Source: Algoriphagus vanfongensis DSM 17529
GTDB lineage: Bacteria > Bacteroidota > Bacteroidia > Cytophagales > Cyclobacteriaceae
Reading direction: 5' to 3'
NCBI RefSeq assembly: GCF_000429465.1
Contig: NZ_AUBX01000015.1
Span: forward strand, 62,001 to 126,000
DNA: 64,000 nt
Positions 1 to 64,000 of this stretch are shown here, one piece after another. The notes under the pieces are model-generated. The model searched no databases. It had not been told where the DNA came from and saw only the letters and a program-made list of their open reading frames with translations. The stretch's first letter is position 1; every line of letters begins with the position of its first letter. A program made the position numbers and the translations under genes.

Positions 1-1
1 C

Positions 2-424
2 TATATCAATAGTACTTCTGTTTGCAAACCTGATGATGCACCAACAGGATGCATGAATTGGTTTACCATGATCAATGTCCCCAATAATCAAGGTCAGAAC
101 TGGGATGAGTTGATAGCAGAGGCAAGAAAAAACATCCTTGCCAAAATCAATCGTATTCTGAAAACCGATCTGGAACCCTTGATTGAAGTCGAAGAAATGC
201 TGGATCCCAGACTAATCGAGATCAAAACTTCCAGCGCGCAGGGAGCCTTGTATGGCAATAGTTCCAACAACCGATTTGCAGCTTTTCTCAGACATGCCAA
301 CTACTCATCAAGTATCAAAAACCTATACTTCTGCGGAGGATCTGTGCATCCCGGCGGAGGGATTCCTTTGGCCTTGCTTTCGGCGAAGATTATGAGTGAT
401 TTTATTCCAAAATTGGAAGACTGA
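2..424 (+). CDS. Carotenoid desaturase (CrtI/CrtD-like), C-terminal part
   Basis: Partial gene cut by the window edge; the frame is open from base 2, giving about 140 residues of C-terminus. The end of the protein carries the motif GGSVHPGGGIPLALLSAKI, the conserved C-terminal FAD-binding segment of phytoene desaturase-type flavoproteins. The segment DAPTGCMNWFTMINVPNN resembles the region following the catalytic core in Bacteroidota CrtD-type 3,4-desaturases, which desaturate carotenoid end groups during synthesis of myxol- or saproxanthin-like pigments. FAD-dependent carotenoid desaturation at the membrane is therefore likely. Which desaturation step it performs is inference, because the N-terminal dinucleotide-binding domain is outside the window. 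Confidence 0.85.
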   Translation, partial: YINSTSVCKPDDAPTGCMNWFTMINVPNNQGQNWDELIAEARKNILAKINRILKTDLEPLIEVEEMLDPRLIEIKTSSAQGALYGNSSNNRFAAFLRHANYSSSIKNLYFCGGSVHPGGGIPLALLSAKIMSDFIPKLED

Positions 425-444
425 GAGAAAAGAGAATAGAAGAT

Positions 445-795
445 TAAGAGATTGTCCTAAGTCCATGGTTCATAGCTTTCACACCAGTCCATTTAAATTC
501 TTCTAAAACGTCCAATTTTGTAGAATCCGTCAAACTCCACTCTACTACGCGTAAATCGTAATTCGTAAATCAAAAAATCTCCGTTGCTCGTTTTTCGTAA
601 ATTTCCTATCGCTTTCGATTATAGAGATTGAGAGAATAAGAGATTGTACTTGGTCCATGGCTTTCGCACCAATCCTTTTAAATTCTCCCAATGACGTTCA
701 ATTTTGTAGAATCCGTCAAACTCCACTCTATTGCTCGTAAATCGTAATTCCTAAATCAATAATTCTCCGCTGCTCCAACTTCTCATTTCGTAAAC
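445..795. repeat. Two diverged copies of a ~155-bp direct repeat filling the crtI/recX gap
   Basis: The 383-nt gap between the desaturase and recX holds no gene. It contains two imperfect direct copies, about 445-600 and 637-795. A 32-nt core is identical at 513-544 and 699-730, and both copies share a TAAGAGATTG start, a GTCCATGG block and a following block built on CGTAAATCGTAATTC. Inside the blocks the motif CGTAAAT recurs several times. There is no open frame, no inverted termini and no adjacent transposase. It is best read as a non-coding intergenic repeat element that was locally duplicated; other copies elsewhere in the genome are expected but cannot be seen here. Confidence 0.8.
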
Positions 796-807
796 TATGA
801 TTACTAA

Positions 808-1314
808 TCACTGAGACTGAATACTAGCCAAGGCTTCCTGCACCAAATCCTGCTCAAAACCCTTCTGCATCAAATAGCCGACAACTTTATAACGCTTTTT
901 GAAAAGGTCAGCTTCAGTAGTCTTCTCCCATTTCTTTTCGGTCTCACACAGCAGAGTGTCATAGTATTCCTCAGGATCTATCTCTGACAAACCCTTTCTG
1001 ATCAATTCTTCAGAGATCTGTCGCATTTTGAGTTCTAGCTTGATTCTGTTTCTACCCCATTTCTTTAGGCGGAATTTACCCCGGGCAAAAGCCTTAGCAT
1101 AGCGCTCTTCATCCAGAAATTTCTCAGTGATCAGATACTCGATCAGCTCCTCTGCTTTTTCTCCCGAAATCTTTTTTTCATAGAGCTTTCGGCGGACCTC
1201 CCAGGCACATCGCTCTTGGTAGGCACAATAGCTCGAAAGCTTCTCTTTAGCTTCCTCGAGAGTCCAGGTTTTTTTTGGGCTAGAGGAAGGCTTATTTTTT
1301 CGCCAACCAGACAT
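808..1314 (-). CDS. recX: Regulatory protein RecX
   Basis: 168 aa, normal length for RecX, a helical-repeat protein that binds RecA filaments and modulates recombination and SOS activity. The central segment FLDEERYAKAFARGKFR followed by a KxGxxRIKxEL block is the family signature, and the whole protein is highly charged and helical. It begins with a basic, disordered N-terminus of about 15 residues. It reads divergently from tpiA with only 67 nt between the ATGs. On the minus strand a TAGGTTTG box at 1355-1362 fits the Bacteroidota -7 element, but I see no TTG at the right distance. recA is not in the window. Confidence 0.9.
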   Translation of the reverse strand: MSGWRKNKPSSSPKKTWTLEEAKEKLSSYCAYQERCAWEVRRKLYEKKISGEKAEELIEYLITEKFLDEERYAKAFARGKFRLKKWGRNRIKLELKMRQISEELIRKGLSEIDPEEYYDTLLCETEKKWEKTTEADLFKKRYKVVGYLMQKGFEQDLVQEALASIQSQ

Positions 1315-1381
1315 TTTCCTTACTTTTAGGCCAAAATGAAAATTTTTAGAAACTCAAACCTATAAAAATTTTAAATCCGAT

Positions 1382-2143
1382 ATGCGCAAAAAAATCATCG
1401 CCGGAAACTGGAAAATGAATCTGACTTTTGATGAAGGCCAAAAACTGACCTCTGAAATCGTCAACATGTACAAAGACGAGCAGGTTTCCGATGTGACGGT
1501 AGTGCTCAATCCTCCCTTTCCTCACCTATTCCCAGTTAAGAAATTGATCGGAGATACCGCAGGAATTTTCGTTGGCGCCCAAAACTGCTCCGACAAAGAC
1601 TCTGGTGCCTATACCGGTGAAACCTCTGCTTCTATCATCGCTTCTTTTGGAGCACAATATGTGATCATCGGACATTCGGAAAGAAGAGAATACTTCAAAG
1701 AAGATAATGAGCTACTGGCACTGAAAGTGAAAAAGGCTTTGGAAAATGGCTTGACCCCGATTTTCTGCTGTGGTGAATCTCTTGAAATTCGCGAGGCTGG
1801 TACTCACGAATCCAACGTGAAATTCCAATTGACTGACTCCCTATTCTCTCTCAGCGCAGAGGAAATCCAAAAAGTAGTCATCGCATACGAGCCTATCTGG
1901 GCTATCGGAACAGGAAAAACCGCATCAGCTGACCAAGCTCAGGAAATGCACCAAGCTTTGAGAAGACATCTAGCCAGCAAATATGGCAAAGAAGTAGCTG
2001 CTGAAATTTCGATTCTTTACGGAGGTAGCATGAAGCCGGACAATGCCAAAGAATTGCTTTCCAAAGAAGATGTGGACGGTGGTTTGATCGGCGGGGCTTC
2101 TTTGAAATCAAGAGACTTTATCGACATCGTAAAATCTTACTAA
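1382..2143 (+). CDS. tpiA: Triosephosphate isomerase
   Basis: 253 aa, full length. Interconverts dihydroxyacetone phosphate and glyceraldehyde 3-phosphate in glycolysis and gluconeogenesis, in the cytosol. The substrate-binding pair Asn9/Lys11 lies in AGNWKMN, the electrophilic His98 in IIGHSERR, and the catalytic base Glu170 in AYEPIWAIGTG, which also starts the flexible loop 6. The phosphate-binding YGGS and GGLIGGASL loops are present near the C-terminus. The ATG at 1382 fits the family N-terminus exactly. The stop is 3 nt before prmA, so the two are almost certainly co-transcribed. No oddities. Confidence 0.98.
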   Translation: MRKKIIAGNWKMNLTFDEGQKLTSEIVNMYKDEQVSDVTVVLNPPFPHLFPVKKLIGDTAGIFVGAQNCSDKDSGAYTGETSASIIASFGAQYVIIGHSERREYFKEDNELLALKVKKALENGLTPIFCCGESLEIREAGTHESNVKFQLTDSLFSLSAEEIQKVVIAYEPIWAIGTGKTASADQAQEMHQALRRHLASKYGKEVAAEISILYGGSMKPDNAKELLSKEDVDGGLIGGASLKSRDFIDIVKSY

Positions 2144-2146
2144 ACC

Positions 2147-2974
2147 ATGGATTACCTGGAATTTAAAATCACCTGCCTGGAGGAATTCCGGGAAATCCTG
2201 ATTGCCGAATTATCTGAAATTGGCTTTGATTCCTTCCTCGAGACAGAGGAAGGAATTGATATTTATGCCCCTTCTGATTCCTTCGAAAGAGTAGCATTTG
2301 ACGAGCTAATCGCAAAATACCAAGAGGCTGCTCAGATTACGGTGACCGAAGGAAAGGTAGCCAAAGTCAACTGGAATGAGGAGTGGGAAAAAAACTATGA
2401 TCCCATCGCAGTAGATGATTTGGTCTATGTCAGAGCTTCTTTTCACCCAGCAAAAGAGGGATTCAAGCATGAGATCGTCATCAACCCGAAGATGTCTTTT
2501 GGCACAGGGCATCACGCGACTACTTTTCAGATGCTCAAACTCCAAGGGACTATCGCCCATCATGGAAAAAGAGTCTTGGATGTTGGTTCTGGCACTGGAA
2601 TTCTCGCTATTATGGCTCATCTTCTGGGGGCCAGTGAGGTAGAAGCTTTTGATATCGACGACTGGTGTGTGGACAATGGCAATGAAAATTTTGAGCTCAA
2701 CGGAATGGGGCTGAAGATGGGGCTCGGTACCATTCGTGAGGTAAAACCTCAAGGTCCTTACGACATTGTTTTGGCAAACATCAACAAGAATGTCCTCTTG
2801 GATGAAATGGAGGTGTATGCCTCACTTTTGGAAAAAGATGGATTTCTCTTCCTCAGCGGTTTCTATACAGAGGATATTGAGGATCTCTTGGAAGTGGCAA
2901 ATCCACTGGGACTTGAGATGATCAAAAGCTCTGAAAAGAACAATTGGGCAGCATTAATCCTTAAAAAATCCTAA
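2147..2974 (+). CDS. prmA: Ribosomal protein L11 methyltransferase
   Basis: 275 aa. S-adenosylmethionine-dependent enzyme that trimethylates ribosomal protein L11. The N-terminal ~110 residues form the L11-recognition domain; the class I methyltransferase fold follows, with MSFGTGHHATT at the junction, the SAM-binding motif I VLDVGSGTGILAI, an acidic FDID after strand 2, and DIVLANINKNVLL as motif IV (substrate amine site). Starts 3 nt after the tpiA stop, so it is translated from the tpiA transcript. Family assignment is firm. Confidence 0.95.
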   Translation: MDYLEFKITCLEEFREILIAELSEIGFDSFLETEEGIDIYAPSDSFERVAFDELIAKYQEAAQITVTEGKVAKVNWNEEWEKNYDPIAVDDLVYVRASFHPAKEGFKHEIVINPKMSFGTGHHATTFQMLKLQGTIAHHGKRVLDVGSGTGILAIMAHLLGASEVEAFDIDDWCVDNGNENFELNGMGLKMGLGTIREVKPQGPYDIVLANINKNVLLDEMEVYASLLEKDGFLFLSGFYTEDIEDLLEVANPLGLEMIKSSEKNNWAALILKKS

Positions 2975-2975
2975 G

Positions 2976-3164
2976 ATGCAGGAGCTGATTAGTTATGCAG
3001 TCATTTTCGCAGCCTTGATCGGACATTGTCTTTTGGCTGGTAAAATGTACCGTACAGTACATGCAGATAATGACCTGAGCATCAAGGAGAAGAACGACTG
3101 GAAACTTAAAGCACTTATTTTTCCTGGATTTTTTTGGTTTCGCTACAAAAACACGAAAGGCTGA
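2976..3164 (+). CDS. Small hypothetical membrane protein downstream of prmA
   Basis: 62 aa. I recognise no family. The first ~20 residues form one hydrophobic segment (ISYAVIFAALIGHCLLAG), followed by a charged stretch and an aromatic C-terminus ending FPGFFWFRYKNTKG. The ATG lies one base after the prmA stop, in the usual spacing of this operon, which is the main reason for accepting it as a gene. It could be a chance frame, but the membrane-segment-plus-basic-tail layout and tight coupling favour a real small protein. Confidence 0.5.
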   Translation: MQELISYAVIFAALIGHCLLAGKMYRTVHADNDLSIKEKNDWKLKALIFPGFFWFRYKNTKG

Positions 3165-3261
3165 AGCCACTGAAACCTTTTCGGGTTATCTTCGATTGAA
3201 AGACTAATGCCCTCTTCAAAAGAGGCAGATTCTATCCCAAATTCTTTCGTAATTTAGCCAA

Positions 3262-4986
3262 ATGGAGTACGTCTGGAAGCAAAAACCCAAAGCCTCACAA
3301 GCCACCATTGAGCGATTAGGCAAAGAGATCAATGTGAATCCCACCTTGGCGAATATGTTGATCAATCGGGATGTGGAGAGTTTTGAGCAGGCCAAGGACT
3401 ATTTCAGACCTACTTTGAGCCAATTGCATGATCCTTTTTTGATGCAGGACATGCAAGCTGCCGTGGAAAGGATCGAGCTGGCGATCGCAAGCGAAGAAAA
3501 AATCCTTGTCTACGGAGACTACGACGTAGACGGAACGACAGCCGTGGCCTTAGTTTATAGTTTTTTAAAAGGCATTTACCCTCATGTGGACTTTTATATC
3601 CCAGATCGCTATAAAGAAGGATATGGTATTTCCGAAAGGGGAGTCCGCTACGCTGCCGAAAATGACTTTTCCCTGGTAATCGCACTAGACTGCGGGATCA
3701 AAGCTATTGACAAGGTCAATCTTGCCAAGCAACTGGGAGTCGATTTCATCATCTGTGACCATCATACTCCGGGCGACGAACTGCCACAGGCTATCGCAGT
3801 GCTGGATGCCAAGCGAAAAGACTGTGTCTATCCCTACAAAGAACTTAGTGGTTGCGGAGTGGGCTTCAAGCTGATTCAGGCTTTTGCGAAAGCAAAAAAA
3901 ATGGAAGAATCCAGCCTTTATGGCTACTTGGATTTGCTGGTAGTAAGTATTGCTGCTGATATCGTACCAATCACCGGAGAAAACCGTATCCTCGCCTATT
4001 ACGGGCTGGACCGAATCAATAATTCTCCTAGGCCGGGACTCAAAGCCCTTATTTTCCGCAGTAAAATAGAGAAGGATATCGGCATCTCCGATATAGTCTT
4101 CAAAATCGGACCTCGTATCAATGCCTCCGGGAGACTCGAGCACGCCAAAGCTTCGGTGGAGCTCTTAATTTCCACTGATTTGGAAGAAGCCATCGAACGG
4201 GCCAAACTTGTCGACGAAGTCAATGCGACCAGAAGGAATTTTGACGAAAATATCACCAAGGAAGCTTTTGAAATGATTGCTTCCCGAGAGGAAGAAGCTG
4301 AGTGGAATACCACGGTTCTTTTCAAGGAAGATTGGCACAAAGGAGTGATCGGAATCGTAGCCAGTCGCTGTATCGAAAAGTATTACAGGCCTACGATTAT
4401 CCTCACCGAATCCAACGAAAAAGCCACTGGAAGTGCACGCTCAGTGGTAGACTTTGACATCTACGAAGCTATTGCCGAATGCTCCGATTTACTGGACCAG
4501 TTTGGCGGACACAAGTATGCTGCTGGTCTCACCCTATCGGTGGACAAGGTGCCTGCTTTTCAAAGCAAATTTGAAGCAGTAGTCAAAAGTCGCATCGAGG
4601 AAGTACACCGCAAACCCGTCATAGAGGTAGATGACGAATTGCTATTAGATCAGATCAATTACAGATTTTACAATATACTCCGCCAAATGGCACCTTTTGG
4701 CCCTGGCAATCCAGAACCTGTGTTTAGGATTTCCAATGTCTTGGCAGAAGATGTCACCGTTTTGAAAGACAAGCACCTGAGATTCAAAATTGTGCAAGAT
4801 GGACAGGTGACCACGCCTGTATGTCTCGGATTTGGCATGGCAGACCGCGCCAAAGACCCGGATCTGACTACCGTGAATATGCTACGAGGCAGGATGCGAT
4901 TTGACATTGTAGCGGAGATGAGAGAGAATTTTTTCAGAGACAGGAGTAGCCTGCAACTCTATGTGAAAGACATCAAATTTGATTAG
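3262..4986 (+). CDS. recJ: Single-stranded-DNA-specific 5'-3' exonuclease RecJ
   Basis: 574 aa, standard length. Degrades single-stranded DNA 5'-3' in recombination and mismatch repair. Domains in order: DHH domain with the metal-binding motif [12 protein letters not shown] (about residues 82-92) and ICDHHTPG; the DHHA1 domain with SARS and [11 protein letters not shown] near residues 395-425; then a C-terminal OB-fold that binds single-stranded DNA (about 460-570). Metal-binding Asp and His residues are all visible. First gene of a run with lptB (1-nt gap) and a GH3-family gene (1-nt overlap), so the three are probably one transcript. Confidence 0.97.
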
Positions 4987-4987
4987 G

Positions 4988-5728
4988 ATGAAACTTCGGG
5001 CCGACCATTTGGTAAAAATCTACAAAGGCAGACGTGTCGTCAATGACATTTCTGTGGAAGTCAAACAAGGTGAAATTGTCGGGCTTCTCGGCCCCAATGG
5101 AGCTGGAAAGACTACTTCATTTTATATGATAGTGGGACTGATCCAGCCTAACGAGGGGAAAATTTTTCTGGAAAATGAAAATATCACCAGTCTCCCGATG
5201 TACAAGCGAGCTCAGGAGGGAATCGGCTATCTCGCTCAGGAGGCCTCCGTTTTCAGAAAATTATCGGTCGAAGAGAATATTCGGGCCGTATTGGAAATGA
5301 CCAATATGCCCAAAGCCCAGCAGAAAGAAAAGGTAGAAAGTCTCCTCGAGGAATTCAGTCTGACTCATGTCCGCAAAAACTTAGGGATGGTCCTATCAGG
5401 AGGCGAACGAAGAAGAACCGAAATCGCTCGGGCTTTGGCAGTAGATCCCAAATTTGTGCTCTTGGATGAACCTTTTGCCGGGGTCGATCCTATCGCAGTA
5501 GAAGAGATCCAAACCATCGTCGCCAAACTCAAAACCAAAAATATCGGAATCCTGATTACAGATCATAATGTCAACGAGACGCTCTCAATTACAGACAGGG
5601 CATATTTGATGTTTGAAGGGAAACTGCTCAAAGCAGGGACTGCCGAAGAGCTAGCCGCAGATGAGCAAGTCCGAAAAGTATATTTAGGAAGTCAATTTGA
5701 GCTGAAACGTAAAATTTTTAATCACTAA
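4988..5728 (+). CDS. lptB: LPS export ABC transporter ATP-binding protein LptB
   Basis: 246 aa. ATPase that drives the LptFG-LptC machine moving lipopolysaccharide from the inner membrane to the cell surface. Walker [11 protein letters not shown]-loop [12 protein letters not shown], the signature [15 protein letters not shown], Walker [14 protein letters not shown] and H-loop ITDHNVNE are all present; [12 protein letters not shown] and the [11 protein letters not shown] form are typical of LptB rather than of other small ABC ATPases. I chose the ATG at 4988, one base after the recJ stop; a TTG nine bases earlier is also in frame. The stop overlaps the next start by one base (TAATG). Confidence 0.93.
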
Positions 5729-7257
5729 TGGAAGTCTTAAACAGCTTCATGACCTGGATTTTCAAAAACAGACTGGGTCAGATCGACAATTTTAAGAAAA
5801 ACCCAATTCCTGTTCAGGAGGAGATTTTTTGGGATTTGATAGAGGCCGGAAAGCACACCACGTTCGGAAAAGAACATGATTTCGCGTCCATCAAAACCTA
5901 TCAGGATTTTGCTGCAAAAGTTCCCGTACTCGATTATGCTGGCATCAAGCCCTACATCGATCGACATATGAAAGGGGAGCAGTTTGTACTCTGGGACACC
6001 GAGATCGAATGGTTTTCGAAGTCCTCAGGTACTACCTCCAGTCGCAGCAAATACATTCCTGTTTCTGAAGAAAGTCTGGAAGATTGTCATTACAAAGGTG
6101 GCAAAGACATGGTATCGATCTATGTAAACAACTTTCCAGAGTCTAAACTATTCTCAGGCAAAAGCCTCTCTGTAGGTGGTACACTGGAGAAAAACCCACT
6201 TAATCCTGATGGGAGTGCAAAAGTCGGTGATATCTCTGCCGTCATCATGCAAAACCTCCCGATCTGGGCTCAATTTGTCAGGACTCCATCGCTAGAAACA
6301 GCTCTGATGGGGGAATGGGAGGCCAAAATCGACAAAATGGCTAAAGAGACGATGAATGAAAATGTCGTCAGCATTGCCGGTGTTCCCACTTGGACCATCG
6401 TTTTGATCCGGAAGGTTATGGAACTAAAAGGTGCCAAGAATATTTTGGAAGTCTGGCCCAATCTGGAGGTCTTTTTTCATGGCGCAGTAGCTTTTGGCCC
6501 CTACAGATCACTCTTCAAAGAACTCATTCCCTCGGACAAAATGAGGTATATGGAGACCTATAATGCTTCCGAAGGGTTTTTTGGGCTTCAGGATCAGCCT
6601 GACTCTGACGAGCTTCTACTTCTCTTGGATTATGGGATTTTCTACGAATTTATCCCCATGGAAGAATGGGATAGCGATAGCCCTCAAGTGATCCCGCTAC
6701 AAGAGGTAGAAGTAGGGAAAAATTATGCACTTATCATCACAACCAATGGAGGTCTCTGGAGATACAAAATAGGAGATACGGTCAAATTCACCTCGACAAG
6801 CCCCTATCGCTTCCGGATCTCTGGAAGGACAAAACACTTCATCAATGCATTTGGCGAAGAGGTCATTGTAGAAAATGCTGAAAAAGCCATTGCCATGGCT
6901 GCTGAAGAAACGCAGGCAACTGTGTTGAACTTCACTGCTGCCCCGGTATATTTTGAAGGGAGTGACAGCAAGGGTGCACATGAGTGGATCGTTGAGTTCA
7001 AATCCCCCCCAGCACAGCTTGAGCGCTTCAAGGAGGTGCTGGACCAGCATTTACGAGAAGTCAATTCTGACTACGATGCTAAAAGACATAAAGACTTGGC
7101 TCTTGAAAAGCCAATAATTCATATAGCTCCAGAAGGTCTGTTTGAACATTGGCTCAAATCCAAAGGAAAGCTGGGAGGACAAAATAAAGTCCCAAGGCTT
7201 GCTAACACACGGGAATATTTGGACGAGTTACTGCCTCTACTTCAGGAGCTGGCATAG
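5728..7257 (+). CDS. GH3-family acyl-acid-amido synthetase-like protein
   Basis: 509 aa. Belongs to the GH3 branch of the adenylate-forming (ANL) superfamily, best known in plants for conjugating auxin or jasmonate to amino acids. The phosphate-binding loop is FSKSSGTTSSRSKYIPV (about residues 92-108), followed by the MRYMETYNASEGFFGLQ adenine-binding motif near 273-289 and the WRYKIGDTVKF hinge region near 345. Both the N-terminal domain and the mobile C-terminal domain are present. Bacteroidota copies are common, but their substrate is not established. Translation is coupled to lptB by a 1-nt overlap, which hints at an envelope-related acid substrate; that is only inference. Confidence 0.88.
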   Translation: MEVLNSFMTWIFKNRLGQIDNFKKNPIPVQEEIFWDLIEAGKHTTFGKEHDFASIKTYQDFAAKVPVLDYAGIKPYIDRHMKGEQFVLWDTEIEWFSKSSGTTSSRSKYIPVSEESLEDCHYKGGKDMVSIYVNNFPESKLFSGKSLSVGGTLEKNPLNPDGSAKVGDISAVIMQNLPIWAQFVRTPSLETALMGEWEAKIDKMAKETMNENVVSIAGVPTWTIVLIRKVMELKGAKNILEVWPNLEVFFHGAVAFGPYRSLFKELIPSDKMRYMETYNASEGFFGLQDQPDSDELLLLLDYGIFYEFIPMEEWDSDSPQVIPLQEVEVGKNYALIITTNGGLWRYKIGDTVKFTSTSPYRFRISGRTKHFINAFGEEVIVENAEKAIAMAAEETQATVLNFTAAPVYFEGSDSKGAHEWIVEFKSPPAQLERFKEVLDQHLREVNSDYDAKRHKDLALEKPIIHIAPEGLFEHWLKSKGKLGGQNKVPRLANTREYLDELLPLLQELA

Positions 7258-7269
7258 ATCAGAACCTGC

Positions 7270-7608
7270 TCAATGAAGCTTTGCACCATTGGGAGCTGTC
7301 CGCTCTGCTGTAGTCAGAATGATAGCTCCATTCGGATCTGAAAATCCAGTAATCAAGACTTCTGACATAAAATCAGCAATTTGCCGGGGTTTGAAATTGA
7401 CCACGCAGAGTACTTGCATGCCAATGAGATTTTCTGGGTCATATAGCTTGGTGACTTGCGCAGAAGATTTTTTCACTCCAAGCTCTTCTCCCAAATCAAC
7501 CCAAATTTTATAGGCAGGTTTTCTCGCTTTCTCAAAATTTTCTACCCTTAAAATTGTTCCTATTCTAAGATCAATTTTGGAAAAATCTTCGATATCAATC
7601 GTTTGCAT
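7270..7608 (-). CDS. csaA: CsaA-type tRNA-binding OB-fold protein
   Basis: 112 aa, the length of CsaA. A single tRNA-binding OB-fold (EMAP II/Trbp111 type) beginning FSKIDLRIGTILRVENFEKAR and containing the VKKSSAQVTKLY and GMQVLCVVNF segments characteristic of the family. CsaA dimers bind tRNA and have been described as export-related chaperones in Bacillus; its role in Bacteroidota is not defined. It is convergent with the GH3 gene (12 nt apart). A good minus-strand promoter lies just upstream at 7643-7673. Confidence 0.9.
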   Translation of the reverse strand: MQTIDIEDFSKIDLRIGTILRVENFEKARKPAYKIWVDLGEELGVKKSSAQVTKLYDPENLIGMQVLCVVNFKPRQIADFMSEVLITGFSDPNGAIILTTAERTAPNGAKLH

Positions 7609-7642
7609 AGAAAAATTTTTTACTATTTTTAGAAACTCTTTG

Positions 7643-7673
7643 CAAACCTATTACTTAAACTTTGGTAATCCAA
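7643..7673 (-). promoter_or_regulatory. Promoter for csaA
   Basis: Read on the minus strand, TTG (7671-7673) is followed after 20 nt by TAGGTTTG (7643-7650), matching the Bacteroidota primary-sigma consensus TTG/TAnnTTTG. The csaA ATG is 35 nt downstream. Confidence 0.6.
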
Positions 7674-7681
7674 TTTTAAAA

Positions 7682-8038
7682 ATGTCCAAAATTTCAATAT
7701 TTTCTTTCAAGAAAGCTGGAATTCTTAGTGGAGTCACGCTAGGATTATGCCTATTGGCAGGAGAATCTTTTGCTCAAAGCGAGCGAGACAAATTGGAGCC
7801 TGAGTCTTCCAAGACGATGGATAGAGTCATCTTGGAGGATCAATTAGAGCAAGAAGTGGTGATTCCCAAAGTTTTACCAGCGACAAACAAGTCTACTCAG
7901 AAGCCATCTCCGATCCCAAGTACTCCTATTCGTAGAGAAGTGGTTTTGAATCCGGAGGGTAAAAAAGTAGAGCCAGTACCATCTACGCTATCATTCAATA
8001 TCTTTTTGTACGTGGTGGACAAGTTCAAAGCAGATTAA
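7682..8038 (+). CDS. Small secreted hypothetical protein
   Basis: 118 aa from the ATG at 7682, chosen because it places a clean signal peptide at the N-terminus (basic MSKISIFSFKK, hydrophobic GILSGVTLGLCLLAG, cleavage after SFA). The mature part is low in complexity: acidic, then rich in Pro, Ser and Thr (about 62-75), and ends in a short hydrophobic LSFNIFLYVVDKFK motif. No family recognised. The frame is open upstream to 7577, but that part overlaps csaA and its promoter. A strong terminator follows at 8058. Probably periplasmic or outer-membrane associated. Confidence 0.7.
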   Translation: MSKISIFSFKKAGILSGVTLGLCLLAGESFAQSERDKLEPESSKTMDRVILEDQLEQEVVIPKVLPATNKSTQKPSPIPSTPIRREVVLNPEGKKVEPVPSTLSFNIFLYVVDKFKAD

Positions 8039-8057
8039 GTTGTGTTTTCTTAATATG

Positions 8058-8089
8058 AAAAAAAAGAGGCTCATGGGCCTCTTTTTTTT
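8058..8089. terminator. Bidirectional terminator between the secreted protein and hisA-like gene
   Basis: A stem AAAAAGAGG/CCTCTTTTT around a CTCATGGG loop, flanked by A-runs on the left and T-runs on the right, so it can stop transcription from both sides. The T-run contains the TAA stop of the minus-strand gene. Confidence 0.85.
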
Positions 8090-8828
8090 ATGCTTCTGCT
8101 AGAAATTCTTCTAAGTCCTTCAAACTGATTCTACCCTCATAGAAGGCCCGTCCAAATACCGCAGCTTTTAATCCAGCTTCTTTCATTTTTCTAAAATCAT
8201 CTATCCCCCTGACTCCTCCGCTGCCTGCGAGATGAATAGACGGGAATTTTTCCATGATCTGTCGATACAGCTCAATATTTGGCCCTTCCATGACGCCATC
8301 TCGACTGATATCGGAGCATTTGACATACTTGAGTCCTCTATCATGAAAAAACTCAATGTGATCAAAAAGATCAATACTGGTTTTTTTCAACCATCCCCGG
8401 ATTTTGATTTTGTAATCGGCAGGATTGGTATCGGCAGCGAGATTTATTTTTTCACGGCCATAGGAAAGGAGAAATTGTGAAAATCGCTCTGGATAATTGG
8501 CTGCTGCGGAAGAAATAGTGACGGTCTTGGCTCCAAACTCAAAGCTTTTGATGACATCACCATCTGTCGTGATGCCACCGGTATAATCCACCTTCAGATC
8601 GGTATAGCCCGCAATCGCCTCTAGAATGTGATAATTTTTGGGTTCGCCTCGACGGGCTCCATCCAAATCCACTAAATGCAAGCGTTGGATACCGATAGAT
8701 TCAAATTGCTGGGCAATTTCCAGTGGATTATTGGAAATCACTTCTTCGGTAGAAAAATCACCTCTTTGGAGCCGGACACATTTTCCGTTGATCAACCAAA
8801 TGGAAGGAATGATTTCAAACGTCATCAT
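8088..8828 (-). CDS. HisA-family TIM barrel, catalytic Asp replaced by Trp
   Basis: 246 aa. Overall a HisA (phosphoribosylformimino-AICAR-P isomerase) homologue: IIPSIWLINGKCVRLQRGD at the N-terminus, HLVDLDGARRG, KCSDISRDGVMEGPN and the phosphate loop AGSGGVRG are all recognisable. In functional HisA the first strand reads IPAID, and its Asp (residue 7/8) is an essential acid/base; here the position is Trp11, encoded TGG. The second catalytic Asp (Asp133 in NLAADT) is kept, but the GGIR loop has become GGIT. No other his gene is nearby. It is therefore either a repurposed paralogue or an isomerase with altered chemistry, and annotation as plain hisA would be unsafe. Confidence 0.85.
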   Translation of the reverse strand: MMTFEIIPSIWLINGKCVRLQRGDFSTEEVISNNPLEIAQQFESIGIQRLHLVDLDGARRGEPKNYHILEAIAGYTDLKVDYTGGITTDGDVIKSFEFGAKTVTISSAAANYPERFSQFLLSYGREKINLAADTNPADYKIKIRGWLKKTSIDLFDHIEFFHDRGLKYVKCSDISRDGVMEGPNIELYRQIMEKFPSIHLAGSGGVRGIDDFRKMKEAGLKAAVFGRAFYEGRISLKDLEEFLAEA

Positions 8829-8965
8829 ATTTTTAGGTTTATTGGACTGAGATCTGCGTATTGCATCCCTAAGATAATACTGTAGTCAGGTTTCCACTAT
8901 ATCGAAAAATTAATTCTTTTGAATATTTTTTAGATACCCGTGGTCAAACCCATTCCTTGATCACC

Positions 8966-10003
8966 TTAAAAAATCAATTTTGCCACCTTCCCATCCGGTC
9001 CAGATGCCCACATACTCCCTCCACTGTGGCTCAGCTCAACAGCCCGGAATGTCTCCTGAGAAAATGACTCCCAACTAAGACCTCCATCTTTTGAAAAGTC
9101 TGTTCCGGTCGTCCCCACAGCAATAATCCATTGAAATCTAGGGAAATATTGCACACCTGAACGATAGCCCAAAGGCGGTGAAGTAGGTTCTACCCATTGC
9201 TGGTGAGTGAGTGAAAACAAACCAAAATTCCCCTCTACCAAGTCTGGCTGAGTATAATCCCCGCCGACCATGATCAACTCTCCTTTTCCATCTGAGGTCA
9301 TACTAAAAATCCCTTGAGAAGATTCCCCCTGATTCATAGGGCTTTTAGTTTTTAGCCAAGTACTTCCACGGTCACTTGAGATGTAAAGATTGGACTCGCT
9401 ACCACCGCTACCCAGAAAAAGCTCATCTCCTACCGCCAGTAGATTTGAGGCACTCGCTGCAAATGCAGCCTCTCCTGAGATTGGATCAGGAAGGGTTTTG
9501 AGTGCAGTCCAAGTAGTTCCTTGGTCGATAGTCTGCAGCAGCATCCACTTGCCATCCACCGGATCGCCGATCACATAGCCCCGATCCTCATCAGCAAATG
9601 TAATCCCGTCCAAAAATGCTTCTTCTACCTCTTGATGCTTGAGCAACCAAGTCTTACCCCCATCTTCGGTCTTGTAAATGACCGATGGCTGGCCTGCAGA
9701 CACCACCACAGCAGTCTCCGCATCAAAGGCATGGATAGATCTGAAATCTACCGTATCCAAGCCAGCCACAATTCCGTGAGTCCAAGTCTTGCCTCCATCC
9801 ACAGTCCTTAGCCAAGTACCTTCGGAGCCACTCGCCCAAGCAATATCTTTGGTGACAGCAGAAAGCCCTCTCAAAGAGCTTTTCACGGGAGTTTCAAAAA
9901 TTTCCCAACCCGATGGTTTATCGGGAATACTTTCCTCTTCTGAATTTTGGCAGGAAAAAAGCGCTAACCCGAAGGAAAGCGCTAATAAATACTTCTTGAT
10001 CAT
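8966..10003 (-). CDS. Ycf48/BNR-like beta-propeller lipoprotein
   Basis: 345 aa from the ATG at 10003; an ATG 21 nt further upstream would overlap the previous gene and precede the signal peptide. The N-terminus MIKKYLLALSFGLALFSC is a lipoprotein signal with the lipobox Cys followed by QNSEEE. The rest is a repeated photosystem II assembly factor Ycf48-type propeller, with blades marked by RTVDGGKTW, KTEDGGKTW, QTIDQGTTW, SSDRGSTW and FSKDGGLSW. It has no catalytic signature. Last gene of the seven-gene susC operon; a binding or scaffold role at the outer membrane is inferred. Confidence 0.82.
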   Translation of the reverse strand: MIKKYLLALSFGLALFSCQNSEEESIPDKPSGWEIFETPVKSSLRGLSAVTKDIAWASGSEGTWLRTVDGGKTWTHGIVAGLDTVDFRSIHAFDAETAVVVSAGQPSVIYKTEDGGKTWLLKHQEVEEAFLDGITFADEDRGYVIGDPVDGKWMLLQTIDQGTTWTALKTLPDPISGEAAFAASASNLLAVGDELFLGSGGSESNLYISSDRGSTWLKTKSPMNQGESSQGIFSMTSDGKGELIMVGGDYTQPDLVEGNFGLFSLTHQQWVEPTSPPLGYRSGVQYFPRFQWIIAVGTTGTDFSKDGGLSWESFSQETFRAVELSHSGGSMWASGPDGKVAKLIF

Positions 10004-10013
10004 GCGATATAAA

Positions 10014-10928
10014 TTAAGGAACATCCACCGCTCTGTAGGCCTGGATCAGGGCTTCTTCCCCCTCCTTGCCAGGTTGGGCATTGCCGTGCTCCATTCCACA
10101 GATACCTTGGAAGCCTTTTTCATGGATAAATTTAAAGACATTACCATAATGAATTTCGCCTGTTCCTGGTTCCTTTCTGCCTGGATTATCTCCGATTTGG
10201 ATATAAGCAATCTCATCCCAGGTCTTTTGCATAGTGGCAATGAGATTTCCTTCATTGCGCTGCATGTGATACGCATCGTATAGGATCTTACAAGCCGGAC
10301 TATCCACAGCTTTGCAAATCATATAGGATTGATCAGCATGTCTTAGGAAAAGGTCCGGATTGTCACTCAATGGCTCCATCACCATCACCAATCCATGCGG
10401 CTCGAAGATTTCAGAAGCTCGCTTATAAGCCTCGATGATATTGGCTGTCTGGACACCCATGGGAAGGTTTCTCTCAAAATAACCAGGAACTACAGTCATC
10501 CAAGTGGCATTGACACGCTTGGCCACCTCCACAGATTTTTTACAGGTAGCCAAGAATGTATCCATGAATTCTTGCTTTCCAGTAGTCAGAGATACTTTCC
10601 AGTTGTCTCCACCATCAATGACAAAAACTCCCATTCTCATCCCGAGCTCCTCCATAGTTTTGGCAATCAGAGTCTGATCTTCGACTGATCTGCCAAGCAT
10701 TCCATTGTCTTCCAACGAACGGAAACCTTGATCTGCCATGAATCTCAACTCATCTTCAAGACCTCCCGGAGCTGAATTGCGAAACATCCCGAAATGTGGA
10801 GCGAAGTCCATTTTGAAAACTGGAGCTTTCTTTTGTTCCATTCCAAAAGCAGGCATAGCCATAGCACCTGTCATACCCATCAAGGTACTTCCTAATCCTA
10901 CTTTTTTGATAAATCCTCTTCTTTCCAT
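10014..10928 (-). CDS. Tat-exported hydroxypyruvate isomerase-like TIM barrel
   Basis: 304 aa. The N-terminus MERRGFIKKVGLGSTLMG is a twin-arginine signal (RRGFIKK), so the protein is exported folded. The remainder is a xylose-isomerase-like TIM barrel closest in motif to hydroxypyruvate isomerase: metal ligands in MEPLSDNPDLF and YDAYHMQRNEGN, then IQIGDNPGRKEPGTGEI, the hallmark of the Hyi branch. Starts 3 nt after the oxidoreductase gene. In Bacteroidota such isomerases work with Gfo/Idh/MocA enzymes on oxidised (keto) sugars; that is the likely role here, in the periplasm, but the substrate is unknown. Confidence 0.87.
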   Translation of the reverse strand: MERRGFIKKVGLGSTLMGMTGAMAMPAFGMEQKKAPVFKMDFAPHFGMFRNSAPGGLEDELRFMADQGFRSLEDNGMLGRSVEDQTLIAKTMEELGMRMGVFVIDGGDNWKVSLTTGKQEFMDTFLATCKKSVEVAKRVNATWMTVVPGYFERNLPMGVQTANIIEAYKRASEIFEPHGLVMVMEPLSDNPDLFLRHADQSYMICKAVDSPACKILYDAYHMQRNEGNLIATMQKTWDEIAYIQIGDNPGRKEPGTGEIHYGNVFKFIHEKGFQGICGMEHGNAQPGKEGEEALIQAYRAVDVP

Positions 10929-10931
10929 GGC

Positions 10932-12245
10932 TTAGATCACTTTAGTTTTTCCAGGAACCGCATGTGGATAATACCCATCTTCACCCGGCAAAACTTTTGG
11001 ATTAGCATCCCAAGCCAAAGTCTCTGGCATCAGGTCTATGGAACCATTGAGTGCTTCATCCCACGTCAAAGGCTTACCGGAATACGTAGCATAACGTCCC
11101 ATAATGGCAGTCATGGTACTTTTAGCGGCATTTTCAGCATCCGCATATTTATAATCCCCATTGAAAAGAGCCTCCCAAAGCAAATCATGCTCTACTTGAT
11201 AGGGATTAGGCTGATTTTTTCTGTCATGCTCATAGAGCACATTTCCTTTCCAATCTTTCAGAGTACCGTGATTTCCAGCACTTAGGTAAGCTGTGCCTTT
11301 AGTACCTTGGAAGCTTTCGTCTACTCTATTTTGAGCGCCAGGAAAATGCCTGCACTCACTGTGGATCACAGAGCCATCCGCATAAGTATATGTCAATACA
11401 TGATGGTCAAAGATTTCACCATTTTCTTTACCAGTTCTCACCAATCGACCTCCGGTACCTTCCGCTTTCACAGGGTAGCCTTTCTTCACCCAATTGGCAA
11501 TGTCGATGTTGTGGACGTGCTGCTCATTGATATGATCACCACACAGCCAGTTGAAATAATACCAGTTTCTCATTTGGTATTCCATTTCAGTTTGGCCAGG
11601 TTGTCTTTCTCTTACCCAGACACCCCCGTCATTCCAATATACCTGTCCATTGATGATATCACCGATTTCACCATCATGGATTCTTTTGATAGTTTCGACG
11701 TAGTTAGCTTGATAATGTCTCTGAAGACCCACTACCACGTTCAATTTTTTGGCTTTTGCCTCTTCAGCAGCCTTTAGGACTTTACGGATACCCGCAGCAT
11801 CTACTGCTACCGGCTTTTCCATGAATACTTGCTTTCCTTGCTTGACAGCTTCTTCGAAGTGCATGGGGCGGAATCCTGGAGGTGTGGCCAATATCACCAC
11901 ATCCGCTTCGGCAATAGCTTGCTTGTAGGCATCAAAACCGACAAACTTTTTATCTTCTGAAACAGTGACTACATCTTTGCCATACTTCTCGATCAGAGGC
12001 TTGTATGCCCCATCCAAACGATCTCTAAAGGCATCAGCCATAGCGACCAGCTTGATGTTATGACCAGTATTTAAAGCTTGAAAAGCGGCTCCGGTACCAC
12101 GACCGCCGCACCCGATTAGGGCAAGCTTAAGCTCAGTGACAGGTGCTGCATAAGCACCGGGAAGAACAAATGAGGAGGCTAGCAATCCGCCTGTGGCTAG
12201 AGCAGAGGTTTTGATGAAATCTCTACGTGAGTTTTCTAATTTCAT
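10932..12245 (-). CDS. Tat-exported Gfo/Idh/MocA-family oxidoreductase
   Basis: 437 aa. Twin-arginine signal SRRDFIKTSALATGGLLASS at the N-terminus, then a Rossmann domain starting LALIGCGGRGTGAAFQA and the family motif FMEKPVAVDAAG, whose Lys is the usual catalytic residue. The C-terminal domain carries NWYYFNWLCGDHINEQHVHN, seen in the long periplasmic glucose-fructose-oxidoreductase-like members. Such enzymes keep NAD(P) tightly bound and oxidise or epimerise sugars. It sits between the SUMF1-like gene (19 nt) and the isomerase-like gene (3 nt), so the two Tat enzymes are co-expressed. Confidence 0.92.
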   Translation of the reverse strand: MKLENSRRDFIKTSALATGGLLASSFVLPGAYAAPVTELKLALIGCGGRGTGAAFQALNTGHNIKLVAMADAFRDRLDGAYKPLIEKYGKDVVTVSEDKKFVGFDAYKQAIAEADVVILATPPGFRPMHFEEAVKQGKQVFMEKPVAVDAAGIRKVLKAAEEAKAKKLNVVVGLQRHYQANYVETIKRIHDGEIGDIINGQVYWNDGGVWVRERQPGQTEMEYQMRNWYYFNWLCGDHINEQHVHNIDIANWVKKGYPVKAEGTGGRLVRTGKENGEIFDHHVLTYTYADGSVIHSECRHFPGAQNRVDESFQGTKGTAYLSAGNHGTLKDWKGNVLYEHDRKNQPNPYQVEHDLLWEALFNGDYKYADAENAAKSTMTAIMGRYATYSGKPLTWDEALNGSIDLMPETLAWDANPKVLPGEDGYYPHAVPGKTKVI

Positions 12246-12264
12246 AATATGGTTGTTTTGAGGT

Positions 12265-13218
12265 TTAATAATCTGTGATAGGGGCTGCGGTGTAGTAGGC
12301 TTTGATTTCTTCTTCGCTAGGTGGAGTCAAAGGTCTAACTAGTCGCATGCCTAAAAATGGAGCTTCGGGAAACCACCATTGACTTTTCGGGATCTGCGGA
12401 TCGATTCGCTTCCAATCAGCACTGGAGACAAACCGTTTGGAAGAAGTGATTTCCGCAGATGGCGTATCATAGCTTCCCCCTCTTACCACTCTCGGATATA
12501 GTTCACTTGAGGGGTTTAAGGGATTTTCTTCTGCTGAAGCCGCATAGAACTCAGGATCATACTGATCAGCAGTCCATTCGAGCACATTGCCATAGATGTC
12601 ATACAGTCCCCATGGGTTTGGCTTTTTGGTGCCTACCGGATGAGTCAATTCCTCCGAATTTTCCTTGGTCCAAGCGTATTCGTCCATTAGAGACGCATCA
12701 GTGCCAAAGAAAAAAGGTGTATCTGTTCCGGCTTTGGCGGCATATTCCCATTCAGCCTCTGTAGGCAATCTGTAGAATATCCCGGTTTTCAAATATAACC
12801 AGTGACAATATTGGACGGCTCCATATTGCGTCATCCCGATCGCTGGCTTGCCTTCTTTACCCATTCCAAAAGTCATATCCAAATAAGGAATACTTGGCCT
12901 GGTCAAACCATCCACAATATCCCCGATAGGCCCTTCGGAAATCGCCAATTCGTAGTTTTTGTCCAAAAACATCTCAAAAGCATCCCAGGTTACTTCATGA
13001 GTTCCCATCCAAAAGGGATCAATTTTGACGGAATGAGTAGGCTTTTCATCTGAATCTCCATTATCAGAACCCATCATAAAAGTGCCTCCCGGAATAGGAG
13101 CCATATCAAATGTGACTTGAGAGCCCGGTATTTTCTGGGAATAAGGCTCAAATACCGAGTCTTCTGAATCTGAGCCGAAAAGCCAGAAAAAGGAAATAAG
13201 GGTAATCTTTTTAAGCAT
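12265..13218 (-). CDS. SUMF1/FGE-like protein lacking catalytic cysteines
   Basis: 317 aa from the ATG at 13218, 16 nt after the VCBS gene stop; the longer frame from 13269 overlaps that gene. A short hydrophobic N-terminus (MLKKITLISFFWLFG) suggests export. The body is a formylglycine-generating-enzyme fold: MAPIPGGTFMMGSDNGD, THEVTWDAFEMFLD, YRLPTEAEWEYAAKAG, NPWGLYDIYGNVLEWTAD and VVRGGSYDTPSAEITSSKR. Active FGE has two cysteines just after RGGS; none is present here, so it cannot be a sulfatase-activating oxidase of that type. A binding or structural role in the operon's envelope complex is more likely. Confidence 0.88.
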   Translation of the reverse strand: MLKKITLISFFWLFGSDSEDSVFEPYSQKIPGSQVTFDMAPIPGGTFMMGSDNGDSDEKPTHSVKIDPFWMGTHEVTWDAFEMFLDKNYELAISEGPIGDIVDGLTRPSIPYLDMTFGMGKEGKPAIGMTQYGAVQYCHWLYLKTGIFYRLPTEAEWEYAAKAGTDTPFFFGTDASLMDEYAWTKENSEELTHPVGTKKPNPWGLYDIYGNVLEWTADQYDPEFYAASAEENPLNPSSELYPRVVRGGSYDTPSAEITSSKRFVSSADWKRIDPQIPKSQWWFPEAPFLGMRLVRPLTPPSEEEIKAYYTAAPITDY

Positions 13219-13234
13219 CGAAATAAGAAATAAA

Positions 13235-16200
13235 CTAGTGATAGATATGGATACCTTGCCCTTTGACAAGGAATAATAGTTTCTGATCTAGTGGCAAAAT
13301 AGACCGGATCTCGCCAGTCACACTTAAGCCAGACTCAGCAGCAGAAAGCGGGTCAAAATTGCCCTGACCATCTCCCAGTAAAACCAGTCCTTTGCCGGCA
13401 TCATACTTGCCAAGACTTAGCTTTCCAAATCCCAAGTTTCCACCCAGAATCATATCCAGATTTCCGTCTTGATTGACATCTGCTGCCAAAGAACTATATA
13501 CCGGAAAAATCTGGGCTTGCATAGGAAGATTCTTTTTGCGGTAAATACCTGATGCGTCCTGCACCAAATAGACTGTTTCCAGTTCGTTGATCTGGATAGA
13601 AGAGGCTCCGGACTTTTCTGCCGGAGTGAACAGCTTGTCAAACGTCGTCTGGGAATACACCTTGAAATCCAAGTATTTCTTCTTTTGAATCGGGATTTGA
13701 GCTATCAGTTCATTCCGGCTTGCAAGAGGATATTTTTCATCCCCGATATAATATCCAAATATCGGATCGATGGTACCATTGCTGTCAAAGTCTTTGTAAA
13801 GCAATTCCATCGGTTGCTCAAAGCTGGCATTGAGCTGTGTATTGAGCCCAAGATTGCCTATTACTAATTCTGTCTTGCCATCGCCATCCCAGTCACTTGC
13901 CTCCACGGAATTCCATAAGCCCACCAATGGGCGGTCAAAAAATTGGGAAGTTTGGTTCCTCATTTCACCTGACTCCATTCCCAAAACAGTTACTGGAGTG
14001 GCTTCACCTACCAAGACTACTTGTTGCTTTCCGCTGCCATTGAGATCCATCACAATCATATCTGTGATCATACCCAGATCTGCCATCCAGCTTTGATTGA
14101 TTCCACTGAGGGAAAAGCTACCAGTCCCATCATTTTCCCAAAGTTGGATTCCTTTGGAACTTGGGTACTGATCTGGCACTTGGCGAAAAGCAAGTAGTAC
14201 ATCCTGATCTCCGTCCTGATCCCAATCCCACTGGCCAACTGCCGAGATAGGAAAATCAAAATACGGAAAGGCTTCTACCTGCTCTCTAAATGTTCCTTTT
14301 CCGTCATTCAAATACAATTTGGCAGTCCAAGCTTTCGAAGTAGGATAAAAATCATACAAGCCACCAGTCACTACCAATAAGTCCAAATTTCCATCTCCAT
14401 TCGCATCCATACTCACCACATCTACCTCTCCCTGAAAAGAAGTGGATTCAAAGGCGGATGAATTTGGGTTACCAAAAGCTCCACTCGAAGTCTGGAAGTA
14501 TACCGCACCTGCCGCTCCTGCTTCTCCTCCCACGAAAATATCCTCCCTACCGTCCTGGTTGAAATCACCAGTGACCATGGCTTTGCCTTGCCCTGACACC
14601 GGATGCAGCATCAAAGGCTGACGCTTGTAATCATTGGTGATTTTCCCTTGCTTCACTGGCAAAACCTGTGATTGTTGGAGCAGGGTCTCCCCGGTTATGG
14701 ACTTAACATATGCCGATTCTCCCATCTCTGGCTTGAGTTCCAGCGTCTGGTTTGCGTCGATGGATTTGACGATCTTCTTAGGCCCTCCGATCCAGGAAAT
14801 CTCTAAAGAATCCACCTTAGTGCTCGCTCCCAAGCCTACCAGAAGAGTAGGGCTGACAGAGGACTGGTAGCCGCGATAGGGATTTTGTTCGAGGTATTGA
14901 ACCGCTCCATCGGTGTACACTTTCAAACTAGTGCCAATGGCAAAAGAATTTTTTCCCTCTCCGAGAAGACGGATTTTCAGGTAATTTTTACTTTCCCTTT
15001 CATTGCTTTTATTTTCGTAGACCCCTGCTGGAGCATTGACATTGTTGATCACCAAATCAAGGTCTCCATCTTGGTCCAAATCTGCGTAGGCTGCCCCATG
15101 ACTGTTGGATGCATGATCAAATCCCCAGTTTTTTACTTCATTTTCAAACTGAAGATTCCCAAGGTTCTTATAGACATAATTATTCAATTCTGTAGAAGGC
15201 ATGGATTTTACCAGATTCAGGAGATCTTCCCGCTTTAGTTTTCCTCCAGAAGTTCGTACATAGTTATCCATGTAGTTCAAAAAATCCTGATTGTTGTAGT
15301 CCCTCATGTAACCATTGGTGACGAAGAGGTCTTTCAGTCCATCATTGTCAAGATCTGCGAAAAGTGCCGACCAGCTCCAGTCGGTATTCGAAATACCCGA
15401 AAACTGTCCAACTTCAGAAAAAGTCCCTGTTCCATCATTGACATGGAGCATATTACGCATGTATTGGTGATGCCAGCCTCTGTCGACATTGAGCTGAAAC
15501 AACTCGAAATTGTCCGGAGCCAGCAGTAACTTTTGCCTTTCATTGTCCTCCGGAAGCATGTCCAAGGTGAAAATATCCACCAGCCCGTCATTGTTTACAT
15601 CGACCAGATCGTTGCCCATGGAGAAATTGGAAATATGCCCCAATCGCTCTCCGATTTCATCTTTGAATCGGCCATTTTTCTGATTGATGTAAAGGAAATC
15701 CGGAATCGAATAATCATTGCCTATGTAAATATCCGGCCAGCCATCCTGATTGACATCTGCCGTAGAAACCCCAAGCCCATAAGAAAACATGGAACTGGAA
15801 ATACCAGCCTTTTCGGTGATTTCGACAAATTTTCCGTTTTGATTTTCAAAAAGTTGGGAACCCGCCTCATGCCTTTCCTGCATCAATTTTTGGGTAACCA
15901 TGACATTTTGATTTTGGATGGATTTGGTATTATGATTCAGAAGAAACATATCCAGATCTCCATCCAGATCAAAGTCAAAAAAACTGGCAGAGGTACTCGG
16001 TGCAGGAGAATCTAGGCCATATTCAGCCCCTTTTTCTGCGAAAACAGGGATTCCATCCTCTCCCGCGCCTTGATTAATAAAAAGTTGATTTCGCCTTTTT
16101 TCTGGAGGCAAAGCTCCAGAGCGACATAGATAAATATCCAGCAAACCATCACCATTGACGTCTGCCATGACAGCCCCGGTATTCCACGGTCCTTCTGGCC

Positions 16201-16549
16201 CAGCTACTTGAGCTTGAGCTGTAATATCTTTGAATTTGAAATTGCCCTCATTGAGGTACAGTTTATTGCCACTGACATTGGCAGAAAAATAAATGTCATC
16301 CAAGCCATCCTGATTGATATCGCCGATGGCCACTCCACCTCCATTATAAAGATACTCATACATCAGGACATTGAGATTGAGAGATTCTTCCAAGGAATTT
16401 TGAAATGAAATCCCAGAACTGGATGGATCTATCTGGTGAAAAAGTGTGGATTCTGAAGTTGAACTGGATTTGTCAATTTCCTGATCGGATGAGCATGCAA
16501 AAAAGAGGGGAAGGGTAATTGAGGTTATTAGGGGTAGTACTCGTTTCAT
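13235..16549 (-). CDS. VCBS/FG-GAP repeat lipoprotein with ASPIC/UnbV domain
   Basis: 1104 aa. Lipoprotein signal MKRVLPLITSITLPLFFAC. Two propeller regions made of calcium-binding repeats of the type DxNxDGxxD, for example GDINQDGLDDIYF, ADVNGDGLLDIYL, ADVNQDGWPDIYI, ADLDNDGLKDLFV, ADLDQDGDLDLVI and, in the second half, DANGDGNLDLLVV and ADVNQDGNLDMIL. Between them lies an ASPIC/UnbV (CRTAC1-like) domain with NPYRGYQSSVSPTLLVGLG. This architecture commonly accompanies SusC/SusD pairs in Bacteroidota and is thought to be a surface binding protein, but its ligand is not known. Gap of 52 nt after susD, holding a perfect palindrome. Confidence 0.9.
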   Translation of the reverse strand: MKRVLPLITSITLPLFFACSSDQEIDKSSSTSESTLFHQIDPSSSGISFQNSLEESLNLNVLMYEYLYNGGGVAIGDINQDGLDDIYFSANVSGNKLYLNEGNFKFKDITAQAQVAGPEGPWNTGAVMADVNGDGLLDIYLCRSGALPPEKRRNQLFINQGAGEDGIPVFAEKGAEYGLDSPAPSTSASFFDFDLDGDLDMFLLNHNTKSIQNQNVMVTQKLMQERHEAGSQLFENQNGKFVEITEKAGISSSMFSYGLGVSTADVNQDGWPDIYIGNDYSIPDFLYINQKNGRFKDEIGERLGHISNFSMGNDLVDVNNDGLVDIFTLDMLPEDNERQKLLLAPDNFELFQLNVDRGWHHQYMRNMLHVNDGTGTFSEVGQFSGISNTDWSWSALFADLDNDGLKDLFVTNGYMRDYNNQDFLNYMDNYVRTSGGKLKREDLLNLVKSMPSTELNNYVYKNLGNLQFENEVKNWGFDHASNSHGAAYADLDQDGDLDLVINNVNAPAGVYENKSNERESKNYLKIRLLGEGKNSFAIGTSLKVYTDGAVQYLEQNPYRGYQSSVSPTLLVGLGASTKVDSLEISWIGGPKKIVKSIDANQTLELKPEMGESAYVKSITGETLLQQSQVLPVKQGKITNDYKRQPLMLHPVSGQGKAMVTGDFNQDGREDIFVGGEAGAAGAVYFQTSSGAFGNPNSSAFESTSFQGEVDVVSMDANGDGNLDLLVVTGGLYDFYPTSKAWTAKLYLNDGKGTFREQVEAFPYFDFPISAVGQWDWDQDGDQDVLLAFRQVPDQYPSSKGIQLWENDGTGSFSLSGINQSWMADLGMITDMIVMDLNGSGKQQVVLVGEATPVTVLGMESGEMRNQTSQFFDRPLVGLWNSVEASDWDGDGKTELVIGNLGLNTQLNASFEQPMELLYKDFDSNGTIDPIFGYYIGDEKYPLASRNELIAQIPIQKKKYLDFKVYSQTTFDKLFTPAEKSGASSIQINELETVYLVQDASGIYRKKNLPMQAQIFPVYSSLAADVNQDGNLDMILGGNLGFGKLSLGKYDAGKGLVLLGDGQGNFDPLSAAESGLSVTGEIRSILPLDQKLLFLVKGQGIHIYH

Positions 16550-16561
16550 AGTCGTAATAAA

Positions 16562-16589
16562 TCCGGGCCATCTTTAAAGATGGCCCGGA
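16562..16589 (-). terminator. 28-nt perfect palindrome between susD and the VCBS gene
   Basis: The sequence is self-complementary over its whole 28 nt (arms TCCGGGCCATCTTT / AAAGATGGCCCGGA). As RNA it forms a GC-rich hairpin just 12 nt after the susD stop, with only a weak U-run (ATTTATT) after it. It may act as a partial terminator or a 3' stabiliser that keeps susCD mRNA more abundant than the downstream genes, or as a protein binding site. Confidence 0.6.
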
Positions 16590-16601
16590 AAATTAAGAAA
16601 C

Positions 16602-18455
16602 TTATTCGAATCCAGGATTTTGGATCAAATTGGAGTTTCGATTCATCTCATCCCTATGGATCGGAATGAAATACATTTTATCTAGCCAGGTTCTATTTTC
16701 TTTACCTGGGTCAATGTTGATTACAGAATAATCGTAATCGTATAGCTCAGGATCGTATCTATAGATAGAGACACTTGCACCCGGTTTCAAAGTACCGGTA
16801 ATGCTGATTCCATTTGCTTTACGTCCTAGTGTTTCCTCTGCAATCATCCATCGTCGAGCATCATGATAGCGCTGCTCTTCATAGGCCATCTCGATTCTAC
16901 GCTCATTGCGATATGCCTCCACGAGTTCTTCCCCAGTGGCAGTCACTGCAGGCAATCCTACACGATATCTGATTTGATTCATCCAAGCTCTGGCTTCCTC
17001 TTCCTGTCCCAATTCTATAGATGCTTCTACATAGTTTAGTACAGCTTCAGTATACCTCAAGATTGGCCAAGGCACTTCCTGCCAGGTGTTCTGATCTACG
17101 ATAGCTGGATCTGGATCGATGAATTTTCTCATGTAATAGCCTGTGTAGCTACCATTCCAGTCTTCGATGGAAGAGTTTCTGGTATCCAGACCAAAGTGAG
17201 TTTCTACAGTTCCTCCCGGATTGATTTCGTAGGTACCAGTTTGGATTTGACCCAATGGATCCTTGGCTTGGTTGGCTGTGGATCTTGGCTTCCAAGGAGC
17301 ACCTTCGTAAAGCACAGAAGCATAGAATCTTGCCTCTCTGTTTTCGTATGGAGCTGCTGCATGCTCAGGATTACTCCAGTCAAAATCTGATCCATCCATC
17401 ATTTGGTAGTCGTCTACCAGTAGTTGGACAGGAGTATTACCAGCCCAGTTGTTATATCCGTTTGGACCATTGAAAAGACCCTGACGGCCCCCGTTTTCTT
17501 GCTTGAGATTGATAAAATATCTTCCCAAAATCAGGTCAGCTTCTCCACCATTTCTAGAAAGAGAGGTATTGATATAATTCTGAATTCCTTCTTCATGAGA
17601 AACTGGCTCTGAAAGACCGTACATACTACCGGTACTTTTGTCAAGCACTGCTTTGGAAGCAGCCTGAGCTCTTTGCCATCTCTCGGTCTGAGAGCCATCG
17701 GTATACGCAATCAATTCAATATTGGCATATCCAGCCAACAGTGTAGAATTAGCTTTTGCCATCCCTGCATCATGCAAGTCACTGGCTGCATAGGTCAACA
17801 CTCTTGATTTCAAAGCCAAAGCTGAAAGCTCAGAAGCTCTACCTGCGGCCATGGATTTGCCAGCCAATAAAGAAGCAGCATCGTCCAAATCGGCAACGAT
17901 AAAATCAATGGTTTCTTTCCACGTACTTCTAGGCGCTTCGTATGTCTCCTCGTTCAGTTCGTAAGGTCTGTCTATCAAAGGCACCCCTCCATAATAGCGA
18001 GCCAACTGCTGGTAGTAATACGCTCTCATAAACTTCGCCTCACCCATCAATCTATCCACTAGTGCTTGATCGGCAATTTCCGTCTCACTTAGATTGGAGA
18101 TAGCGATATTTGCACGACGGATATAAGAGTACATGGTACCCCACCAGATGGTGCCATTGACCCAACCAACATCTGCTGGGTTGGTTCTAGCCTCTGTGAC
18201 GGTAGTGATACCTCTACCCGGGTGAGTAAAGATGGCTTCATCAGTAAGAGATGCAAGCATCTGCTCATCAAATCCGCCATTGCCAAATCCTTGATAGATT
18301 CCAGTGACAAATGCTTCGGCCAATGCTGGATCCGTCCACACTGCTGATTCTGAAATCTCTCCCAAAGGATCTACATTCAAGAAATCATTGTTACATCCGA
18401 CCAACATCAAAATCATGGTCAGCGTCGCAAGTATATTTTTTAGGTTATTTTTCAT
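16602..18455 (-). CDS. SusD/RagB-family outer-membrane nutrient-binding lipoprotein
   Basis: 617 aa. Lipoprotein signal ending LMLVGC, then the SusD N-terminus NNDFLNVDPLGEISESAVW. The TPR-like helical core includes FMRAYYYQQLARYYGGVPLI and the C-terminal region has YVEASIELGQEEEARAWMNQIRYR and YRNERRIEMAYEEQRYHDARRW, both family hallmarks. It forms the lid that captures ligand over its SusC transporter. Starts 12 nt after susC. The ligand cannot be deduced; the operon contains no glycoside hydrolase, lyase or sulfatase. Confidence 0.95.
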   Translation of the reverse strand: MKNNLKNILATLTMILMLVGCNNDFLNVDPLGEISESAVWTDPALAEAFVTGIYQGFGNGGFDEQMLASLTDEAIFTHPGRGITTVTEARTNPADVGWVNGTIWWGTMYSYIRRANIAISNLSETEIADQALVDRLMGEAKFMRAYYYQQLARYYGGVPLIDRPYELNEETYEAPRSTWKETIDFIVADLDDAASLLAGKSMAAGRASELSALALKSRVLTYAASDLHDAGMAKANSTLLAGYANIELIAYTDGSQTERWQRAQAASKAVLDKSTGSMYGLSEPVSHEEGIQNYINTSLSRNGGEADLILGRYFINLKQENGGRQGLFNGPNGYNNWAGNTPVQLLVDDYQMMDGSDFDWSNPEHAAAPYENREARFYASVLYEGAPWKPRSTANQAKDPLGQIQTGTYEINPGGTVETHFGLDTRNSSIEDWNGSYTGYYMRKFIDPDPAIVDQNTWQEVPWPILRYTEAVLNYVEASIELGQEEEARAWMNQIRYRVGLPAVTATGEELVEAYRNERRIEMAYEEQRYHDARRWMIAEETLGRKANGISITGTLKPGASVSIYRYDPELYDYDYSVINIDPGKENRTWLDKMYFIPIHRDEMNRNSNLIQNPGFE

Positions 18456-18467
18456 GTTGTCAATTTT

Positions 18468-21400
18468 TTAGAATGAAACAGAAAGACCGGTGTTGATCAC
18501 TCTCGCTTGCGGATAGTATTGACCAGTTTCGCTACTACCTTCAGGATCATATACTTTCAAATCATCCCAAGTAATTAAGTTCAATCCATTCACATAGAAT
18601 CTTGCGTTTTGGATTCCCACTTTTTGGGTAAGATGTGCTGGTAGATTGTACCCGATTTCCAAGTTTTTCAATCTCAAATAATCGGTTTTTCTAAACCAGT
18701 AGGTGTTGCCACCGGAATACCATTGATCGGATCTATTGGCGATACGAGGATGCTCAGAGCTTGGATTGTCGATCGTCCATCTGTTTTCGTAGAAGTCCAA
18801 AAGGTAGTTACCTATGTTTCCGGACTCTCCAGCAGACACATATTGTCTAGCTCCCAAAGCACCTTGGAAGAGAATAGCCAAATCAAATCCTTTCCAGTTG
18901 GCATTGAAGTTTACCCCTCCTTGGAACAACGGAATGTTGTTATTGTCCATTCGTACACGGTCATCTCCATCGATTTTACCGTCATTGTTGTAATCCTTGT
19001 ACTTCATATCACCTGGTCTCAAAGTCCCAGTCATCGCTGAATAATCCAAAGTCTCTGCATCAATTTCCTGCTGATCTCTGAACACTCCATCATACTGATA
19101 CACCAAGAAGGTATTCATAGGGGAGCCAGTAGACATCTGCCATTCTGGAGCTCCCGGAGATTCATCCCAGAACAAGATTTTGTTCTTGGCATAACCACCA
19201 TTGGCACTGATAGAGTATTGGAACTCGCCCTTGCCACCACGATAACCGACATTGATGTCAAATCCTTTGTTTTCAACTTCTCCGATATTTTCTGCAGGAA
19301 GTGAAAGTCCTGTACTCTGAGGAATAGAGGCATTTCTTTGCCAGAGGATGTTGGTTCTCTTATTGTAAAAGAGATCAAACTCGAAGAAGATTTTTCCTTG
19401 CAAGAATTGACCTTCAAATCCTAGGTTGGAGTTGTTTGCAATTTCCCAGGTAATTGATCTGTTTGGAATTCTAGTTTCATACAAAGTCTTTGTCTCTGTA
19501 CCTCCGATAATATATGAGCTAAATCCATAGGTAGACAGGTATTGGAATTCACCAATCTGATCATTCCCCAATTGGCCCCACGAACCTCTAACTTTAAAGA
19601 AGTCGAATGTTTGACCAATTCCTGAATTTTTCCAGAAACCCTCTTCGGAAGCTACCCATCCAAGCATGATGCCTGGGAAGAAGCCGAATCGGGTGTCTTC
19701 AGGGAAGATATACGATCCGTCATATCTCCAAAGAAACTCTGCCAGATATTTTTCTTTGTAGTTGTAGGCTACTCTACCGAAGTAGTTTAAGCGAGCTCTA
19801 TTGAAAGCGCCACCACTATTGTTTTTCTCCAAATCACCACCGGCAAACATTTGGTCGATTGCCGTGGAGATAAAGTATCTACGATATGCACTGAAGTCAT
19901 TTCCTTCGATCGTCTCTCTGTTGACACCAGCTACCACATTGATCGTATGGTTTTCGTTGATGGTTTTGTCATAGGTAAATACACCTCCCAAAAGGATATT
20001 CAATTGCTGACTGGTGTATTCGTTCAAATTTGGTTCGGCCGGACCTCTTTGGTTTCCTACCAAGACAGGAGTGACACCATCTTCTTCAAATCCATTGCCT
20101 AATTCGTATAGAGTCCATGGAATTTGCCAGTTTTTAGTATATCTGATGTACTTATCAATAGCAGCTGTACCGGTGAATTTCAAACCTTCTACGCCAGGAA
20201 TCTTGATTTCAAGGTTACCAGTTGTCTGGATATAGTCTCTTTTATCTCGATTATATCCTGTTGCATTAGTAGTGATTACCACAGGGTTTTCACCATTCTC
20301 AATATCCGGCCCAGGAAGACCATTTGGCCAGTAAGCAGGCTGATTTGGCTTACCTCTCATCTGCATTCGGAAAATAGCCCCTGCACCTCTGGTAGGGAAG
20401 AATCTAAATTCCTCTCTGGCCAAAATGCCCAATCCTACTTTCACATATTCATTGATATTCGCATCGAGGTTGATTCTGAAATCATACTGCTTGTATCCTG
20501 TTGCTGCATTTTTATAGTAGGCATCTTGGTTTTGATAGCCTAGGGAAGTCAAGTACTTCACATTTTCACTACCACCTACCAGCTGAAGATTGTATCTGCT
20601 TTGCGGAGACCAAGTCTTCAAAGTCTCACCGTACCAGTCAGTGTTTGGATAGTACCAAGGATCAGATCCATTTCTATACAGTTCCAATTCCTCAGGAGTA
20701 TAAGGAGCGGACCTTACTTGACCATCTGGTCTTACATACTCACCGTTCTGCTTGTATGCCTGATTGGCAGCTTCCCACTCACTGACTGGGAGCTCATAGA
20801 CACTGAGGTCATTGAGCATCTCTGCGTACTGAGCAGCATCTGCAAGATCAGGAATGACGGTAGGCTGAGCCCAACCTTGGTTCATTTGGAATGTCAATTC
20901 CGGCTTGCCCGTACTACCTCTTTTAGTAGTTACGAGGATTACGCCATTTGCAGCACGAGAACCATAGATGGCCGCAGATGCATCCTTCAATACCGAAATG
21001 TTTTCGATATCATTAGGATTCAATCTTTCTAGACCACCAGCTCTTGCAGGGATTCCATCGATTACGACAAGGGCGTCGTTGTTACCCAAAGTATTACTAC
21101 CCCGGATACGGATACCGGAACCATCATAACCAGGCTCACCACTTCTATTGACCGCAACCACCCCTGCCATACGACCGGCGATTGAGTTGGACAAGTTCAT
21201 GGCAGGAGACTTGGTCAATTCCTTTCCTTTCACCGTAGCTACGGATCCAGTAATGGTTTCTTTTTTCTGCTCACCGTACCCTACGACTACCACTTCCTCG
21301 AGGGATTTGGTATCTGGTAGCAAAGTAATATCAAGGGTAGTTCTGGATCCTACCTCGACCTCTTGCGTGATGAAACCGATAAAAGAGAATACTAAAATCG

Positions 21401-21623
21401 GATTGTCTGAATTGACGGTGACAGAGAAATTACCATCGACATCCGTGACGGTACCAGTGGTGGTACCTTGTACCAGGATGGATACTCCTGGAAGGGGAAA
21501 ATTATCTTCCCCTGAGATTACTACTCCAGACACCTCCCGGGTCTGGGCCATTGTCGAGGCAGAAATGCCAAGACACAGCAAAAATGTTAAGCCAAACAGC
21601 TTAAGAGCGTTGAGATTCCTCAT
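18468..21623 (-). CDS. SusC/RagA-family TonB-dependent outer-membrane transporter
   Basis: 1051 aa. Signal peptide MRNLNALKLFGLTFLLCLGI up to SASTMAQ, a carboxypeptidase-regulatory-like domain (VSGVVISGEDNFPLPGVSI, about residues 29-110), a plug domain with EEVVVVGYGEQKKETITGSV and ALVVIDGIPARAGGLERLNP, and a long 22-strand beta-barrel ending in the terminal aromatic VINTGLSVSF. It moves ligand delivered by SusD across the outer membrane using TonB energy. First gene of the minus-strand operon; an AT-rich leader of at least 130 nt precedes it. No N-terminal signalling (STN) domain, so no direct anti-sigma partner is implied. Confidence 0.96.
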   Translation of the reverse strand: MRNLNALKLFGLTFLLCLGISASTMAQTREVSGVVISGEDNFPLPGVSILVQGTTTGTVTDVDGNFSVTVNSDNPILVFSFIGFITQEVEVGSRTTLDITLLPDTKSLEEVVVVGYGEQKKETITGSVATVKGKELTKSPAMNLSNSIAGRMAGVVAVNRSGEPGYDGSGIRIRGSNTLGNNDALVVIDGIPARAGGLERLNPNDIENISVLKDASAAIYGSRAANGVILVTTKRGSTGKPELTFQMNQGWAQPTVIPDLADAAQYAEMLNDLSVYELPVSEWEAANQAYKQNGEYVRPDGQVRSAPYTPEELELYRNGSDPWYYPNTDWYGETLKTWSPQSRYNLQLVGGSENVKYLTSLGYQNQDAYYKNAATGYKQYDFRINLDANINEYVKVGLGILAREEFRFFPTRGAGAIFRMQMRGKPNQPAYWPNGLPGPDIENGENPVVITTNATGYNRDKRDYIQTTGNLEIKIPGVEGLKFTGTAAIDKYIRYTKNWQIPWTLYELGNGFEEDGVTPVLVGNQRGPAEPNLNEYTSQQLNILLGGVFTYDKTINENHTINVVAGVNRETIEGNDFSAYRRYFISTAIDQMFAGGDLEKNNSGGAFNRARLNYFGRVAYNYKEKYLAEFLWRYDGSYIFPEDTRFGFFPGIMLGWVASEEGFWKNSGIGQTFDFFKVRGSWGQLGNDQIGEFQYLSTYGFSSYIIGGTETKTLYETRIPNRSITWEIANNSNLGFEGQFLQGKIFFEFDLFYNKRTNILWQRNASIPQSTGLSLPAENIGEVENKGFDINVGYRGGKGEFQYSISANGGYAKNKILFWDESPGAPEWQMSTGSPMNTFLVYQYDGVFRDQQEIDAETLDYSAMTGTLRPGDMKYKDYNNDGKIDGDDRVRMDNNNIPLFQGGVNFNANWKGFDLAILFQGALGARQYVSAGESGNIGNYLLDFYENRWTIDNPSSEHPRIANRSDQWYSGGNTYWFRKTDYLRLKNLEIGYNLPAHLTQKVGIQNARFYVNGLNLITWDDLKVYDPEGSSETGQYYPQARVINTGLSVSF

Positions 21624-21886
21624 AGACAGGCTTTTGGGTTAGTAATTGATTTATTTAACCCCTAAAACTCCTTTTTTTTAAGTAGGAAATCCTGCTGTTT
21701 TTTAACATAAACTGACTGTATATTGTCAATATTTAGATTTTTTTGGAAAAAATCAGTCAGATTTTGCCAAATGAACTATCGAGTTGATAAAAATTGTTAG
21801 TTATAGGGCAAAAGCCCTAGGGGGCTTAGTGATATTTTGACCCCTTCAATTTCACGGAATATGTACTCGGAAAAAACGTGAAATAC
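21624..21886. other. Leader region of susC and end of the lipoprotein gene
   Basis: Non-coding 263 nt. It must contain the susC promoter, but I see no convincing TTG/TAnnTTTG pair. A 7-bp inverted repeat CTGACTG (21712-21718) / CAGTCAG (21754-21760) frames an AT-rich stretch and could be a regulator site. At 21812-21827 a 6-bp stem AAGCCC/GGGCTT with a four-base loop, followed on the minus strand by TT, is a weak terminator candidate for the lipoprotein gene. Confidence 0.35.
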
Positions 21887-22471
21887 CTACATTTTCTTCA
21901 CCACTTCTTTTTTGGGCAAATACACCGCCCACATTCCTGCCAAGACCTTCTTATTCTCTTCCCCATTGGCCTGTTTCAAAGAGTCACTACCACTATCCTG
22001 CAATGCATCCTTGGATATCAAAACTGCTTTACTGTATAAATATACTTCTCCACTTTGGACCTCCTGAATGCTTGGGTGAGTCTCTATTCCATTTTCTAAA
22101 TCATAACGATAGGTTTCCAAAATCTGAACTTCCATTTCAGTACTAGTCCCCGGATCGATTTGATTAGCTATCCATTTAATTGGAAATGAATGACTCGCAC
22201 TCATAGATTCGGAAACCATCTGGGCTTTCGCTTGAATCTCCTCCAGCCCATCAGTAGAATCATTGTCTTGTAATAGCTCCTTCAAACTCTCTGTGGCTTC
22301 TACCTGAAGAGAATCTCCCCAAAGCATTGCCGCCTGTACTATTTCAGCATCACTGAGCTTTTTCACCTCCATGGATCTATTTACTTCTTCAAATACTTCT
22401 TTGGATACTCGCTCCCCTGATCCACAGGAAATGAAAAGACAGCAGATGCAAATGACTAGTGAATTTTTCAT
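21887..22471 (-). CDS. Hypothetical lipoprotein
   Basis: 194 aa. MKNSLVICICCLFISCGSGE is a lipoprotein signal with the lipobox Cys at residue 16. The mature protein is acidic and helical in the first half (KEVFEEVNRSMEVKKLSDAE), and ends with LAGMWAVYLPKKEVVKKM. The phrase SGEVYLYSKAVLI recalls the region after the haem site in periplasmic DUF3365 sensors, but I see no CxxCH haem motif, so I assign no function. It is divergent from the T9SS gene; a TACTTTTG box at 22493-22500 (minus strand) is a candidate -7 element. Confidence 0.7.
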   Translation of the reverse strand: MKNSLVICICCLFISCGSGERVSKEVFEEVNRSMEVKKLSDAEIVQAAMLWGDSLQVEATESLKELLQDNDSTDGLEEIQAKAQMVSESMSASHSFPIKWIANQIDPGTSTEMEVQILETYRYDLENGIETHPSIQEVQSGEVYLYSKAVLISKDALQDSGSDSLKQANGEENKKVLAGMWAVYLPKKEVVKKM

Positions 22472-22564
22472 ATCAGACTTTTATGCTTTCTTCAAAAGTA
22501 CCCAAAATTCACCAAGACATTAAAATCACAATCCAATTGTATGGCTTAGCCTGAATCAAAGCCT

Positions 22565-22593
22565 TTGAGAACAGGCAAATTGGTTTATTTTTG
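22565..22593 (+). promoter_or_regulatory. Promoter for the T9SS-exported Ycf48-like protein
   Basis: TTG (22565-22567), 18 nt, then TATTTTTG (22586-22593), a full match to the Bacteroidota TTG/TAnnTTTG consensus. The start codon is 20 nt downstream, so the 5' leader is very short. Confidence 0.65.
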
Positions 22594-22613
22594 TTCCTAT
22601 ACATTGACACCTT

Positions 22614-25427
22614 ATGTACAGAGCCCTATTACTTTTTTGTTTTAGTTTCCTCCTGACTTCTGCCGGATTTGGACAGACTTGGACCAGATTGCAAGGATGG
22701 GGCTTGGATCTGCAATCTGTCAATTGGGTAAACGATCAAATTGGATATGTGGGCGGTGAAAACTTACTCATCCGCACAGCCGATGGGGGACAAACATGGG
22801 AAGAACTGGCTTACAGGTTTGAAGGGAGAGTTTTGGACCTTTATTTTTTGGATGAAAAGAATGGAATCGCAGTAGGGCAAAACGGCTTGGCTATTCGAAC
22901 TGCTACTTCTGGCCAAAACTGGTCTACCATGAATATCCCGTCGACCTCCAACTTTACAAGCCTAAGCACCAATAAAAAAGGAGTATGGCTCATAGCGGGC
23001 CAAGCGGGAGAGCTATATCGCTCTGCAAATAATGGAGAAACCTGGGCCAGAGTCGCCACAGATATCTCTGCTGATATCTTTTCTGTTTTTTTCTATGGCG
23101 AAAATCTAGTTTTTTTAACTACAGATCAGGGAGGAATCTATAGAAGTAATGACCAAGGCCAGTCTTGGGAAAAATTGAATTCTGGAGTTTCAGATACGAT
23201 TTGGGATGTGAAATTCATCACAGATCAGTTGGGATATGTTGCCGGATCCAATGGTCTCGTCATGAAATCATCAGATGGAGGAGATACTTGGGAAAAACTA
23301 GCAACAGGAACCACAGAGATATTAAAATCTCTAGATGTATCACCTCTAAACCAAAATACCGTGGTGGCTTCGGGCGAAAATGCTACCATCATCCGTTCAA
23401 CCAACGCAGGAACCAGTTTCAGCAAAGTGAATCTGGGGACAAACATAAGTCGGGGATTGAATCATATCACATTTCTGCCCGACCTCAATCAGGCCGTAGC
23501 AATAGGGGGAAACGGCTACATGATCCGCTCAAGCAATGGAGGTAGTAGCTGGACCCAGCAAATGGCCGGGTATAGAAACGATTTCACAGTTGTGGATTTC
23601 AAGTCTGACCGCGTTGGATTTGTTGCTGGCCAAAAGGGCGAGTTTTTAGTGAGTTCCAACTATGGAGCCTCTTTCGTAAGCAGACCTCTTCCAGAGCCAA
23701 TAGACATCGCCGCCATGGATTTTTGGAATACGAATTATGGATATGTTTCAGCTCCATCCGGCAAAATCTACCGTAGCTCAAATTCCGGCACCTCTTGGGT
23801 CGACTTAAGTATAAACACTTCTGAAAGAATTGATGGTTTCTATCTTTTCGCTACTTCAGTATTGTATTTGGCTGGCACAGGAGGAATCATCACTCGTTCT
23901 TACGACTCTGGGGTTACTTGGGATTTGGCCGTTGAGTCCAACACGACCGAAAATCTGAAAGATGTGATGTTTTTTGATTTCAATGAAGGAATAGCGGTCG
24001 GAGAAAATGGCACCATTCTTTATTCCAATGGAGGTACAGAATGGGTCAACATCAGCCCAATCACCACTGAACATTTCAATGCTTTAGCAAAAGTAAGCTC
24101 TAGTAGCGCAGTAATGGTTGGCAATAGCGGAACTATAGTAAAAACTGATGATTTGGGTAAAACATTCCAAGTTATAGCGTCTCAAACTACTGAAGACCTC
24201 CTATCTGTTGATTTTTTTGATGATCAGTCTGGTTTCATTTCTGGAAAAAATGGTGTTTCGCTTGCTACAAAAGATGGCGGTAACTCTTGGGAATTGATCG
24301 CATCTGGAACATATAGAGACCTAAAATCAATTAGTGCTTCTAATGTAAACAAAGCCTACGCAGTGGGAGACGACGGCACAATTCTTACTTATGAATGTAT
24401 CGCTCCGACTGGAGCTCTCAGCGATATCAGTGGGGCTGCCCAGTCCTGTCTCAATACTCAGACTTACTCAATTCTTGATGGACCTGTATCCGGATCCCAA
24501 TTATTTTGGAGAGTAGATGGTGGAGAAATTATCTCAGGACAAGGATCCAGCTCCATCGAGGTATCCTGGAGTAAAACCGGAAAAAATGCTGTCTTTGTAG
24601 ATCGAAGAAATTTTTGTGGAGCCGGTGAGACATCCTATATGGAAGTCATCGTCTCTGATCTACCTGCTAGCAGCTCTAGTATTCAGGGAGACGGTAGCGT
24701 CTGCCAAAACACTGAAAACATATATTCCTTGCCCAATTGGGAAGGAGTCAATTATACTTGGACAATAGCCGGTGGTGAAATCACAGAAGGACAAGGCACT
24801 GCTTCAATCACAGTCAACTGGACCACTCCAGGCTCAGGGTCCATCACAGCTCTTGTGGAAAATACCTGTGGAAAATCCGAGTCACTTGCACTCCCTATTT
24901 CAATTCACCCAACTCCAAGTCAACCTGGCGACATCGTGGGTGCCAATCTGGTAGCTCTGGGGCCACAAGACTATGAAGTACCTCAGGAGGAGGGATTCAG
25001 CTATCGTTGGAATCTCAGCGGAGGAGGATCAATTATTTCAGGTCAAGGAAGTTCAAAAGTCAGAATCAACTGGGAAAGTGAGGGTGATTTCGTCCTCACT
25101 GTTCAGGCCCAAAATGCTTGTGACTTTGGACCCGAGCAGGTACTTGCTGTCGAGGTAAATTTGGTAACCGGTATCGACGAAAACCCTGATTTGTCAGGCT
25201 TGAAACTATATCCAAATCCTTCAGATGGCCAGTTTACGGTAGAGGCGCCTTTTTTAGATCGATGGCATTCAGCTCTACTCGTCTCGAGTCTTGGACAAAT
25301 CATCCAAGAAAATGTGATTGTACCTGGACAAAGAAAACTGGAGTTTGTGGATGTCAGACCTGGACTTTATATAGTCCGATTAGAGGGCAATCAGGGAAGC
25401 GAAACTAGAAAAATCATTGTTCACTGA
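22614..25427 (+). CDS. T9SS-exported Ycf48-like multi-repeat protein
   Basis: 937 aa. Signal peptide MYRALLLFCFSFLLTSAGFG then about 590 residues of Ycf48/BNR-type propeller repeats (RTADGGQTWEEL, RSANNGETWARV, RSNDQGQSWEKL, KSSDGGDTWEKL, RSSNGGSSWTQQ and more, long enough for two propellers). Residues ~600-860 hold three Ig/PKD-like modules with the recurrent phrase GGEIxxGQGxxSIxVxW. The last ~75 residues are a type A T9SS sorting domain, starting LKLYPNPSDGQFTVE and ending YIVRLEGNQGSETRKIIVH. It is therefore exported and probably attached to the cell surface. No catalytic motif; adhesive or scaffolding role inferred. Confidence 0.88.
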   Translation: MYRALLLFCFSFLLTSAGFGQTWTRLQGWGLDLQSVNWVNDQIGYVGGENLLIRTADGGQTWEELAYRFEGRVLDLYFLDEKNGIAVGQNGLAIRTATSGQNWSTMNIPSTSNFTSLSTNKKGVWLIAGQAGELYRSANNGETWARVATDISADIFSVFFYGENLVFLTTDQGGIYRSNDQGQSWEKLNSGVSDTIWDVKFITDQLGYVAGSNGLVMKSSDGGDTWEKLATGTTEILKSLDVSPLNQNTVVASGENATIIRSTNAGTSFSKVNLGTNISRGLNHITFLPDLNQAVAIGGNGYMIRSSNGGSSWTQQMAGYRNDFTVVDFKSDRVGFVAGQKGEFLVSSNYGASFVSRPLPEPIDIAAMDFWNTNYGYVSAPSGKIYRSSNSGTSWVDLSINTSERIDGFYLFATSVLYLAGTGGIITRSYDSGVTWDLAVESNTTENLKDVMFFDFNEGIAVGENGTILYSNGGTEWVNISPITTEHFNALAKVSSSSAVMVGNSGTIVKTDDLGKTFQVIASQTTEDLLSVDFFDDQSGFISGKNGVSLATKDGGNSWELIASGTYRDLKSISASNVNKAYAVGDDGTILTYECIAPTGALSDISGAAQSCLNTQTYSILDGPVSGSQLFWRVDGGEIISGQGSSSIEVSWSKTGKNAVFVDRRNFCGAGETSYMEVIVSDLPASSSSIQGDGSVCQNTENIYSLPNWEGVNYTWTIAGGEITEGQGTASITVNWTTPGSGSITALVENTCGKSESLALPISIHPTPSQPGDIVGANLVALGPQDYEVPQEEGFSYRWNLSGGGSIISGQGSSKVRINWESEGDFVLTVQAQNACDFGPEQVLAVEVNLVTGIDENPDLSGLKLYPNPSDGQFTVEAPFLDRWHSALLVSSLGQIIQENVIVPGQRKLEFVDVRPGLYIVRLEGNQGSETRKIIVH

Positions 25428-25433
25428 TTCTCT

Positions 25434-25958
25434 TTACCCCTCTCCTCGGATTTTAACATATTGAAATATATCTCCGACTTCCCCTCTTTTTACAAACGCT
25501 TTCTTCAAAATCGCCTCGGGAATATATCCGGCTTTTTCCAACACATTCATAGACTCCACATTAAAGTCATAAACTTGGGCATAGATTCTCTGGATATCAA
25601 ATCTGTCCAAAAGATGCTGGGTAAATAGCTTGACCGCTTCAGTCGCTATCCCTTTACCCCAAAATGACTCTCCGATCCAAAATCCCAACTCCATATTGGT
25701 TCGCAACTCATCCTTTCCTCGGTCACAGCCGATAGCTCCTGCGAGCTTTCCTTCAAATTCGATCGCGAAATTGTGCGGGGGGTTAAATTTTTGATTATGC
25801 TCTATCCAGTGCCGCGCATCGTGAATCGTATAGGGCTGCGGAAAGCTGTCCTTCAAATTCATGGCGATTTTGGGATTATTGGCCAATGGATAAAGCTGAT
25901 GAAAATGAGCCTCGTTCCAAGTGACCAGATTTATATCTCTTTCTCCGGAGATGATCAT
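25434..25958 (-). CDS. GNAT-family N-acetyltransferase (RimJ/RimL type)
   Basis: 174 aa. The RimJ/RimL branch of the GNAT fold: LVTWNEAHFHQLYPLANNP near the N-terminus, LAGAIGCDRGKDE and MELGFWIGESFWGKGIATEA, which holds the acetyl-CoA pyrophosphate loop (GKGIATEA), and VESMNVLEKAGYIPEAILKK at the C-terminus. Such enzymes acetylate N-terminal or side-chain amines of proteins or small molecules; the target is not deducible. It ends 6 nt from the convergent T9SS gene, with no terminator between them. Confidence 0.85.
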   Translation of the reverse strand: MIISGERDINLVTWNEAHFHQLYPLANNPKIAMNLKDSFPQPYTIHDARHWIEHNQKFNPPHNFAIEFEGKLAGAIGCDRGKDELRTNMELGFWIGESFWGKGIATEAVKLFTQHLLDRFDIQRIYAQVYDFNVESMNVLEKAGYIPEAILKKAFVKRGEVGDIFQYVKIRGEG

Positions 25959-26042
25959 AAAAACTTAACGGTTAATTACTCAAGATAATAGGCAAAATGC
26001 ACATTCTGCAAAAAACCCGAAACATTTATGCAAAAGGTGATC

Positions 26043-27119
26043 CTATTCTTCCAATCCTGAGCTTTGCATCTTCTCGAGGTTTTCGGCAAGCCTCAGGGCG
26101 GAGATAAACTCCTCAATGTGTCCATCCATTACCTCGGGCAGGTTGTACACAGTTTTATTGATCCGATGATCTGTCACCCGGGATTGTGGATAGTTGTAGG
26201 TCCTGATTTTATCCGATCTATCACCAGAGCCTACCATAGATTTTCTTTGTGCGCCGACGGATTCATTGTGCTTGGCTAGCTCAATCTCGTACAGTCGGGA
26301 CCGAAGTACTTTTAGTGCCTTTTCAAAGTTTTTGATTTGGGACTTTTCATCTTGACAGGTCACTACGAGGCCGGTAGGGTTGTGAGTCAGACGTACTGCC
26401 GAATAGGTAGTATTGACAGACTGTCCACCTGGGCCAGAGGAACAATATGTGTCTTTTCGGATGTCATTCATATCCAGATGAACTTCTACCTCATCCATTT
26501 CCGGAAGTACAGCTACCGAAGCAGCGGAAGTATGGACTCTGCCTTGAGACTCAGTAGCGGGCACACGCTGCACCCGATGGACTCCGGATTCATATTTCAG
26601 CATTCCATAGACATCCGCACCGGACACGGTTGCGATGATCTCCTTGTATCCGCCTGCGGAGCCAAAAGTCAAATCCAAAACAGTCAGTTTCCAACCTTGC
26701 ATTTCGCAGAAGCGCTCGTACATCCGGAAAAGGTCTCCTCCAAAAATAGCTGCTTCATCACCACCCGTTCCACCGCGGATTTCCAAAATGCAATCTTTGG
26801 AATCATTTGGATCCTTGGGAATCAGCAATTGTTTCAACTCTTCCTCGAGAGTGTCTTTCTTCTCTCTCAATTCGTCGAGCTCTGCCTTAGCCATATCCCG
26901 GAAGTCCGGATCTTTTTCCTTTTCCAAGATTTCCTTGGAGCTATCTATATTTTGAAGAACTAAAAGATAGGCATCATAAGCCTGTACGACCTTTTCCAGG
27001 TCCTTATATTCTTTGGTAAGCTTGGCATATTTGCTCATGTCCGTCATCGAATCCGGCAAAATGATCAATTGGCCTACTTCTTCAAATCTCTCTTTGAGTA
27101 CTTGTAATTTGTCCAGCAT
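26043..27119 (-). CDS. prfA: Peptide chain release factor 1
   Basis: 358 aa from the ATG at 27119, which matches the family start MLDKLQVLKERFEEVG; the frame stays open upstream but that part runs into the SGNH gene. Releases finished polypeptides at UAA and UAG. The helical N-terminal domain is followed by the codon-reading motif PAT (in RVPATESQGRVHTSA), typical of RF1 rather than RF2, and the catalytic GGQ loop in SSGPGGQSVNTTYSAV, whose Gln is the PrmC methylation site. A TACTTTTG -7 box lies 18 nt upstream at 27137-27144 on the minus strand. Confidence 0.97.
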   Translation of the reverse strand: MLDKLQVLKERFEEVGQLIILPDSMTDMSKYAKLTKEYKDLEKVVQAYDAYLLVLQNIDSSKEILEKEKDPDFRDMAKAELDELREKKDTLEEELKQLLIPKDPNDSKDCILEIRGGTGGDEAAIFGGDLFRMYERFCEMQGWKLTVLDLTFGSAGGYKEIIATVSGADVYGMLKYESGVHRVQRVPATESQGRVHTSAASVAVLPEMDEVEVHLDMNDIRKDTYCSSGPGGQSVNTTYSAVRLTHNPTGLVVTCQDEKSQIKNFEKALKVLRSRLYEIELAKHNESVGAQRKSMVGSGDRSDKIRTYNYPQSRVTDHRINKTVYNLPEVMDGHIEEFISALRLAENLEKMQSSGLEE

Positions 27120-27136
27120 AGTCTTATTCGCTGAGG

Positions 27137-27144
27137 CAAAAGTA
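27137..27144 (-). promoter_or_regulatory. Likely -7 box of prfA
   Basis: TACTTTTG on the minus strand in the 49-nt gap between the SGNH gene and prfA. It fits TAnnTTTG, but no clear TTG is seen at -33, so prfA may also be read through from the SGNH gene. Confidence 0.4.
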
Positions 27145-27168
27145 GGGAAATTTATCCATCCGATAGAA

Positions 27169-27996
27169 TCACATCCATTCTTTGAAATAGGGTAGCAAAC
27201 ACTCAAATATCAATTGATACCCTGCATCGGAAGGATGAAGCCCATCATAAGTCATAGCAATACTTTCTTTGGGATAAGGATACACATCGACTTTTGGGTC
27301 AAATGGAATCCCAATAAAATCTGGATATGCATATTTTTGGTAATCTCCTGACGCTGGATTTTTCAACCATTTGAAATGTACCAAGTCCTCAAAATCCAGT
27401 TGCGAATGGTGATACAAGTCAATCACAGGCAGGTCCGCCTCCTTTCCTATATTTTTCAGCGCATCAGCAAAGCTTGCCAAATCTTGCTGATTCTTAGCTT
27501 GGTAGGAACCGAAAGCATTGTTTGTAGGATCATTGATATACACAAAGTCTACCCGCTTCATCGGAGTCAAAATGACTATTTTGGCCTCAGGGTTCAATGA
27601 CCTGATATTATCCAAAATGGCTCTGAAAGCACCATGGACCGTAGCTGTTCCGGTTGCATCTTGAAAGTCCTGGATTGTTCCAAGGGGCTTTCCCGCCCAC
27701 CAGTCATTTGTGCCTAGAAATATTGAATAAATATCAGCCTTTGGAATATCCAGTTTATGAAACTGCTCAGCAATTGCTACCGCTGTCCACCCATTGTATC
27801 CTTTATTGACGATTTTCAGATTTGGAAATTCCTCCCCGATTAAAGTTAGATAGCCTTTGCTTATCCGATTGCCAGTTTCATCTTGATGATCATTGAGGTA
27901 AGTGATAGAGTCTCCAATAGCGACCCACGTCACTTCTTTGGGAGCAGAATCAATGACTAAAAACAGCGCAAAAAGACTGAAGAATAAAGTTTTCAT
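27169..27996 (-). CDS. Secreted SGNH/GDSL-family hydrolase
   Basis: 275 aa. Signal peptide MKTLFFSLFALFLVIDS. SGNH fold: block I with the nucleophile Ser30 in VAIGDSITYLN, block II Gly in NKGYNGWTAV, block III LGTNDWWAG with the oxyanion Asn, and block V YDGLHPSDAGYQ with catalytic Asp251 and His254. Family members are esterases, lipases or carbohydrate deacetylases acting in the periplasm or outside; the closest motif match is to carbohydrate esterase/GDSL-like lipases, but the substrate is unknown. It lies 49 nt upstream of prfA on the same strand. Confidence 0.9.
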   Translation of the reverse strand: MKTLFFSLFALFLVIDSAPKEVTWVAIGDSITYLNDHQDETGNRISKGYLTLIGEEFPNLKIVNKGYNGWTAVAIAEQFHKLDIPKADIYSIFLGTNDWWAGKPLGTIQDFQDATGTATVHGAFRAILDNIRSLNPEAKIVILTPMKRVDFVYINDPTNNAFGSYQAKNQQDLASFADALKNIGKEADLPVIDLYHHSQLDFEDLVHFKWLKNPASGDYQKYAYPDFIGIPFDPKVDVYPYPKESIAMTYDGLHPSDAGYQLIFECLLPYFKEWM

Positions 27997-28157
27997 AGCG
28001 ACTCAATAGGGCAGATTTGGACATAATAAGCCAAGTTAAAAATTAACTACTATCCTGCCTCCTCCCGCAGCAATGCGAATCTTATAAAAAATTACGAGAA
28101 ACCTTGCCGGGCTAAAGCTTCACATATCCTCGTTGGGAATTGGAAAGTATGATAAAC

Positions 28158-28189
28158 AATTTGAGCTGCCTCGACTGACAGCTCAAATT
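28158..28189 (-). terminator. Terminator-like hairpin after glmS
   Basis: An 11-bp perfect stem AATTTGAGCTG/CAGCTCAAATT with a 10-nt loop, located 6 nt beyond the glmS stop and followed on the minus strand by GTTTATC. The U-run is short, so termination may be partial. The remaining intergenic sequence up to 27997 shows nothing recognisable. Confidence 0.6.
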
Positions 28190-28194
28190 TAGAC

Positions 28195-30036
28195 TTATTC
28201 TACAGTCACTGATTTCGCTAAATTCCTAGGCTGATCTACATTGCAACCTCTCATCACCGCTATGTGATACGAAAGCAATTGCAATGGAACCACCGCTACC
28301 AAAGGGGTAAACGCCTCGTGCGTATGAGGAATCTCTATCACATGATCTGCCATTTCTTTGACTTGAGTGTCCCCTTCAGTCACTACTGCTATCACTTTAC
28401 CTTTTCTAGCTTTTACTTCCTGAATATTGGAAACTATTTTTTCGTACGAGCTATCTTGGGTAGCAATAAAAATCACAGGCATTTCTTCATCGATAAGCGC
28501 AATTGGCCCATGCTTCATTTCGGCAGCTGGATATCCCTCTGCATGGATATATGAGATTTCTTTGAGCTTTAAAGCCCCTTCCAAAGCTACCGGAAAATTA
28601 TACCCTCTTCCCAGATAAAGCGCATTCCTCACATCTTTATATTCAGATGCTATGAACTCTATCTGATCATTAGTTTCAAGAGCTTGCTCCACTTTGGATG
28701 GCACTGCTGCTAACTCATGCAATAGCTGCACATACTTGCTTTCCGTAAGAGTCCCTCTTTGATAGCCCAATTTGAGAGCCATCATCGCCAAAACAGAAAT
28801 CTGAGCAGTGAATGCCTTAGTAGAAGCCACGCCTATTTCAGGTCCGGCATGGGTATAAGAGCCGGCATGAGTAGCACGAGGTATAGATGAACCCACCACG
28901 TTGCAAACACCAAAAATGGTAGCTCCTTTTGATTTGGCGAGTTCGATAGCGGCAAGCGTATCCGCAGTCTCTCCTGATTGGGAAATAGCTATTACAAAAT
29001 CCTTTTCATTGATCACAGGTTTTCGATAGCGAAATTCAGAGGCATATTCTACCTCGACCGGCACTCTGGCAAATTCTTCAAACAGATACTCCGCCACCAA
29101 TCCTGCATGCCATGAGGTACCACAAGCTGTAATAATGATACGTTCCGCATTCTGGAATTTATTCATATAATCCCTCAATCCCCCCAAAACCAAACGTCCA
29201 GACTTGGCATCCAGTCTACCTCTTAGACAATCTGCTATGGACTTAGGCTGCTCATAGATTTCCTTTAGCATGAAATGCTCGTAGCCTCCTTTTTCGATGG
29301 CCTCAAGCTCCATTTCAAGTTGATTGATATAAGGGTTGGTTTCTACATTTTCTATCGTTTTCACCTGAAGCCGGTTGTTTCGGATCACGGCGATTTCATA
29401 GTCATCGAGATAAACGACCTTGTTGGTATATTCAATAATGGGAGTTGCATCAGATGCCAAGAAATACTCTTCTTCACCTACTCCTATTACCAAAGGAGAA
29501 CCCTTTCTAGCCGCAATAAGAGTATCTGGCTCTTCCTTGTTGATCAAAACAATCGCATAAGCACCGACTACCTTATGCAGTGCCAACCTCAATGCTTCCT
29601 CCAATGAGCAAGCATTATTGGCCTGGATATCTTCAATGAATTTGATAAAAACTTCGGTATCAGTTTCTGATTGGAAGCGATACCCCTTCTGAAGCAGGTC
29701 TTTTTTCAGCACTTCATAGTTTTCGATGATCCCATTATGAATCATCGCCAGCCTTTCTGAAGAAGAATAGTGGGGATGAGCATTCACATCATTGGGCTCT
29801 CCATGAGTGGCCCATCGAGTATGTCCGATCCCAATAGTGGAAAAGGTCTCACCCTGCAAAGACAGGTGACTTTCCAACTCGGACACCTTTCCCTTCTTTT
29901 TGTAGATACTCAGACCTTGTTTATCGAGCAGGGCTACTCCGGCACTGTCATAGCCTCGGTACTCCAGTCTCCTAAGTCCTTTGAGAATGATAGGCAAGGC
30001 TTCTTGTTGCCCAACATAAGCGACGATTCCGCACAT
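28195..30036 (-). CDS. glmS: Glutamine-fructose-6-phosphate aminotransferase (isomerizing)
   Basis: 613 aa from the ATG at 30036, selected because it exposes the N-terminal nucleophile Cys in MCGIVAYVGQ; the longer frame would bury it. Makes glucosamine 6-phosphate, the first committed precursor of peptidoglycan and LPS. Glutaminase domain about 1-230 with IGHTRWATHGEPND; two SIS isomerase domains about 290-430 and 460-600, with ACGTSWHAGLV, SQSGETADTLAA and ESKY; the C-terminus DQPRNLAKSVTVE is typical. No glmS ribozyme can be seen upstream; the space there is taken by the DUF4270 terminator. Confidence 0.98.
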   Translation of the reverse strand: MCGIVAYVGQQEALPIILKGLRRLEYRGYDSAGVALLDKQGLSIYKKKGKVSELESHLSLQGETFSTIGIGHTRWATHGEPNDVNAHPHYSSSERLAMIHNGIIENYEVLKKDLLQKGYRFQSETDTEVFIKFIEDIQANNACSLEEALRLALHKVVGAYAIVLINKEEPDTLIAARKGSPLVIGVGEEEYFLASDATPIIEYTNKVVYLDDYEIAVIRNNRLQVKTIENVETNPYINQLEMELEAIEKGGYEHFMLKEIYEQPKSIADCLRGRLDAKSGRLVLGGLRDYMNKFQNAERIIITACGTSWHAGLVAEYLFEEFARVPVEVEYASEFRYRKPVINEKDFVIAISQSGETADTLAAIELAKSKGATIFGVCNVVGSSIPRATHAGSYTHAGPEIGVASTKAFTAQISVLAMMALKLGYQRGTLTESKYVQLLHELAAVPSKVEQALETNDQIEFIASEYKDVRNALYLGRGYNFPVALEGALKLKEISYIHAEGYPAAEMKHGPIALIDEEMPVIFIATQDSSYEKIVSNIQEVKARKGKVIAVVTEGDTQVKEMADHVIEIPHTHEAFTPLVAVVPLQLLSYHIAVMRGCNVDQPRNLAKSVTVE

Positions 30037-30091
30037 AATTAAAAATTCTAGTGGTGAAATTGAACTTCCACAAATAAACAGCATTCATACC

Positions 30092-30129
30092 AAAAAAAAG
30101 AACCCACTTTCATAAAATTAGAAAGTGGG
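30092..30129 (-). terminator. Terminator after the DUF4270 gene
   Basis: Perfect 9-bp stem CCCACTTTC/GAAAGTGGG with a 9-nt loop, followed on the minus strand by a run of eight T (shown as A at 30092-30099). Strong intrinsic terminator, separating the DUF4270 transcript from glmS. Confidence 0.88.
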
Positions 30130-30158
30130 CTCGAATATGTTTTTATAAATCAACGGCT

Positions 30159-31553
30159 CTATCTCAGCTTGGAATAAATAGCCCTTACCTTAATGTTACC
30201 TTTAGACACTTTCATTTGGCGCAGAGATTTTTTAAAATCGTCGCCAGTAGTGCTTGGTGTATTTGCATACAAAATCCAATCTTTTCTAGTAATCTCATTT
30301 TTAAATAGAGCGTTCAAATGCGAAGTTATTGCCATAGAATACTCCTCATCTTCTGTATTGATGACTCCGACTGCTGGTACAGATACTGCAGGCTCTTCGG
30401 TTCCGTCTTCCATTTCTACTACCTGCGGCTGTCCATCCCTTTGCACTGTCAAAGGTTGTCCATCACTCCTAGTTAAGAAATCATTGCTGAAATCTGTAAA
30501 ATAGGCAACAAAAAAGCTGGGAGAAGCTTGTCCTTCCGGAACTGACTCGTAGTTTTCAATTTTTAGCTCAGCCTGTTTAAACACAACACCCGACAAGGTA
30601 TCTAAAAATGGATCTATTGGGGATGTATCTAATCTAATTACCATCCCTAAATTAGATTTCATTCCAACCAGGTCACCTGTAGAATACGCAACATTTTTAT
30701 CCTGAACTATTTCCGTCGCAGTACCAGATCGGTCACTTTTTACTCCATTGAAACTTCTTGAAGAAACAGTAGTGATATTGAAAGAAGTAGAAATCGTATC
30801 GCTAGCATCATTTCGATAATAAAATGAGAGCTTGGTACCTTCCCCTAAATCTATCCCTACAGTTGTATTATTTGATTCCAACCCTTGAACAGCAATCCCA
30901 GGAAAATACTCTCTGAAATTAAAAACATTATCAAATTCTTCACCCCTCTTTAGCTTTTCAAACACTTCTTCAGCGAAAGCTTCTTCGGCTTGCATGGAGA
31001 CAATCGTATCCGTGACTTCTCCAAATACAAATTCTGACGACGCCAGAGGAGTAGCCTCATACATCAGCTCATCAAAATTGTAATACATGGTATCCAATAT
31101 CGGTTCGGTCAATCGATGAATGGAGAAGGTTTTTGCCTCTTCTAAATCCTGACCATTGACACTGATGATATCTAAGTCAAAAATCACTGAATCCAAAATA
31201 GCTTGAGACTCAGGTCTCACTGCCGAAGTGGTGAAATACATTCTGGAATATCCAGTGCTAGTAGTCTTACCAAAATAGGGGTCCTGCTCATTCCCTACGA
31301 CTAACAAACCTTGGTTGGTCGTGTTAAAAGAGTCCAATAACACAACTTCCGCAGGAAGCTCGAAATCGACAAAGAAAACTCCTACTTGGTTGTTTCCTGG
31401 TGCCAATTCGATCCCTACGGAAGCTGGATCAGAACATGAACTTGATAAAATAAGGGACAAGAGGGCCAAGCAGGCTAGCTTAGCCTGCGAGGTTGGTATA
31501 AATGCCGTAAAGCTCTTCGTGAGCTTGTTCTTCTTCTTCAATACTGATTTCAA
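30159..31553 (-). CDS. DUF4270-family lipoprotein
   Basis: About 464 aa. Bacteroidota-specific DUF4270 outer-membrane-type lipoprotein: lipobox LSLILSSSC, then DPASVGIELAPGNNQVGV and LLVVGNEQDPYFGKTTSTGY, a phrase typical of the family. Function is unknown. No ATG lies near the N-terminus; the frame begins at a TTG (31553), with another TTG at 31541, so the exact start is uncertain. Either way its first 20-24 codons lie inside the end of the upstream glycogen-synthase-like gene (74-nt overlap from 31480), implying translational coupling. A strong terminator follows. Confidence 0.82.
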   Translation of the reverse strand: MKSVLKKKNKLTKSFTAFIPTSQAKLACLALLSLILSSSCSDPASVGIELAPGNNQVGVFFVDFELPAEVVLLDSFNTTNQGLLVVGNEQDPYFGKTTSTGYSRMYFTTSAVRPESQAILDSVIFDLDIISVNGQDLEEAKTFSIHRLTEPILDTMYYNFDELMYEATPLASSEFVFGEVTDTIVSMQAEEAFAEEVFEKLKRGEEFDNVFNFREYFPGIAVQGLESNNTTVGIDLGEGTKLSFYYRNDASDTISTSFNITTVSSRSFNGVKSDRSGTATEIVQDKNVAYSTGDLVGMKSNLGMVIRLDTSPIDPFLDTLSGVVFKQAELKIENYESVPEGQASPSFFVAYFTDFSNDFLTRSDGQPLTVQRDGQPQVVEMEDGTEEPAVSVPAVGVINTEDEEYSMAITSHLNALFKNEITRKDWILYANTPSTTGDDFKKSLRQMKVSKGNIKVRAIYSKLR

Positions 31554-32292
31554 ACTTCTTGTCTTTTGAGAAATCCTCGATTAGTTGGTTTAATTCATCC
31601 GAAACTTCACCGCCTTTTACTACTAGGTCTGCGTACTCCATACCCATACGGATAAAGCCTTCGAAGTCTTTGCTTTCCAAAGGTGCTAAAATAGTGTCAT
31701 CTATATCGACCATCTTAACCTTGTTTAACAAATCGTCGCCAAAGGTATGAGAAAATCCGTTGTTGTAGATAGCAAATACCGATTTTGTATCCTTGAATAG
31801 CGGCTCGTTTTTATAAGTCGTTTTCAGATACATCGGGATCAATGAGGTCATCCAGTCATTGCAATGAACGATATCTGGGGCCCATCCTAGTTTTTTGACG
31901 GTTTCGATGACGCCTTTGCAGAAGAAGATCGCTCGTTCGTCATTGTCCTCGTAGAATTTCTGTTGCTTGTCGTGGAAAACGCTTTTTCTCTGGAAGTAAT
32001 CTTCGTTATCGATGAAGTATACCTGAAGTTTAGCATTTGGGATAGAAGCTACTTTGATTACCAAAGGCTTTTCTTCTTCACCCACTGCGATATTGATTCC
32101 TGACAGTCTCACGACTTCATGAAGACGGTTTTTTCGCTCATTGATCAAGCCAAACCGAGGTACCAAAATTCGAATTTCCATGCCACGCTCTTGCATCGCT
32201 TGAGGAAGGGTTCGTAAGAAATTGGCTACTTCTGAAGTCTGGAGAAAAGGGTTGATTTCACTGGCAACGTAGAGGATACGTAATTTAGACAT
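31480..32292 (-). CDS. Glycogen/starch synthase homologue, GT5 catalytic N-domain only
   Basis: 270 aa from the ATG at 32292 (MSKLRILYVASEINPF). It aligns with the N-terminal Rossmann half of bacterial GT5 glycogen synthases: RILYVASEINPFLQTSEVAN (position of the ADP-glucose KTGGL loop, here FLQTSEV), RILVPRFGLINERKN, PDIVHCNDWMTSLIPMYL and FAIYNNGFSHTF. The C-terminal GT1 half that binds the nucleotide is absent, replaced by an acidic tail (ISIEEEEQAHEELYG). The KTGGL motif is also lost. It is therefore probably not a working synthase. Divergent from panC and overlapping DUF4270; function unknown. Confidence 0.85.
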   Translation of the reverse strand: MSKLRILYVASEINPFLQTSEVANFLRTLPQAMQERGMEIRILVPRFGLINERKNRLHEVVRLSGINIAVGEEEKPLVIKVASIPNAKLQVYFIDNEDYFQRKSVFHDKQQKFYEDNDERAIFFCKGVIETVKKLGWAPDIVHCNDWMTSLIPMYLKTTYKNEPLFKDTKSVFAIYNNGFSHTFGDDLLNKVKMVDIDDTILAPLESKDFEGFIRMGMEYADLVVKGGEVSDELNQLIEDFSKDKKFEISIEEEEQAHEELYGIYTNLAG

Positions 32293-32330
32293 GCTATTGA
32301 ATTTTATTGATAAGTGATAAACAACGGGCA

Positions 32331-32338
32331 CAAAGATA
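32331..32338 (-). promoter_or_regulatory. Likely -7 box of the GT5-only gene
   Basis: TATCTTTG on the minus strand, 38 nt before the start codon, fits TAnnTTTG. No clear TTG at -33. It is back-to-back with the panC promoter. Confidence 0.45.
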
Positions 32339-32359
32339 ATAAAAAAAGCTCGAAATGCC

Positions 32360-32388
32360 TTGTTTTTCTGAATATTAATCTAGTTTTG
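32360..32388 (+). promoter_or_regulatory. Promoter for panC
   Basis: TTG (32360-32362), 18 nt, TAGTTTTG (32381-32388): a full Bacteroidota consensus promoter. The transcript start predicted just after it supports the GTG at 32420 as the panC start. Confidence 0.65.
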
Positions 32389-32419
32389 CGGCAATTTCCC
32401 CCAAGTATTTCCCTTTCAC

Positions 32420-33268
32420 GTGCAGGTATTCCATACAAGGGCCGAATGGCAAGAAATCAGGCTCCAGCATCTCCAAAACGCCAAATCTATAGGTCTCGTT
32501 CCCACCATGGGGGCTTTGCATCAAGGCCATCTGGATCTGGTCGCCCAATGCATCCAAAAAAGTGACATTTCGGTCGTCTCAATCTTTGTGAACCCGACGC
32601 AGTTCAACAATCTGGAAGATTTTGAAAAGTACCCTCAGACACTAAGCGAGGACTTGGAGCTACTTCAGGATGCAGGTGTGGACTATGTATTTGCCCCAAC
32701 TGTAGAGACCATGTATCCCAGTCCTACTCAGCTTCAGTTTGACTTCGGTGAATTGGAGACAATCCTGGAGGGTGCATTTCGCCCAGGACATTTCAACGGA
32801 GTTGGAGTAGTCGTTTCCAAGCTATTTCATATAATCCAACCTGATCTAGCATTTTTTGGACAAAAAGACCTTCAGCAAGTAGCCATTATCCGACGCCTGG
32901 TTCAGGACTTATCGTTTCCCATCGAGCTCCAACTTGTCCCCACACGAAGAGAATATGATGGCTTGGCTATGTCTTCGCGAAATAGAAGACTCAATTCTGA
33001 TGAAAGATCGAAAGCGCTGATCCTCCACGATTCATTAGTTTTTGCAAAAAAGGAACTTGAAAGCGGGAGAGACTGGTTTACAGTCCAGAAAAGTATCAGC
33101 CAAAAATTTGAGAATACTACGGGATGTCAGCTGGAATACTTTGAACTCGTAGAAACCGACAAATTCAAGGTTTTCAGCCAATTTGAACCTCAAGAAAAAA
33201 CATCTATCTGTGTAGCAGCTTATATAGGAGATGTGAGATTGATAGACAACCTTCCGATAAATTCTTAA
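32420..33268 (+). CDS. panC: Pantothenate synthetase
   Basis: 282 aa from a GTG start at 32420; there is no ATG near, and the promoter just upstream limits other choices. Joins pantoate and beta-alanine using ATP to make pantothenate (vitamin B5), the CoA precursor. Nucleotidyltransferase fold with the HIGH-like [42 protein letters not shown] and the KMSKS-like MSSRNRRL loop, all intact. Followed 25 nt later by panD, which supplies beta-alanine. The ketopantoate genes panB and panE are not here. Confidence 0.97.
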
Positions 33269-33293
33269 ATTTGCGGCCGGAAAAACTAAGCCA

Positions 33294-33641
33294 ATGCATA
33301 TTCAAATCATGAAGTCCAAAATCCACCGAGTGAAGATCACTCAGGCGGAATTGCACTATGTAGGATCGATCACGATCGATGAAGACCTGATGGATGCAGC
33401 CAATCTGATCGAAAACGAAAAGGTTCAGATCGTCAATGTCAACAATGGCGAGCGATTGGAAACCTACGTGATCAAAGGAGAAAGAGGTAGTGGGCAGATT
33501 TGCCTCAATGGCCCGGCGGCCCGAAAAGCATCGGTGGGAGATATCATTATCATCATCTCTTATGCCGGAATGGAATTCGAAGAAGCTAAAAAATTCAAGC
33601 CGGTTGTCATTTTCCCAGACGATCACAATAAAGTCATTTGA
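33294..33641 (+). CDS. panD: Aspartate 1-decarboxylase
   Basis: 115 aa, standard length. Pyruvoyl enzyme that decarboxylates aspartate to beta-alanine for pantothenate. The self-cleavage site Gly24-Ser25 lies in [17 protein letters not shown]; Ser25 becomes the pyruvoyl group. The N-terminal [16 protein letters not shown] matches the family and fixes the start. [21 protein letters not shown] in the C-terminal part is also conserved. Its TGA stop overlaps the next start by one base. Confidence 0.97.
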
Positions 33642-34645
33642 TGATCCATCCCCGAATCAAACAAGCTATCCAGATTGTGATTTCTTTGGTGATCGCAGTC
33701 TGGATTTTTTGGTTTTTATACAAGGATATTGAGTTAGATAGTTTGCTGAAGCAGATTTTTTCCAGCAATTGGGCTTGGATCGGGCTTTCCATGCTGATAG
33801 CACTTACCGGATACTGGCTGAGAGGCTGGAGATGGACTTTATTGATTTCTGATCAGGAAGGAAAAAAAGTAAGCGCTGGCAATGCCTACCATGCGGTGAT
33901 GGTAGGATATCTTGCCAATATGATCGTTCCACGAGCGGGAGAAGTAGCTAGATGCGGAGTCTTAAATAGAACCAACGGTCAATCAATAGGCCATCTGCTG
34001 GGGACTGTGATCGTAGAGCGTACGATCGATTTGGTTTTCTTAATAGCCACGATTTTTCTTTCATTTCTTGTTGAAAACGAGTTATTCCTCGCTTTGGCAA
34101 ATCAATTGGTGAATTTGGAAAGTCTGGGAGAAAAGATCATTCAAAATCTACCCGTAGTCTTGGGAGGCGGATTGATATTTATTTTGGCTTTTTATTTCCT
34201 TTTGAAGCGATTTAGAGATCATGGTCTCATCCAAAAAATTCAACATTTTCTGAGAGAAATGTACAGTGGGATCAAGGGAATTTCAAAATTGAAGAATCCT
34301 GCTGGGTTTTGGACCAGCTCTGTAGTGATTTGGATCATTTACTTTTTGACGATGTACACCGTATCCTTGGGAATCCAGAGTACTGCCAATTTGTCTCCTG
34401 GTGAGGTACTTTTGGTCATGGTCATGGGAAGTATTGGCATGGTGGCACCCGTCCAAGGCGGTATTGGGACCTTCCATGCACTTGTGGCCTTTATTTTGAT
34501 CCAACTAGGTATATCAGAGCAAGACAGTAAAATCTTTGCAGCTATCATTCACGGCACTCAAGTGATTTTGGTCGTAGTCGCAGGATTGATAAGCTGGATT
34601 GTGATGATGCAAAAGCAAGTTGGGAATAAACCTCAGGAAGCCTAA
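33641..34645 (+). CDS. LPG synthase transmembrane-domain (UPF0104) flippase-like protein
   Basis: 334 aa from the ATG at 33641 (TGATG overlap with panD; a TTG three bases earlier is in frame). About eight membrane segments. Family motifs: YWLRGWRWTLLI, YLANMIVPRAGEVARCGVL and MVAPVQGGIGTFHALVAFIL, typical of the lysylphosphatidylglycerol synthase membrane domain/GtrA-like UPF0104 group, without the cytosolic acyltransferase part. Such stand-alone domains are thought to flip lipids or to act in polar-lipid or glycan export. Exact substrate unknown; linkage to panCD seems to be operon convenience. Confidence 0.88.
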   Translation: MIHPRIKQAIQIVISLVIAVWIFWFLYKDIELDSLLKQIFSSNWAWIGLSMLIALTGYWLRGWRWTLLISDQEGKKVSAGNAYHAVMVGYLANMIVPRAGEVARCGVLNRTNGQSIGHLLGTVIVERTIDLVFLIATIFLSFLVENELFLALANQLVNLESLGEKIIQNLPVVLGGGLIFILAFYFLLKRFRDHGLIQKIQHFLREMYSGIKGISKLKNPAGFWTSSVVIWIIYFLTMYTVSLGIQSTANLSPGEVLLVMVMGSIGMVAPVQGGIGTFHALVAFILIQLGISEQDSKIFAAIIHGTQVILVVVAGLISWIVMMQKQVGNKPQEA

Positions 34646-34675
34646 CTTCGTATTCATCCTGCAAACATTCTAATT

Positions 34676-35368
34676 ATGATATTTCTCATTTTAATCGTCA
34701 TAGTATTTGCCATTGCCGGCTTTGTAGTCAGCAATAAATTGAAATCAAAATTTCGCAAATACTCTCAAACTGCATTAGAGGCTAATCTATCAGGTGCCGA
34801 AATCGCCAAACTGATGCTGGCAGATCACAATATTCATGACGTGCAGGTGGTCTCCGTGGAAGGCCAACTTACTGACCACTACAACCCCATGAACAAGACG
34901 GTCAACCTCAGCCCAGATGTCTATTATGGCAGAAATGCCGCAGCTGCAGCTGTAGCCGCACACGAATGCGGTCACGCCGTGCAGCATGCGACCCAATACG
35001 CTTGGCTGGGAATCCGATCCAAACTTGTTCCGCTTCAAAACGTATCTGGAAAAATCCTCAACTTTGTCCTGATTGCTTCCCTGTTTGGGGGCTTTGCTAT
35101 GGGATTGCCTTACGAATTCATCGGGTATATCGTAGTGGGAGCTTATGGGATTATGACTCTATTTACCCTAGTCACTCTGCCTGTGGAATTTGATGCTTCC
35201 AACAGAGCATTGGCTTGGGTCAAAAACAGAAACATCGTCACAGGTTCCGAATATGCCATGTCCAAAGATGCACTCACTTGGGCTGCAATGACCTACGTAG
35301 TTGCTGCGCTTGCATCATTGGCTACTTTGGCTTACTATATTTTTGTTTTCTTTGGAAACCGAGATTGA
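34676..35368 (+). CDS. YugP-family membrane zinc metallopeptidase
   Basis: 230 aa. N-terminal membrane segment (MIFLILIVIVFAIAGFVV), then the zinc site AAHECGHAVQHA (His96, Glu97, His100) and LPVEFDASNRALAW, the conserved downstream Glu-containing motif of this family; three further hydrophobic segments near 120-165 and 205-225. The Bacillus YugP group has no firmly known substrate. 30 nt after the flippase-like gene and followed by a clear terminator, so it closes the panC operon. Confidence 0.92.
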   Translation: MIFLILIVIVFAIAGFVVSNKLKSKFRKYSQTALEANLSGAEIAKLMLADHNIHDVQVVSVEGQLTDHYNPMNKTVNLSPDVYYGRNAAAAAVAAHECGHAVQHATQYAWLGIRSKLVPLQNVSGKILNFVLIASLFGGFAMGLPYEFIGYIVVGAYGIMTLFTLVTLPVEFDASNRALAWVKNRNIVTGSEYAMSKDALTWAAMTYVVAALASLATLAYYIFVFFGNRD

Positions 35369-35391
35369 TCCAAATCAAAATAAAATTGGGT

Positions 35392-35420
35392 AAGGGGCAA
35401 GATTTTGCCCCTTTTTTATT
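35392..35420 (+). terminator. Terminator of the panC operon
   Basis: 9-bp stem AAGGGGCAA/TTGCCCCTT with a GATT loop, followed by TTTTTATTTTT. Strong intrinsic terminator between the protease and the acyl-CoA dehydrogenase gene. Confidence 0.92.
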
Positions 35421-35463
35421 TTTAGGCTAAATTCCCAAAAACGACATAAACCCAATTATTTAT

Positions 35464-36603
35464 ATGAATTTCCAATTGACAGAAGAACATCTAGCTGTAC
35501 AACAAGCCGCTAGAGAATTTGCCAAAACAGAGCTATTGCCTGGTGTAATCGAGCGGGACACAGAAGCAAAATTCCCAAAAGAACAAATCCGACAGATGGC
35601 TGAACTGGGATTTTTGGGGATGATGGTAGACCCCAGCTATAATGGAGGAGGGATGGATACCATTTCATATGTACTGGCTATGGAAGAACTCTCCAAAATC
35701 GACGCATCCGCATCAGTAGCCATGTCTGTCAACAACTCTCTGGTCTGCTGGGGCTTGGAAAAATACGGCTCTGAAGAGCAGAAAGAAAAGTACCTCAAAA
35801 GACTTGCCTCAGGGGAAGTTTTGGGAGCTTTTTGCCTTTCTGAGCCAGAAGCCGGTTCTGACGCTACTTCCCAACGTACAGAAGCCCACAAAGAAGGAGA
35901 TTTTTACATTCTGAACGGCACAAAAAACTGGATCACAAATGGATCTACTGCTTCTATTTATTTGGTCATTGCGCAGACAGACCCCAGCAAAGGACATAAA
36001 GGAATCTCTTGTTTTATTGTCGAAAAAGGATGGGATGGTTTTGTAGTAGGAAAAAAAGAAGACAAACTCGGTATACGAGGAAGTGATACTCACTCGTTGA
36101 TGTTTACAGATGTCAAGGTTCCAGCAGCAAATAGAATAGGCGACGAAGGATTCGGCTTTACCTATGCTATGGAAACACTCAATGGCGGCAGAATCGGGAT
36201 AGCGGCACAAGCTTTAGGCATAGCAGCGGGAGCCTATGAATTAGCTTTGGCCTATTCCAAAGAAAGAAAAGCATTTGGCAAACCGATCAGTCAGCATCAG
36301 GCCATTCAGTTTAAGCTGGCAGACATGGCAACGCAGATAGAGGCCGCCCGGATGCTAGTTTATAAAGCTGCTTGGCTAAAGGATCAGGGGGAGGACTACT
36401 CACATGCTTCTGCCATGGCAAAACTCTATGCTTCAGAAGTGGCGATGAATGTCACAGTCGAGGCAGTTCAGGTCCATGGAGGATATGGATTTGTCAAAGA
36501 GTATCATGTCGAGCGACTCATGAGGGATGCCAAAATCACACAGATTTACGAAGGGACATCTGAGATTCAAAGAATAGTGATATCTAGAGGACTGCTCAAA
36601 TAA
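35464..36603 (+). CDS. Acyl-CoA dehydrogenase
   Basis: 379 aa. FAD enzyme that introduces a trans-2,3 double bond into acyl-CoA in beta-oxidation. Motifs CLSEPEAGSDATS (FAD and substrate loop, about residues 125-137), NGTKNWITNGSTAS, ERKAFGKPISQHQAIQFKLADM, and the catalytic base Glu363 in IYEGTSEIQRIVISR. The position of the Glu and the length place it in the short/medium-chain (butyryl-CoA-like) group, but chain length cannot be fixed by eye. Monocistronic by the terminators on both sides. Confidence 0.95.
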   Translation: MNFQLTEEHLAVQQAAREFAKTELLPGVIERDTEAKFPKEQIRQMAELGFLGMMVDPSYNGGGMDTISYVLAMEELSKIDASASVAMSVNNSLVCWGLEKYGSEEQKEKYLKRLASGEVLGAFCLSEPEAGSDATSQRTEAHKEGDFYILNGTKNWITNGSTASIYLVIAQTDPSKGHKGISCFIVEKGWDGFVVGKKEDKLGIRGSDTHSLMFTDVKVPAANRIGDEGFGFTYAMETLNGGRIGIAAQALGIAAGAYELALAYSKERKAFGKPISQHQAIQFKLADMATQIEAARMLVYKAAWLKDQGEDYSHASAMAKLYASEVAMNVTVEAVQVHGGYGFVKEYHVERLMRDAKITQIYEGTSEIQRIVISRGLLK

Positions 36604-36623
36604 ACCACTTATACTTTTTGAAT

Positions 36624-36653
36624 GGCGTAATTGAAGAAAATTACGCCTTTTTT
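36624..36653 (+). terminator. Terminator after the acyl-CoA dehydrogenase gene
   Basis: 9-bp stem GGCGTAATT/AATTACGCC with a six-base loop and a T6 tail. Confidence 0.92.
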
Positions 36654-36707
36654 AATGCTTTTTAACTGATCCTGTAAAAATATACTGCTTTTTAATTGGA
36701 AAAGTGA

Positions 36708-36715
36708 TATTTTTG
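36708..36715 (+). promoter_or_regulatory. Likely -7 box of the AraC-family gene
   Basis: TATTTTTG, 26 nt before the start, fits TAnnTTTG; the upstream element is CTG (36685-36687) at 20 nt instead of TTG. Confidence 0.45.
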
Positions 36716-36741
36716 GCCATTCATTATTCTTCAATAAAATC

Positions 36742-37668
36742 ATGGAATATTACAACAAGGTTATAGAATCAGTAAATGTCAGGTTTCTGAGAGGAAATAA
36801 CTTCCTCGTAGAAAAACCAGTCAGTATTTCTGACCACAAGGAATTTGACAACATGCTGATTCTCCTTCATCATGGTACGCTCAAGTTTGGAGATGACCAA
36901 GAGCTACTCAATGAGGGAGAGGTGCTTTTCTTACCTGGGGAAAAAAAGACCTCCCTGACCTTTGGCGGGGGAGCAAAGAAAGCTGAAATATCCATGGAAA
37001 ACTACCAGGAGAACAAGAAAAAATATCTTCAGAGTGTCAGCATCAAAGATGTCCGAAATGCCCAAGAAGATTGTCTTTCTGTACTGAGTTTTGAATCCAA
37101 GGTATTCGATGTAGTGAATTTCTTCAATTCGCTAGAGATTCCCGCATTTGTGATTCGATTCAACGACCGGATCGGAATGCTCATCGAGGATATTATGAAG
37201 GAGCTGGAGCAAAGTCATGTCGGCAAAGAGCGAACCTTGCGAGCATTGACCGAAGTATTGGTGATCGAGCTACTTAGACATATTTTGAAAAACAGACTAT
37301 TCCTAGAAGAGCTCTCTACCAATGTCACCTATTTCAAGGATCCTCGATTGATCGAATTGTTCAAATTCATCAAAACCAACCTAGGTGGTGACCTTTCCAA
37401 CAAAGTATTGGCAAAAGTCGCCAATGTCTCCGAAGACTATGTAGGACAGTATTTTAAAATGCTCACCGGCATCAATCCCCAGGATTATATCGAATACCAG
37501 CGGATGGAAGCTGCTGTAGACCTCCTGCGTACCACCAAAAAGTCGATCAGAGATATCGGGAAAGAAGTAGGATATAAGGATACTGCCTATTTCTGCCGCC
37601 GATTTAAGATGATGTATGGAGTACCTGCAGGTAAAATGAGAAGAAGAGAAAGTCTAATTAACGTGTAG
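36742..37668 (+). CDS. AraC-family transcriptional regulator
   Basis: 308 aa. N-terminal cupin-like segment (LLHHGTLKFGDDQELLNEGE and VLFLPGEKK, about residues 45-75), a middle helical part, and a C-terminal AraC DNA-binding domain of two helix-turn-helix units (about 205-300): LAKVANVSEDYVGQYFKMLT and then GKEVGYKDTAYFCRRFKMMYG. The effector and targets are unknown; the flanking acyl-CoA dehydrogenase is the only plausible metabolic neighbour on this strand. Its last five codons overlap the 3' end of the convergent GGGP synthase gene (15 nt). Confidence 0.92.
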   Translation: MEYYNKVIESVNVRFLRGNNFLVEKPVSISDHKEFDNMLILLHHGTLKFGDDQELLNEGEVLFLPGEKKTSLTFGGGAKKAEISMENYQENKKKYLQSVSIKDVRNAQEDCLSVLSFESKVFDVVNFFNSLEIPAFVIRFNDRIGMLIEDIMKELEQSHVGKERTLRALTEVLVIELLRHILKNRLFLEELSTNVTYFKDPRLIELFKFIKTNLGGDLSNKVLAKVANVSEDYVGQYFKMLTGINPQDYIEYQRMEAAVDLLRTTKKSIRDIGKEVGYKDTAYFCRRFKMMYGVPAGKMRRRESLINV

Positions 37669-38421
37669 ACTTTGATTATACCACTCTTTGTAAGAAAGGA
37701 CCTCGGTGAGAAAATCGGGGTCCTTTTCTATTTGATTCCCTATCACCACCATATCTGCCCCAGATTCCATCGCTGAGTGGATTTTACTAAGCGTATCCAG
37801 TCCTCCACCCACTATCAATGGGATTTGAATATGGGACTTGACTGCCTGAATCACCTCAGCGGAGACACCGGATGTAGCTCCACTTCCTGCATCCAAAAAG
37901 CAATGTGTCATGCCAAGGAACGTACCTGCCAATGCTGTTTTTAGGACGATATCTGGTCTCTGATTTGAAATAGGTAAAGTATTGGACTCCCGGTGCACAC
38001 TTTTCAACTCCCCGTCATTGACCAAAATATAAGCCGTCGGAAGCACTTCTAGCTCAGACTCATATACCTTGAAAGCTGCATCCACTTGCTGAGAAATCAA
38101 AAAATCAGGATTACGGCCAGAAAGAAGACTCATAAACAAAATACCATCGGCTTTGCCAGAGACTTGACCGTGGGAACCGGGAAACAATACTACTGGGATA
38201 TTTCCCGCTATCAACTGAACCTTCTCCACCAGTTCATCAAAACTCTCCTCCACATAGCGACTACCTCCGACCAAAATCAGGTCTAGCTTCGAATCCTTGA
38301 CCCAATTCCATTGTGAAAAATCCATCGAGTCCAGCTTGTCTGGATCTATCAGCCAAGCCACCGCTTTTTTGTTTCTTTTTGCTAGCTGCAAAAAGAGCTT
38401 ACGGACGGACCTCTTTTTCAT
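37654..38421 (-). CDS. Geranylgeranylglyceryl phosphate synthase family (PcrB/GGGPS)
   Basis: 255 aa TIM barrel. Prenyltransferase that makes the ether bond between glycerol 1-phosphate and a polyprenyl group, the first step of archaeal-type lipid synthesis and also found in many Bacteroidota. Motifs: WLIDPDKLDS (start of the barrel), LVGGSRYVEESFDELVEKVQ, VVLFPGSHGQVSG, LDAGSGATSGVS and the phosphate loop LIVGGGLDTLSK followed by ADMVVIGNQIE. Bacterial members use heptaprenyl or geranylgeranyl chains; which one applies cannot be told here. Upstream gene overlaps it by 23 nt. The AraC terminator lies inside its 3' coding end. Confidence 0.93.
   Translation of the reverse strand: MKKRSVRKLFLQLAKRNKKAVAWLIDPDKLDSMDFSQWNWVKDSKLDLILVGGSRYVEESFDELVEKVQLIAGNIPVVLFPGSHGQVSGKADGILFMSLLSGRNPDFLISQQVDAAFKVYESELEVLPTAYILVNDGELKSVHRESNTLPISNQRPDIVLKTALAGTFLGMTHCFLDAGSGATSGVSAEVIQAVKSHIQIPLIVGGGLDTLSKIHSAMESGADMVVIGNQIEKDPDFLTEVLSYKEWYNQSLHVN
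37695..37726 (+). terminator. Terminator of the AraC gene located inside the GGGPS coding region
   Basis: 11-bp stem AAAGGACCTCG/CGGGGTCCTTT (one T-G wobble) with a 10-nt loop, followed by TCTATTT. It begins 27 nt after the AraC stop and falls wholly inside the last 25 codons of the convergent gene. Confidence 0.65.
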
Positions 38422-38776
38422 CTGGCTCTTCCGAGACTAATAAATTTTTGAAATACCTCTCTTTAGCCAATGCCAAACCCAAAATCAACAACCTCTGGCT
38501 CATACTTGGCCAAAATGTAGATTTCCTTTTTTTGGTCAATCGCTCTTCTAACTCTTCTGTCAACAATCCTTCCCGCTCCAGAACTTCCAGTGCTTTCTGA
38601 CTCTTTCTGTCTTTTTTTCTCCTCCCGATCTTCACGATAGAATAAGCAAGCAAGCCACCGACCAATACAGCGCCTCCCACTTTGACCCAATCCTCAGAAT
38701 CTCTCTTCAGCAAGTCCAATTGCTTCTGGAGGGTTTGCTCCAATTCTTCTGCTTGGTTTTCCAGCTCTTTACTCAT
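38399..38776 (-). CDS. Hypothetical single-pass membrane protein
   Basis: 125 aa. Layout: a coiled-coil-like acidic N-terminus (ELENQAEELEQTLQKQLDLL), one membrane helix (VGGAVLVGGLLAYSIVKIG, about 33-51), a very charged helical middle, a weak second hydrophobic segment (LLILGLALA) and a charged tail. Resembles YtxH/holin-X companions that occur beside holin-X proteins in Bacteroidota, but I recognise no named domain. Overlaps GGGPS at its 3' end by 23 nt and the holin-X gene at its 5' end by 8 nt, so the three are translated together. Confidence 0.72.
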   Translation of the reverse strand: MSKELENQAEELEQTLQKQLDLLKRDSEDWVKVGGAVLVGGLLAYSIVKIGRRKKDRKSQKALEVLEREGLLTEELEERLTKKRKSTFWPSMSQRLLILGLALAKERYFKNLLVSEEPDEKEVRP

Positions 38777-39128
38777 CTTGCTTTTTGGCTTTGATTCTAT
38801 TAAAAATAAAGTTTTTCAATCCTCCCTGTACCTTGACCTGTATAGTCGGAGAGTACCTCCCCATATAAATCGCCAGCAATAGGGCGAGATAAATCAATCC
38901 CACAATGAGAAATCCCATAAACGGAGACTCAAAATAGGTGGCGAGATAGAATGCCAGAGAAAAACTGAAAAACAACAACACCAACATGGTCAAGCCTCCC
39001 AAAACAATCAATAAGATCGTACGGGAAAGGATTCCCAGAAATTCCTCCTGAACTTCCTCTTTGACCAGATTGATTCGGGTTTCTATCAGACTTTTGACCG
39101 TCTGGACGATTTCGGATACCTTGAGCAT
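38769..39128 (-). CDS. Holin-X (Phage_holin_3_6-like) membrane protein
   Basis: 119 aa. Two or three strongly hydrophobic segments (TILLIVLGGLTMLVLLFFSF, AFYLATYF and MGFLIVGLIYLALLLAIYMG) after an N-terminal amphipathic helix with LIETRINLVKEEVQEEF. This is the standard layout of the putative actinobacterial Holin-X family, which is widespread in non-phage chromosomal settings in Bacteroidota. No phage genes are near, so no lysis role is implied. Probably an envelope protein co-expressed with the next two genes. Confidence 0.82.
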   Translation of the reverse strand: MLKVSEIVQTVKSLIETRINLVKEEVQEEFLGILSRTILLIVLGGLTMLVLLFFSFSLAFYLATYFESPFMGFLIVGLIYLALLLAIYMGRYSPTIQVKVQGGLKNFIFNRIKAKKQDE

Positions 39129-39192
39129 AGGATTCAGTAAAAGTGATATTAATAGCCCTAATATACTTGAATTGCGATGATCAAAAAAATCC

Positions 39193-39786
39193 TTAGTCAG
39201 CGGCTAGCTCTCCTTCCTCATAAAACTTATAGCGCAAGACCAGCTCTAGCGCAAGCCGAATCGCTTCATTCACCGTGCGCTCCTCGCAGAGGCTGGCATC
39301 GATATCTCTCAAATACGAATAATAAGCGGTCGCCATCGGCACCTCAAGCGATTGATTGATTTGCTCGCTGACTTTCAAATACTCCGCCTGCTTCTCAGAT
39401 TTTAGGATTTTGCAAGTGATGAGCTCCTTAGATCCAGATTTGCTTCTACGGGCAGATGCACCAAACAGCCTACAAATCATCCCCCTATAGGCATAGCCAC
39501 TACAATAGCCAGATTTGCCTTCTGGATCTTGAGTCCTGTAAAGGATGCAGTTGCTTTCGGGATTTGATTCGATTATTCGTAAACTTGCCTCGGCAGCACC
39601 CTTTTCATAAAGCTCGAAAGCCAAAGGCAGAAACTCCAAAATAGTAGCTGGGATTTTGGGATTTGCACAGCAAAAACCGCAACCACTGAGACAACTTAGT
39701 CCTCCCTCAGAAGCATATTTGGTAGCCTCCGCCTCCAGCTCCTTGTACAATGATAAGACAGCCAGAGATTTTTCTTTTATATTCAA
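39193..39786 (-). CDS. YkgJ-family cysteine cluster protein
   Basis: 197 aa, from a TTG start at 39786 (no in-frame ATG until residue ~110). Cysteine cluster CLSGCGFCCANPKIPATILE (CxxxCxxCC) at about residues 31-39, followed further on by NCILYRTQDPEGKSGYCSGY and RGMICRLFG, the typical spaced cysteines of the YkgJ/CxxCxxCC family. It is thought to bind zinc or an iron-sulfur cluster; the biochemical role is not established. It lies 64 nt upstream of the holin-X gene on the same strand. Confidence 0.87.
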   Translation of the reverse strand: MNIKEKSLAVLSLYKELEAEATKYASEGGLSCLSGCGFCCANPKIPATILEFLPLAFELYEKGAAEASLRIIESNPESNCILYRTQDPEGKSGYCSGYAYRGMICRLFGASARRSKSGSKELITCKILKSEKQAEYLKVSEQINQSLEVPMATAYYSYLRDIDASLCEERTVNEAIRLALELVLRYKFYEEGELAAD

Positions 39787-39951
39787 ATGATCAAGAAAAT
39801 CCCGACAAAATTAGAATCGAAACAACCTATTTGATACAGGGCGATAAAGATTTTTTCCTTCTCAAAATCAGAACTTTACAAACCGAAGAAAGAAAATGAA
39901 GGACGAAAACCTCGGAGAGCCGTTTTCATCAATAGCAAAAGAACACAAATT

Positions 39952-40674
39952 ATGAGTGATCAAACTACAAAAACCCAAGAGGACAAAATCAGGAAAGCTT
40001 TCAAGGAGAAAGACTGGAGTGAAATCAAAAGCGCAGATTCCTGGGCCATTTTTAAGGTAATGGCTGAGTTTGTAGATGGATTTGAGAAACTAGCCAAAAT
40101 AGGTCCCTGTGTTTCGATTTTTGGGTCTGCCAGGACTCCGCGGGATCACAAACACTACCAAATGGCGGAGGAGATCGCTGCCAAGCTAGTCCGACACGGA
40201 TATGGTGTCATCACAGGAGGAGGTCCCGGGATCATGGAAGCCGGTAACAAAGGCGCCCATTCCGAAGGAGGTAAATCCGTCGGTTTGAATATTGTATTGC
40301 CCTTTGAGCAGTTTGACAACATCTACATCGACCGAGACAAACTGATCACGTTTGACTATTTCTTTGTCCGCAAAGTAATGTTTATCCGATACTCCCAAGG
40401 ATTTGTGGTTCTTCCGGGAGGCTTTGGTACGATGGATGAGTTTTTTGAGGCACTCACTTTAATCCAGACCAACAAAATAGGCCGATTTCCGATCGTCCTA
40501 GTCGGCAAAAGCTATTGGGAAGGACTCGTAGATTGGATCAAAAAGACGCTATTGGAACACAAATACATCAATGAAGAAGATCTGGACCTCTTTTCGGTGG
40601 TCGAAGATGCCACGGAGGCAGTTCGTGTGATTGATGATTTCTATAGCAAATACCTGCTTAGCCCTAACTTCTGA
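39952..40674 (+). CDS. LOG-family protein (TIGR00730 Rossmann fold)
   Basis: 240 aa. Lysine-decarboxylase-like fold with both LOG motifs: GGGPGIMEAGNKGA and LPGGFGTMDEFFE. LOG proteins are nucleotide 5'-monophosphate ribohydrolases that release purine bases (in plants, cytokinins). N-terminal extension of about 45 residues rich in Lys and Glu is typical of the Bacteroidota branch. Its TGA overlaps the next start by one base, coupling it to a lytic transglycosylase; the functional link is unclear. Confidence 0.92.
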   Translation: MSDQTTKTQEDKIRKAFKEKDWSEIKSADSWAIFKVMAEFVDGFEKLAKIGPCVSIFGSARTPRDHKHYQMAEEIAAKLVRHGYGVITGGGPGIMEAGNKGAHSEGGKSVGLNIVLPFEQFDNIYIDRDKLITFDYFFVRKVMFIRYSQGFVVLPGGFGTMDEFFEALTLIQTNKIGRFPIVLVGKSYWEGLVDWIKKTLLEHKYINEEDLDLFSVVEDATEAVRVIDDFYSKYLLSPNF

Positions 40675-41612
40675 TGCAAAAATCCCATCTATTTCTCCTT
40701 TATGGCCTGGTTGGACTTTGTTTGATAGCTATTGTGCTTCTTTGGAACAAATCAACTCCAGCCGAACCAAGTGTAGCTACAACCCCACCTGTGCTAGGAG
40801 CTGTCGGACTTCCCACGCTTCCTCCTGATTCAGTCCGCATTTTTGAGATCCCGGCAACGTTGGAATTTGCAGGAGAAAAAGTACCTCTGGAAATCCAGGA
40901 CGTCTACGAAAGGCTGGAAAGAGAGATTTATGTCAATGCTTATTGGCAGTCCAATATGGTCTTGCTACTCAAAAGATCTGGTAAGTACCTCGATTCGATG
41001 AGCGAAATTTTAAAAGAAAATGGAATTCCAGACGACTTTAAATACCTGGCCATAGCAGAGTCAGCCCTTATGAATGTTTCTTCTCCTGCGGGAGCAAGGG
41101 GCTTTTGGCAATTTATGGAGCCAACAGCAAAGGAATATGGCCTAGAGGTCAACTCTGATGTGGACGAGCGATATCATTGGCAAAAAGCAACCGTAGCAGC
41201 CAGCAAATACTTGAACAAGGCACGTCAGCGCTTTGGCAACTGGACAGCCGTAGCGGCGAGTTACAACATGGGGCAGGCAGGTTTTTCGCGAAGACAGACA
41301 GAGCAGCTTCAAGAAGACTATTATGAGTTATTGCTCAATGATGAAACCAGCCGCTACATGTTTCGAATTTTGGCATTCAAAGTCATTTTTGAAAATCCCA
41401 AAAAATATGGCTTTGGTCTCCGGGAAGAAGATTACTATCAAGAGCCACCTCTCCGTGAAGTACCTGTGAACGATGACATCAAAAATCTCGCTCAATGGGC
41501 CAAAGATCATGGATCCAGCTACAAAGAATTGAAACTTTACAACCCTTGGCTGCGAGACAAAAACTTAAATGTGAAAAAGGGAAGATCTTATACCTTTTTA
41601 CTTCCAGATTAA
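40674..41612 (+). CDS. Lytic transglycosylase (MltD-like, SLT domain)
   Basis: 312 aa. N-terminal hydrophobic anchor (FLLYGLVGLCLIAIVLLW), a Pro/Thr-rich linker, then the SLT catalytic domain (about 85-240): catalytic Glu129 in KYLAIAESALMNVSSPAGARG, WQFMEPTAKEYGL, and VAASYNMGQAGFSRR. The last ~45 residues resemble a degenerate LysM-type peptidoglycan-binding segment (LAQWAKDHGSSYKELKLYNP). It cleaves peptidoglycan glycan strands, forming 1,6-anhydro ends. No terminator seen after it. Confidence 0.92.
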   Translation: MQKSHLFLLYGLVGLCLIAIVLLWNKSTPAEPSVATTPPVLGAVGLPTLPPDSVRIFEIPATLEFAGEKVPLEIQDVYERLEREIYVNAYWQSNMVLLLKRSGKYLDSMSEILKENGIPDDFKYLAIAESALMNVSSPAGARGFWQFMEPTAKEYGLEVNSDVDERYHWQKATVAASKYLNKARQRFGNWTAVAASYNMGQAGFSRRQTEQLQEDYYELLLNDETSRYMFRILAFKVIFENPKKYGFGLREEDYYQEPPLREVPVNDDIKNLAQWAKDHGSSYKELKLYNPWLRDKNLNVKKGRSYTFLLPD

Positions 41613-41739
41613 ATCCCTAGGCCGAAACAGAAATCATTCTCTTCATCTATGGTTTTTTGATTTGCTGAAAGAAGAAAGGAAATTCTAAATCTGAAGTTAA
41701 ATTTCATCTATTTCAAAAGATTTTTTCTTTTGTGATAGC

Positions 41740-41767
41740 TTGGCATTGATTATTGTTTGTATCTTTG
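41740..41767 (+). promoter_or_regulatory. Promoter for guaB
   Basis: TTG (41740-41742), 17 nt, TATCTTTG (41760-41767), a consensus Bacteroidota promoter. The predicted transcript starts a few bases before the leader hairpin. Confidence 0.65.
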
Positions 41768-41771
41768 ACGG

Positions 41772-43282
<1,511 letters not shown>

Positions 43283-43305
43283 TTTCACAATTGTATTTCA
43301 ATCTA

Positions 43306-43333
43306 AAAGACCAGCCAAGGCTGGTCTTTTTTT
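43306..43333 (+). terminator. Terminator of guaB
   Basis: Perfect 11-bp stem AAAGACCAGCC/GGCTGGTCTTT with an AA loop running into T7. It also lies downstream of the convergent acetyltransferase gene and may serve both. Confidence 0.93.
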
Positions 43334-43360
43334 GATTAGAATAAAACAAGATTTGGGAAA

Positions 43361-43837
43361 TTAGCCAATATGCGCTTTGATCTGATCTCCCTGCAAGTGT
43401 GCGTTGAGCCAGCCCGCTTCCAGATCAGCTCCATATTTTTTGTAAAAATTAATAGCCGGCTCATTCCAGTCTAGTACTTGCCACATCATACCTGTACATC
43501 CTTCTTCTTGCGATTTTTGCATGACTCGATCAAAAAGCAACTTGCCAGCACCATTGCCACGCTCAGACTCTGTCACGACGATATCCTCTAGGTAGAGTCT
43601 TTTCCCCTTCCAGGTACTGTAGCGATAATAGTAAATCGCAATCCCTATGATTTCTTGGCTTTCCGATTTCTCACAGACAAATAAACCATAGACTGGATTG
43701 GGACCAAACCCATCCTCCTCCATCATTTCCAGTGTGTTGGTGACTTGCTCTGGTGCTTTTTCATAAAGAGCCAATTCTTTGATCAGCTCCAAAACTCTCG
43801 GCAGATCTTCTACTTTTCCTTCTCTGAGTGAATACAT
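43361..43837 (-). CDS. GNAT acetyltransferase (spermidine/diamine-like)
   Basis: 158 aa. GNAT fold of the SSAT/diamine type: LALYEKAPEQVTNTLEMMEE at the N-terminus, YYRYSTWKGKRLYLEDIVV, and the acetyl-CoA loop RGNGAGKLLFD, then WQVLDWNEPAINFYKKYGA at the C-terminus. These features are those of spermidine/spermine N1-acetyltransferase and bacterial homologues, some of which act on thialysine or other small amines, so the substrate stays open. Convergent with guaB. Confidence 0.88.
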   Translation of the reverse strand: MYSLREGKVEDLPRVLELIKELALYEKAPEQVTNTLEMMEEDGFGPNPVYGLFVCEKSESQEIIGIAIYYYRYSTWKGKRLYLEDIVVTESERGNGAGKLLFDRVMQKSQEEGCTGMMWQVLDWNEPAINFYKKYGADLEAGWLNAHLQGDQIKAHIG

Positions 43838-43903
43838 ATTAAGTTGATGATTGTTGGAAATTCCTTGATTGAAATCCTAAATTAGTCAAAACCTAAAAAA
43901 AGC

Positions 43904-44680
43904 ATGTTTCTAGCGATTGACGCCGGCAATTCCAATGTAGTTTTTGCACTTTATAATCAGCATGAGCAAAAATGGTCCAACCATTTTCGGCTGGAAACCC
44001 ACGCTCCAAAGCTCGCTGCCCAACTGAGTAAGAAAGTGCCCGTTTATTTTTTGGAACACAGCATCACTCCAGGGGACATCACGTCAATCGGATTTAGCTC
44101 AGTCGTGCCAGAAATCAACCCATTGGTCCTTGATTTTTGCACAAGCTTCTTTGGAGTAGCTCCCTACCTCATCCAGCCTGATAGCTACCACAAACTCCCC
44201 ATTTCCAGCCTTCGACCACAAGAAATCGGAACTGATCTCATGTGCAATGTCATGGCTGCGTGGACCCAACTTCAAAGTCCAGCGATTGTCGTGGATTTTG
44301 GCACGGCACTCACATTCACAGTTTTGGATCAGCAAGGACAGATTTTGGGGGTCTCGATTGTCCCTGGATTGCGCACAGCCATTAAATCTTTGTTTTTGAA
44401 TACTTCCAAGCTTCCCGACGTGGAGCTCCAAATGCCAGTTTCAGCACTTGGCAAAGATACAATACATGCCATCCAAGCTGGTATCATGCATGGCTATACC
44501 GGCTTAGTCAGTGGAATGATCGCTAAAATCCGTGAAGAGCTCCCATTTGATGTCAAAATCATAGCGACCGGAGGTCTTTCAGAAATCCTTACTTCTCTGG
44601 AAAATCAATTTGACATCATCGATCGAAACCTTACACTAGAGGGACTCAGGCTAATTACCGAGTCTAACGGTGCTGGTTAA
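43904..44680 (+). CDS. coaX: Type III pantothenate kinase
   Basis: 258 aa. Phosphorylates pantothenate, the first step of CoA synthesis. Actin-like ASKHA fold: phosphate-1 motif LAIDAGNSNVVFAL, then PQEIGTDLMCNVMAAW with catalytic Asp, phosphate-2 IVVDFGTALTFTVLD and the adenosine motif IIATGGLSE. The binding loop of the type III enzyme is intact. Consistent with panCD elsewhere in the window. It overlaps the convergent M23 peptidase by 4 nt. Confidence 0.95.
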   Translation: MFLAIDAGNSNVVFALYNQHEQKWSNHFRLETHAPKLAAQLSKKVPVYFLEHSITPGDITSIGFSSVVPEINPLVLDFCTSFFGVAPYLIQPDSYHKLPISSLRPQEIGTDLMCNVMAAWTQLQSPAIVVDFGTALTFTVLDQQGQILGVSIVPGLRTAIKSLFLNTSKLPDVELQMPVSALGKDTIHAIQAGIMHGYTGLVSGMIAKIREELPFDVKIIATGGLSEILTSLENQFDIIDRNLTLEGLRLITESNGAG

Positions 44681-45345
44681 CCCATACTAGGCTTCAAAAT
44701 CAAAGCCGGGTTAGGACAGTTTTTCCCAAATTTAGGCAGATCATTTCTCGAAGCCACACCTGGAAAATCACCACGATTTCCCCACAATTCTATCATCAAT
44801 TGGAAATGGAGGTGAGGAGGCCAATCTCCATTTTCTGGGAAGGGTCCTACATGACCCACCCGCTCTCCTGCCTCCAAAATCTGCCCTTCTCTGAGAACCT
44901 CCAGATCTTTCCTACTAAGATGTCCATAAAGAGAGTAGAGCTTTTCCCCTGCCAGCTCATGCTCCAAAATTACCGTAGGACCATAATTTCCAAAACCAGC
45001 ATTATCTTGAAAACTATGAACCACAGCTCTCCAAGGAGAAAAAATGGGAGACCCAGCAGAGCACCATATATCCATGCCTAAATGGATATCTCTAAACTCA
45101 GCCGATGTCGTCGCAAAGACTTCTGAGCGACGATAGATCGCTCGATGCTCCAGATAGCCACCTATCCCATATTTTTTACCTTTGACGCGCAACTGATCAA
45201 AAACATACGCATCAAATACTTCTGTATTCGAAATATCCACTTCCTCCAACTCCGAATTGGCCGGTGAAAAATCCAATTGCATCGTGTTCTCCTTGGTAAG
45301 AGGCTCTCCCATGACAGGGAAAAATTTGAAATCACTCCACTTCAT
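44677..45345 (-). CDS. M23-family (LytM-like) peptidase
   Basis: 222 aa. Zinc-site motifs of M23: HLGMDIWCSAGSPIFSPW (HxxxD) and PPHLHFQL (HxH) are present, with the connecting YSLYGHLS segment, so the enzyme should be active. No signal peptide or membrane segment is visible in the first 60 residues; it would be cytosolic unless exported by another route. Members cut peptide cross-links of peptidoglycan, but a cytosolic location would make that odd; substrate is undetermined. Confidence 0.87.
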   Translation of the reverse strand: MKWSDFKFFPVMGEPLTKENTMQLDFSPANSELEEVDISNTEVFDAYVFDQLRVKGKKYGIGGYLEHRAIYRRSEVFATTSAEFRDIHLGMDIWCSAGSPIFSPWRAVVHSFQDNAGFGNYGPTVILEHELAGEKLYSLYGHLSRKDLEVLREGQILEAGERVGHVGPFPENGDWPPHLHFQLMIELWGNRGDFPGVASRNDLPKFGKNCPNPALILKPSMG

Positions 45346-45442
45346 GCCTCAAATATGTGGAAAATGAAGAGACATGAAAAAGACATTAAAAATATTACAT
45401 GAAGGAACTGTATTTTCATACGAAGCTTTCTAATTTTCTCCC

Positions 45443-46396
45443 ATGGAAAGCCCACACATCCCCAGTCTGCAAGACATACAATCGGCAGCTCGTCGAATAG
45501 CCCCATTCGTGCACCATACGCCTATCCTGACTTCCTCAGCGATCGATGAAATCGCTGGCTGCGAATTGTTCTTCAAATGCGAAAACTTCCAAAAAGTCGG
45601 AGCCTTCAAAGCTCGGGGAGCTGCCAATGCAGTCCTCAAACTAGCTCCAAGCCAAATGGCCAAAGGTGTAGCCACACATAGCAGTGGAAATCATGCAGCA
45701 GCATTGGCGAGAGCAGCTAAAGTCGCCGGGATTCCAGCCTTCATCGTGATGCCTTCTAACGCACCCGAAATCAAGAAAAAAGCTGTCAAAGGCTATGGTG
45801 GACAAATAGTCGAGTGTGAACCCAATCTGAAAGCAAGAGAAACTACGCTGGAAAAAGTAGTCGCAGAAACTGGAGCGACATTTATCCCCCCTTACGATTA
45901 TTGGGATGTAGTAGAAGGTCAGGCTACCTGTGCCTTAGAAGTATTGGAAGAAATTCCTGACTTAGACATCCTAATGACCCCTGTTGGAGGTGGAGGATTA
46001 CTTGGCGGCACTGCATTGACTTCACATTATCTGAAGCCTTCACTTCAAGTGATCGCCGGAGAACCTGCCGGTGCTGATGATGCTTACCAATCTTTTCACA
46101 AAAAGGAACTGATCCCTCAAACCGGACCAAAAACAATTGCCGATGGACTGTTGACCTCCTTGGGAAAAATCAATTTTCAGCTGATCAGCACATATGTAGA
46201 TGATATTTTGCTTGCTGAAGAGGAACAAATAAAAGAAGCAATGAGATTGATTTGGGAGCGGATGAAACTAGTAATAGAGCCCTCCAGTGCTGTTCCTTTA
46301 GCTGCATTGCTTGCCAATCGAGAGCAGTTCAAAGGCAAAAGAGTGGCGATCATCCTATCCGGAGGGAATGTGGATCTTGCAAAATTGCCCTTCTAA
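45443..46396 (+). CDS. PLP-dependent threonine/serine dehydratase
   Basis: 317 aa. Fold-type II PLP enzyme. The PLP Lys56 is in VGAFKARGAANAVL, the phosphate loop in HSSGNHAAALARAAK and VGGGGLLGGTAL, and the C-terminus ends ILSGGNVDL. It lacks an ACT domain, so it belongs to the short catabolic threonine dehydratase/serine racemase group. Either L-threonine deamination to 2-oxobutyrate or serine racemisation is possible. Convergent with the Gfo/Idh/MocA gene, 8 nt apart. Confidence 0.9.
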   Translation: MESPHIPSLQDIQSAARRIAPFVHHTPILTSSAIDEIAGCELFFKCENFQKVGAFKARGAANAVLKLAPSQMAKGVATHSSGNHAAALARAAKVAGIPAFIVMPSNAPEIKKKAVKGYGGQIVECEPNLKARETTLEKVVAETGATFIPPYDYWDVVEGQATCALEVLEEIPDLDILMTPVGGGGLLGGTALTSHYLKPSLQVIAGEPAGADDAYQSFHKKELIPQTGPKTIADGLLTSLGKINFQLISTYVDDILLAEEEQIKEAMRLIWERMKLVIEPSSAVPLAALLANREQFKGKRVAIILSGGNVDLAKLPF

Positions 46397-46404
46397 TCTT
46401 CCAG

Positions 46405-47457
46405 TTACCAGGATCCTTCCTCTCGAGTGAGGATTCTCCCTTCTCGAGCACTCAAAAACGCCGCTTCTATCAACTTGAGAACTACAATCGCTTGATTTAG
46501 CTCCACCATGAGAGGCTTCTGACGCAAGATAGCATCCGCTATATTTTGATAAAAAATCCTGTAATCACCATTGACTGTTGGCAGAGGCTTAGTCTCATTT
46601 TCGAAATAGAGCATCCCCCATCGGTCTTCGGTTTCCACTCCCCAGTCTGGTCCTTCTGGCTTTATTCCAGCTTTGAATGCAGCCTCTTGCACGTCCAAAC
46701 CAAACTTTTGATAGGAACCCTTTTCGCCTAATAACAAAAACTTGGGAGTAGGAGCTCCGACCAGTACCCCTGCCGTCACTCTGGCTTTTTTGTCAGAATA
46801 GAATAGCGTGATATCAAAATGATCATCTGCTTGGGCTCCTGTCCTTTGCTTGCGAATGTCTGCAAACAGTCCATCCGGTATCCCAAAAGCCAATACAATT
46901 TGGTCGATCAGGTGAGTTCCGAGGTCAAAGGTGATCCCTTTCCCCGGCACATCCTTTTCTCTCCAATTATCCGAAATCTGTGGCCTAAATCGATCAAAGT
47001 GAGATTCCAAATAGGCAATCTTCCCAAGCGTGCCCGACTCTAGCAATTGCTGTATAGTCCTGAAGTCCCCGTCAAATCTTCTGTTTTGAAATACTGTACA
47101 AATCTTTCCTTTGTCTCTGGCAATTGCTTGCAGCTCCTCTGCTTCATGGGAAAAAACACTCACTGGCTTATCTACTACGACATGCTTTCCAGCTTCTAGG
47201 GCAAGTTTTGCCATCGGAAAATGAAACTCATTGGGCGTGGTGATCACTATCAGATCTGCACCATCTTGCTCCAACAGCTCCTCAAGACTTCTGTAAGTGG
47301 TCACTTCCGGATAAATCTGCTCACATCGCCTGCTCGTACGCTCCACCACAGCTGTCAGCTCCAGGTCAGGACAAACATCTATCAGAGGAGCATGCATTTT
47401 TTCGGCTACGGAGCCAAAGCCAATTATGGCTGTGCGGATTGGAGAGATTAAAGTCAT
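46405..47457 (-). CDS. Gfo/Idh/MocA-family oxidoreductase (cytosolic)
   Basis: 350 aa. Rossmann domain TAIIGFGSVAEKMHAPLIDV at the N-terminus and the motif HVVVDKPVSVFSHEA, in which Lys is the catalytic residue. The C-terminal domain has FDLGTHLIDQIVLAFGIP, typical of the scyllo-inositol/YdgJ-like members. No signal peptide, unlike the copy at 10932. Substrate is probably a polyol or sugar acid. Its start directly follows the response-regulator stop with no gap, so it may be co-transcribed with the two-component genes. Confidence 0.9.
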   Translation of the reverse strand: MTLISPIRTAIIGFGSVAEKMHAPLIDVCPDLELTAVVERTSRRCEQIYPEVTTYRSLEELLEQDGADLIVITTPNEFHFPMAKLALEAGKHVVVDKPVSVFSHEAEELQAIARDKGKICTVFQNRRFDGDFRTIQQLLESGTLGKIAYLESHFDRFRPQISDNWREKDVPGKGITFDLGTHLIDQIVLAFGIPDGLFADIRKQRTGAQADDHFDITLFYSDKKARVTAGVLVGAPTPKFLLLGEKGSYQKFGLDVQEAAFKAGIKPEGPDWGVETEDRWGMLYFENETKPLPTVNGDYRIFYQNIADAILRQKPLMVELNQAIVVLKLIEAAFLSAREGRILTREEGSW

Positions 47458-48084
47458 TTACAGTTTCATTTCGTAGGCTTTATTCACGAGCTCTACCCGC
47501 GTACTCACGCCCAGTTTTTGGTGGATATTTTTCCGATGGGTCTCTATCGTACTTGGACTCAGGCCCAAAATATCTGCGATATCTTTGCTTGTATTGCCAT
47601 CTTTGATCATAGACACGATCTGTACTTCTCTGCGAGAGAGTCGATATTTGTCTCTAAAAGAATCAAAAAATGTATTGGGCTGAGCCTGTTCTACTACACG
47701 CTGAAAATTCAGGACATGTCGCCCTTCGTATACTTCACGGATCGTATACACCAGTTCATCTGGATCGGCATCTTTGAGTATAAACCCATCGGCTCCTTTC
47801 TGAATAGCTTCCTTGAAGATTTTCTCTTCATCATACATCGAAAGCACGATCACTTTTGCCCGATAAGGATCCAAAGCGATATGACTCAAAACACCGAAGC
47901 CATCCAATACAGGCATATTGAGGTCTGTCAGGACGACATCCACATCGTGAGTCTTCAAATAATCGACTAGTTTCTGCCCATTGGGAAAAATCTCAAGAAC
48001 GACGAGATCATCGTGCTCTTCAAGCAATCCTTCTATGCCTTTGGCAAAAAGCGTGTGGTCGTCTGCGATGACTATGCGGATCAT
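47458..48084 (-). CDS. NarL/FixJ-family response regulator
   Basis: 208 aa. Receiver domain with Asp8/Asp9 (IADDHTLF), phospho-acceptor Asp54 (VVLTDLNMPVLDGF), Ser/Thr switch (IVLSMYDEEK) and Lys near 103 (GFILKDADPDE); LuxR-type DNA-binding domain about 140-205 with LSRREVQIVSMIKDGNTSKD and STIETHRKNIHQKLGV. Partner of the histidine kinase whose stop is 37 nt upstream. Targets are unknown; the adjacent oxidoreductase gene is the obvious first candidate. Confidence 0.93.
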   Translation of the reverse strand: MIRIVIADDHTLFAKGIEGLLEEHDDLVVLEIFPNGQKLVDYLKTHDVDVVLTDLNMPVLDGFGVLSHIALDPYRAKVIVLSMYDEEKIFKEAIQKGADGFILKDADPDELVYTIREVYEGRHVLNFQRVVEQAQPNTFFDSFRDKYRLSRREVQIVSMIKDGNTSKDIADILGLSPSTIETHRKNIHQKLGVSTRVELVNKAYEMKL

Positions 48085-48121
48085 GATAAGTAAGGGTGAA
48101 ACCTAAATTAGCTTTAGAAAT

Positions 48122-48877
48122 TCAATTTGGCAAAATCAGTTTGATTTCTGTACCATTTCCTGGTGAGGAATGGATTAAAAATTGTCCGCCAATGGTTTCC
48201 ATCCGCTTCTTTAGATTGTACATACCACTGCCTTCGGAGGCTACAGTGGTATCAAAGCCCCTTCCATCATCACGGATTTGGATTTCCTTATTTTCTGAAA
48301 GATTGACCAGTTCTACCGAAATATGATCCGGAGCGGCATGCTTCATCGCATTGTTCAGGCATTCCTGGATCACTCGGATCAAAACCAATTTTTGATTCTT
48401 ATCCAGTTCCCAAGACTCCTCTTCCATTTCTAGAGTAGTCTGACAAAAGCCAGTCGCTTGGATTTTGTCCAACTGCTGCTGGACAAATTCCCCGATGGAA
48501 ATACTTTCTACCCAGTCCAAATTTAAGGTTTTGGAAAGACCCCGCACCTCAGAGATGACTTTGGTGATCAGCTCCCGGCCTTCCGCCTGACGGTCCGGTT
48601 TGGATGAGCCCAGGTACAATTTTGATAGTGACAGCAACTGCCCAATATTATCATGGAGCTCCCGGCCGATATGAGACATGGTGTCTTGCTGGATTTCATT
48701 TTCAATGTTGAGCAGAGTCTTTTCATGCTCCATCTGAAGCTGGTTCATCCGCTGCTTATTTTGCACTTGTCTTTGTCTGTGCAGTATCACCATAGCAACC
48801 ACAAAAGTGGCCATCAAAGCCGCCAGAAACGCTCCGGCAAACAATACAAATACAATCTGATTATCCTCTCCTTCCAT
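48122..48877 (-). CDS. Sensor histidine kinase (HisKA_3/NarL partner type)
   Basis: 251 aa. One N-terminal membrane helix (VFVLFAGAFLAALMATFVVAMV, about 9-30) with no extracellular sensor domain, a coiled-coil linker (about 33-65), the HisKA_3 dimer domain with phospho-accepting His75 in IGRELHDNIGQLL, and a catalytic ATPase domain with CLNNAMKHA, IRDDGRGFD and GSGMYNLKKRMETIGG. Having no input domain of its own, it probably receives a signal from another membrane protein; the multi-pass protein overlapping its start by one base is the natural candidate. Confidence 0.92.
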   Translation of the reverse strand: MEGEDNQIVFVLFAGAFLAALMATFVVAMVILHRQRQVQNKQRMNQLQMEHEKTLLNIENEIQQDTMSHIGRELHDNIGQLLSLSKLYLGSSKPDRQAEGRELITKVISEVRGLSKTLNLDWVESISIGEFVQQQLDKIQATGFCQTTLEMEEESWELDKNQKLVLIRVIQECLNNAMKHAAPDHISVELVNLSENKEIQIRDDGRGFDTTVASEGSGMYNLKKRMETIGGQFLIHSSPGNGTEIKLILPN

Positions 48878-49629
48878 TAGATAGTTTGTGCTTTTTTCTC
48901 GATAAGTAAACCGCGGTTTATGAAAATCAAGACAATTGAAGTCAGCATAAGTAAATACAGAATCATAGAAATGTCTTTGAAAAAATAATAAAGAGGCAGC
49001 TCATTAAATGTCAGGTAATCACGTTCTATTTCAGCCAAAATCAATATCACATTTTGAAAAAGATTGAAAGTAATAAACCAGAATGGAATAAACCTCAGAG
49101 GATTGATATCCAAATAATCATCTGAGCTGATCAAGTCCACAAAAAATAGACAACTGGCCACTATACTGAGCATATAACTCATGAAATAGACAATCGGCTG
49201 ATGAAGTGTAATTTCTTCAATTTTAGAAAAATCCAAAAAAAGTGTAATCGCTACAAACCCAATTAAGAGGAATAAAAGCACCCTTTTAAGCTTTGGATTC
49301 TGGATGAAAAGATAAATCCAAGCAACCAGAATAACCTTCGATATCTGAAAGTTGAAAATATTATAGGCCCATAAATTCCACCCCTGATAAGGTAAGTTTG
49401 AGATTAAATGGTGCATTGATTCATTGAAGTCCCGGTTGACCAATGTAATCGAGCCAAATAATTCATAAAAAGATACCATCCACAGAAGAAAAAGAGCCAT
49501 ATAAAACCTTGGCTGCTTTTTCGGGATTTTTGAAAAACTGGCGAACACAACTGAACCTGTTAATGCAAGCACGTGTACACCAATCAAATATGGATTGGCA
49601 ATTATCCTGTCGAAAACTCCCTCCAGCAT
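48877..49629 (-). CDS. Unrecognised multi-pass membrane protein beside the sensor kinase
   Basis: 250 aa, no family recognised. About seven hydrophobic segments: roughly 14-34, 42-63, 88-107, 115-131, 144-165, 177-197 and 217-238, with short loops. The short charged loops and a basic C-terminus (RGLLIEKKAQTI) suggest an inside C-terminus. It resembles in layout the seven-helix sensory proteins that feed signalling kinases, but no signature residues are visible. The stop overlaps the kinase start by one base and its own start directly follows the previous gene, so the group is translationally coupled. Confidence 0.75.
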   Translation of the reverse strand: MLEGVFDRIIANPYLIGVHVLALTGSVVFASFSKIPKKQPRFYMALFLLWMVSFYELFGSITLVNRDFNESMHHLISNLPYQGWNLWAYNIFNFQISKVILVAWIYLFIQNPKLKRVLLFLLIGFVAITLFLDFSKIEEITLHQPIVYFMSYMLSIVASCLFFVDLISSDDYLDINPLRFIPFWFITFNLFQNVILILAEIERDYLTFNELPLYYFFKDISMILYLLMLTSIVLIFINRGLLIEKKAQTI

Positions 49630-50001
49630 TTAGGGCCTAGGGCAAGTAGGAGGGCAAAGTTCGCCACTATTGTAATAATCCTCTTCATCGTCCCCGATTT
49701 CTTTGTCGCCACCAAGATTGGTCGGACATAGTACCAGCGTCAATCTCCCGATGTATTTTTCAGGATCTTCAGGATGTGTCTCCTTAGCTGTTTCCTCGGT
49801 ATATTCAGTAAGATAAAACTTGATTCCTCCGGTTTTCTCATCCGTTTTGTCTAGTATTTCCTGCAAGTACGCCCGATCAAAAAACACCCAATCCGTTTGA
49901 TGATCAATATCCTTTTTCCGCTCCTTACCAGGCTTACCACTCCTGACCTCTTTGTCATACTTGCTCTTCATCTCTAAAAATGACTTTCTGCTGATTTTCA
50001 T
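49630..50001 (-). CDS. Unrecognised small acidic protein with Cys-rich tail
   Basis: 123 aa, no family recognised. A basic N-terminal third (KYDKEVRSGKPGKERKKDID), a middle with TDWVFFDRAYLQEILDKTDE and GGIKFYLTEYTEE, and an acidic end finishing in GELCPPTCPRP. No signal peptide, so cytosolic. Upstream-most gene of the signalling cluster, with no gap before the membrane protein gene. The C-terminal CxxxC pair could bind a metal or form a disulfide; this is inference. Confidence 0.7.
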   Translation of the reverse strand: MKISRKSFLEMKSKYDKEVRSGKPGKERKKDIDHQTDWVFFDRAYLQEILDKTDEKTGGIKFYLTEYTEETAKETHPEDPEKYIGRLTLVLCPTNLGGDKEIGDDEEDYYNSGELCPPTCPRP

Positions 50002-50088
50002 AATAAATAATGGGTTAGGTTAGAATTTGCAGGTCAAAAGATACTAGATTCTGCCCTTAGGCTGAAAACAATAGATTAAAAATGTACT

Positions 50089-50115
50089 AAAAAAGGAAGG
50101 CTTGACGGCCTTCCT
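50089..50115 (-). terminator. Terminator of the ccm gene cluster
   Basis: On the minus strand a 7-bp stem GGAAGGC/GCCTTCC with a six-base loop is followed by T6. It lies 23 nt beyond the ccmF stop. Confidence 0.88.
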
Positions 50116-50137
50116 TTCTTCACTCGATCAAGTCTGA

Positions 50138-52657
50138 TTATTCCAGACCTTTATCTCTCATTTTTTTGAATTCATCAAATCTTCGATAGATCGCCACGGT
50201 GAATCCCACTAGCATGATCAGAGATCCTATCCATAGCAAATTGATATAAGGCTTCACGATGGCTTTCATGACCACATAGTCCTTTTGGTACTGATTGACC
50301 TTGAAGACAAACTTATTCTCTTCGGGCAGGATATTTTCCAGCGTTACTTTGATTCCCAGTTCATTGTCAATTTCTGGTAGTTTGCCTACCTGATTGTTTC
50401 GGATGATGAAAGTCGGTTCGATTTTCTTTTCCACATCATAATCGAGGATGCGAAGCTTAGCCTTGACAGCTACATCTCCTTCTTGTAGCGTGTAGCCCTC
50501 GATCTCTTGCATCACTTCAGCTCCATCAAAATAGGTCACATAGTCCGCAATGTGAAATTGCTCGCCAGGTGCTGCTTCGTAAAATTGATCTTCTTTCCAC
50601 TCTGGATCTTCATAATCGTTCATCGCCGCCACATAGGTGTAGAGATCCTTGTCCAGATAGATCTTCGAATCCGGAGAGGAGATCAAGCCACCCATTCCCT
50701 CATTGAACTGGGACATGGGACTAAGCGAAAATTTCAAGACCTCATTTTGATAGTATTCAATCTGGAAGTAGTCATTTTCTTCCAACACGATATTGACTTT
50801 ATCTCCTTTTTTGAAGTAGTCCTTGTAGTCTTCCAATGCAATCGCTTCGTTGACCTTATCAGTGGCTTCCAAAATCTTAGCTGGCACGTACTCCTGAATT
50901 CCTTCCACTTTCTTCTGTCTTCCGCGATAGATCACCGTGTAGTCCTTCATCTGCAGAGGCTTATTGATCCAAAGCAGAACATGTTCTTTGTTCAGTTCAT
51001 CTTCCCAGCTATTGCTGTAAGTCAGACCTGACATATTGATAGAAATAGTCTCCGAATAGCCCGAGCTAAACATAATCCCAACTAGCATCATCCCCAGTCC
51101 GATATGAGCAAGAGAACCTCCAGCCAGCTTGAAAGCTGATTTTTTCAATAAACGAGAAAGTATGACAGCATTTGCTACGATGGTGAAAGTCCCTGCCACT
51201 ACCAATATCATGTATTTCCAATCATAGACTTTGGCCAAAACAATCACCAAGGCTGAAATGATCACTGCAATAATGTATGGTGTCAGCAAGGCATCTTTCA
51301 GAGCCTTTTTGTCCATTTTTTGCCACCAGAAAAACTGTCCCACTGCTGTCAATAAGGCCAGTACTATTCCAAACCACAATTGAAATTTGGTATAAAACTC
51401 AACTTGATCGGCAGGAGGAGCCATATTGGAAATCCCTCCAAAACTCTCCACGAGTGCATTCCAAGCAGGAATAGAAGTCGGCAATATCACCTGAAATCCC
51501 ATCAATCCTAATGTGGTCGCACCGATGAAAATCCAAAACTCTCTGGAATACACAGAAGCTTCTCTTTCCGAACTCGGGATATATTTCCATGCTCTGACCG
51601 ATAGGAAAATCGCCACGAGAGCAAAGAAAATAAGATAGATGAAAAGCTGACCAGAAAGTCCCAAATCTGTAAATGAGTGCACTGAGGCATCTCCCAGTAT
51701 TCCGGATCTCGTCAAGAATGTCGCATAAAGAACCAAAATAAAGGACAGGATCACCAAGACGATGGAGGTCTTCAGTGCAGTAGCGCTTTTCTTGAAAGTG
51801 ATCATCGTATGGATCGCGGCTACCAGAATCAGCCATGGCACATAGACGGCATTTTCTACGGGATCCCAGTTCCAATAGCCGCCGAAATTCAAGGTCACAT
51901 AAGCCCAGTAAGCACCCATCAAAATTCCCATTCCCAAAATCATGGCTGAGAAAATCGCCCAAGGCAATGCTGGACGAATCCATTCGCTGTATCTCTTGGT
52001 CACCAATCCTCCCATCAGGAAGGCGAAAGGTACCAAGGTAGATGCATAGCCCAAAAACAGCGTAGGCGGGTGAATCACCATCCAGATATTCTGAAGAAGC
52101 GGATTGAGACCTGTACCATCTTCAGGAATGAAATCAGGGTTCATCTGGAAAATAGGAGCATTAGTAGCATCTCTCAGCAAAATGAACGGGGAGCTACCAA
52201 TCTTCAGATCGCCGATTACCACTCCTAAGATCATCGACACCAAAAATGCCTGAACCAGCGCAAAAACGATCATCACGGGAGCCTCCCATACTTTATTGGT
52301 ATGGATCAGGATAAGCCCCAAAATGACATTCCAAAATATCCACAGAATAAACGCTCCTTCTTGTCCTTCCCAAAAACTGGAAATCATATAATGAACCGGC
52401 AATGCCATGCTCGAATGCGAATACGCATAGAAATACTCAAAGCGATGATTGTATATAATCTCAAAAAGAGAAAATGCAATCATGATGCTGGAGCCTGCGT
52501 GGACATAAAACGAAATCCTGCTAAATCGCTGCCAGCTTGCTTTCTCTATTTCAGTCGCCTGAAAGTACTTGAAGTAGGCAAATGCTGTCACCAAAGAAGA
52601 GACAAAGGCCACTATCGTCATCAAGTGGCCCATATTACCGATAAAGGTGTTAATCAT
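50138..52657 (-). CDS. ccmF: Cytochrome c maturation haem lyase CcmF
   Basis: 839 aa. Attaches haem to apocytochrome c in the System I pathway at the inner membrane. About 13-15 membrane helices; the haem-handling tryptophan motif is seen in FGGYWNWDPVENAVYVPWL, followed by RSGILGDASVHSF. Long periplasmic C-terminal part (about 520-800) of beta-rich sequence, then a last helix. This is longer than the ~650-aa enterobacterial CcmF, as is usual for the CcmF/CcsA of Bacteroidota. Last gene of the ccmC-ccmE-ccmF set. Confidence 0.92.
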   Translation of the reverse strand: MINTFIGNMGHLMTIVAFVSSLVTAFAYFKYFQATEIEKASWQRFSRISFYVHAGSSIMIAFSLFEIIYNHRFEYFYAYSHSSMALPVHYMISSFWEGQEGAFILWIFWNVILGLILIHTNKVWEAPVMIVFALVQAFLVSMILGVVIGDLKIGSSPFILLRDATNAPIFQMNPDFIPEDGTGLNPLLQNIWMVIHPPTLFLGYASTLVPFAFLMGGLVTKRYSEWIRPALPWAIFSAMILGMGILMGAYWAYVTLNFGGYWNWDPVENAVYVPWLILVAAIHTMITFKKSATALKTSIVLVILSFILVLYATFLTRSGILGDASVHSFTDLGLSGQLFIYLIFFALVAIFLSVRAWKYIPSSEREASVYSREFWIFIGATTLGLMGFQVILPTSIPAWNALVESFGGISNMAPPADQVEFYTKFQLWFGIVLALLTAVGQFFWWQKMDKKALKDALLTPYIIAVIISALVIVLAKVYDWKYMILVVAGTFTIVANAVILSRLLKKSAFKLAGGSLAHIGLGMMLVGIMFSSGYSETISINMSGLTYSNSWEDELNKEHVLLWINKPLQMKDYTVIYRGRQKKVEGIQEYVPAKILEATDKVNEAIALEDYKDYFKKGDKVNIVLEENDYFQIEYYQNEVLKFSLSPMSQFNEGMGGLISSPDSKIYLDKDLYTYVAAMNDYEDPEWKEDQFYEAAPGEQFHIADYVTYFDGAEVMQEIEGYTLQEGDVAVKAKLRILDYDVEKKIEPTFIIRNNQVGKLPEIDNELGIKVTLENILPEENKFVFKVNQYQKDYVVMKAIVKPYINLLWIGSLIMLVGFTVAIYRRFDEFKKMRDKGLE

Positions 52658-52679
52658 GAATTCTGGGATTAAGGCTAGC

Positions 52680-53096
52680 TTACATGCCTGCCGCCTGCAC
52701 TTCGGTTTCCTGATACTTGGATGGACACTTCATCAGGATCTTATCTGCTATGAATATTTCCTCGTTTTTGTAAGAGCCGATGACCACCACAGACTCTGAT
52801 CTTGTAAAATCCGCAGGGACAGGTTCATTGTAAAACACTTCCTGCTCAGTGCCATCATTATCCACCAGCACAAAGGTGAAGGAGGTTTTATCATCACGCA
52901 CATTCAGGCCGGTCACTTCTCCAGAAGTATCCTTTTTCAACTGCCCTACCACGTGGATCGCCTTATCATTGCCGTCTTCCTTCATCTCCCAGGCCGTGTC
53001 AAAGGTCTCATAACTACTCGCATCTCCGATAGAGGTCATAATGATGACAATGGCTACGGCGATGATTCCTATTCCTATCAAAGGTCCTTTTTTCAT
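52680..53096 (-). CDS. ccmE: Cytochrome c maturation haem chaperone CcmE, CxxxY type
   Basis: 138 aa. One N-terminal membrane helix (GPLIGIGIIAVAIVIIMTSI) and a small beta-barrel periplasmic domain: HVVGQLKKDTSGEVTGLN and TSFTFVLVDNDGTEQEVFY, ending VVVIGSYKNEEIFIADKILM. In the common form haem is held covalently by His in HxxxY; here the same position is KCPSKY, a CxxxY (Cys124, Tyr128). This Cys-type CcmE is known from archaea, Desulfovibrio and some other bacteria. It is a real variant, not a break: the frame is intact and the family core is normal. Confidence 0.9.
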   Translation of the reverse strand: MKKGPLIGIGIIAVAIVIIMTSIGDASSYETFDTAWEMKEDGNDKAIHVVGQLKKDTSGEVTGLNVRDDKTSFTFVLVDNDGTEQEVFYNEPVPADFTRSESVVVIGSYKNEEIFIADKILMKCPSKYQETEVQAAGM

Positions 53097-53099
53097 GGC

Positions 53100-53348
53100 T
53101 TAGTGATTTGGGGAAATACTTTTTTCAATTTTGCTGATTTTGCGGTCGGTCGACACCAGATACACGGCGATTCCGACAAAAATGATCCCGATGACTCCTA
53201 CCAACACGTAGATTTTACCATCAGCTCTCATTCGGTCTGCCATCTCCACAGTATTATTGCTGTAGTCAGATTCGGTCACAGGGATCTTCTCTTGGGCCAG
53301 TGCAGATAGGCTGAAAGCCATCATCATCATGACTAGTAATTTTCTCAT
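53100..53348 (-). CDS. Small CcmD-like membrane protein
   Basis: 82 aa. Signal peptide (MRKLLVMMMMAFSLSALAQ), a short periplasmic part and one membrane helix near 47-64 (VLVGVIGIIFVGIAVYLV) with a basic end STDRKISKIEKS. The size, the single helix and the place between ccmC and ccmE match CcmD, which keeps CcmC and CcmE together; sequence similarity to enterobacterial CcmD is not evident, as usual for CcmD. Confidence 0.72.
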   Translation of the reverse strand: MRKLLVMMMMAFSLSALAQEKIPVTESDYSNNTVEMADRMRADGKIYVLVGVIGIIFVGIAVYLVSTDRKISKIEKSISPNH

Positions 53349-53351
53349 CGA

Positions 53352-54026
53352 TCAGGGATTAATCATTTTTTCTTCCAATACTCTTTCCACCCTACGCATT
53401 CTGACGCGTACAGTTGCTATCCAGGAGCCAAAAAGTGTCCATCCTAGGATGGCCGGATAAAAAACCATGCGAAGTTTCGAATCCAGATCGTAGGCATTGA
53501 ATCCCGGATTACCTCCATTGCCTGGGTGCAGGCTGTCCGTCAATCTTGGCAACACGAAAATCAAGGGGATAAATGCGGCGAAAGCAAAGATGTTATAGAT
53601 CGCTCCGATTCGAGCTCTTTGCTGTAGATCTGTCAGGGAATTTCTCAGGATCAAATAGGCAAAATACATAAGGATACCTATAGCAGCTGCATTCTGCTTC
53701 GGATCTCCACTCCAGTAATCGCCCCAAGTGAATTTGGCCCAAAGCATCCCGGTGACGATCCCCAATACCCCAAATAAAATTGCTGCATTGGTAAACTCAA
53801 TCGCCATATCATCATCTGCGAGATTATTGCTGCGCAAATAGCGAATGCTGTAATACACCGAAACCATCAGCATCAAGATCATCCCAAACCACATCGTCAC
53901 ATGGAAGTGCAAGGCTCGGATGGTTTCGTTGAGGATAGGTAGTCGGGGCACATCCATCAGCAATCCTGCAAAGATGGTGTACAGCAGCAGGAGGATGGCT
54001 AAGATTTTCCACCAGGATTGGCGCAT
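53352..54026 (-). CDS. ccmC: Haem exporter/handling protein CcmC
   Basis: 224 aa. Integral membrane protein with about six helices and the haem-binding tryptophan-rich loop TWGDYWSGDPKQNAAAIG, in which the WxxxWxxDP core is kept; the two haem-ligand His flanks are seen in RALHFHVTMWFG and in the later helix region. It delivers haem to CcmE. Gap of 3 nt to the CcmD-like gene. ccmA and ccmB are not adjacent here, so the ABC exporter part must be elsewhere or be absent. Confidence 0.9.
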   Translation of the reverse strand: MRQSWWKILAILLLLYTIFAGLLMDVPRLPILNETIRALHFHVTMWFGMILMLMVSVYYSIRYLRSNNLADDDMAIEFTNAAILFGVLGIVTGMLWAKFTWGDYWSGDPKQNAAAIGILMYFAYLILRNSLTDLQQRARIGAIYNIFAFAAFIPLIFVLPRLTDSLHPGNGGNPGFNAYDLDSKLRMVFYPAILGWTLFGSWIATVRVRMRRVERVLEEKMINP

Positions 54027-54051
54027 AGGATCATTTTGGCTTTTTCAAGCG

Positions 54052-54059
54052 CAAAAATA
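54052..54059 (-). promoter_or_regulatory. Likely -7 box of the ccmC operon
   Basis: TATTTTTG on the minus strand, 25 nt before the ccmC start, matches TAnnTTTG; the -33 element is not clear. Confidence 0.45.
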
Positions 54060-54101
54060 AGGCATAAGTTCCTGAAAACGTCGCATTTTCTCAGAAAAGA
54101 C

Positions 54102-54131
54102 AAAGGCCGAAACATTCCTGCCTCGGCCTTT
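54102..54131 (-). terminator. Terminator after the dicarboxylate symporter gene
   Basis: Perfect 9-bp stem AAAGGCCGA/TCGGCCTTT with a 12-nt loop, 20 nt beyond the symporter stop on the minus strand; followed by GTCTTTTC, so the U-run is interrupted. Confidence 0.7.
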
Positions 54132-54151
54132 TCTATTATTTAAACTGATTC

Positions 54152-55480
54152 TTATTCGTTTGGAGTCAGAGGATTGCTCTTGCGGATCAGTCCATCCGGC
54201 AACTCTCCCTCGGTACTTGCTACGATAGTACAGACTGTGGCGTCTCCAGTCACATTGACCACCGTGCGGAACATATCCAAAATCCTATCTGGAGCGATAA
54301 TCAGCGCAATCCCTGCTGCCGGTACACCGATAGATTCTAGAACTATGATCAACATAATCAAGCCTGCTCCCGGTACTCCAGCCGAACCAATCGAAGCCAA
54401 AGTAGCGGTCAATACGATCATCAACTGCTGGGTCAAAGTCAGCTCCATCCCCAAGGCTTGCGCAATGAAAACAGCTGCCACACCCTGATAAAGGCTGGTT
54501 CCATCCATATTAACTGTCGCTCCCAGAGGCAAGACAAAACTGGAAACTTCTTCAGAAACTCCAAGCTCCTCTTCCACCTGCTTCATCGTCACAGGAAGGG
54601 TCGCAGAACTAGAACTGGTGGAAAATGCCAACAATTGAGCCGGACGAATGGCTTTGAAGAAATCTACATATTTCACTTTGGTGAAACCCATCAAGATCAA
54701 TGGATAAATCACCAAAATCATGGCAAACAATCCACCCAATACGACCAGACTATACTTCAGCAATGCCAACAAAAGCTCAATCGCTGAATCCGGATTGTCT
54801 CCGGCAATCTCCACAATCAGCGAAGCCATCAACGCAAACACTCCATACGGAGCGATCATCATGATATAATTGACTATTCGGATAATGACATCATTCAGTC
54901 CATCAAAAAAAGCAATCACTGTACTCCCCTTTTCTTTGGGAATCTGCAAAAGGGCTATTCCCACTAAAATGGCGAAAAATACAACCTGAAGCATGGCTCC
55001 ATTGTCTGTAGCTGCCTGAAAGACATTTTGAGGCACTATATCCACCAAAGGCTGCAGCGGGCTTTGTTTTTGAAGCTCGGCGGCGGTGCTGACTCGTGAT
55101 CCTGCATCTCCTTCGTAGAGCTTCATCAGGTTTTCTCGAGTTTCGACTGGAAGACTTTTGCCTGGCTCGAAGATATTGACCAAAACCAATCCAATAGAAA
55201 TCGCCACTACGGTAGTGATCAGGTAAGTCCCAATGGTTTTGCCGCCTATTCTACTGAGTTTGGAGATATCTCCTAGGTTGGATACTCCTACGATCAGCGA
55301 GGCAAAGACCAAAGGCACAGCGATCATTTTCAAAGAATTGATGAAAATGGTCCCGATGGGTTTGATATAGTCGAGCGTAAAGGAATTGGGAATATTTGTT
55401 TTGATGACTACTAGGCCAAAAATTAAACCTAGGATCAAGCCAATAATGATTTTAGTATGTAATGGGATCTTCTTTCGCAT
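54152..55480 (-). CDS. Dicarboxylate/amino-acid:cation symporter (DAACS family)
   Basis: 442 aa. Eight-helix symporter of the GltP/DctA family: the serine-rich re-entrant loop FSTSSSSATLPVTMKQVEEE (HP1), the GATVNMDGTSLYQGVAAVFI segment (TM7 with NMDGT) and GVPGAGLIMLIIVLESIGVP (HP2). It brings in glutamate, aspartate or C4-dicarboxylates with Na+ or H+; the sequence alone does not tell which. Translation is coupled to aroC by a 1-nt overlap, an unusual pairing that may be just local packing. Confidence 0.92.
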   Translation of the reverse strand: MRKKIPLHTKIIIGLILGLIFGLVVIKTNIPNSFTLDYIKPIGTIFINSLKMIAVPLVFASLIVGVSNLGDISKLSRIGGKTIGTYLITTVVAISIGLVLVNIFEPGKSLPVETRENLMKLYEGDAGSRVSTAAELQKQSPLQPLVDIVPQNVFQAATDNGAMLQVVFFAILVGIALLQIPKEKGSTVIAFFDGLNDVIIRIVNYIMMIAPYGVFALMASLIVEIAGDNPDSAIELLLALLKYSLVVLGGLFAMILVIYPLILMGFTKVKYVDFFKAIRPAQLLAFSTSSSSATLPVTMKQVEEELGVSEEVSSFVLPLGATVNMDGTSLYQGVAAVFIAQALGMELTLTQQLMIVLTATLASIGSAGVPGAGLIMLIIVLESIGVPAAGIALIIAPDRILDMFRTVVNVTGDATVCTIVASTEGELPDGLIRKSNPLTPNE

Positions 55481-56574
55481 CAGATGTTGGATAAGTCGAC
55501 AAGTTTATTGCTTTTTGACAACAAAAAATAATCGGCTATGACCAAAGCCGCCATGGCTTCCACAATTGGTACGGCACGTGGCACCACACAGGGATCATGT
55601 CTTCCTTTTCCAGAAACTGTCACTTGCTCGCCAGCTTCATTGAGAGATGCCTGGTCTTGCATGATCGTGGCTACTGGCTTGAATGCCACTTTGAAATAGA
55701 TGTCTTCCCCATTGGAGATGCCGCCTTGAATTCCTCCTGAGTGATTGGTCAGAGTTTTGATTTGCTCTCCCTCTTTCACAAAGGTATCATTGTGCTCACT
55801 TCCTCTCATTTTGACTCCTTCGAAGCCAGAGCCGTATTCAAAGCCCTTGACGGCATTGATTCCCAGCATGGCTTTGCCGAGTTCGGCATGGAGTCGATCA
55901 AACACTGGTTCTCCCAGTCCAGCGGGCGTATTTTTGATCACACAGGAGACTACCCCTCCTATGGTATCCCGATCCTTCCTTACTGAATCGATCAATTCGA
56001 TCATTTCCTCAGCTAGTACTGGGTCAGGACATCTTACGATATTTTCTTCTGTCTGGGCAAGATCTAGCTCTTGATAGGATTTTTGCAAAGTCAAATGTCC
56101 CACCTGGGAAACATAAGCTTGAACCTCCACGCCAATTTGAGCCAAAAACAGCTTGGCTACCGCCCCAGCAGCTACTCGTGCAGCTGTCTCTCGAGCAGAG
56201 CTTCTGCCTCCTCCTCGGTAATCCCGGATACCATATTTTTGGAAATAGGTAAAGTCCGCATGAGAAGGGCGGAATTTGTCAGCAATATGCGAGTAATCCT
56301 TACTCTTCTGATCGGCATTCCGGATGACGATCCCGATGGGAGTTCCCGTACTTTTCCCTTCAAAAATTCCCGAAAGAATTTCTATTTCATCTTCTTCTTT
56401 TCGCTGCGTGGTGATCTTGGATTGTCCCGGTTTTCTACGCTGCATTTCAGATCTGATGAAGCTCTCATCGATTTCCAAACCTGCCGGACATCCTTCTATT
56501 GTGACTCCTAAAGCTACTCCATGAGATTCACCGAAAGTGGTGATTTTGAATAGCTTTCCAAATGAATTACCCAT
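55480..56574 (-). CDS. aroC: Chorismate synthase
   Basis: 364 aa. Last step of the shikimate pathway: converts 5-enolpyruvylshikimate 3-phosphate to chorismate with reduced FMN. Signature motifs [21 protein letters not shown] (N-terminus), [20 protein letters not shown] and [10 protein letters not shown] are all intact. It overlaps batD upstream and the symporter downstream by one base each, so the three genes form one coupled transcript. Confidence 0.97.
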
Positions 56575-58019
56575 TACTTCTTTCTAATGATTACAACCGC
56601 CAAAAAGACCACAGAGGCCAATAAAAGCAGGTTAATTGCGGTCGTAAAATAGTATTTATATTCCTCGTTTAAAAATTCATTGTCTGCACTGCTGATACGG
56701 TCGTAGATTCCTCCAAGACGCTGGCTGGAGATCGCCTGATTGACTTTACTCTCACCGACTACATGGATTTTGGCACTTGGACGGAGCGTATCATAGACTG
56801 CTCTTGCCGGATCAAAATAGATCCATTCAAATGATTTGCCCAGATCCACCTCTGAGGCTTCATTGATCGTGATGTAGTAGTTAAACTCCTTGATGCCAGA
56901 CACTCTGCCGTAGCCTCTATTGATCTGCTGGCGCACATTGGGATCGTAGGTATTGAGGTTTTGAGTGGAGATCCGGCGAGGCTCGGAGATCGCATTGATA
57001 TTGCCAATACCTGTGATTCCAAAATTGTAATCAAAACCCTGTCCAGTCTCTACCTCCAGCTCCGTGATGTTTTCCCGCAACTGAAACTGACCTACTACCA
57101 CTTCATTTTTTAGCGGATGAGCAGGAAGCGGTTTCACGGTGATGGTTTTTGGAGCAGAATAGAATGTTTTGAAATCCTCTTGTCTACTTGCATTAAAATA
57201 AACCGGGTTTTTGGCCACCCGATATTTGATCATTTCCCATGGAATACTCGGGATCTCAATTTTTCCTTCAGAAAATGGAAAGAATGTCGCCTCATAGACT
57301 TTGTAACGCACCCATCTCTTCCCGTTGATAGAGACCTGTTCAGGCTCAATATTGGAGATGTTGTAGTTTTCTTCCCAGACATTGGCTGGCTTGATTTTCT
57401 TCAATACTTGATCGAGCTGATCTCCAGGCTTGTAAAAATTGAATGGCGCCTGATTGTTTTCAGACATATAAAAAGCCAAAGTCAGATTGAATCCCTCTCC
57501 AGCAAACACCTCTTCTTTGTCCACCGTCACTGAGAAAAATGCCTCATCTTCCACTTCGACGTATTCTGGCTCCCCAGCCGAACGATTATAAAAATCTGCA
57601 AATGGATCAAAACTACTTCCAGCGCTACTTTGATTGCTCACTGCATCACCTACCGTGATATTTTTACCCTGCACATCGATTGATTTGCCATTGACAGTCA
57701 TCGAAAATGCCGGTAAGGTAAAAGTCCCTTTCCGGGCAGGCTTGTAATATTGGATAAAGCTATGTGAACTGGTCACTTGACCATTAATCACATTCATCGA
57801 GGAGGATTGTGATGTCCCTTGTTTTTGAAATCCCTGAATTTCCGGAAACTGATCGTAGGATTTAATTTTTTCATTAGCTACGCTAATTTTAATCGTCCAG
57901 GTTTCATTGAGACCTATCTGATCAGGCCCCAGCTCCACTTCTACTTCCTGCGCATACAGATTTCCTGTAAAAAGCAGACCGAGCAATACCAAATAGGAAG
58001 TGATTAGCGTTTTAGACAT
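56574..58019 (-). CDS. batD: BatD-family protein
   Basis: 481 aa. Signal peptide [20 protein letters not shown] then the oxygen-tolerance BatD domain: [51 protein letters not shown] and [20 protein letters not shown], ending with one C-terminal membrane helix. BatD belongs to the Bacteroides aerotolerance (Bat) cluster with von Willebrand proteins BatA/B; none of those is beside it here. Its molecular role is not settled. Confidence 0.9.
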
Positions 58020-58133
58020 AGTTGCGAAATTAAGGATATTTCAATTTCTGGAACTCCAATTTTACGTAACAAACGAAGAAATGCCTTCGTACTTTAGCTT
58101 AAATTCAGTTAATAAACCAAAACTCTTTAGACT

Positions 58134-58322
58134 ATGATAGAATATGTGAAGACCATTTTGCAGAAAGTCAGCTTTTCGACCTACTTGTTTGAGAGAGAGC
58201 TGAAAAAAGGCCTGAAGCTTATTTTACCTAACGAATTGGAGGAATTTAAAGACTGGTGCTACCAAATGTTTGGGAAAGTCCACCACACGATTCTCAACAA
58301 GCATTTCCAAATGAGCGTTTAA
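58134..58322 (+). CDS. Small hypothetical protein
   Basis: 62 aa, helical and charged (VKTILQKVSFSTYLFERELK, then LKLILPNELEEFKDWCYQMF). I recognise no domain. In favour of a real gene: it has an ATG, a gap of about 110 nt from divergent batD, and a strong intrinsic terminator 7 nt beyond its stop. It has one Cys and no signal peptide, so it is probably cytosolic. Confidence 0.6.
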   Translation: MIEYVKTILQKVSFSTYLFERELKKGLKLILPNELEEFKDWCYQMFGKVHHTILNKHFQMSV

Positions 58323-58329
58323 AAATGAC

Positions 58330-58360
58330 AAGCCCCGATCTTCGCAGACCGGGGCTTTTT
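58330..58360 (+). terminator. Terminator of the small gene, possibly shared with amtB
   Basis: 8-bp GC-rich stem AAGCCCCG/CGGGGCTT, extended by partial pairing in the loop, followed by T5. It lies between convergent genes, but the minus-strand U-run for amtB is weak. Confidence 0.85.
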
Positions 58361-58401
58361 GGTTGGTGGTTTGGTTACTCTTTTTTATGTGATTGGTTAA
58401 T

Positions 58402-59631
58402 TTAATCCTTGCTTGCAAAATCCGGATAAGCTCTCATCCCGTGTTCATTGATATCCAGACCTTCTACTTCTTCCAACTCATCCACTCTGATGCCCACAGT
58501 CTTTTTCATGGTGTAGAAAATCACCCCAGAGAATAATACACAGAATAATCCAACAGCTCCCACTCCTATCAACTGGGAAATAAACTGGCTCATACCTGCC
58601 AAGTCGCCAAAAATACCTACGGCCAAGGTGCCCCAGATCCCGCCGACCAAGTGGACAGAAATGGCTCCGACCGGGTCATCGACTTTGATTTTATCAAAGA
58701 AAACTACGGCAAATACAATCAATCCTCCTCCGATGAAACCGATAATCGCTGATTCGCCGACTCCCATCTGATCAGCACCAGCAGTGATTCCTACGAGCCC
58801 TGCCAAAATTCCATTCAAAACCATCGTGATATCATAAGACTTGAACTTCAAATAGGAAACGATCAAAGCCCCAAATGCTCCTGCCGCTGCTGCAATGGAA
58901 GTAGTCACGAACACTTTTGATACCAATCCTGGATCAGCACTGAGGACAGATCCACCGTTGAATCCGAACCATCCAAACCACAAGAGGAATACTCCAAATG
59001 TAGCCAACGGAAGATTATGTCCCGGAATGGCGCTCATGCCTCTTTCTGTATACTTGCCTATTCGAGGACCGAGAAGGTACGCTCCGACAAGCGCGCCCCA
59101 TCCACCCACAGAATGGACAATGGTAGATCCTGCGAAATCATAGAAAGGGGTATCCAACGTATTCAAAAATCCTCCTCCCCACTTCCACATGCCCACGATA
59201 GGATAGCAGATGGCTACGTAGAGTACTGAGAAGAATATAAATGGTCCAAGCTTGATACGCTCAGCGACCGCACCAGATACGATAGTGGCTGCTGTAGCGG
59301 CAAACATTGCCTGGAAAATAAAATCAGTCAAATAGGTATATCCTTCATTGTAATTGGACGTGTCCCAGCCTTCCGGAAGACTCAATCCAAAACCCGCAAA
59401 TCCAAAAACAGAGCCTTCAAAGCCCGCTCCAGGGTACATCAGCCCAAATCCCACAAAGGCATATGTCAATAGGCCCAATGCCGGTATGATGGTGTTTTTA
59501 AATAATATATTGACAGTATTTTTTGCTCTTGTCAGTCCAGCTTCCAAACTGGCGAAGCCCAAATGCATGATGAAGACCAAAATAGTGGCCACCATCATCC
59601 AAAGGTTATTGACGGTAAATAATTCTTGCAT
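58402..59631 (-). CDS. amtB: Ammonium transporter
   Basis: 409 aa, eleven membrane helices. Moves ammonium across the inner membrane. Motifs GFASLEAGLTRAKNTVNILFK near the N-terminus, TIVHSVGGWGALVGAYLLGPR and AISVHLVGGIWGTLAVGIFG, which hold the twin His of the conduction pore, and LWFGWFGFNGGS. Co-oriented with and 32 nt downstream of the PII gene, as usual for glnK-amtB pairs, where PII blocks the channel when nitrogen is plentiful. Confidence 0.96.
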   Translation of the reverse strand: MQELFTVNNLWMMVATILVFIMHLGFASLEAGLTRAKNTVNILFKNTIIPALGLLTYAFVGFGLMYPGAGFEGSVFGFAGFGLSLPEGWDTSNYNEGYTYLTDFIFQAMFAATAATIVSGAVAERIKLGPFIFFSVLYVAICYPIVGMWKWGGGFLNTLDTPFYDFAGSTIVHSVGGWGALVGAYLLGPRIGKYTERGMSAIPGHNLPLATFGVFLLWFGWFGFNGGSVLSADPGLVSKVFVTTSIAAAAGAFGALIVSYLKFKSYDITMVLNGILAGLVGITAGADQMGVGESAIIGFIGGGLIVFAVVFFDKIKVDDPVGAISVHLVGGIWGTLAVGIFGDLAGMSQFISQLIGVGAVGLFCVLFSGVIFYTMKKTVGIRVDELEEVEGLDINEHGMRAYPDFASKD

Positions 59632-59663
59632 AGGTATAACAGGTTCTATTAGGTGATAAGTAA

Positions 59664-60002
59664 TTAAAGGGCTTTTTCGCCAGAGTCGTTGTTTCGGATT
59701 CTGTATGCTTCCAGCACATCAAAGACAAAGATTTTCCCATCTCCGACTTCTCCGGTTTTCCCCTCTTTGAGAATACACTGAATCACAGACTCCACCAAAT
59801 CATCGGTAGTGACTATCTCCAGTTTGGTGCGAGGAATGTATGCAGGCTCATATGCCACACCCCGATATACCTCTTGGCGTGCATGCTCAAAGCCCATCCC
59901 CTTTATTTCATAGAAGGACAGGAATTTCACTCCGAGACCCGATATGCATTTATGTATTTGCTCAAATCGCGAAGTCCGGATGATCGCTTCTATTTTTTTC
60001 AT
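59664..60002 (-). CDS. glnK: PII nitrogen-regulatory protein with altered T-loop
   Basis: 112 aa from the ATG at 60002, the start that fits the family (MKKIEAIIR). PII trimers sense ATP/ADP and 2-oxoglutarate and control AmtB. The B-loop GKTGEVGDGKIFVFDV and the T-loop anchors are normal, and the alignment to E. coli GlnB needs no gaps. But the T-loop is unlike classical PII: GMGFEHARQEVYRGVAYEP, so the 2-oxoglutarate/Mg ligand Gln39 is Glu, and Lys58 is Arg; the uridylylated Tyr51 is kept. Assigned as GlnK-like from the adjacent amtB. Confidence 0.9.
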   Translation of the reverse strand: MKKIEAIIRTSRFEQIHKCISGLGVKFLSFYEIKGMGFEHARQEVYRGVAYEPAYIPRTKLEIVTTDDLVESVIQCILKEGKTGEVGDGKIFVFDVLEAYRIRNNDSGEKAL

Positions 60003-60228
60003 TTTTTTAATGGGTTTAATGGTTTGTTGAGAATTTGGCATGAAATTAATCCAAAAATTGTGTGAAAATCAAAATCACGATATTTTTTTATCTCAATTTT
60101 CTGAAAAAGGCATATTTAATTAGCAAAATAGAGCACCAGAATACCTTAATTGATTAAAATAGACCTGACTTTTTAAAAATATGGATCAAAAACAAACCAC
60201 CTATCGGCACAATGAATTACCCACAGTC

Positions 60229-60258
60229 TTGCCTCCCTTGTCAATTCCATTAATTTTG
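60229..60258 (+). promoter_or_regulatory. Promoter for the nucleotidyltransferase gene
   Basis: TTG (60229-60231), 19 nt, TAATTTTG (60251-60258), a full consensus match 31 nt before the start. The rest of the 287-nt gap to the PII gene is AT-rich and shows no gene; it must also hold the glnK-amtB promoter, which I cannot place. Confidence 0.6.
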
Positions 60259-60289
60259 CCTGCGCTTTTATACAGATATTCAGAGAACA

Positions 60290-61192
60290 ATGACTCAAAA
60301 ACCAACTTTACTAGTGCTGGCTGCCGGCATGGGAAGCAGATACGGTGGCGATAAGCAAATCGACGCCTTTGGCCCAAATGGTGAAACTATTTTGGAGTAT
60401 TCTATTTTTGATGCCATCAAAGCCGGTTTTGGAAAGGTGGTCTTCATCGTCAGAAAAGAAATATTGGAAGAAGCGAAAGAAATTTTTCTCCCAAAACTGA
60501 AAGGAAAAATCGAAGTGGATTGGGTGGTGCAGACTCTGGAAAGTTTCGTGCCAGACGAACTCAAACAAGCTGATCGCAAAAAACCCTTTGGAACAGCTCA
60601 TGCAGTGCTTTGCGCCAAAGATGCCATCAAGGAACCATTCGCAGTGATCAACGCAGATGATTTTTATGGAAAAGAAGCGTTTGAAGTGCTCGGCAGATTT
60701 CTATCCACGGCCGTAAGACCAGACCTTCATGCCATGGTGGGCTATGCAATCCAGAATGTACTTTCCGAAAATGGCACGGTCAGTCGGGGGATTTGCGATA
60801 CCAACGAAAAAGGCCACCTCATCGGAATGAAAGAAAGAACTTCCATCGCCAGAGAGGATGGCAAAATCATCAGTCGAGGAGAAGGAGAAGTGTTTGAAAT
60901 CGCTGAAAATACTCCTGCAAGTATGAACTTCTGGGGATTTCACGAGACTGTTTTTGCGGAAATCGAACGCATGTGGGCGGAGTTCCTTCCGGCCAACCTT
61001 GACAACCTCAAGTCGGAATTTTATATCCCAACCGTGGCCAATAATCTGATCCAAGAGGGCAAAGCTGCTTATGAAATCTTGCCGGGTGGTAAAACCTGGT
61101 TTGGTGTCACTTATCCAGAAGACAAACCTGTGGTGATCGAATCCTTGAAAAAACTACATGAAGCGGGTGAATATCCCGCGAAACTTTGGTAA
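60290..61192 (+). CDS. Sugar-phosphate nucleotidyltransferase-like protein
   Basis: 300 aa. GT-A nucleotidyltransferase fold: LLVLAAGMGSRYGGDKQIDAFG with the nucleotide-binding GMGSRYGG loop and downstream Lys (about residues 12-25), then GTAHAVLCAKD and FAVINADDFYG (Mg-binding ADD), and MNFWGFHETVF. Similar proteins in Bacteroidota are annotated as NDP-sugar pyrophosphorylases or LicC-like transferases; donor and sugar cannot be set from sequence. Followed by a shared terminator. Confidence 0.87.
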   Translation: MTQKPTLLVLAAGMGSRYGGDKQIDAFGPNGETILEYSIFDAIKAGFGKVVFIVRKEILEEAKEIFLPKLKGKIEVDWVVQTLESFVPDELKQADRKKPFGTAHAVLCAKDAIKEPFAVINADDFYGKEAFEVLGRFLSTAVRPDLHAMVGYAIQNVLSENGTVSRGICDTNEKGHLIGMKERTSIAREDGKIISRGEGEVFEIAENTPASMNFWGFHETVFAEIERMWAEFLPANLDNLKSEFYIPTVANNLIQEGKAAYEILPGGKTWFGVTYPEDKPVVIESLKKLHEAGEYPAKLW

Positions 61193-61200
61193 TATTTTAA

Positions 61201-61222
61201 AAGAGGCTTCGGCCTCTTTTTT
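61201..61222. terminator. Bidirectional UUCG-loop terminator between nucleotidyltransferase and recF
   Basis: Stem AGAGGC/GCCTCT closed by the very stable TTCG tetraloop, flanked by A-runs and T-runs. The T-run covers the recF stop (TAA at 61221-61223, minus strand). Confidence 0.9.
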
Positions 61223-62327
61223 ATTGCTCCGCCTTCACTTTTCCATTTTCTACTCCAAAAAAGAAAACTTCAGAATCCAACTCCGTTAAAATAGAATGCG
61301 ATCGCTCTGGTCTCGCATCTGTCAAGAATATCTGACCAAAGGTATGCTTGGAGATCAATTGCATCATTTGGGCTATCCGAGTATCATCTAATTTGTCGAA
61401 AATATCATCCAGAAGTAAAAGAGGCTTTTCTCCTTTTTCATTTTCAAAAACTTGAAACTGCGCCAGCTTCAAAGCGATGATAAAAGATTTCTGCTGGCCT
61501 TGACTTCCGATCTTGCGGATCGGATGATCTCCGATTTGGAAGTTGTAATCATCCTTGTGAATTCCGGCATTGGAATTTTTGGTGATAAAATCCTTTTTGC
61601 GAAGCGATACAAAATGATCCTCAAAATCCTCTCTCAAAGCCTCCGTTTGATAAGTAATGGTGACTTTCTCCTGACCCTGAGATATTTCCTCGTAATGCTC
61701 CTGAAGCATGGGAGCCACCTCTTCCATCAGTTCCGATCTCCTACCCGCAAGTACTTTGCTCAGTTCGACCATCTCCTTATCATAGCCGGTCAATAGAGTC
61801 AAATCCCTCCTGCCACTTTCGGCAAATTGCTTGAGAAGTGCATTTCTTTGCTTGAGAAAATGATGATAGCGAATCAGCTGATTGAGGTAGTTTCTATCCA
61901 ATTGGGAAAGCAAGCCGTCAAAAAATTTTCTTCTTCCCTCGCTTCCTCCTTTGATCAGCTCGGTATCATCCGGGGCGATCAATACCAGGGGGATCAGCCC
62001 AACATGTTCCGAGGTTTTGTTCAGTGCTTTCCCGTTTTGCCAGATTTGTTTTTTCTTACCCAGCTCAAAAGTGCACCGCACTTCCAGCGCTTTTCCTTCG
62101 ATTTCCAAATTCCCTTTTACAGCAAAAAAATCCTGCTCATGCCGGACATTCAGGCTATCACTGGATTGGACTGCACTTTTGGTCAAAGAGAGATAGTGGA
62201 TACCGTCCAGAATATTGGTTTTACCACTTCCGTTCAAGCCTGTAAAGCAGTTGATCTGAGGGCTAAAGTCCATCCGGGTTTTCTCATGATTTTTAAATTG
62301 TAAGAGTTCCAGGGACTTTAGATACAT
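61221..62327 (-). CDS. recF: DNA replication and repair protein RecF
   Basis: 368 aa. SMC-like ATPase that helps load RecA onto gapped single-stranded DNA. Walker A CFTGLNGSGKTNILDG (about 27-42), the ABC-type signature with RKIGSQGQQKSFIIALKLAQ near 275-295, and Walker B PLLLLDDIFDKLDD near 305-318. The canonical length is about 360. Often linked to dnaA/dnaN, but here it stands alone next to pdhA. Confidence 0.96.
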   Translation of the reverse strand: MYLKSLELLQFKNHEKTRMDFSPQINCFTGLNGSGKTNILDGIHYLSLTKSAVQSSDSLNVRHEQDFFAVKGNLEIEGKALEVRCTFELGKKKQIWQNGKALNKTSEHVGLIPLVLIAPDDTELIKGGSEGRRKFFDGLLSQLDRNYLNQLIRYHHFLKQRNALLKQFAESGRRDLTLLTGYDKEMVELSKVLAGRRSELMEEVAPMLQEHYEEISQGQEKVTITYQTEALREDFEDHFVSLRKKDFITKNSNAGIHKDDYNFQIGDHPIRKIGSQGQQKSFIIALKLAQFQVFENEKGEKPLLLLDDIFDKLDDTRIAQMMQLISKHTFGQIFLTDARPERSHSILTELDSEVFFFGVENGKVKAEQ

Positions 62328-62377
62328 CAGTTCGGGTAATTATTTCGGCGGCAGCCTGATTTTTAGGAGAGGTTGGT

Positions 62378-62385
62378 TATATTTG
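62378..62385 (+). promoter_or_regulatory. Likely -7 box of pdhA
   Basis: TATATTTG, 33 nt before the pdhA ATG, matches TAnnTTTG; the -33 element is not clear (CTG instead of TTG at 62356-62358). Confidence 0.45.
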
Positions 62386-62418
62386 GGGCCTAAAATAGCA
62401 TATTTTGATCATTACGAT

Positions 62419-63438
62419 ATGGCAAAGAGAACTGCAGCGACCAAGTCTAAGGTAAAATATTCGAAAGAAACGTACGCATACTGGTACGAAAGCATGCTCT
62501 TGATGAGACGCTTCGAAGAAAAAGCCGGGCAACTTTATGGTCAGCAAAAAATCAGAGGTTTCTGTCACCTTTATATTGGCCAAGAAGCTTGTGCTTCTGG
62601 CTCCATTTCAGCATTGACAGGAGATGATAAGTGGATCACCGCTTACAGATGTCATGCCCATCCACTCGGATTAGGTACTGATCCAGGAGCTGTGATGGCA
62701 GAGCTTTTCGGCAAAGCTACGGGCACTACTAAAGGAAAAGGTGGCTCCATGCACATCTTTGACAAAGAGAGAAACTTTATCGGTGGTCACGGAATCGTCG
62801 GAGCTCAAGTACCGATGGGATTGGGATTGGGCTTTGCTGAGAAATTTAAAGGCACAAAAAACCTAGCCATCTGCTACATGGGTGATGGTGCAGTGCGTCA
62901 GGGAGCTGTCCACGAGGCTTTCAACTTGGCCATGCTATACAAAACCCCTGTAATTTTCGTCATCGAAAACAATGGCTACGCAATGGGTACATCAGTAGCC
63001 CGTACTTCCAATGTCACTGAGCTTTACCAAATCGGTGAATCCTATGACATGCCTTCTTTCCCAGTGGATGGAATGGACGTAGAGGCGGTTCACGAAGCAG
63101 TATCTGAAGCCGCAGAGAGAGCTAGAAAAGGAGACGGTCCTACTTTGCTGGAATTCAGAACCTACAGATACAAGGGACACTCCATGTCTGATCCTCAGAA
63201 ATACAGAACCAAAGAAGAGGTAGAGGAATACAAGAAGAAGGATCCTATTGAGCAAGTACTCCAAACCATCCAAGACAATAAAATCCTTACCCAAGAGGAA
63301 ATCGATCAGATCATTGCCAAAGTGAAAAAACAAGTAGCCGATGCAGTGAAATTCGCAGAAGAATCCCCTTGGCCGGACGGTCAGGATGCCTTCCAGGATG
63401 TATATGTCCAGGAAGACTACCCTTTCGTGATGGAATAA
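62419..63438 (+). CDS. pdhA: Pyruvate dehydrogenase E1 component, alpha subunit
   Basis: 339 aa from the ATG at 62419 (MAKRTAATKSK); the frame is open further up from a TTG that lies in the promoter. Thiamine-diphosphate-dependent decarboxylation of pyruvate, feeding acetyl-CoA synthesis. Motifs: YIGQEACASGSISAL, TTKGKGGSMHIFD, the ThDP motif GDGAVRQGAVHEAFNLA ending in VIENN, and the loop YRYKGHSMSDP, which includes the phosphorylatable Ser position of mammalian E1. The beta subunit and E2 do not follow; a terminator does. Confidence 0.94.
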   Translation: MAKRTAATKSKVKYSKETYAYWYESMLLMRRFEEKAGQLYGQQKIRGFCHLYIGQEACASGSISALTGDDKWITAYRCHAHPLGLGTDPGAVMAELFGKATGTTKGKGGSMHIFDKERNFIGGHGIVGAQVPMGLGLGFAEKFKGTKNLAICYMGDGAVRQGAVHEAFNLAMLYKTPVIFVIENNGYAMGTSVARTSNVTELYQIGESYDMPSFPVDGMDVEAVHEAVSEAAERARKGDGPTLLEFRTYRYKGHSMSDPQKYRTKEEVEEYKKKDPIEQVLQTIQDNKILTQEEIDQIIAKVKKQVADAVKFAEESPWPDGQDAFQDVYVQEDYPFVME

Positions 63439-63455
63439 TAGAAAACTCAAAGTCC

Positions 63456-63492
63456 AAAAGCCGTGATACCCATTTGGTTTCATGGCTTTTTT
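63456..63492 (+). terminator. Terminator of pdhA
   Basis: 11-bp stem AAAAGCCGTGA/TCATGGCTTTT (one G-T wobble) with a 13-nt loop, followed by TT. Confidence 0.8.
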
Positions 63493-63500
63493 AGTGAGCT

Positions 63501-63529
63501 TTGTGGAATAGATAAAAAACGTATATTTG
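63501..63529 (+). promoter_or_regulatory. Promoter for the TPR membrane protein
   Basis: TTG (63501-63503), 18 nt, TATATTTG (63522-63529): full match to the Bacteroidota consensus, 19 nt before the start codon. Confidence 0.65.
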
Positions 63530-63548
63530 CGCCTGAAATTTGAGTAAC

Positions 63549-64000
63549 ATGGCAACGAAACAATCTAAAAAAGTACATCCTGACCATCACAATGACTTGT
63601 TGGAAGATCCAGCAGCAATGGCAGACAGCCTAGGTCGAGGAGAAGCTTTTTTGAAAAAAAATAGTAAAGTATTAGGCGGAGTATTGATCGCAGCGGTGAT
63701 TTTGATAGGAGGTATTCTCTTCTTCCAAATCAACAATGCAAATCAAAACGAAGAAGCTCAAGAGGAAATGTTTCAGGCAGTCTACTTCTACGAGCAAGAC
63801 AGCTTGGATTTTGCCCTGAATGGAGACGGTATCAATGCAGGCCTTTTGCAGATCGTAGAAGAATATCCAAGAACTGACGCAGCCAATCTGGCCAACTTCT
63901 ATATCGGATCTATTTACCTTTCTGAAAGAAACTTCTCTGATGCGATTACCTACTTGGAGCAGTTTTCTTCTGACGATTACCTAGTGCAGGCGAAAGCAGC
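63549..64000 (+). CDS. Membrane-anchored TPR protein (YfgM-like), 5' part
   Basis: Open frame from the ATG at 63549 to the window end (about 150 residues, 3' end missing). A charged N-terminus of ~35 residues, one membrane helix (VLGGVLIAAVILIGGILFF, about 42-60), then tetratricopeptide-like helices with TDAANLANFYIGSIYLSER and NFSDAITYLEQFSSDD. This layout matches the YfgM/BamD-like single-pass TPR proteins that act near the Sec translocon or as envelope chaperones. Function beyond this is inference. Confidence 0.82.
   Translation, partial: MATKQSKKVHPDHHNDLLEDPAAMADSLGRGEAFLKKNSKVLGGVLIAAVILIGGILFFQINNANQNEEAQEEMFQAVYFYEQDSLDFALNGDGINAGLLQIVEEYPRTDAANLANFYIGSIYLSERNFSDAITYLEQFSSDDYLVQAKA

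Follow-up and report, generated by a model that had tools for sequence, protein, structure and literature searches.

Seven genes lie side by side on the minus strand within the window, a 64,000-nucleotide stretch of the genome of the marine bacterium Algoriphagus, and all seven open reading frames (ORFs) are open at the coordinates given here. The row begins with a SusC/RagA TonB-dependent transporter (1051 aa, 18468..21623), which scores 918 bits against TIGR04056 (cut-off 368), followed by a SusD/RagB lipoprotein (617 aa, 16602..18455; PF07980 and PF14322) whose lipobox VGC was recognized by eye, and by an FG-GAP/UnbV-ASPIC protein (1104 aa, 13235..16549; PF13517 and PF07593), by eye also a lipoprotein. 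Next come an FGE-like exported protein (12265..13218; PF03781, 144.6 bits), a Gfo/Idh/MocA oxidoreductase with a Tat signal (Gfo; 437 aa, 10932..12245; PF01408), a hydroxypyruvate-isomerase-like TIM barrel, likewise with a Tat signal (Hyi; 304 aa, 10014..10928; PF01261, AP_endonuc_2), and a Ycf48-like lipoprotein (8966..10003; PF14870). From SusC to Ycf48 the intergenic gaps measure 12, 52, 16, 19, 3 and 10 nt, assuming ATG 13218 and ATG 10003 as the starts of the FGE-like and Ycf48-like genes; with these starts, the spacing of 3–52 nt on one strand described in the earlier note holds. If the first possible starts are used instead, the FGE ORF (TTG 13269) overlaps the FG-GAP gene and the Ycf48 ORF (10024) overlaps Hyi. 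We place the FGE-like start at ATG 13218 because the corresponding M18 is nearly invariant.

None of the seven proteins matches a glycoside hydrolase, lyase or sulfatase family. As regards the marks of a PUL, the SusC–SusD pair is thus present and the degradative enzymes are absent among the seven genes, which upholds the earlier description of a hydrolase-free row that is not an ordinary polysaccharide locus.

The 52-nt gap between susD and the FG-GAP gene contains a 12-bp hairpin with a T-rich tail (16562..16589, minus strand). It is present in 26/26 loci examined that carry SusC–SusD–FG-GAP (out of 31; L043 and four repeats were omitted), with 98.1% of cells paired and 8 of the 12 pairs changed on both sides. 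The hairpin is probably an attenuator or a 3′-end stabilizer, and since a covarying terminator-like element occupies this gap, the seven genes are probably not transcribed evenly as a single unit. Rfam returned no match at gathering scores within 8000–23000. Promoter-like sites number 19 versus 24.1 expected (no promoter is claimed) and terminator-like sites 14 versus 11.7 expected, so the site scan by itself says little.

A conserved core and an accessory capture module

Comparison within the genus divides the seven genes into two units: a conserved core of FGE-like–Tat-Gfo–Tat-Hyi–Ycf48 and an accessory capture module of SusC–SusD–FG-GAP/ASPIC. All core genes are present in 31 of the 32 genus loci, the remaining one being cut by a contig end; these loci were fetched at Hyi matches and hence give no measure of Hyi frequency in the genus. 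Of 36 genus genomes, 2 are without a close Hyi, both of them incomplete MAGs, and a further one (G005) was left out of the long loci. Gene-order conservation, proposed as a check in the earlier note, was assessed in the same set: 15/32 loci have SusC–SusD–FG-GAP in this position with the gene order preserved, 16/32 lack the module, and one was left uncalled. The order of six genes, SusC-SusD-FG-GAP-FGE-Gfo-Hyi, also recurs in one distant genome (L155), whose SusC end and SusD are 49% and 45% identical to those of the window and were called orthologous. An order conserved nowhere, which would have refuted the earlier note, is therefore not what was observed.

Because SusCD-FG-GAP is missing beside the core in 16 genus loci, the surface capture module is optional, and we reject the idea of a dedicated seven-gene machine. 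On a tree built from HisA and three genes of the locus itself, the module was gained or lost independently of the core, with at least four changes; the tree omits 10 of 56 rows, namely seven judged to be repeats and L037, L051 and L059, in which genes are missing. A close FG-GAP orthologue (55% or more) occurs in at least 35 of 72 genus genomes. A second FG-GAP copy as a stand-in was rejected, as the other matches reach 47% or less among the matches listed; this genome has five further FG-GAP matches, and around the two whose surroundings were read (L210 and L211) no neighbour matched the susC or susD of the window.

The exported proteins and their partners in other genomes

The motifs GxGxxG, EKP and GDHIxEQHxHN are kept across 36 Gfo sequences, and the Tat signals of both Gfo and Hyi are conserved. 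The earlier note had spoken of two Tat-exported sugar-oxidizing enzymes; the Tat pair stands, but only Gfo is an oxidoreductase, whereas Hyi has an isomerase/epimerase fold. The best NCBIfam score of Gfo is to inositol 2-dehydrogenase (63.7 versus a cut-off of 355), and against the glycoside-3-dehydrogenase model BT_2158 it scores 49 bits (cut-off 750); no such model was reached. Gfo thus combines the family and the Tat signal of an exported 3-dehydrogenase and misses the equivalog cut-off.

In Hyi, residues E185, D218, H221, Q244, R251 and E280 are invariant in 44 sequences. E185, D218, Q244 and E280 align with 1k77 and 3ngf, the nearest structures in a fold search in which YcjR (6wn6) ranks seventh, and correspond to the E, D, Q and E with metal and catalytic roles in hydroxypyruvate isomerase. 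The best NCBIfam scores, to hydroxypyruvate isomerase (TIGR03234, 115.8 bits, cut-off 353.45) and 2-oxo-tetronate isomerase (107 bits, cut-off 325), both miss their cut-offs. By nearest sequences, fold and metal-site Gln, Hyi resembles hydroxypyruvate isomerases, not keto-glucoside enzymes.

The FGE-like protein is not cysteine-less, as had been stated, and carries a single Cys, C155. Its C-terminal half, where the catalytic Cys pair of human FGE sits, is devoid of Cys; the PF03781 domain and the fold are present and the copper-binding pair is absent. The nearest folds are Treponema variable protein 1, PvdO and FGE, and the fold is also common to T9SS PorK. The gene was found in 49 phylum genomes, all with Gfo, and lies directly upstream of Gfo in 43/49 (adjacency counted with all 100 Gfo rows). 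The Ycf48-like gene adjoins Hyi in genus loci, where it forms the fourth core gene; it was not seen in 101 loci outside the genus (no tblastn match at 1e-15).

Among 395 phylum genomes, Gfo occurs in 63, Hyi in 67 and both in 57, in 40 of which they lie within 6 kb of each other. FGE–Gfo–Hyi is also found in other Bacteroidota, in Armatimonadota and in Planctomycetota. Within 6 kb of Hyi, the 55 named loci outside Algoriphagus display Gfo in 12 cases, GMC in 20, both in none and neither in 23, some of the latter on short contigs. A second Gfo accompanies 19 of the 20 GMC loci and Gluconate_2-dh3 14; the GMC proteins were assigned by family only, and among solved structures the one tested comes closest to fructose and glucose dehydrogenases. 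A relative of the 3-keto-disaccharide hydrolase family (PF06439) is present in all six sphingomonad Hyi loci, and L167 and L169 line up FGE-Gfo-ApbE-Hyi-symporter-GMC in a single row. Counts over all 101 loci are biased, since L150–L189 were picked for Gfo or Hyi matches; the comparison was made by tblastn, and ORF calling gave shadow ORFs in G+C-rich loci. On the Hyi tree, which leaves 35 of its 92 forks open, the oxidase context changed between Gfo and GMC at least three times; each such change may be either a gain or a loss. One isomerase family would therefore have switched its oxidase partner repeatedly.

A proposed periplasmic keto-sugar route and its alternatives

On the basis of sequence and gene context, we propose, with a probability of about 0.6, that the locus joins an optional capture module to a periplasmic keto-sugar module of the 3-keto-glycoside type, in which Gfo oxidizes and Hyi isomerizes or eliminates. 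Judging by its family, SusCD would bring either a sugar, an oligosaccharide or a glycoside through the outer membrane. Gfo, which Tat would export in folded form, probably with tightly bound NAD, may oxidize a ring hydroxyl, most likely at C3; Hyi, as a metal-dependent TIM barrel, may then isomerize, epimerize or β-eliminate the keto-sugar. The FGE-like protein would act together with Gfo, perhaps as a subunit that binds the ligand. The NAD would probably be regenerated by reduction of a second keto-sugar, as in the published work on DgpA, so that no periplasmic NAD supply would be needed. Periplasmic oxidation and isomerization had been suggested before, and this agrees with the conserved Tat signals; a keto-sugar route also fits the genes found around the two enzymes in other bacteria. 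In favour of the reading are further the frequent proximity of Gfo and Hyi, the changes of oxidase partner, the orthologous SusC and SusD before the distant core and the PF06439 genes elsewhere in this genome. Against it stand the low scores of Gfo to glycoside-3-dehydrogenase models, the likeness of Hyi to hydroxypyruvate isomerases, the lack of PF06439 in the locus, the 23 Hyi loci with neither oxidase nearby, the family-level assignment of GMC, the lack of SusCD in half of the genus loci and the presence of ApbE, which the route does not explain.

It is unlikely, though the resemblance of Hyi invites the idea, that the route concerns hydroxyacids, uronates or aldonates, with Hyi a true hydroxypyruvate or 2-oxo-tetronate isomerase acting on small keto acids made by periplasmic Gfo. 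The best NCBIfam scores, the folds 1k77 and 3ngf and the metal-site Gln all favour such an enzyme, but both curated cut-offs are missed (116 versus 353 and 107 versus 325 bits), and the neighbours elsewhere are GMC proteins of sugar-oxidase type and relatives of 3-keto-disaccharide hydrolases. Small acids, moreover, need no SusCD.

We regard it as improbable that the core alters a cell-surface sugar rather than serving growth, with SusCD a mere neighbour. Such envelope or glycan modification would suit the retention of the core in small genus genomes (2.2–2.8 Mb, incomplete MAGs) without SusCD at the site, and the fold shared with PorK; however, these enzymes have symporters, the hydrolase family and, in two loci, galactokinase genes as neighbours, which speaks for catabolism, and 332 of the 395 phylum genomes have no close Gfo. 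That the module and the core adjoin by accident and do not cooperate is very doubtful: its independent presence and absence and the conserved hairpin before the FG-GAP gene speak for it, but the shared strand and tight spacing argue against it, and the orthologous SusC and SusD in the same order before the distant core make it less likely.

The keto-sugar route has several known counterparts. To our knowledge, neither DgpA/DgpBC nor YcjQ/YcjS/YcjR is exported by Tat. Sugar breakdown by oxidation and subsequent cleavage is an alternative to glycoside hydrolases whose mapping is only now under way, and a 2024 Nature paper reportedly describes an alternative glycan-breakdown pathway. As in the Bacteroides set BT_2157/BT_2158/BT_2159, known to us by NCBIfam names, a Gfo-family dehydrogenase is found in a member of the Bacteroidota, but the window Gfo falls far below the family cut-off; BT2157 is named in PMC9007349. 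The periplasmic 3-keto-lactose route of LacABC and DUF1080 (Caulobacter, Pedobacter and Indibacter) also places sugar oxidation before cleavage (PMC9007349), and the Tat-Hyi family elsewhere similarly adjoins GMC and G2DH3, with PF06439 in sphingomonads. In contrast to LacABC, the oxidase of the locus is Gfo, of an NAD family, instead of GMC/FAD, DUF1080 is absent from the locus, and FGE-like and Ycf48-like proteins are additional. In C-glycoside deglycosylation by DgpA and DgpBC, DgpA holds bound NAD (PMC11239390) and works with a TIM-barrel CGD (PMC8563793), a 3-oxidation by Gfo/Idh/MocA followed by a TIM-barrel isomerase-like enzyme; unlike the locus, this system is not known to include SusCD and has a β-sandwich partner subunit in place of the FGE-like protein. 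E. coli YcjQ/YcjS and YcjR likewise pair sugar dehydrogenases with a 3-keto-glucoside isomerase/epimerase, but use an ABC transporter and belong to a different subfamily (PMC11543891).

The widespread exported set FGE-like–Gfo–Hyi looks undescribed as a unit, because literature searches gave no such description and the available texts do not contain the relevant terms (MocA, GFO, xylose isomerase, sulfatase and sugar in the main text of PMC8238504; MocA, TIM barrel, sugar, sulfatase and isomerase in PMC11334425). It suggests a variant of oxidation before cleavage in which the oxidase is exported by Tat and of NAD type, has its own FGE-fold partner and is spread over several phyla.

ApbE and related genes elsewhere in the genome

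In the loci compared outside Algoriphagus, FGE–Gfo–Hyi is often accompanied by ApbE (FAD:protein FMN transferase). The locus in the window is without ApbE, and the sole ApbE match of the genome lies about 290 kb off on the same contig. The target motif D-x-x-[ST]-G-A-[ST] occurs in 0/340 ORFs of 32 ApbE-containing loci (out of 63 loci with ORF calls; ORFs shorter than 1300 aa and no more than 7 kb away were counted, shadow ORFs among them), against a background of 1/477 in loci without ApbE; for the canonical motif and this set of ORFs, a flavinylation target near ApbE was therefore rejected. The looser [DNE]-x-x-[ST]-G-A-[ST] is absent from all seven window proteins and is matched by 2 of 36 Gfo sequences. 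Orphan ApbE clusters without a nearby recognized target are described in PMC8238504; the loci here differ in that no flavinylation motif lies near ApbE.

A tentative extension, possible but rather unlikely, is that FGE-like-Gfo-ApbE-Hyi makes up a sugar-redox system of the periplasm that has yet to be described. ApbE would flavinylate a protein that lacks the canonical motif, or play another role. NAD-bound Gfo would then be linked through flavin to the respiratory chain, the FGE-fold protein without the Cys pair would act as a dedicated partner subunit, and in Algoriphagus the single unlinked gene would supply ApbE. The locus offers a way to test what some orphan ApbE genes may do.

The keto-sugar route would also account for SusCD loci overlooked by hydrolase-keyed catalogues. 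As regards a keto-glycoside hydrolase (PF06439) or a lyase/epimerase (PF01261), PF01261 is present in the locus, and PF06439 is found only elsewhere in the genome, where 13 matches exceed the cut-off and a single ORF holds two of these. A separate genomic cluster combines PF06439, AP_endonuc_2, Gfo, GMC and G2DH3, and beside a second SusC-SusD pair lie a Gfo as well as a two-domain PF06439 protein.

A conserved enzyme core and an optional SusCD module

All seven ORFs described in the earlier note (SusC, SusD, FG-GAP/ASPIC, FGE-like, Gfo/Idh/MocA (Gfo), hydroxypyruvate-isomerase-like (Hyi) and Ycf48-like) were recovered on the minus strand with the same positions and families, and the gaps of 3-52 nt hold if later starts are taken for FGE (ATG 13218) and Ycf48 (ATG 10003). 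The FGE-like protein, said to be cysteine-less, contains a single Cys, C155. As to the two proposed Tat-exported sugar-oxidising enzymes, Tat motifs are present in both Gfo (RR and F kept at ≥95% in 36 sequences) and Hyi (R3 invariant in 44 sequences), but Gfo alone of this pair is an oxidoreductase.

Among 32 loci from other Algoriphagus genomes, each fetched at its Hyi match, the core FGE-Gfo-Hyi-Ycf48 was found in 31, with Ycf48 broken by a contig end in 2 of these; the remaining locus, L037, is itself broken by a contig end. The core adjoins hisA wherever the contig extends far enough. The upstream SusC-SusD-FG-GAP module is present in 15 of the 32 loci and absent from 16, one being left unassigned, and 35 of the 72 genus genomes have a close orthologue of FG-GAP (≥55% identity). 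At least 4 changes in the module's presence are required on a tree of 46 rows, of which 27 have it and 19 lack it, compared with 14.9 for shuffled labels, and the tree does not separate losses from repeated gains. In most of the genus loci examined the locus is bordered by two further genes, one for a Ycf48/PKD protein carrying a type IX sorting tail (window 22614-25427) and one that is small and fast-evolving (window 21887-22471).

The search for this gene order in other Bacteroidota, as the earlier note had proposed, recovered its first six genes: L155, a locus from another family of the phylum, keeps SusC-SusD-FG-GAP-FGE-Gfo-Hyi, with an ApbE gene facing the row. Identity to the window's proteins is 49% for the C-terminal part of SusC (the fetched stretch starts inside the gene), 45% for SusD (PF07980), 27% for FG-GAP/ASPIC, 45% for FGE, 59% for Gfo and 56% for Hyi. 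Because the same order is found in so distant a genome, the link between module and core is not a chance feature of a single genus.

In a survey of 395 phylum genomes (Gfo E≤1e-90, Hyi E≤1e-60, FGE-like E≤1e-45), Gfo was detected in 63 and Hyi in 67; 57 genomes have both, and 40 of these carry the two ≤6 kb apart; as the genomes share kinship, a simple P value for this co-occurrence is not usable as a probability. The FGE-like protein occurs in 49 genomes, all of which have Gfo, and in 43 its gene is directly upstream of Gfo, within 500 bp; in 44/44 adjacent placements FGE is upstream on the same strand. Outside Bacteroidota, FGE-Gfo-Hyi sets are carried by one Armatimonadetes MAG (L135) and by two Planctomycetes (L136, L137). 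We conclude that the locus is real, conserved and modular, and that it is a putative new form of oxidise-then-rearrange sugar processing.

A hairpin in the gap after susD

In the gap that separates susD from the FG-GAP gene lies a 12-bp stem, perfectly paired and followed by a T-rich tail (window 16562-16589), and this hairpin is present in all 26 module-bearing Algoriphagus loci examined, the window included. In their alignment 98.1% of cells pair, compared with 47.1 and 48.7% in a one-column slide control. Both sides have changed at 8 of the 12 pairs; such cells number 36, against a shuffled mean of 8.7, and none of 500 shuffles reaches 36. The count of pair types in the same alignment is unremarkable (16, against a shuffled mean of 14.6). 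The hairpin probably sets the susCD transcript level above that of the enzymes.

Hyi, its oxidase partners and the putative substrate

In 44 Hyi sequences E185, D218, H221, Q244, R251 and E280 are invariant. Q244 aligns with Gln of 3ngf and 1k77, at a position occupied by His in tagatose 3-epimerases; 1k77 and 3ngf are also the nearest folds to the Hyi model (pLDDT 87), and YcjR, a 3-keto-glucoside epimerase, ranks 7th. Gfo retains GxGxxG, the EKP lysine and the GDHIxEQHxHN motif, and the FGE-like model (pLDDT 86) resembles Treponema variable protein, PvdO and FGE. The Gfo enzyme DgpA is described in PMC11239390 as holding near-equimolar NAD(H) and recycling it on 3-oxo-sugars; by analogy, bound and recycled NAD(H) would solve the periplasmic cofactor problem of Gfo.

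The oxidase accompanying Hyi varies. Within 6 kb of Hyi in 55 named non-Algoriphagus loci, some on short contigs, we found Gfo in 12, a GMC oxidase in 20, both in none and neither in 23; the 12 Gfo loci include FGE in 9 and ApbE in 5. The row GMC-gluconate-2-dehydrogenase subunit 3-Hyi occurs in 14 loci from Maribacter, Cellulophaga, Eudoraea and relatives, with a second Gfo in 13 and a nucleoside/sugar symporter in 11. The one GMC protein tested, from Maribacter, has fructose and glucose dehydrogenases as its best solved relatives. Loci L167 and L169 carry FGE-Gfo-ApbE-Hyi-symporter-GMC as a single row. In sphingomonads, a relative of the 3-keto-disaccharide hydrolases (PF06439) adjoins Hyi in 6/6 loci and a subunit-3-like protein is found in 4/6. 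A tree built from 95 Hyi sequences requires 4 changes of the GMC label, at least 3 of these being forced by well-supported branches. Since Hyi accompanies two unrelated oxidases, it would most simply act on a product common to both, a keto-sugar. In two unrelated genomes the Gfo/FGE genes are followed immediately by a galactokinase-family gene (L176 12311-13513, L188 11139-12266), a possible hint to the substrate. In loci L171-L175 an extra AP_endonuc_2-type gene (u3) adjoins the Gfo and Hyi pair, and a second, weaker Hyi-like gene is present in 5/5.

ApbE and related genes in the same genome

ApbE lies ≤6 kb from Hyi in 26 of 43 loci with Gfo versus 7 of 51 without, although these counts are not a rate, many of the 94 loci having been chosen for Gfo-Hyi proximity. 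Of the 55 named loci, 7 have ApbE near Hyi, none of them a GMC locus, and Pfam confirms four of the Hyi-neighbouring ApbE proteins. None of 340 ORFs close to ApbE, drawn from 32 loci, has the ApbE target motif D-x-x-[ST]-G-A-[ST] (PMC12052999); with a background of 1/477 ORFs in loci without ApbE, this shows at most that no target is encoded nearby. Orphan apbE genes are on record (PMC8238504). The Algoriphagus locus lacks ApbE, the sole match in its genome lying elsewhere on the same contig, near a sodium:solute symporter (PF00474; L205 4206-5888). Symporter-like genes (cluster u4, assigned by eye) also occur near Hyi in L062, L063, L066, L122 and L129.

The same genome has 13 PF06439 matches above cut-off, two sharing one ORF, and 4 matches to PF13618. 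A second SusC-SusD pair (L212, 6846-14675 on contig C1) stands beside a two-domain PF06439 protein and a Gfo with a Tat-like start by eye, which scores 138.9 bits to the glycoside 3-dehydrogenase model BT_2158 against a cut-off of 750. Another cluster (L068, 2828-10754 on contig C3) comprises PF06439, AP_endonuc_2 and Gfo genes, which face AP_endonuc_2, GMC, subunit 3 and AP_endonuc_2 genes, and resembles LacABC/DUF1080.
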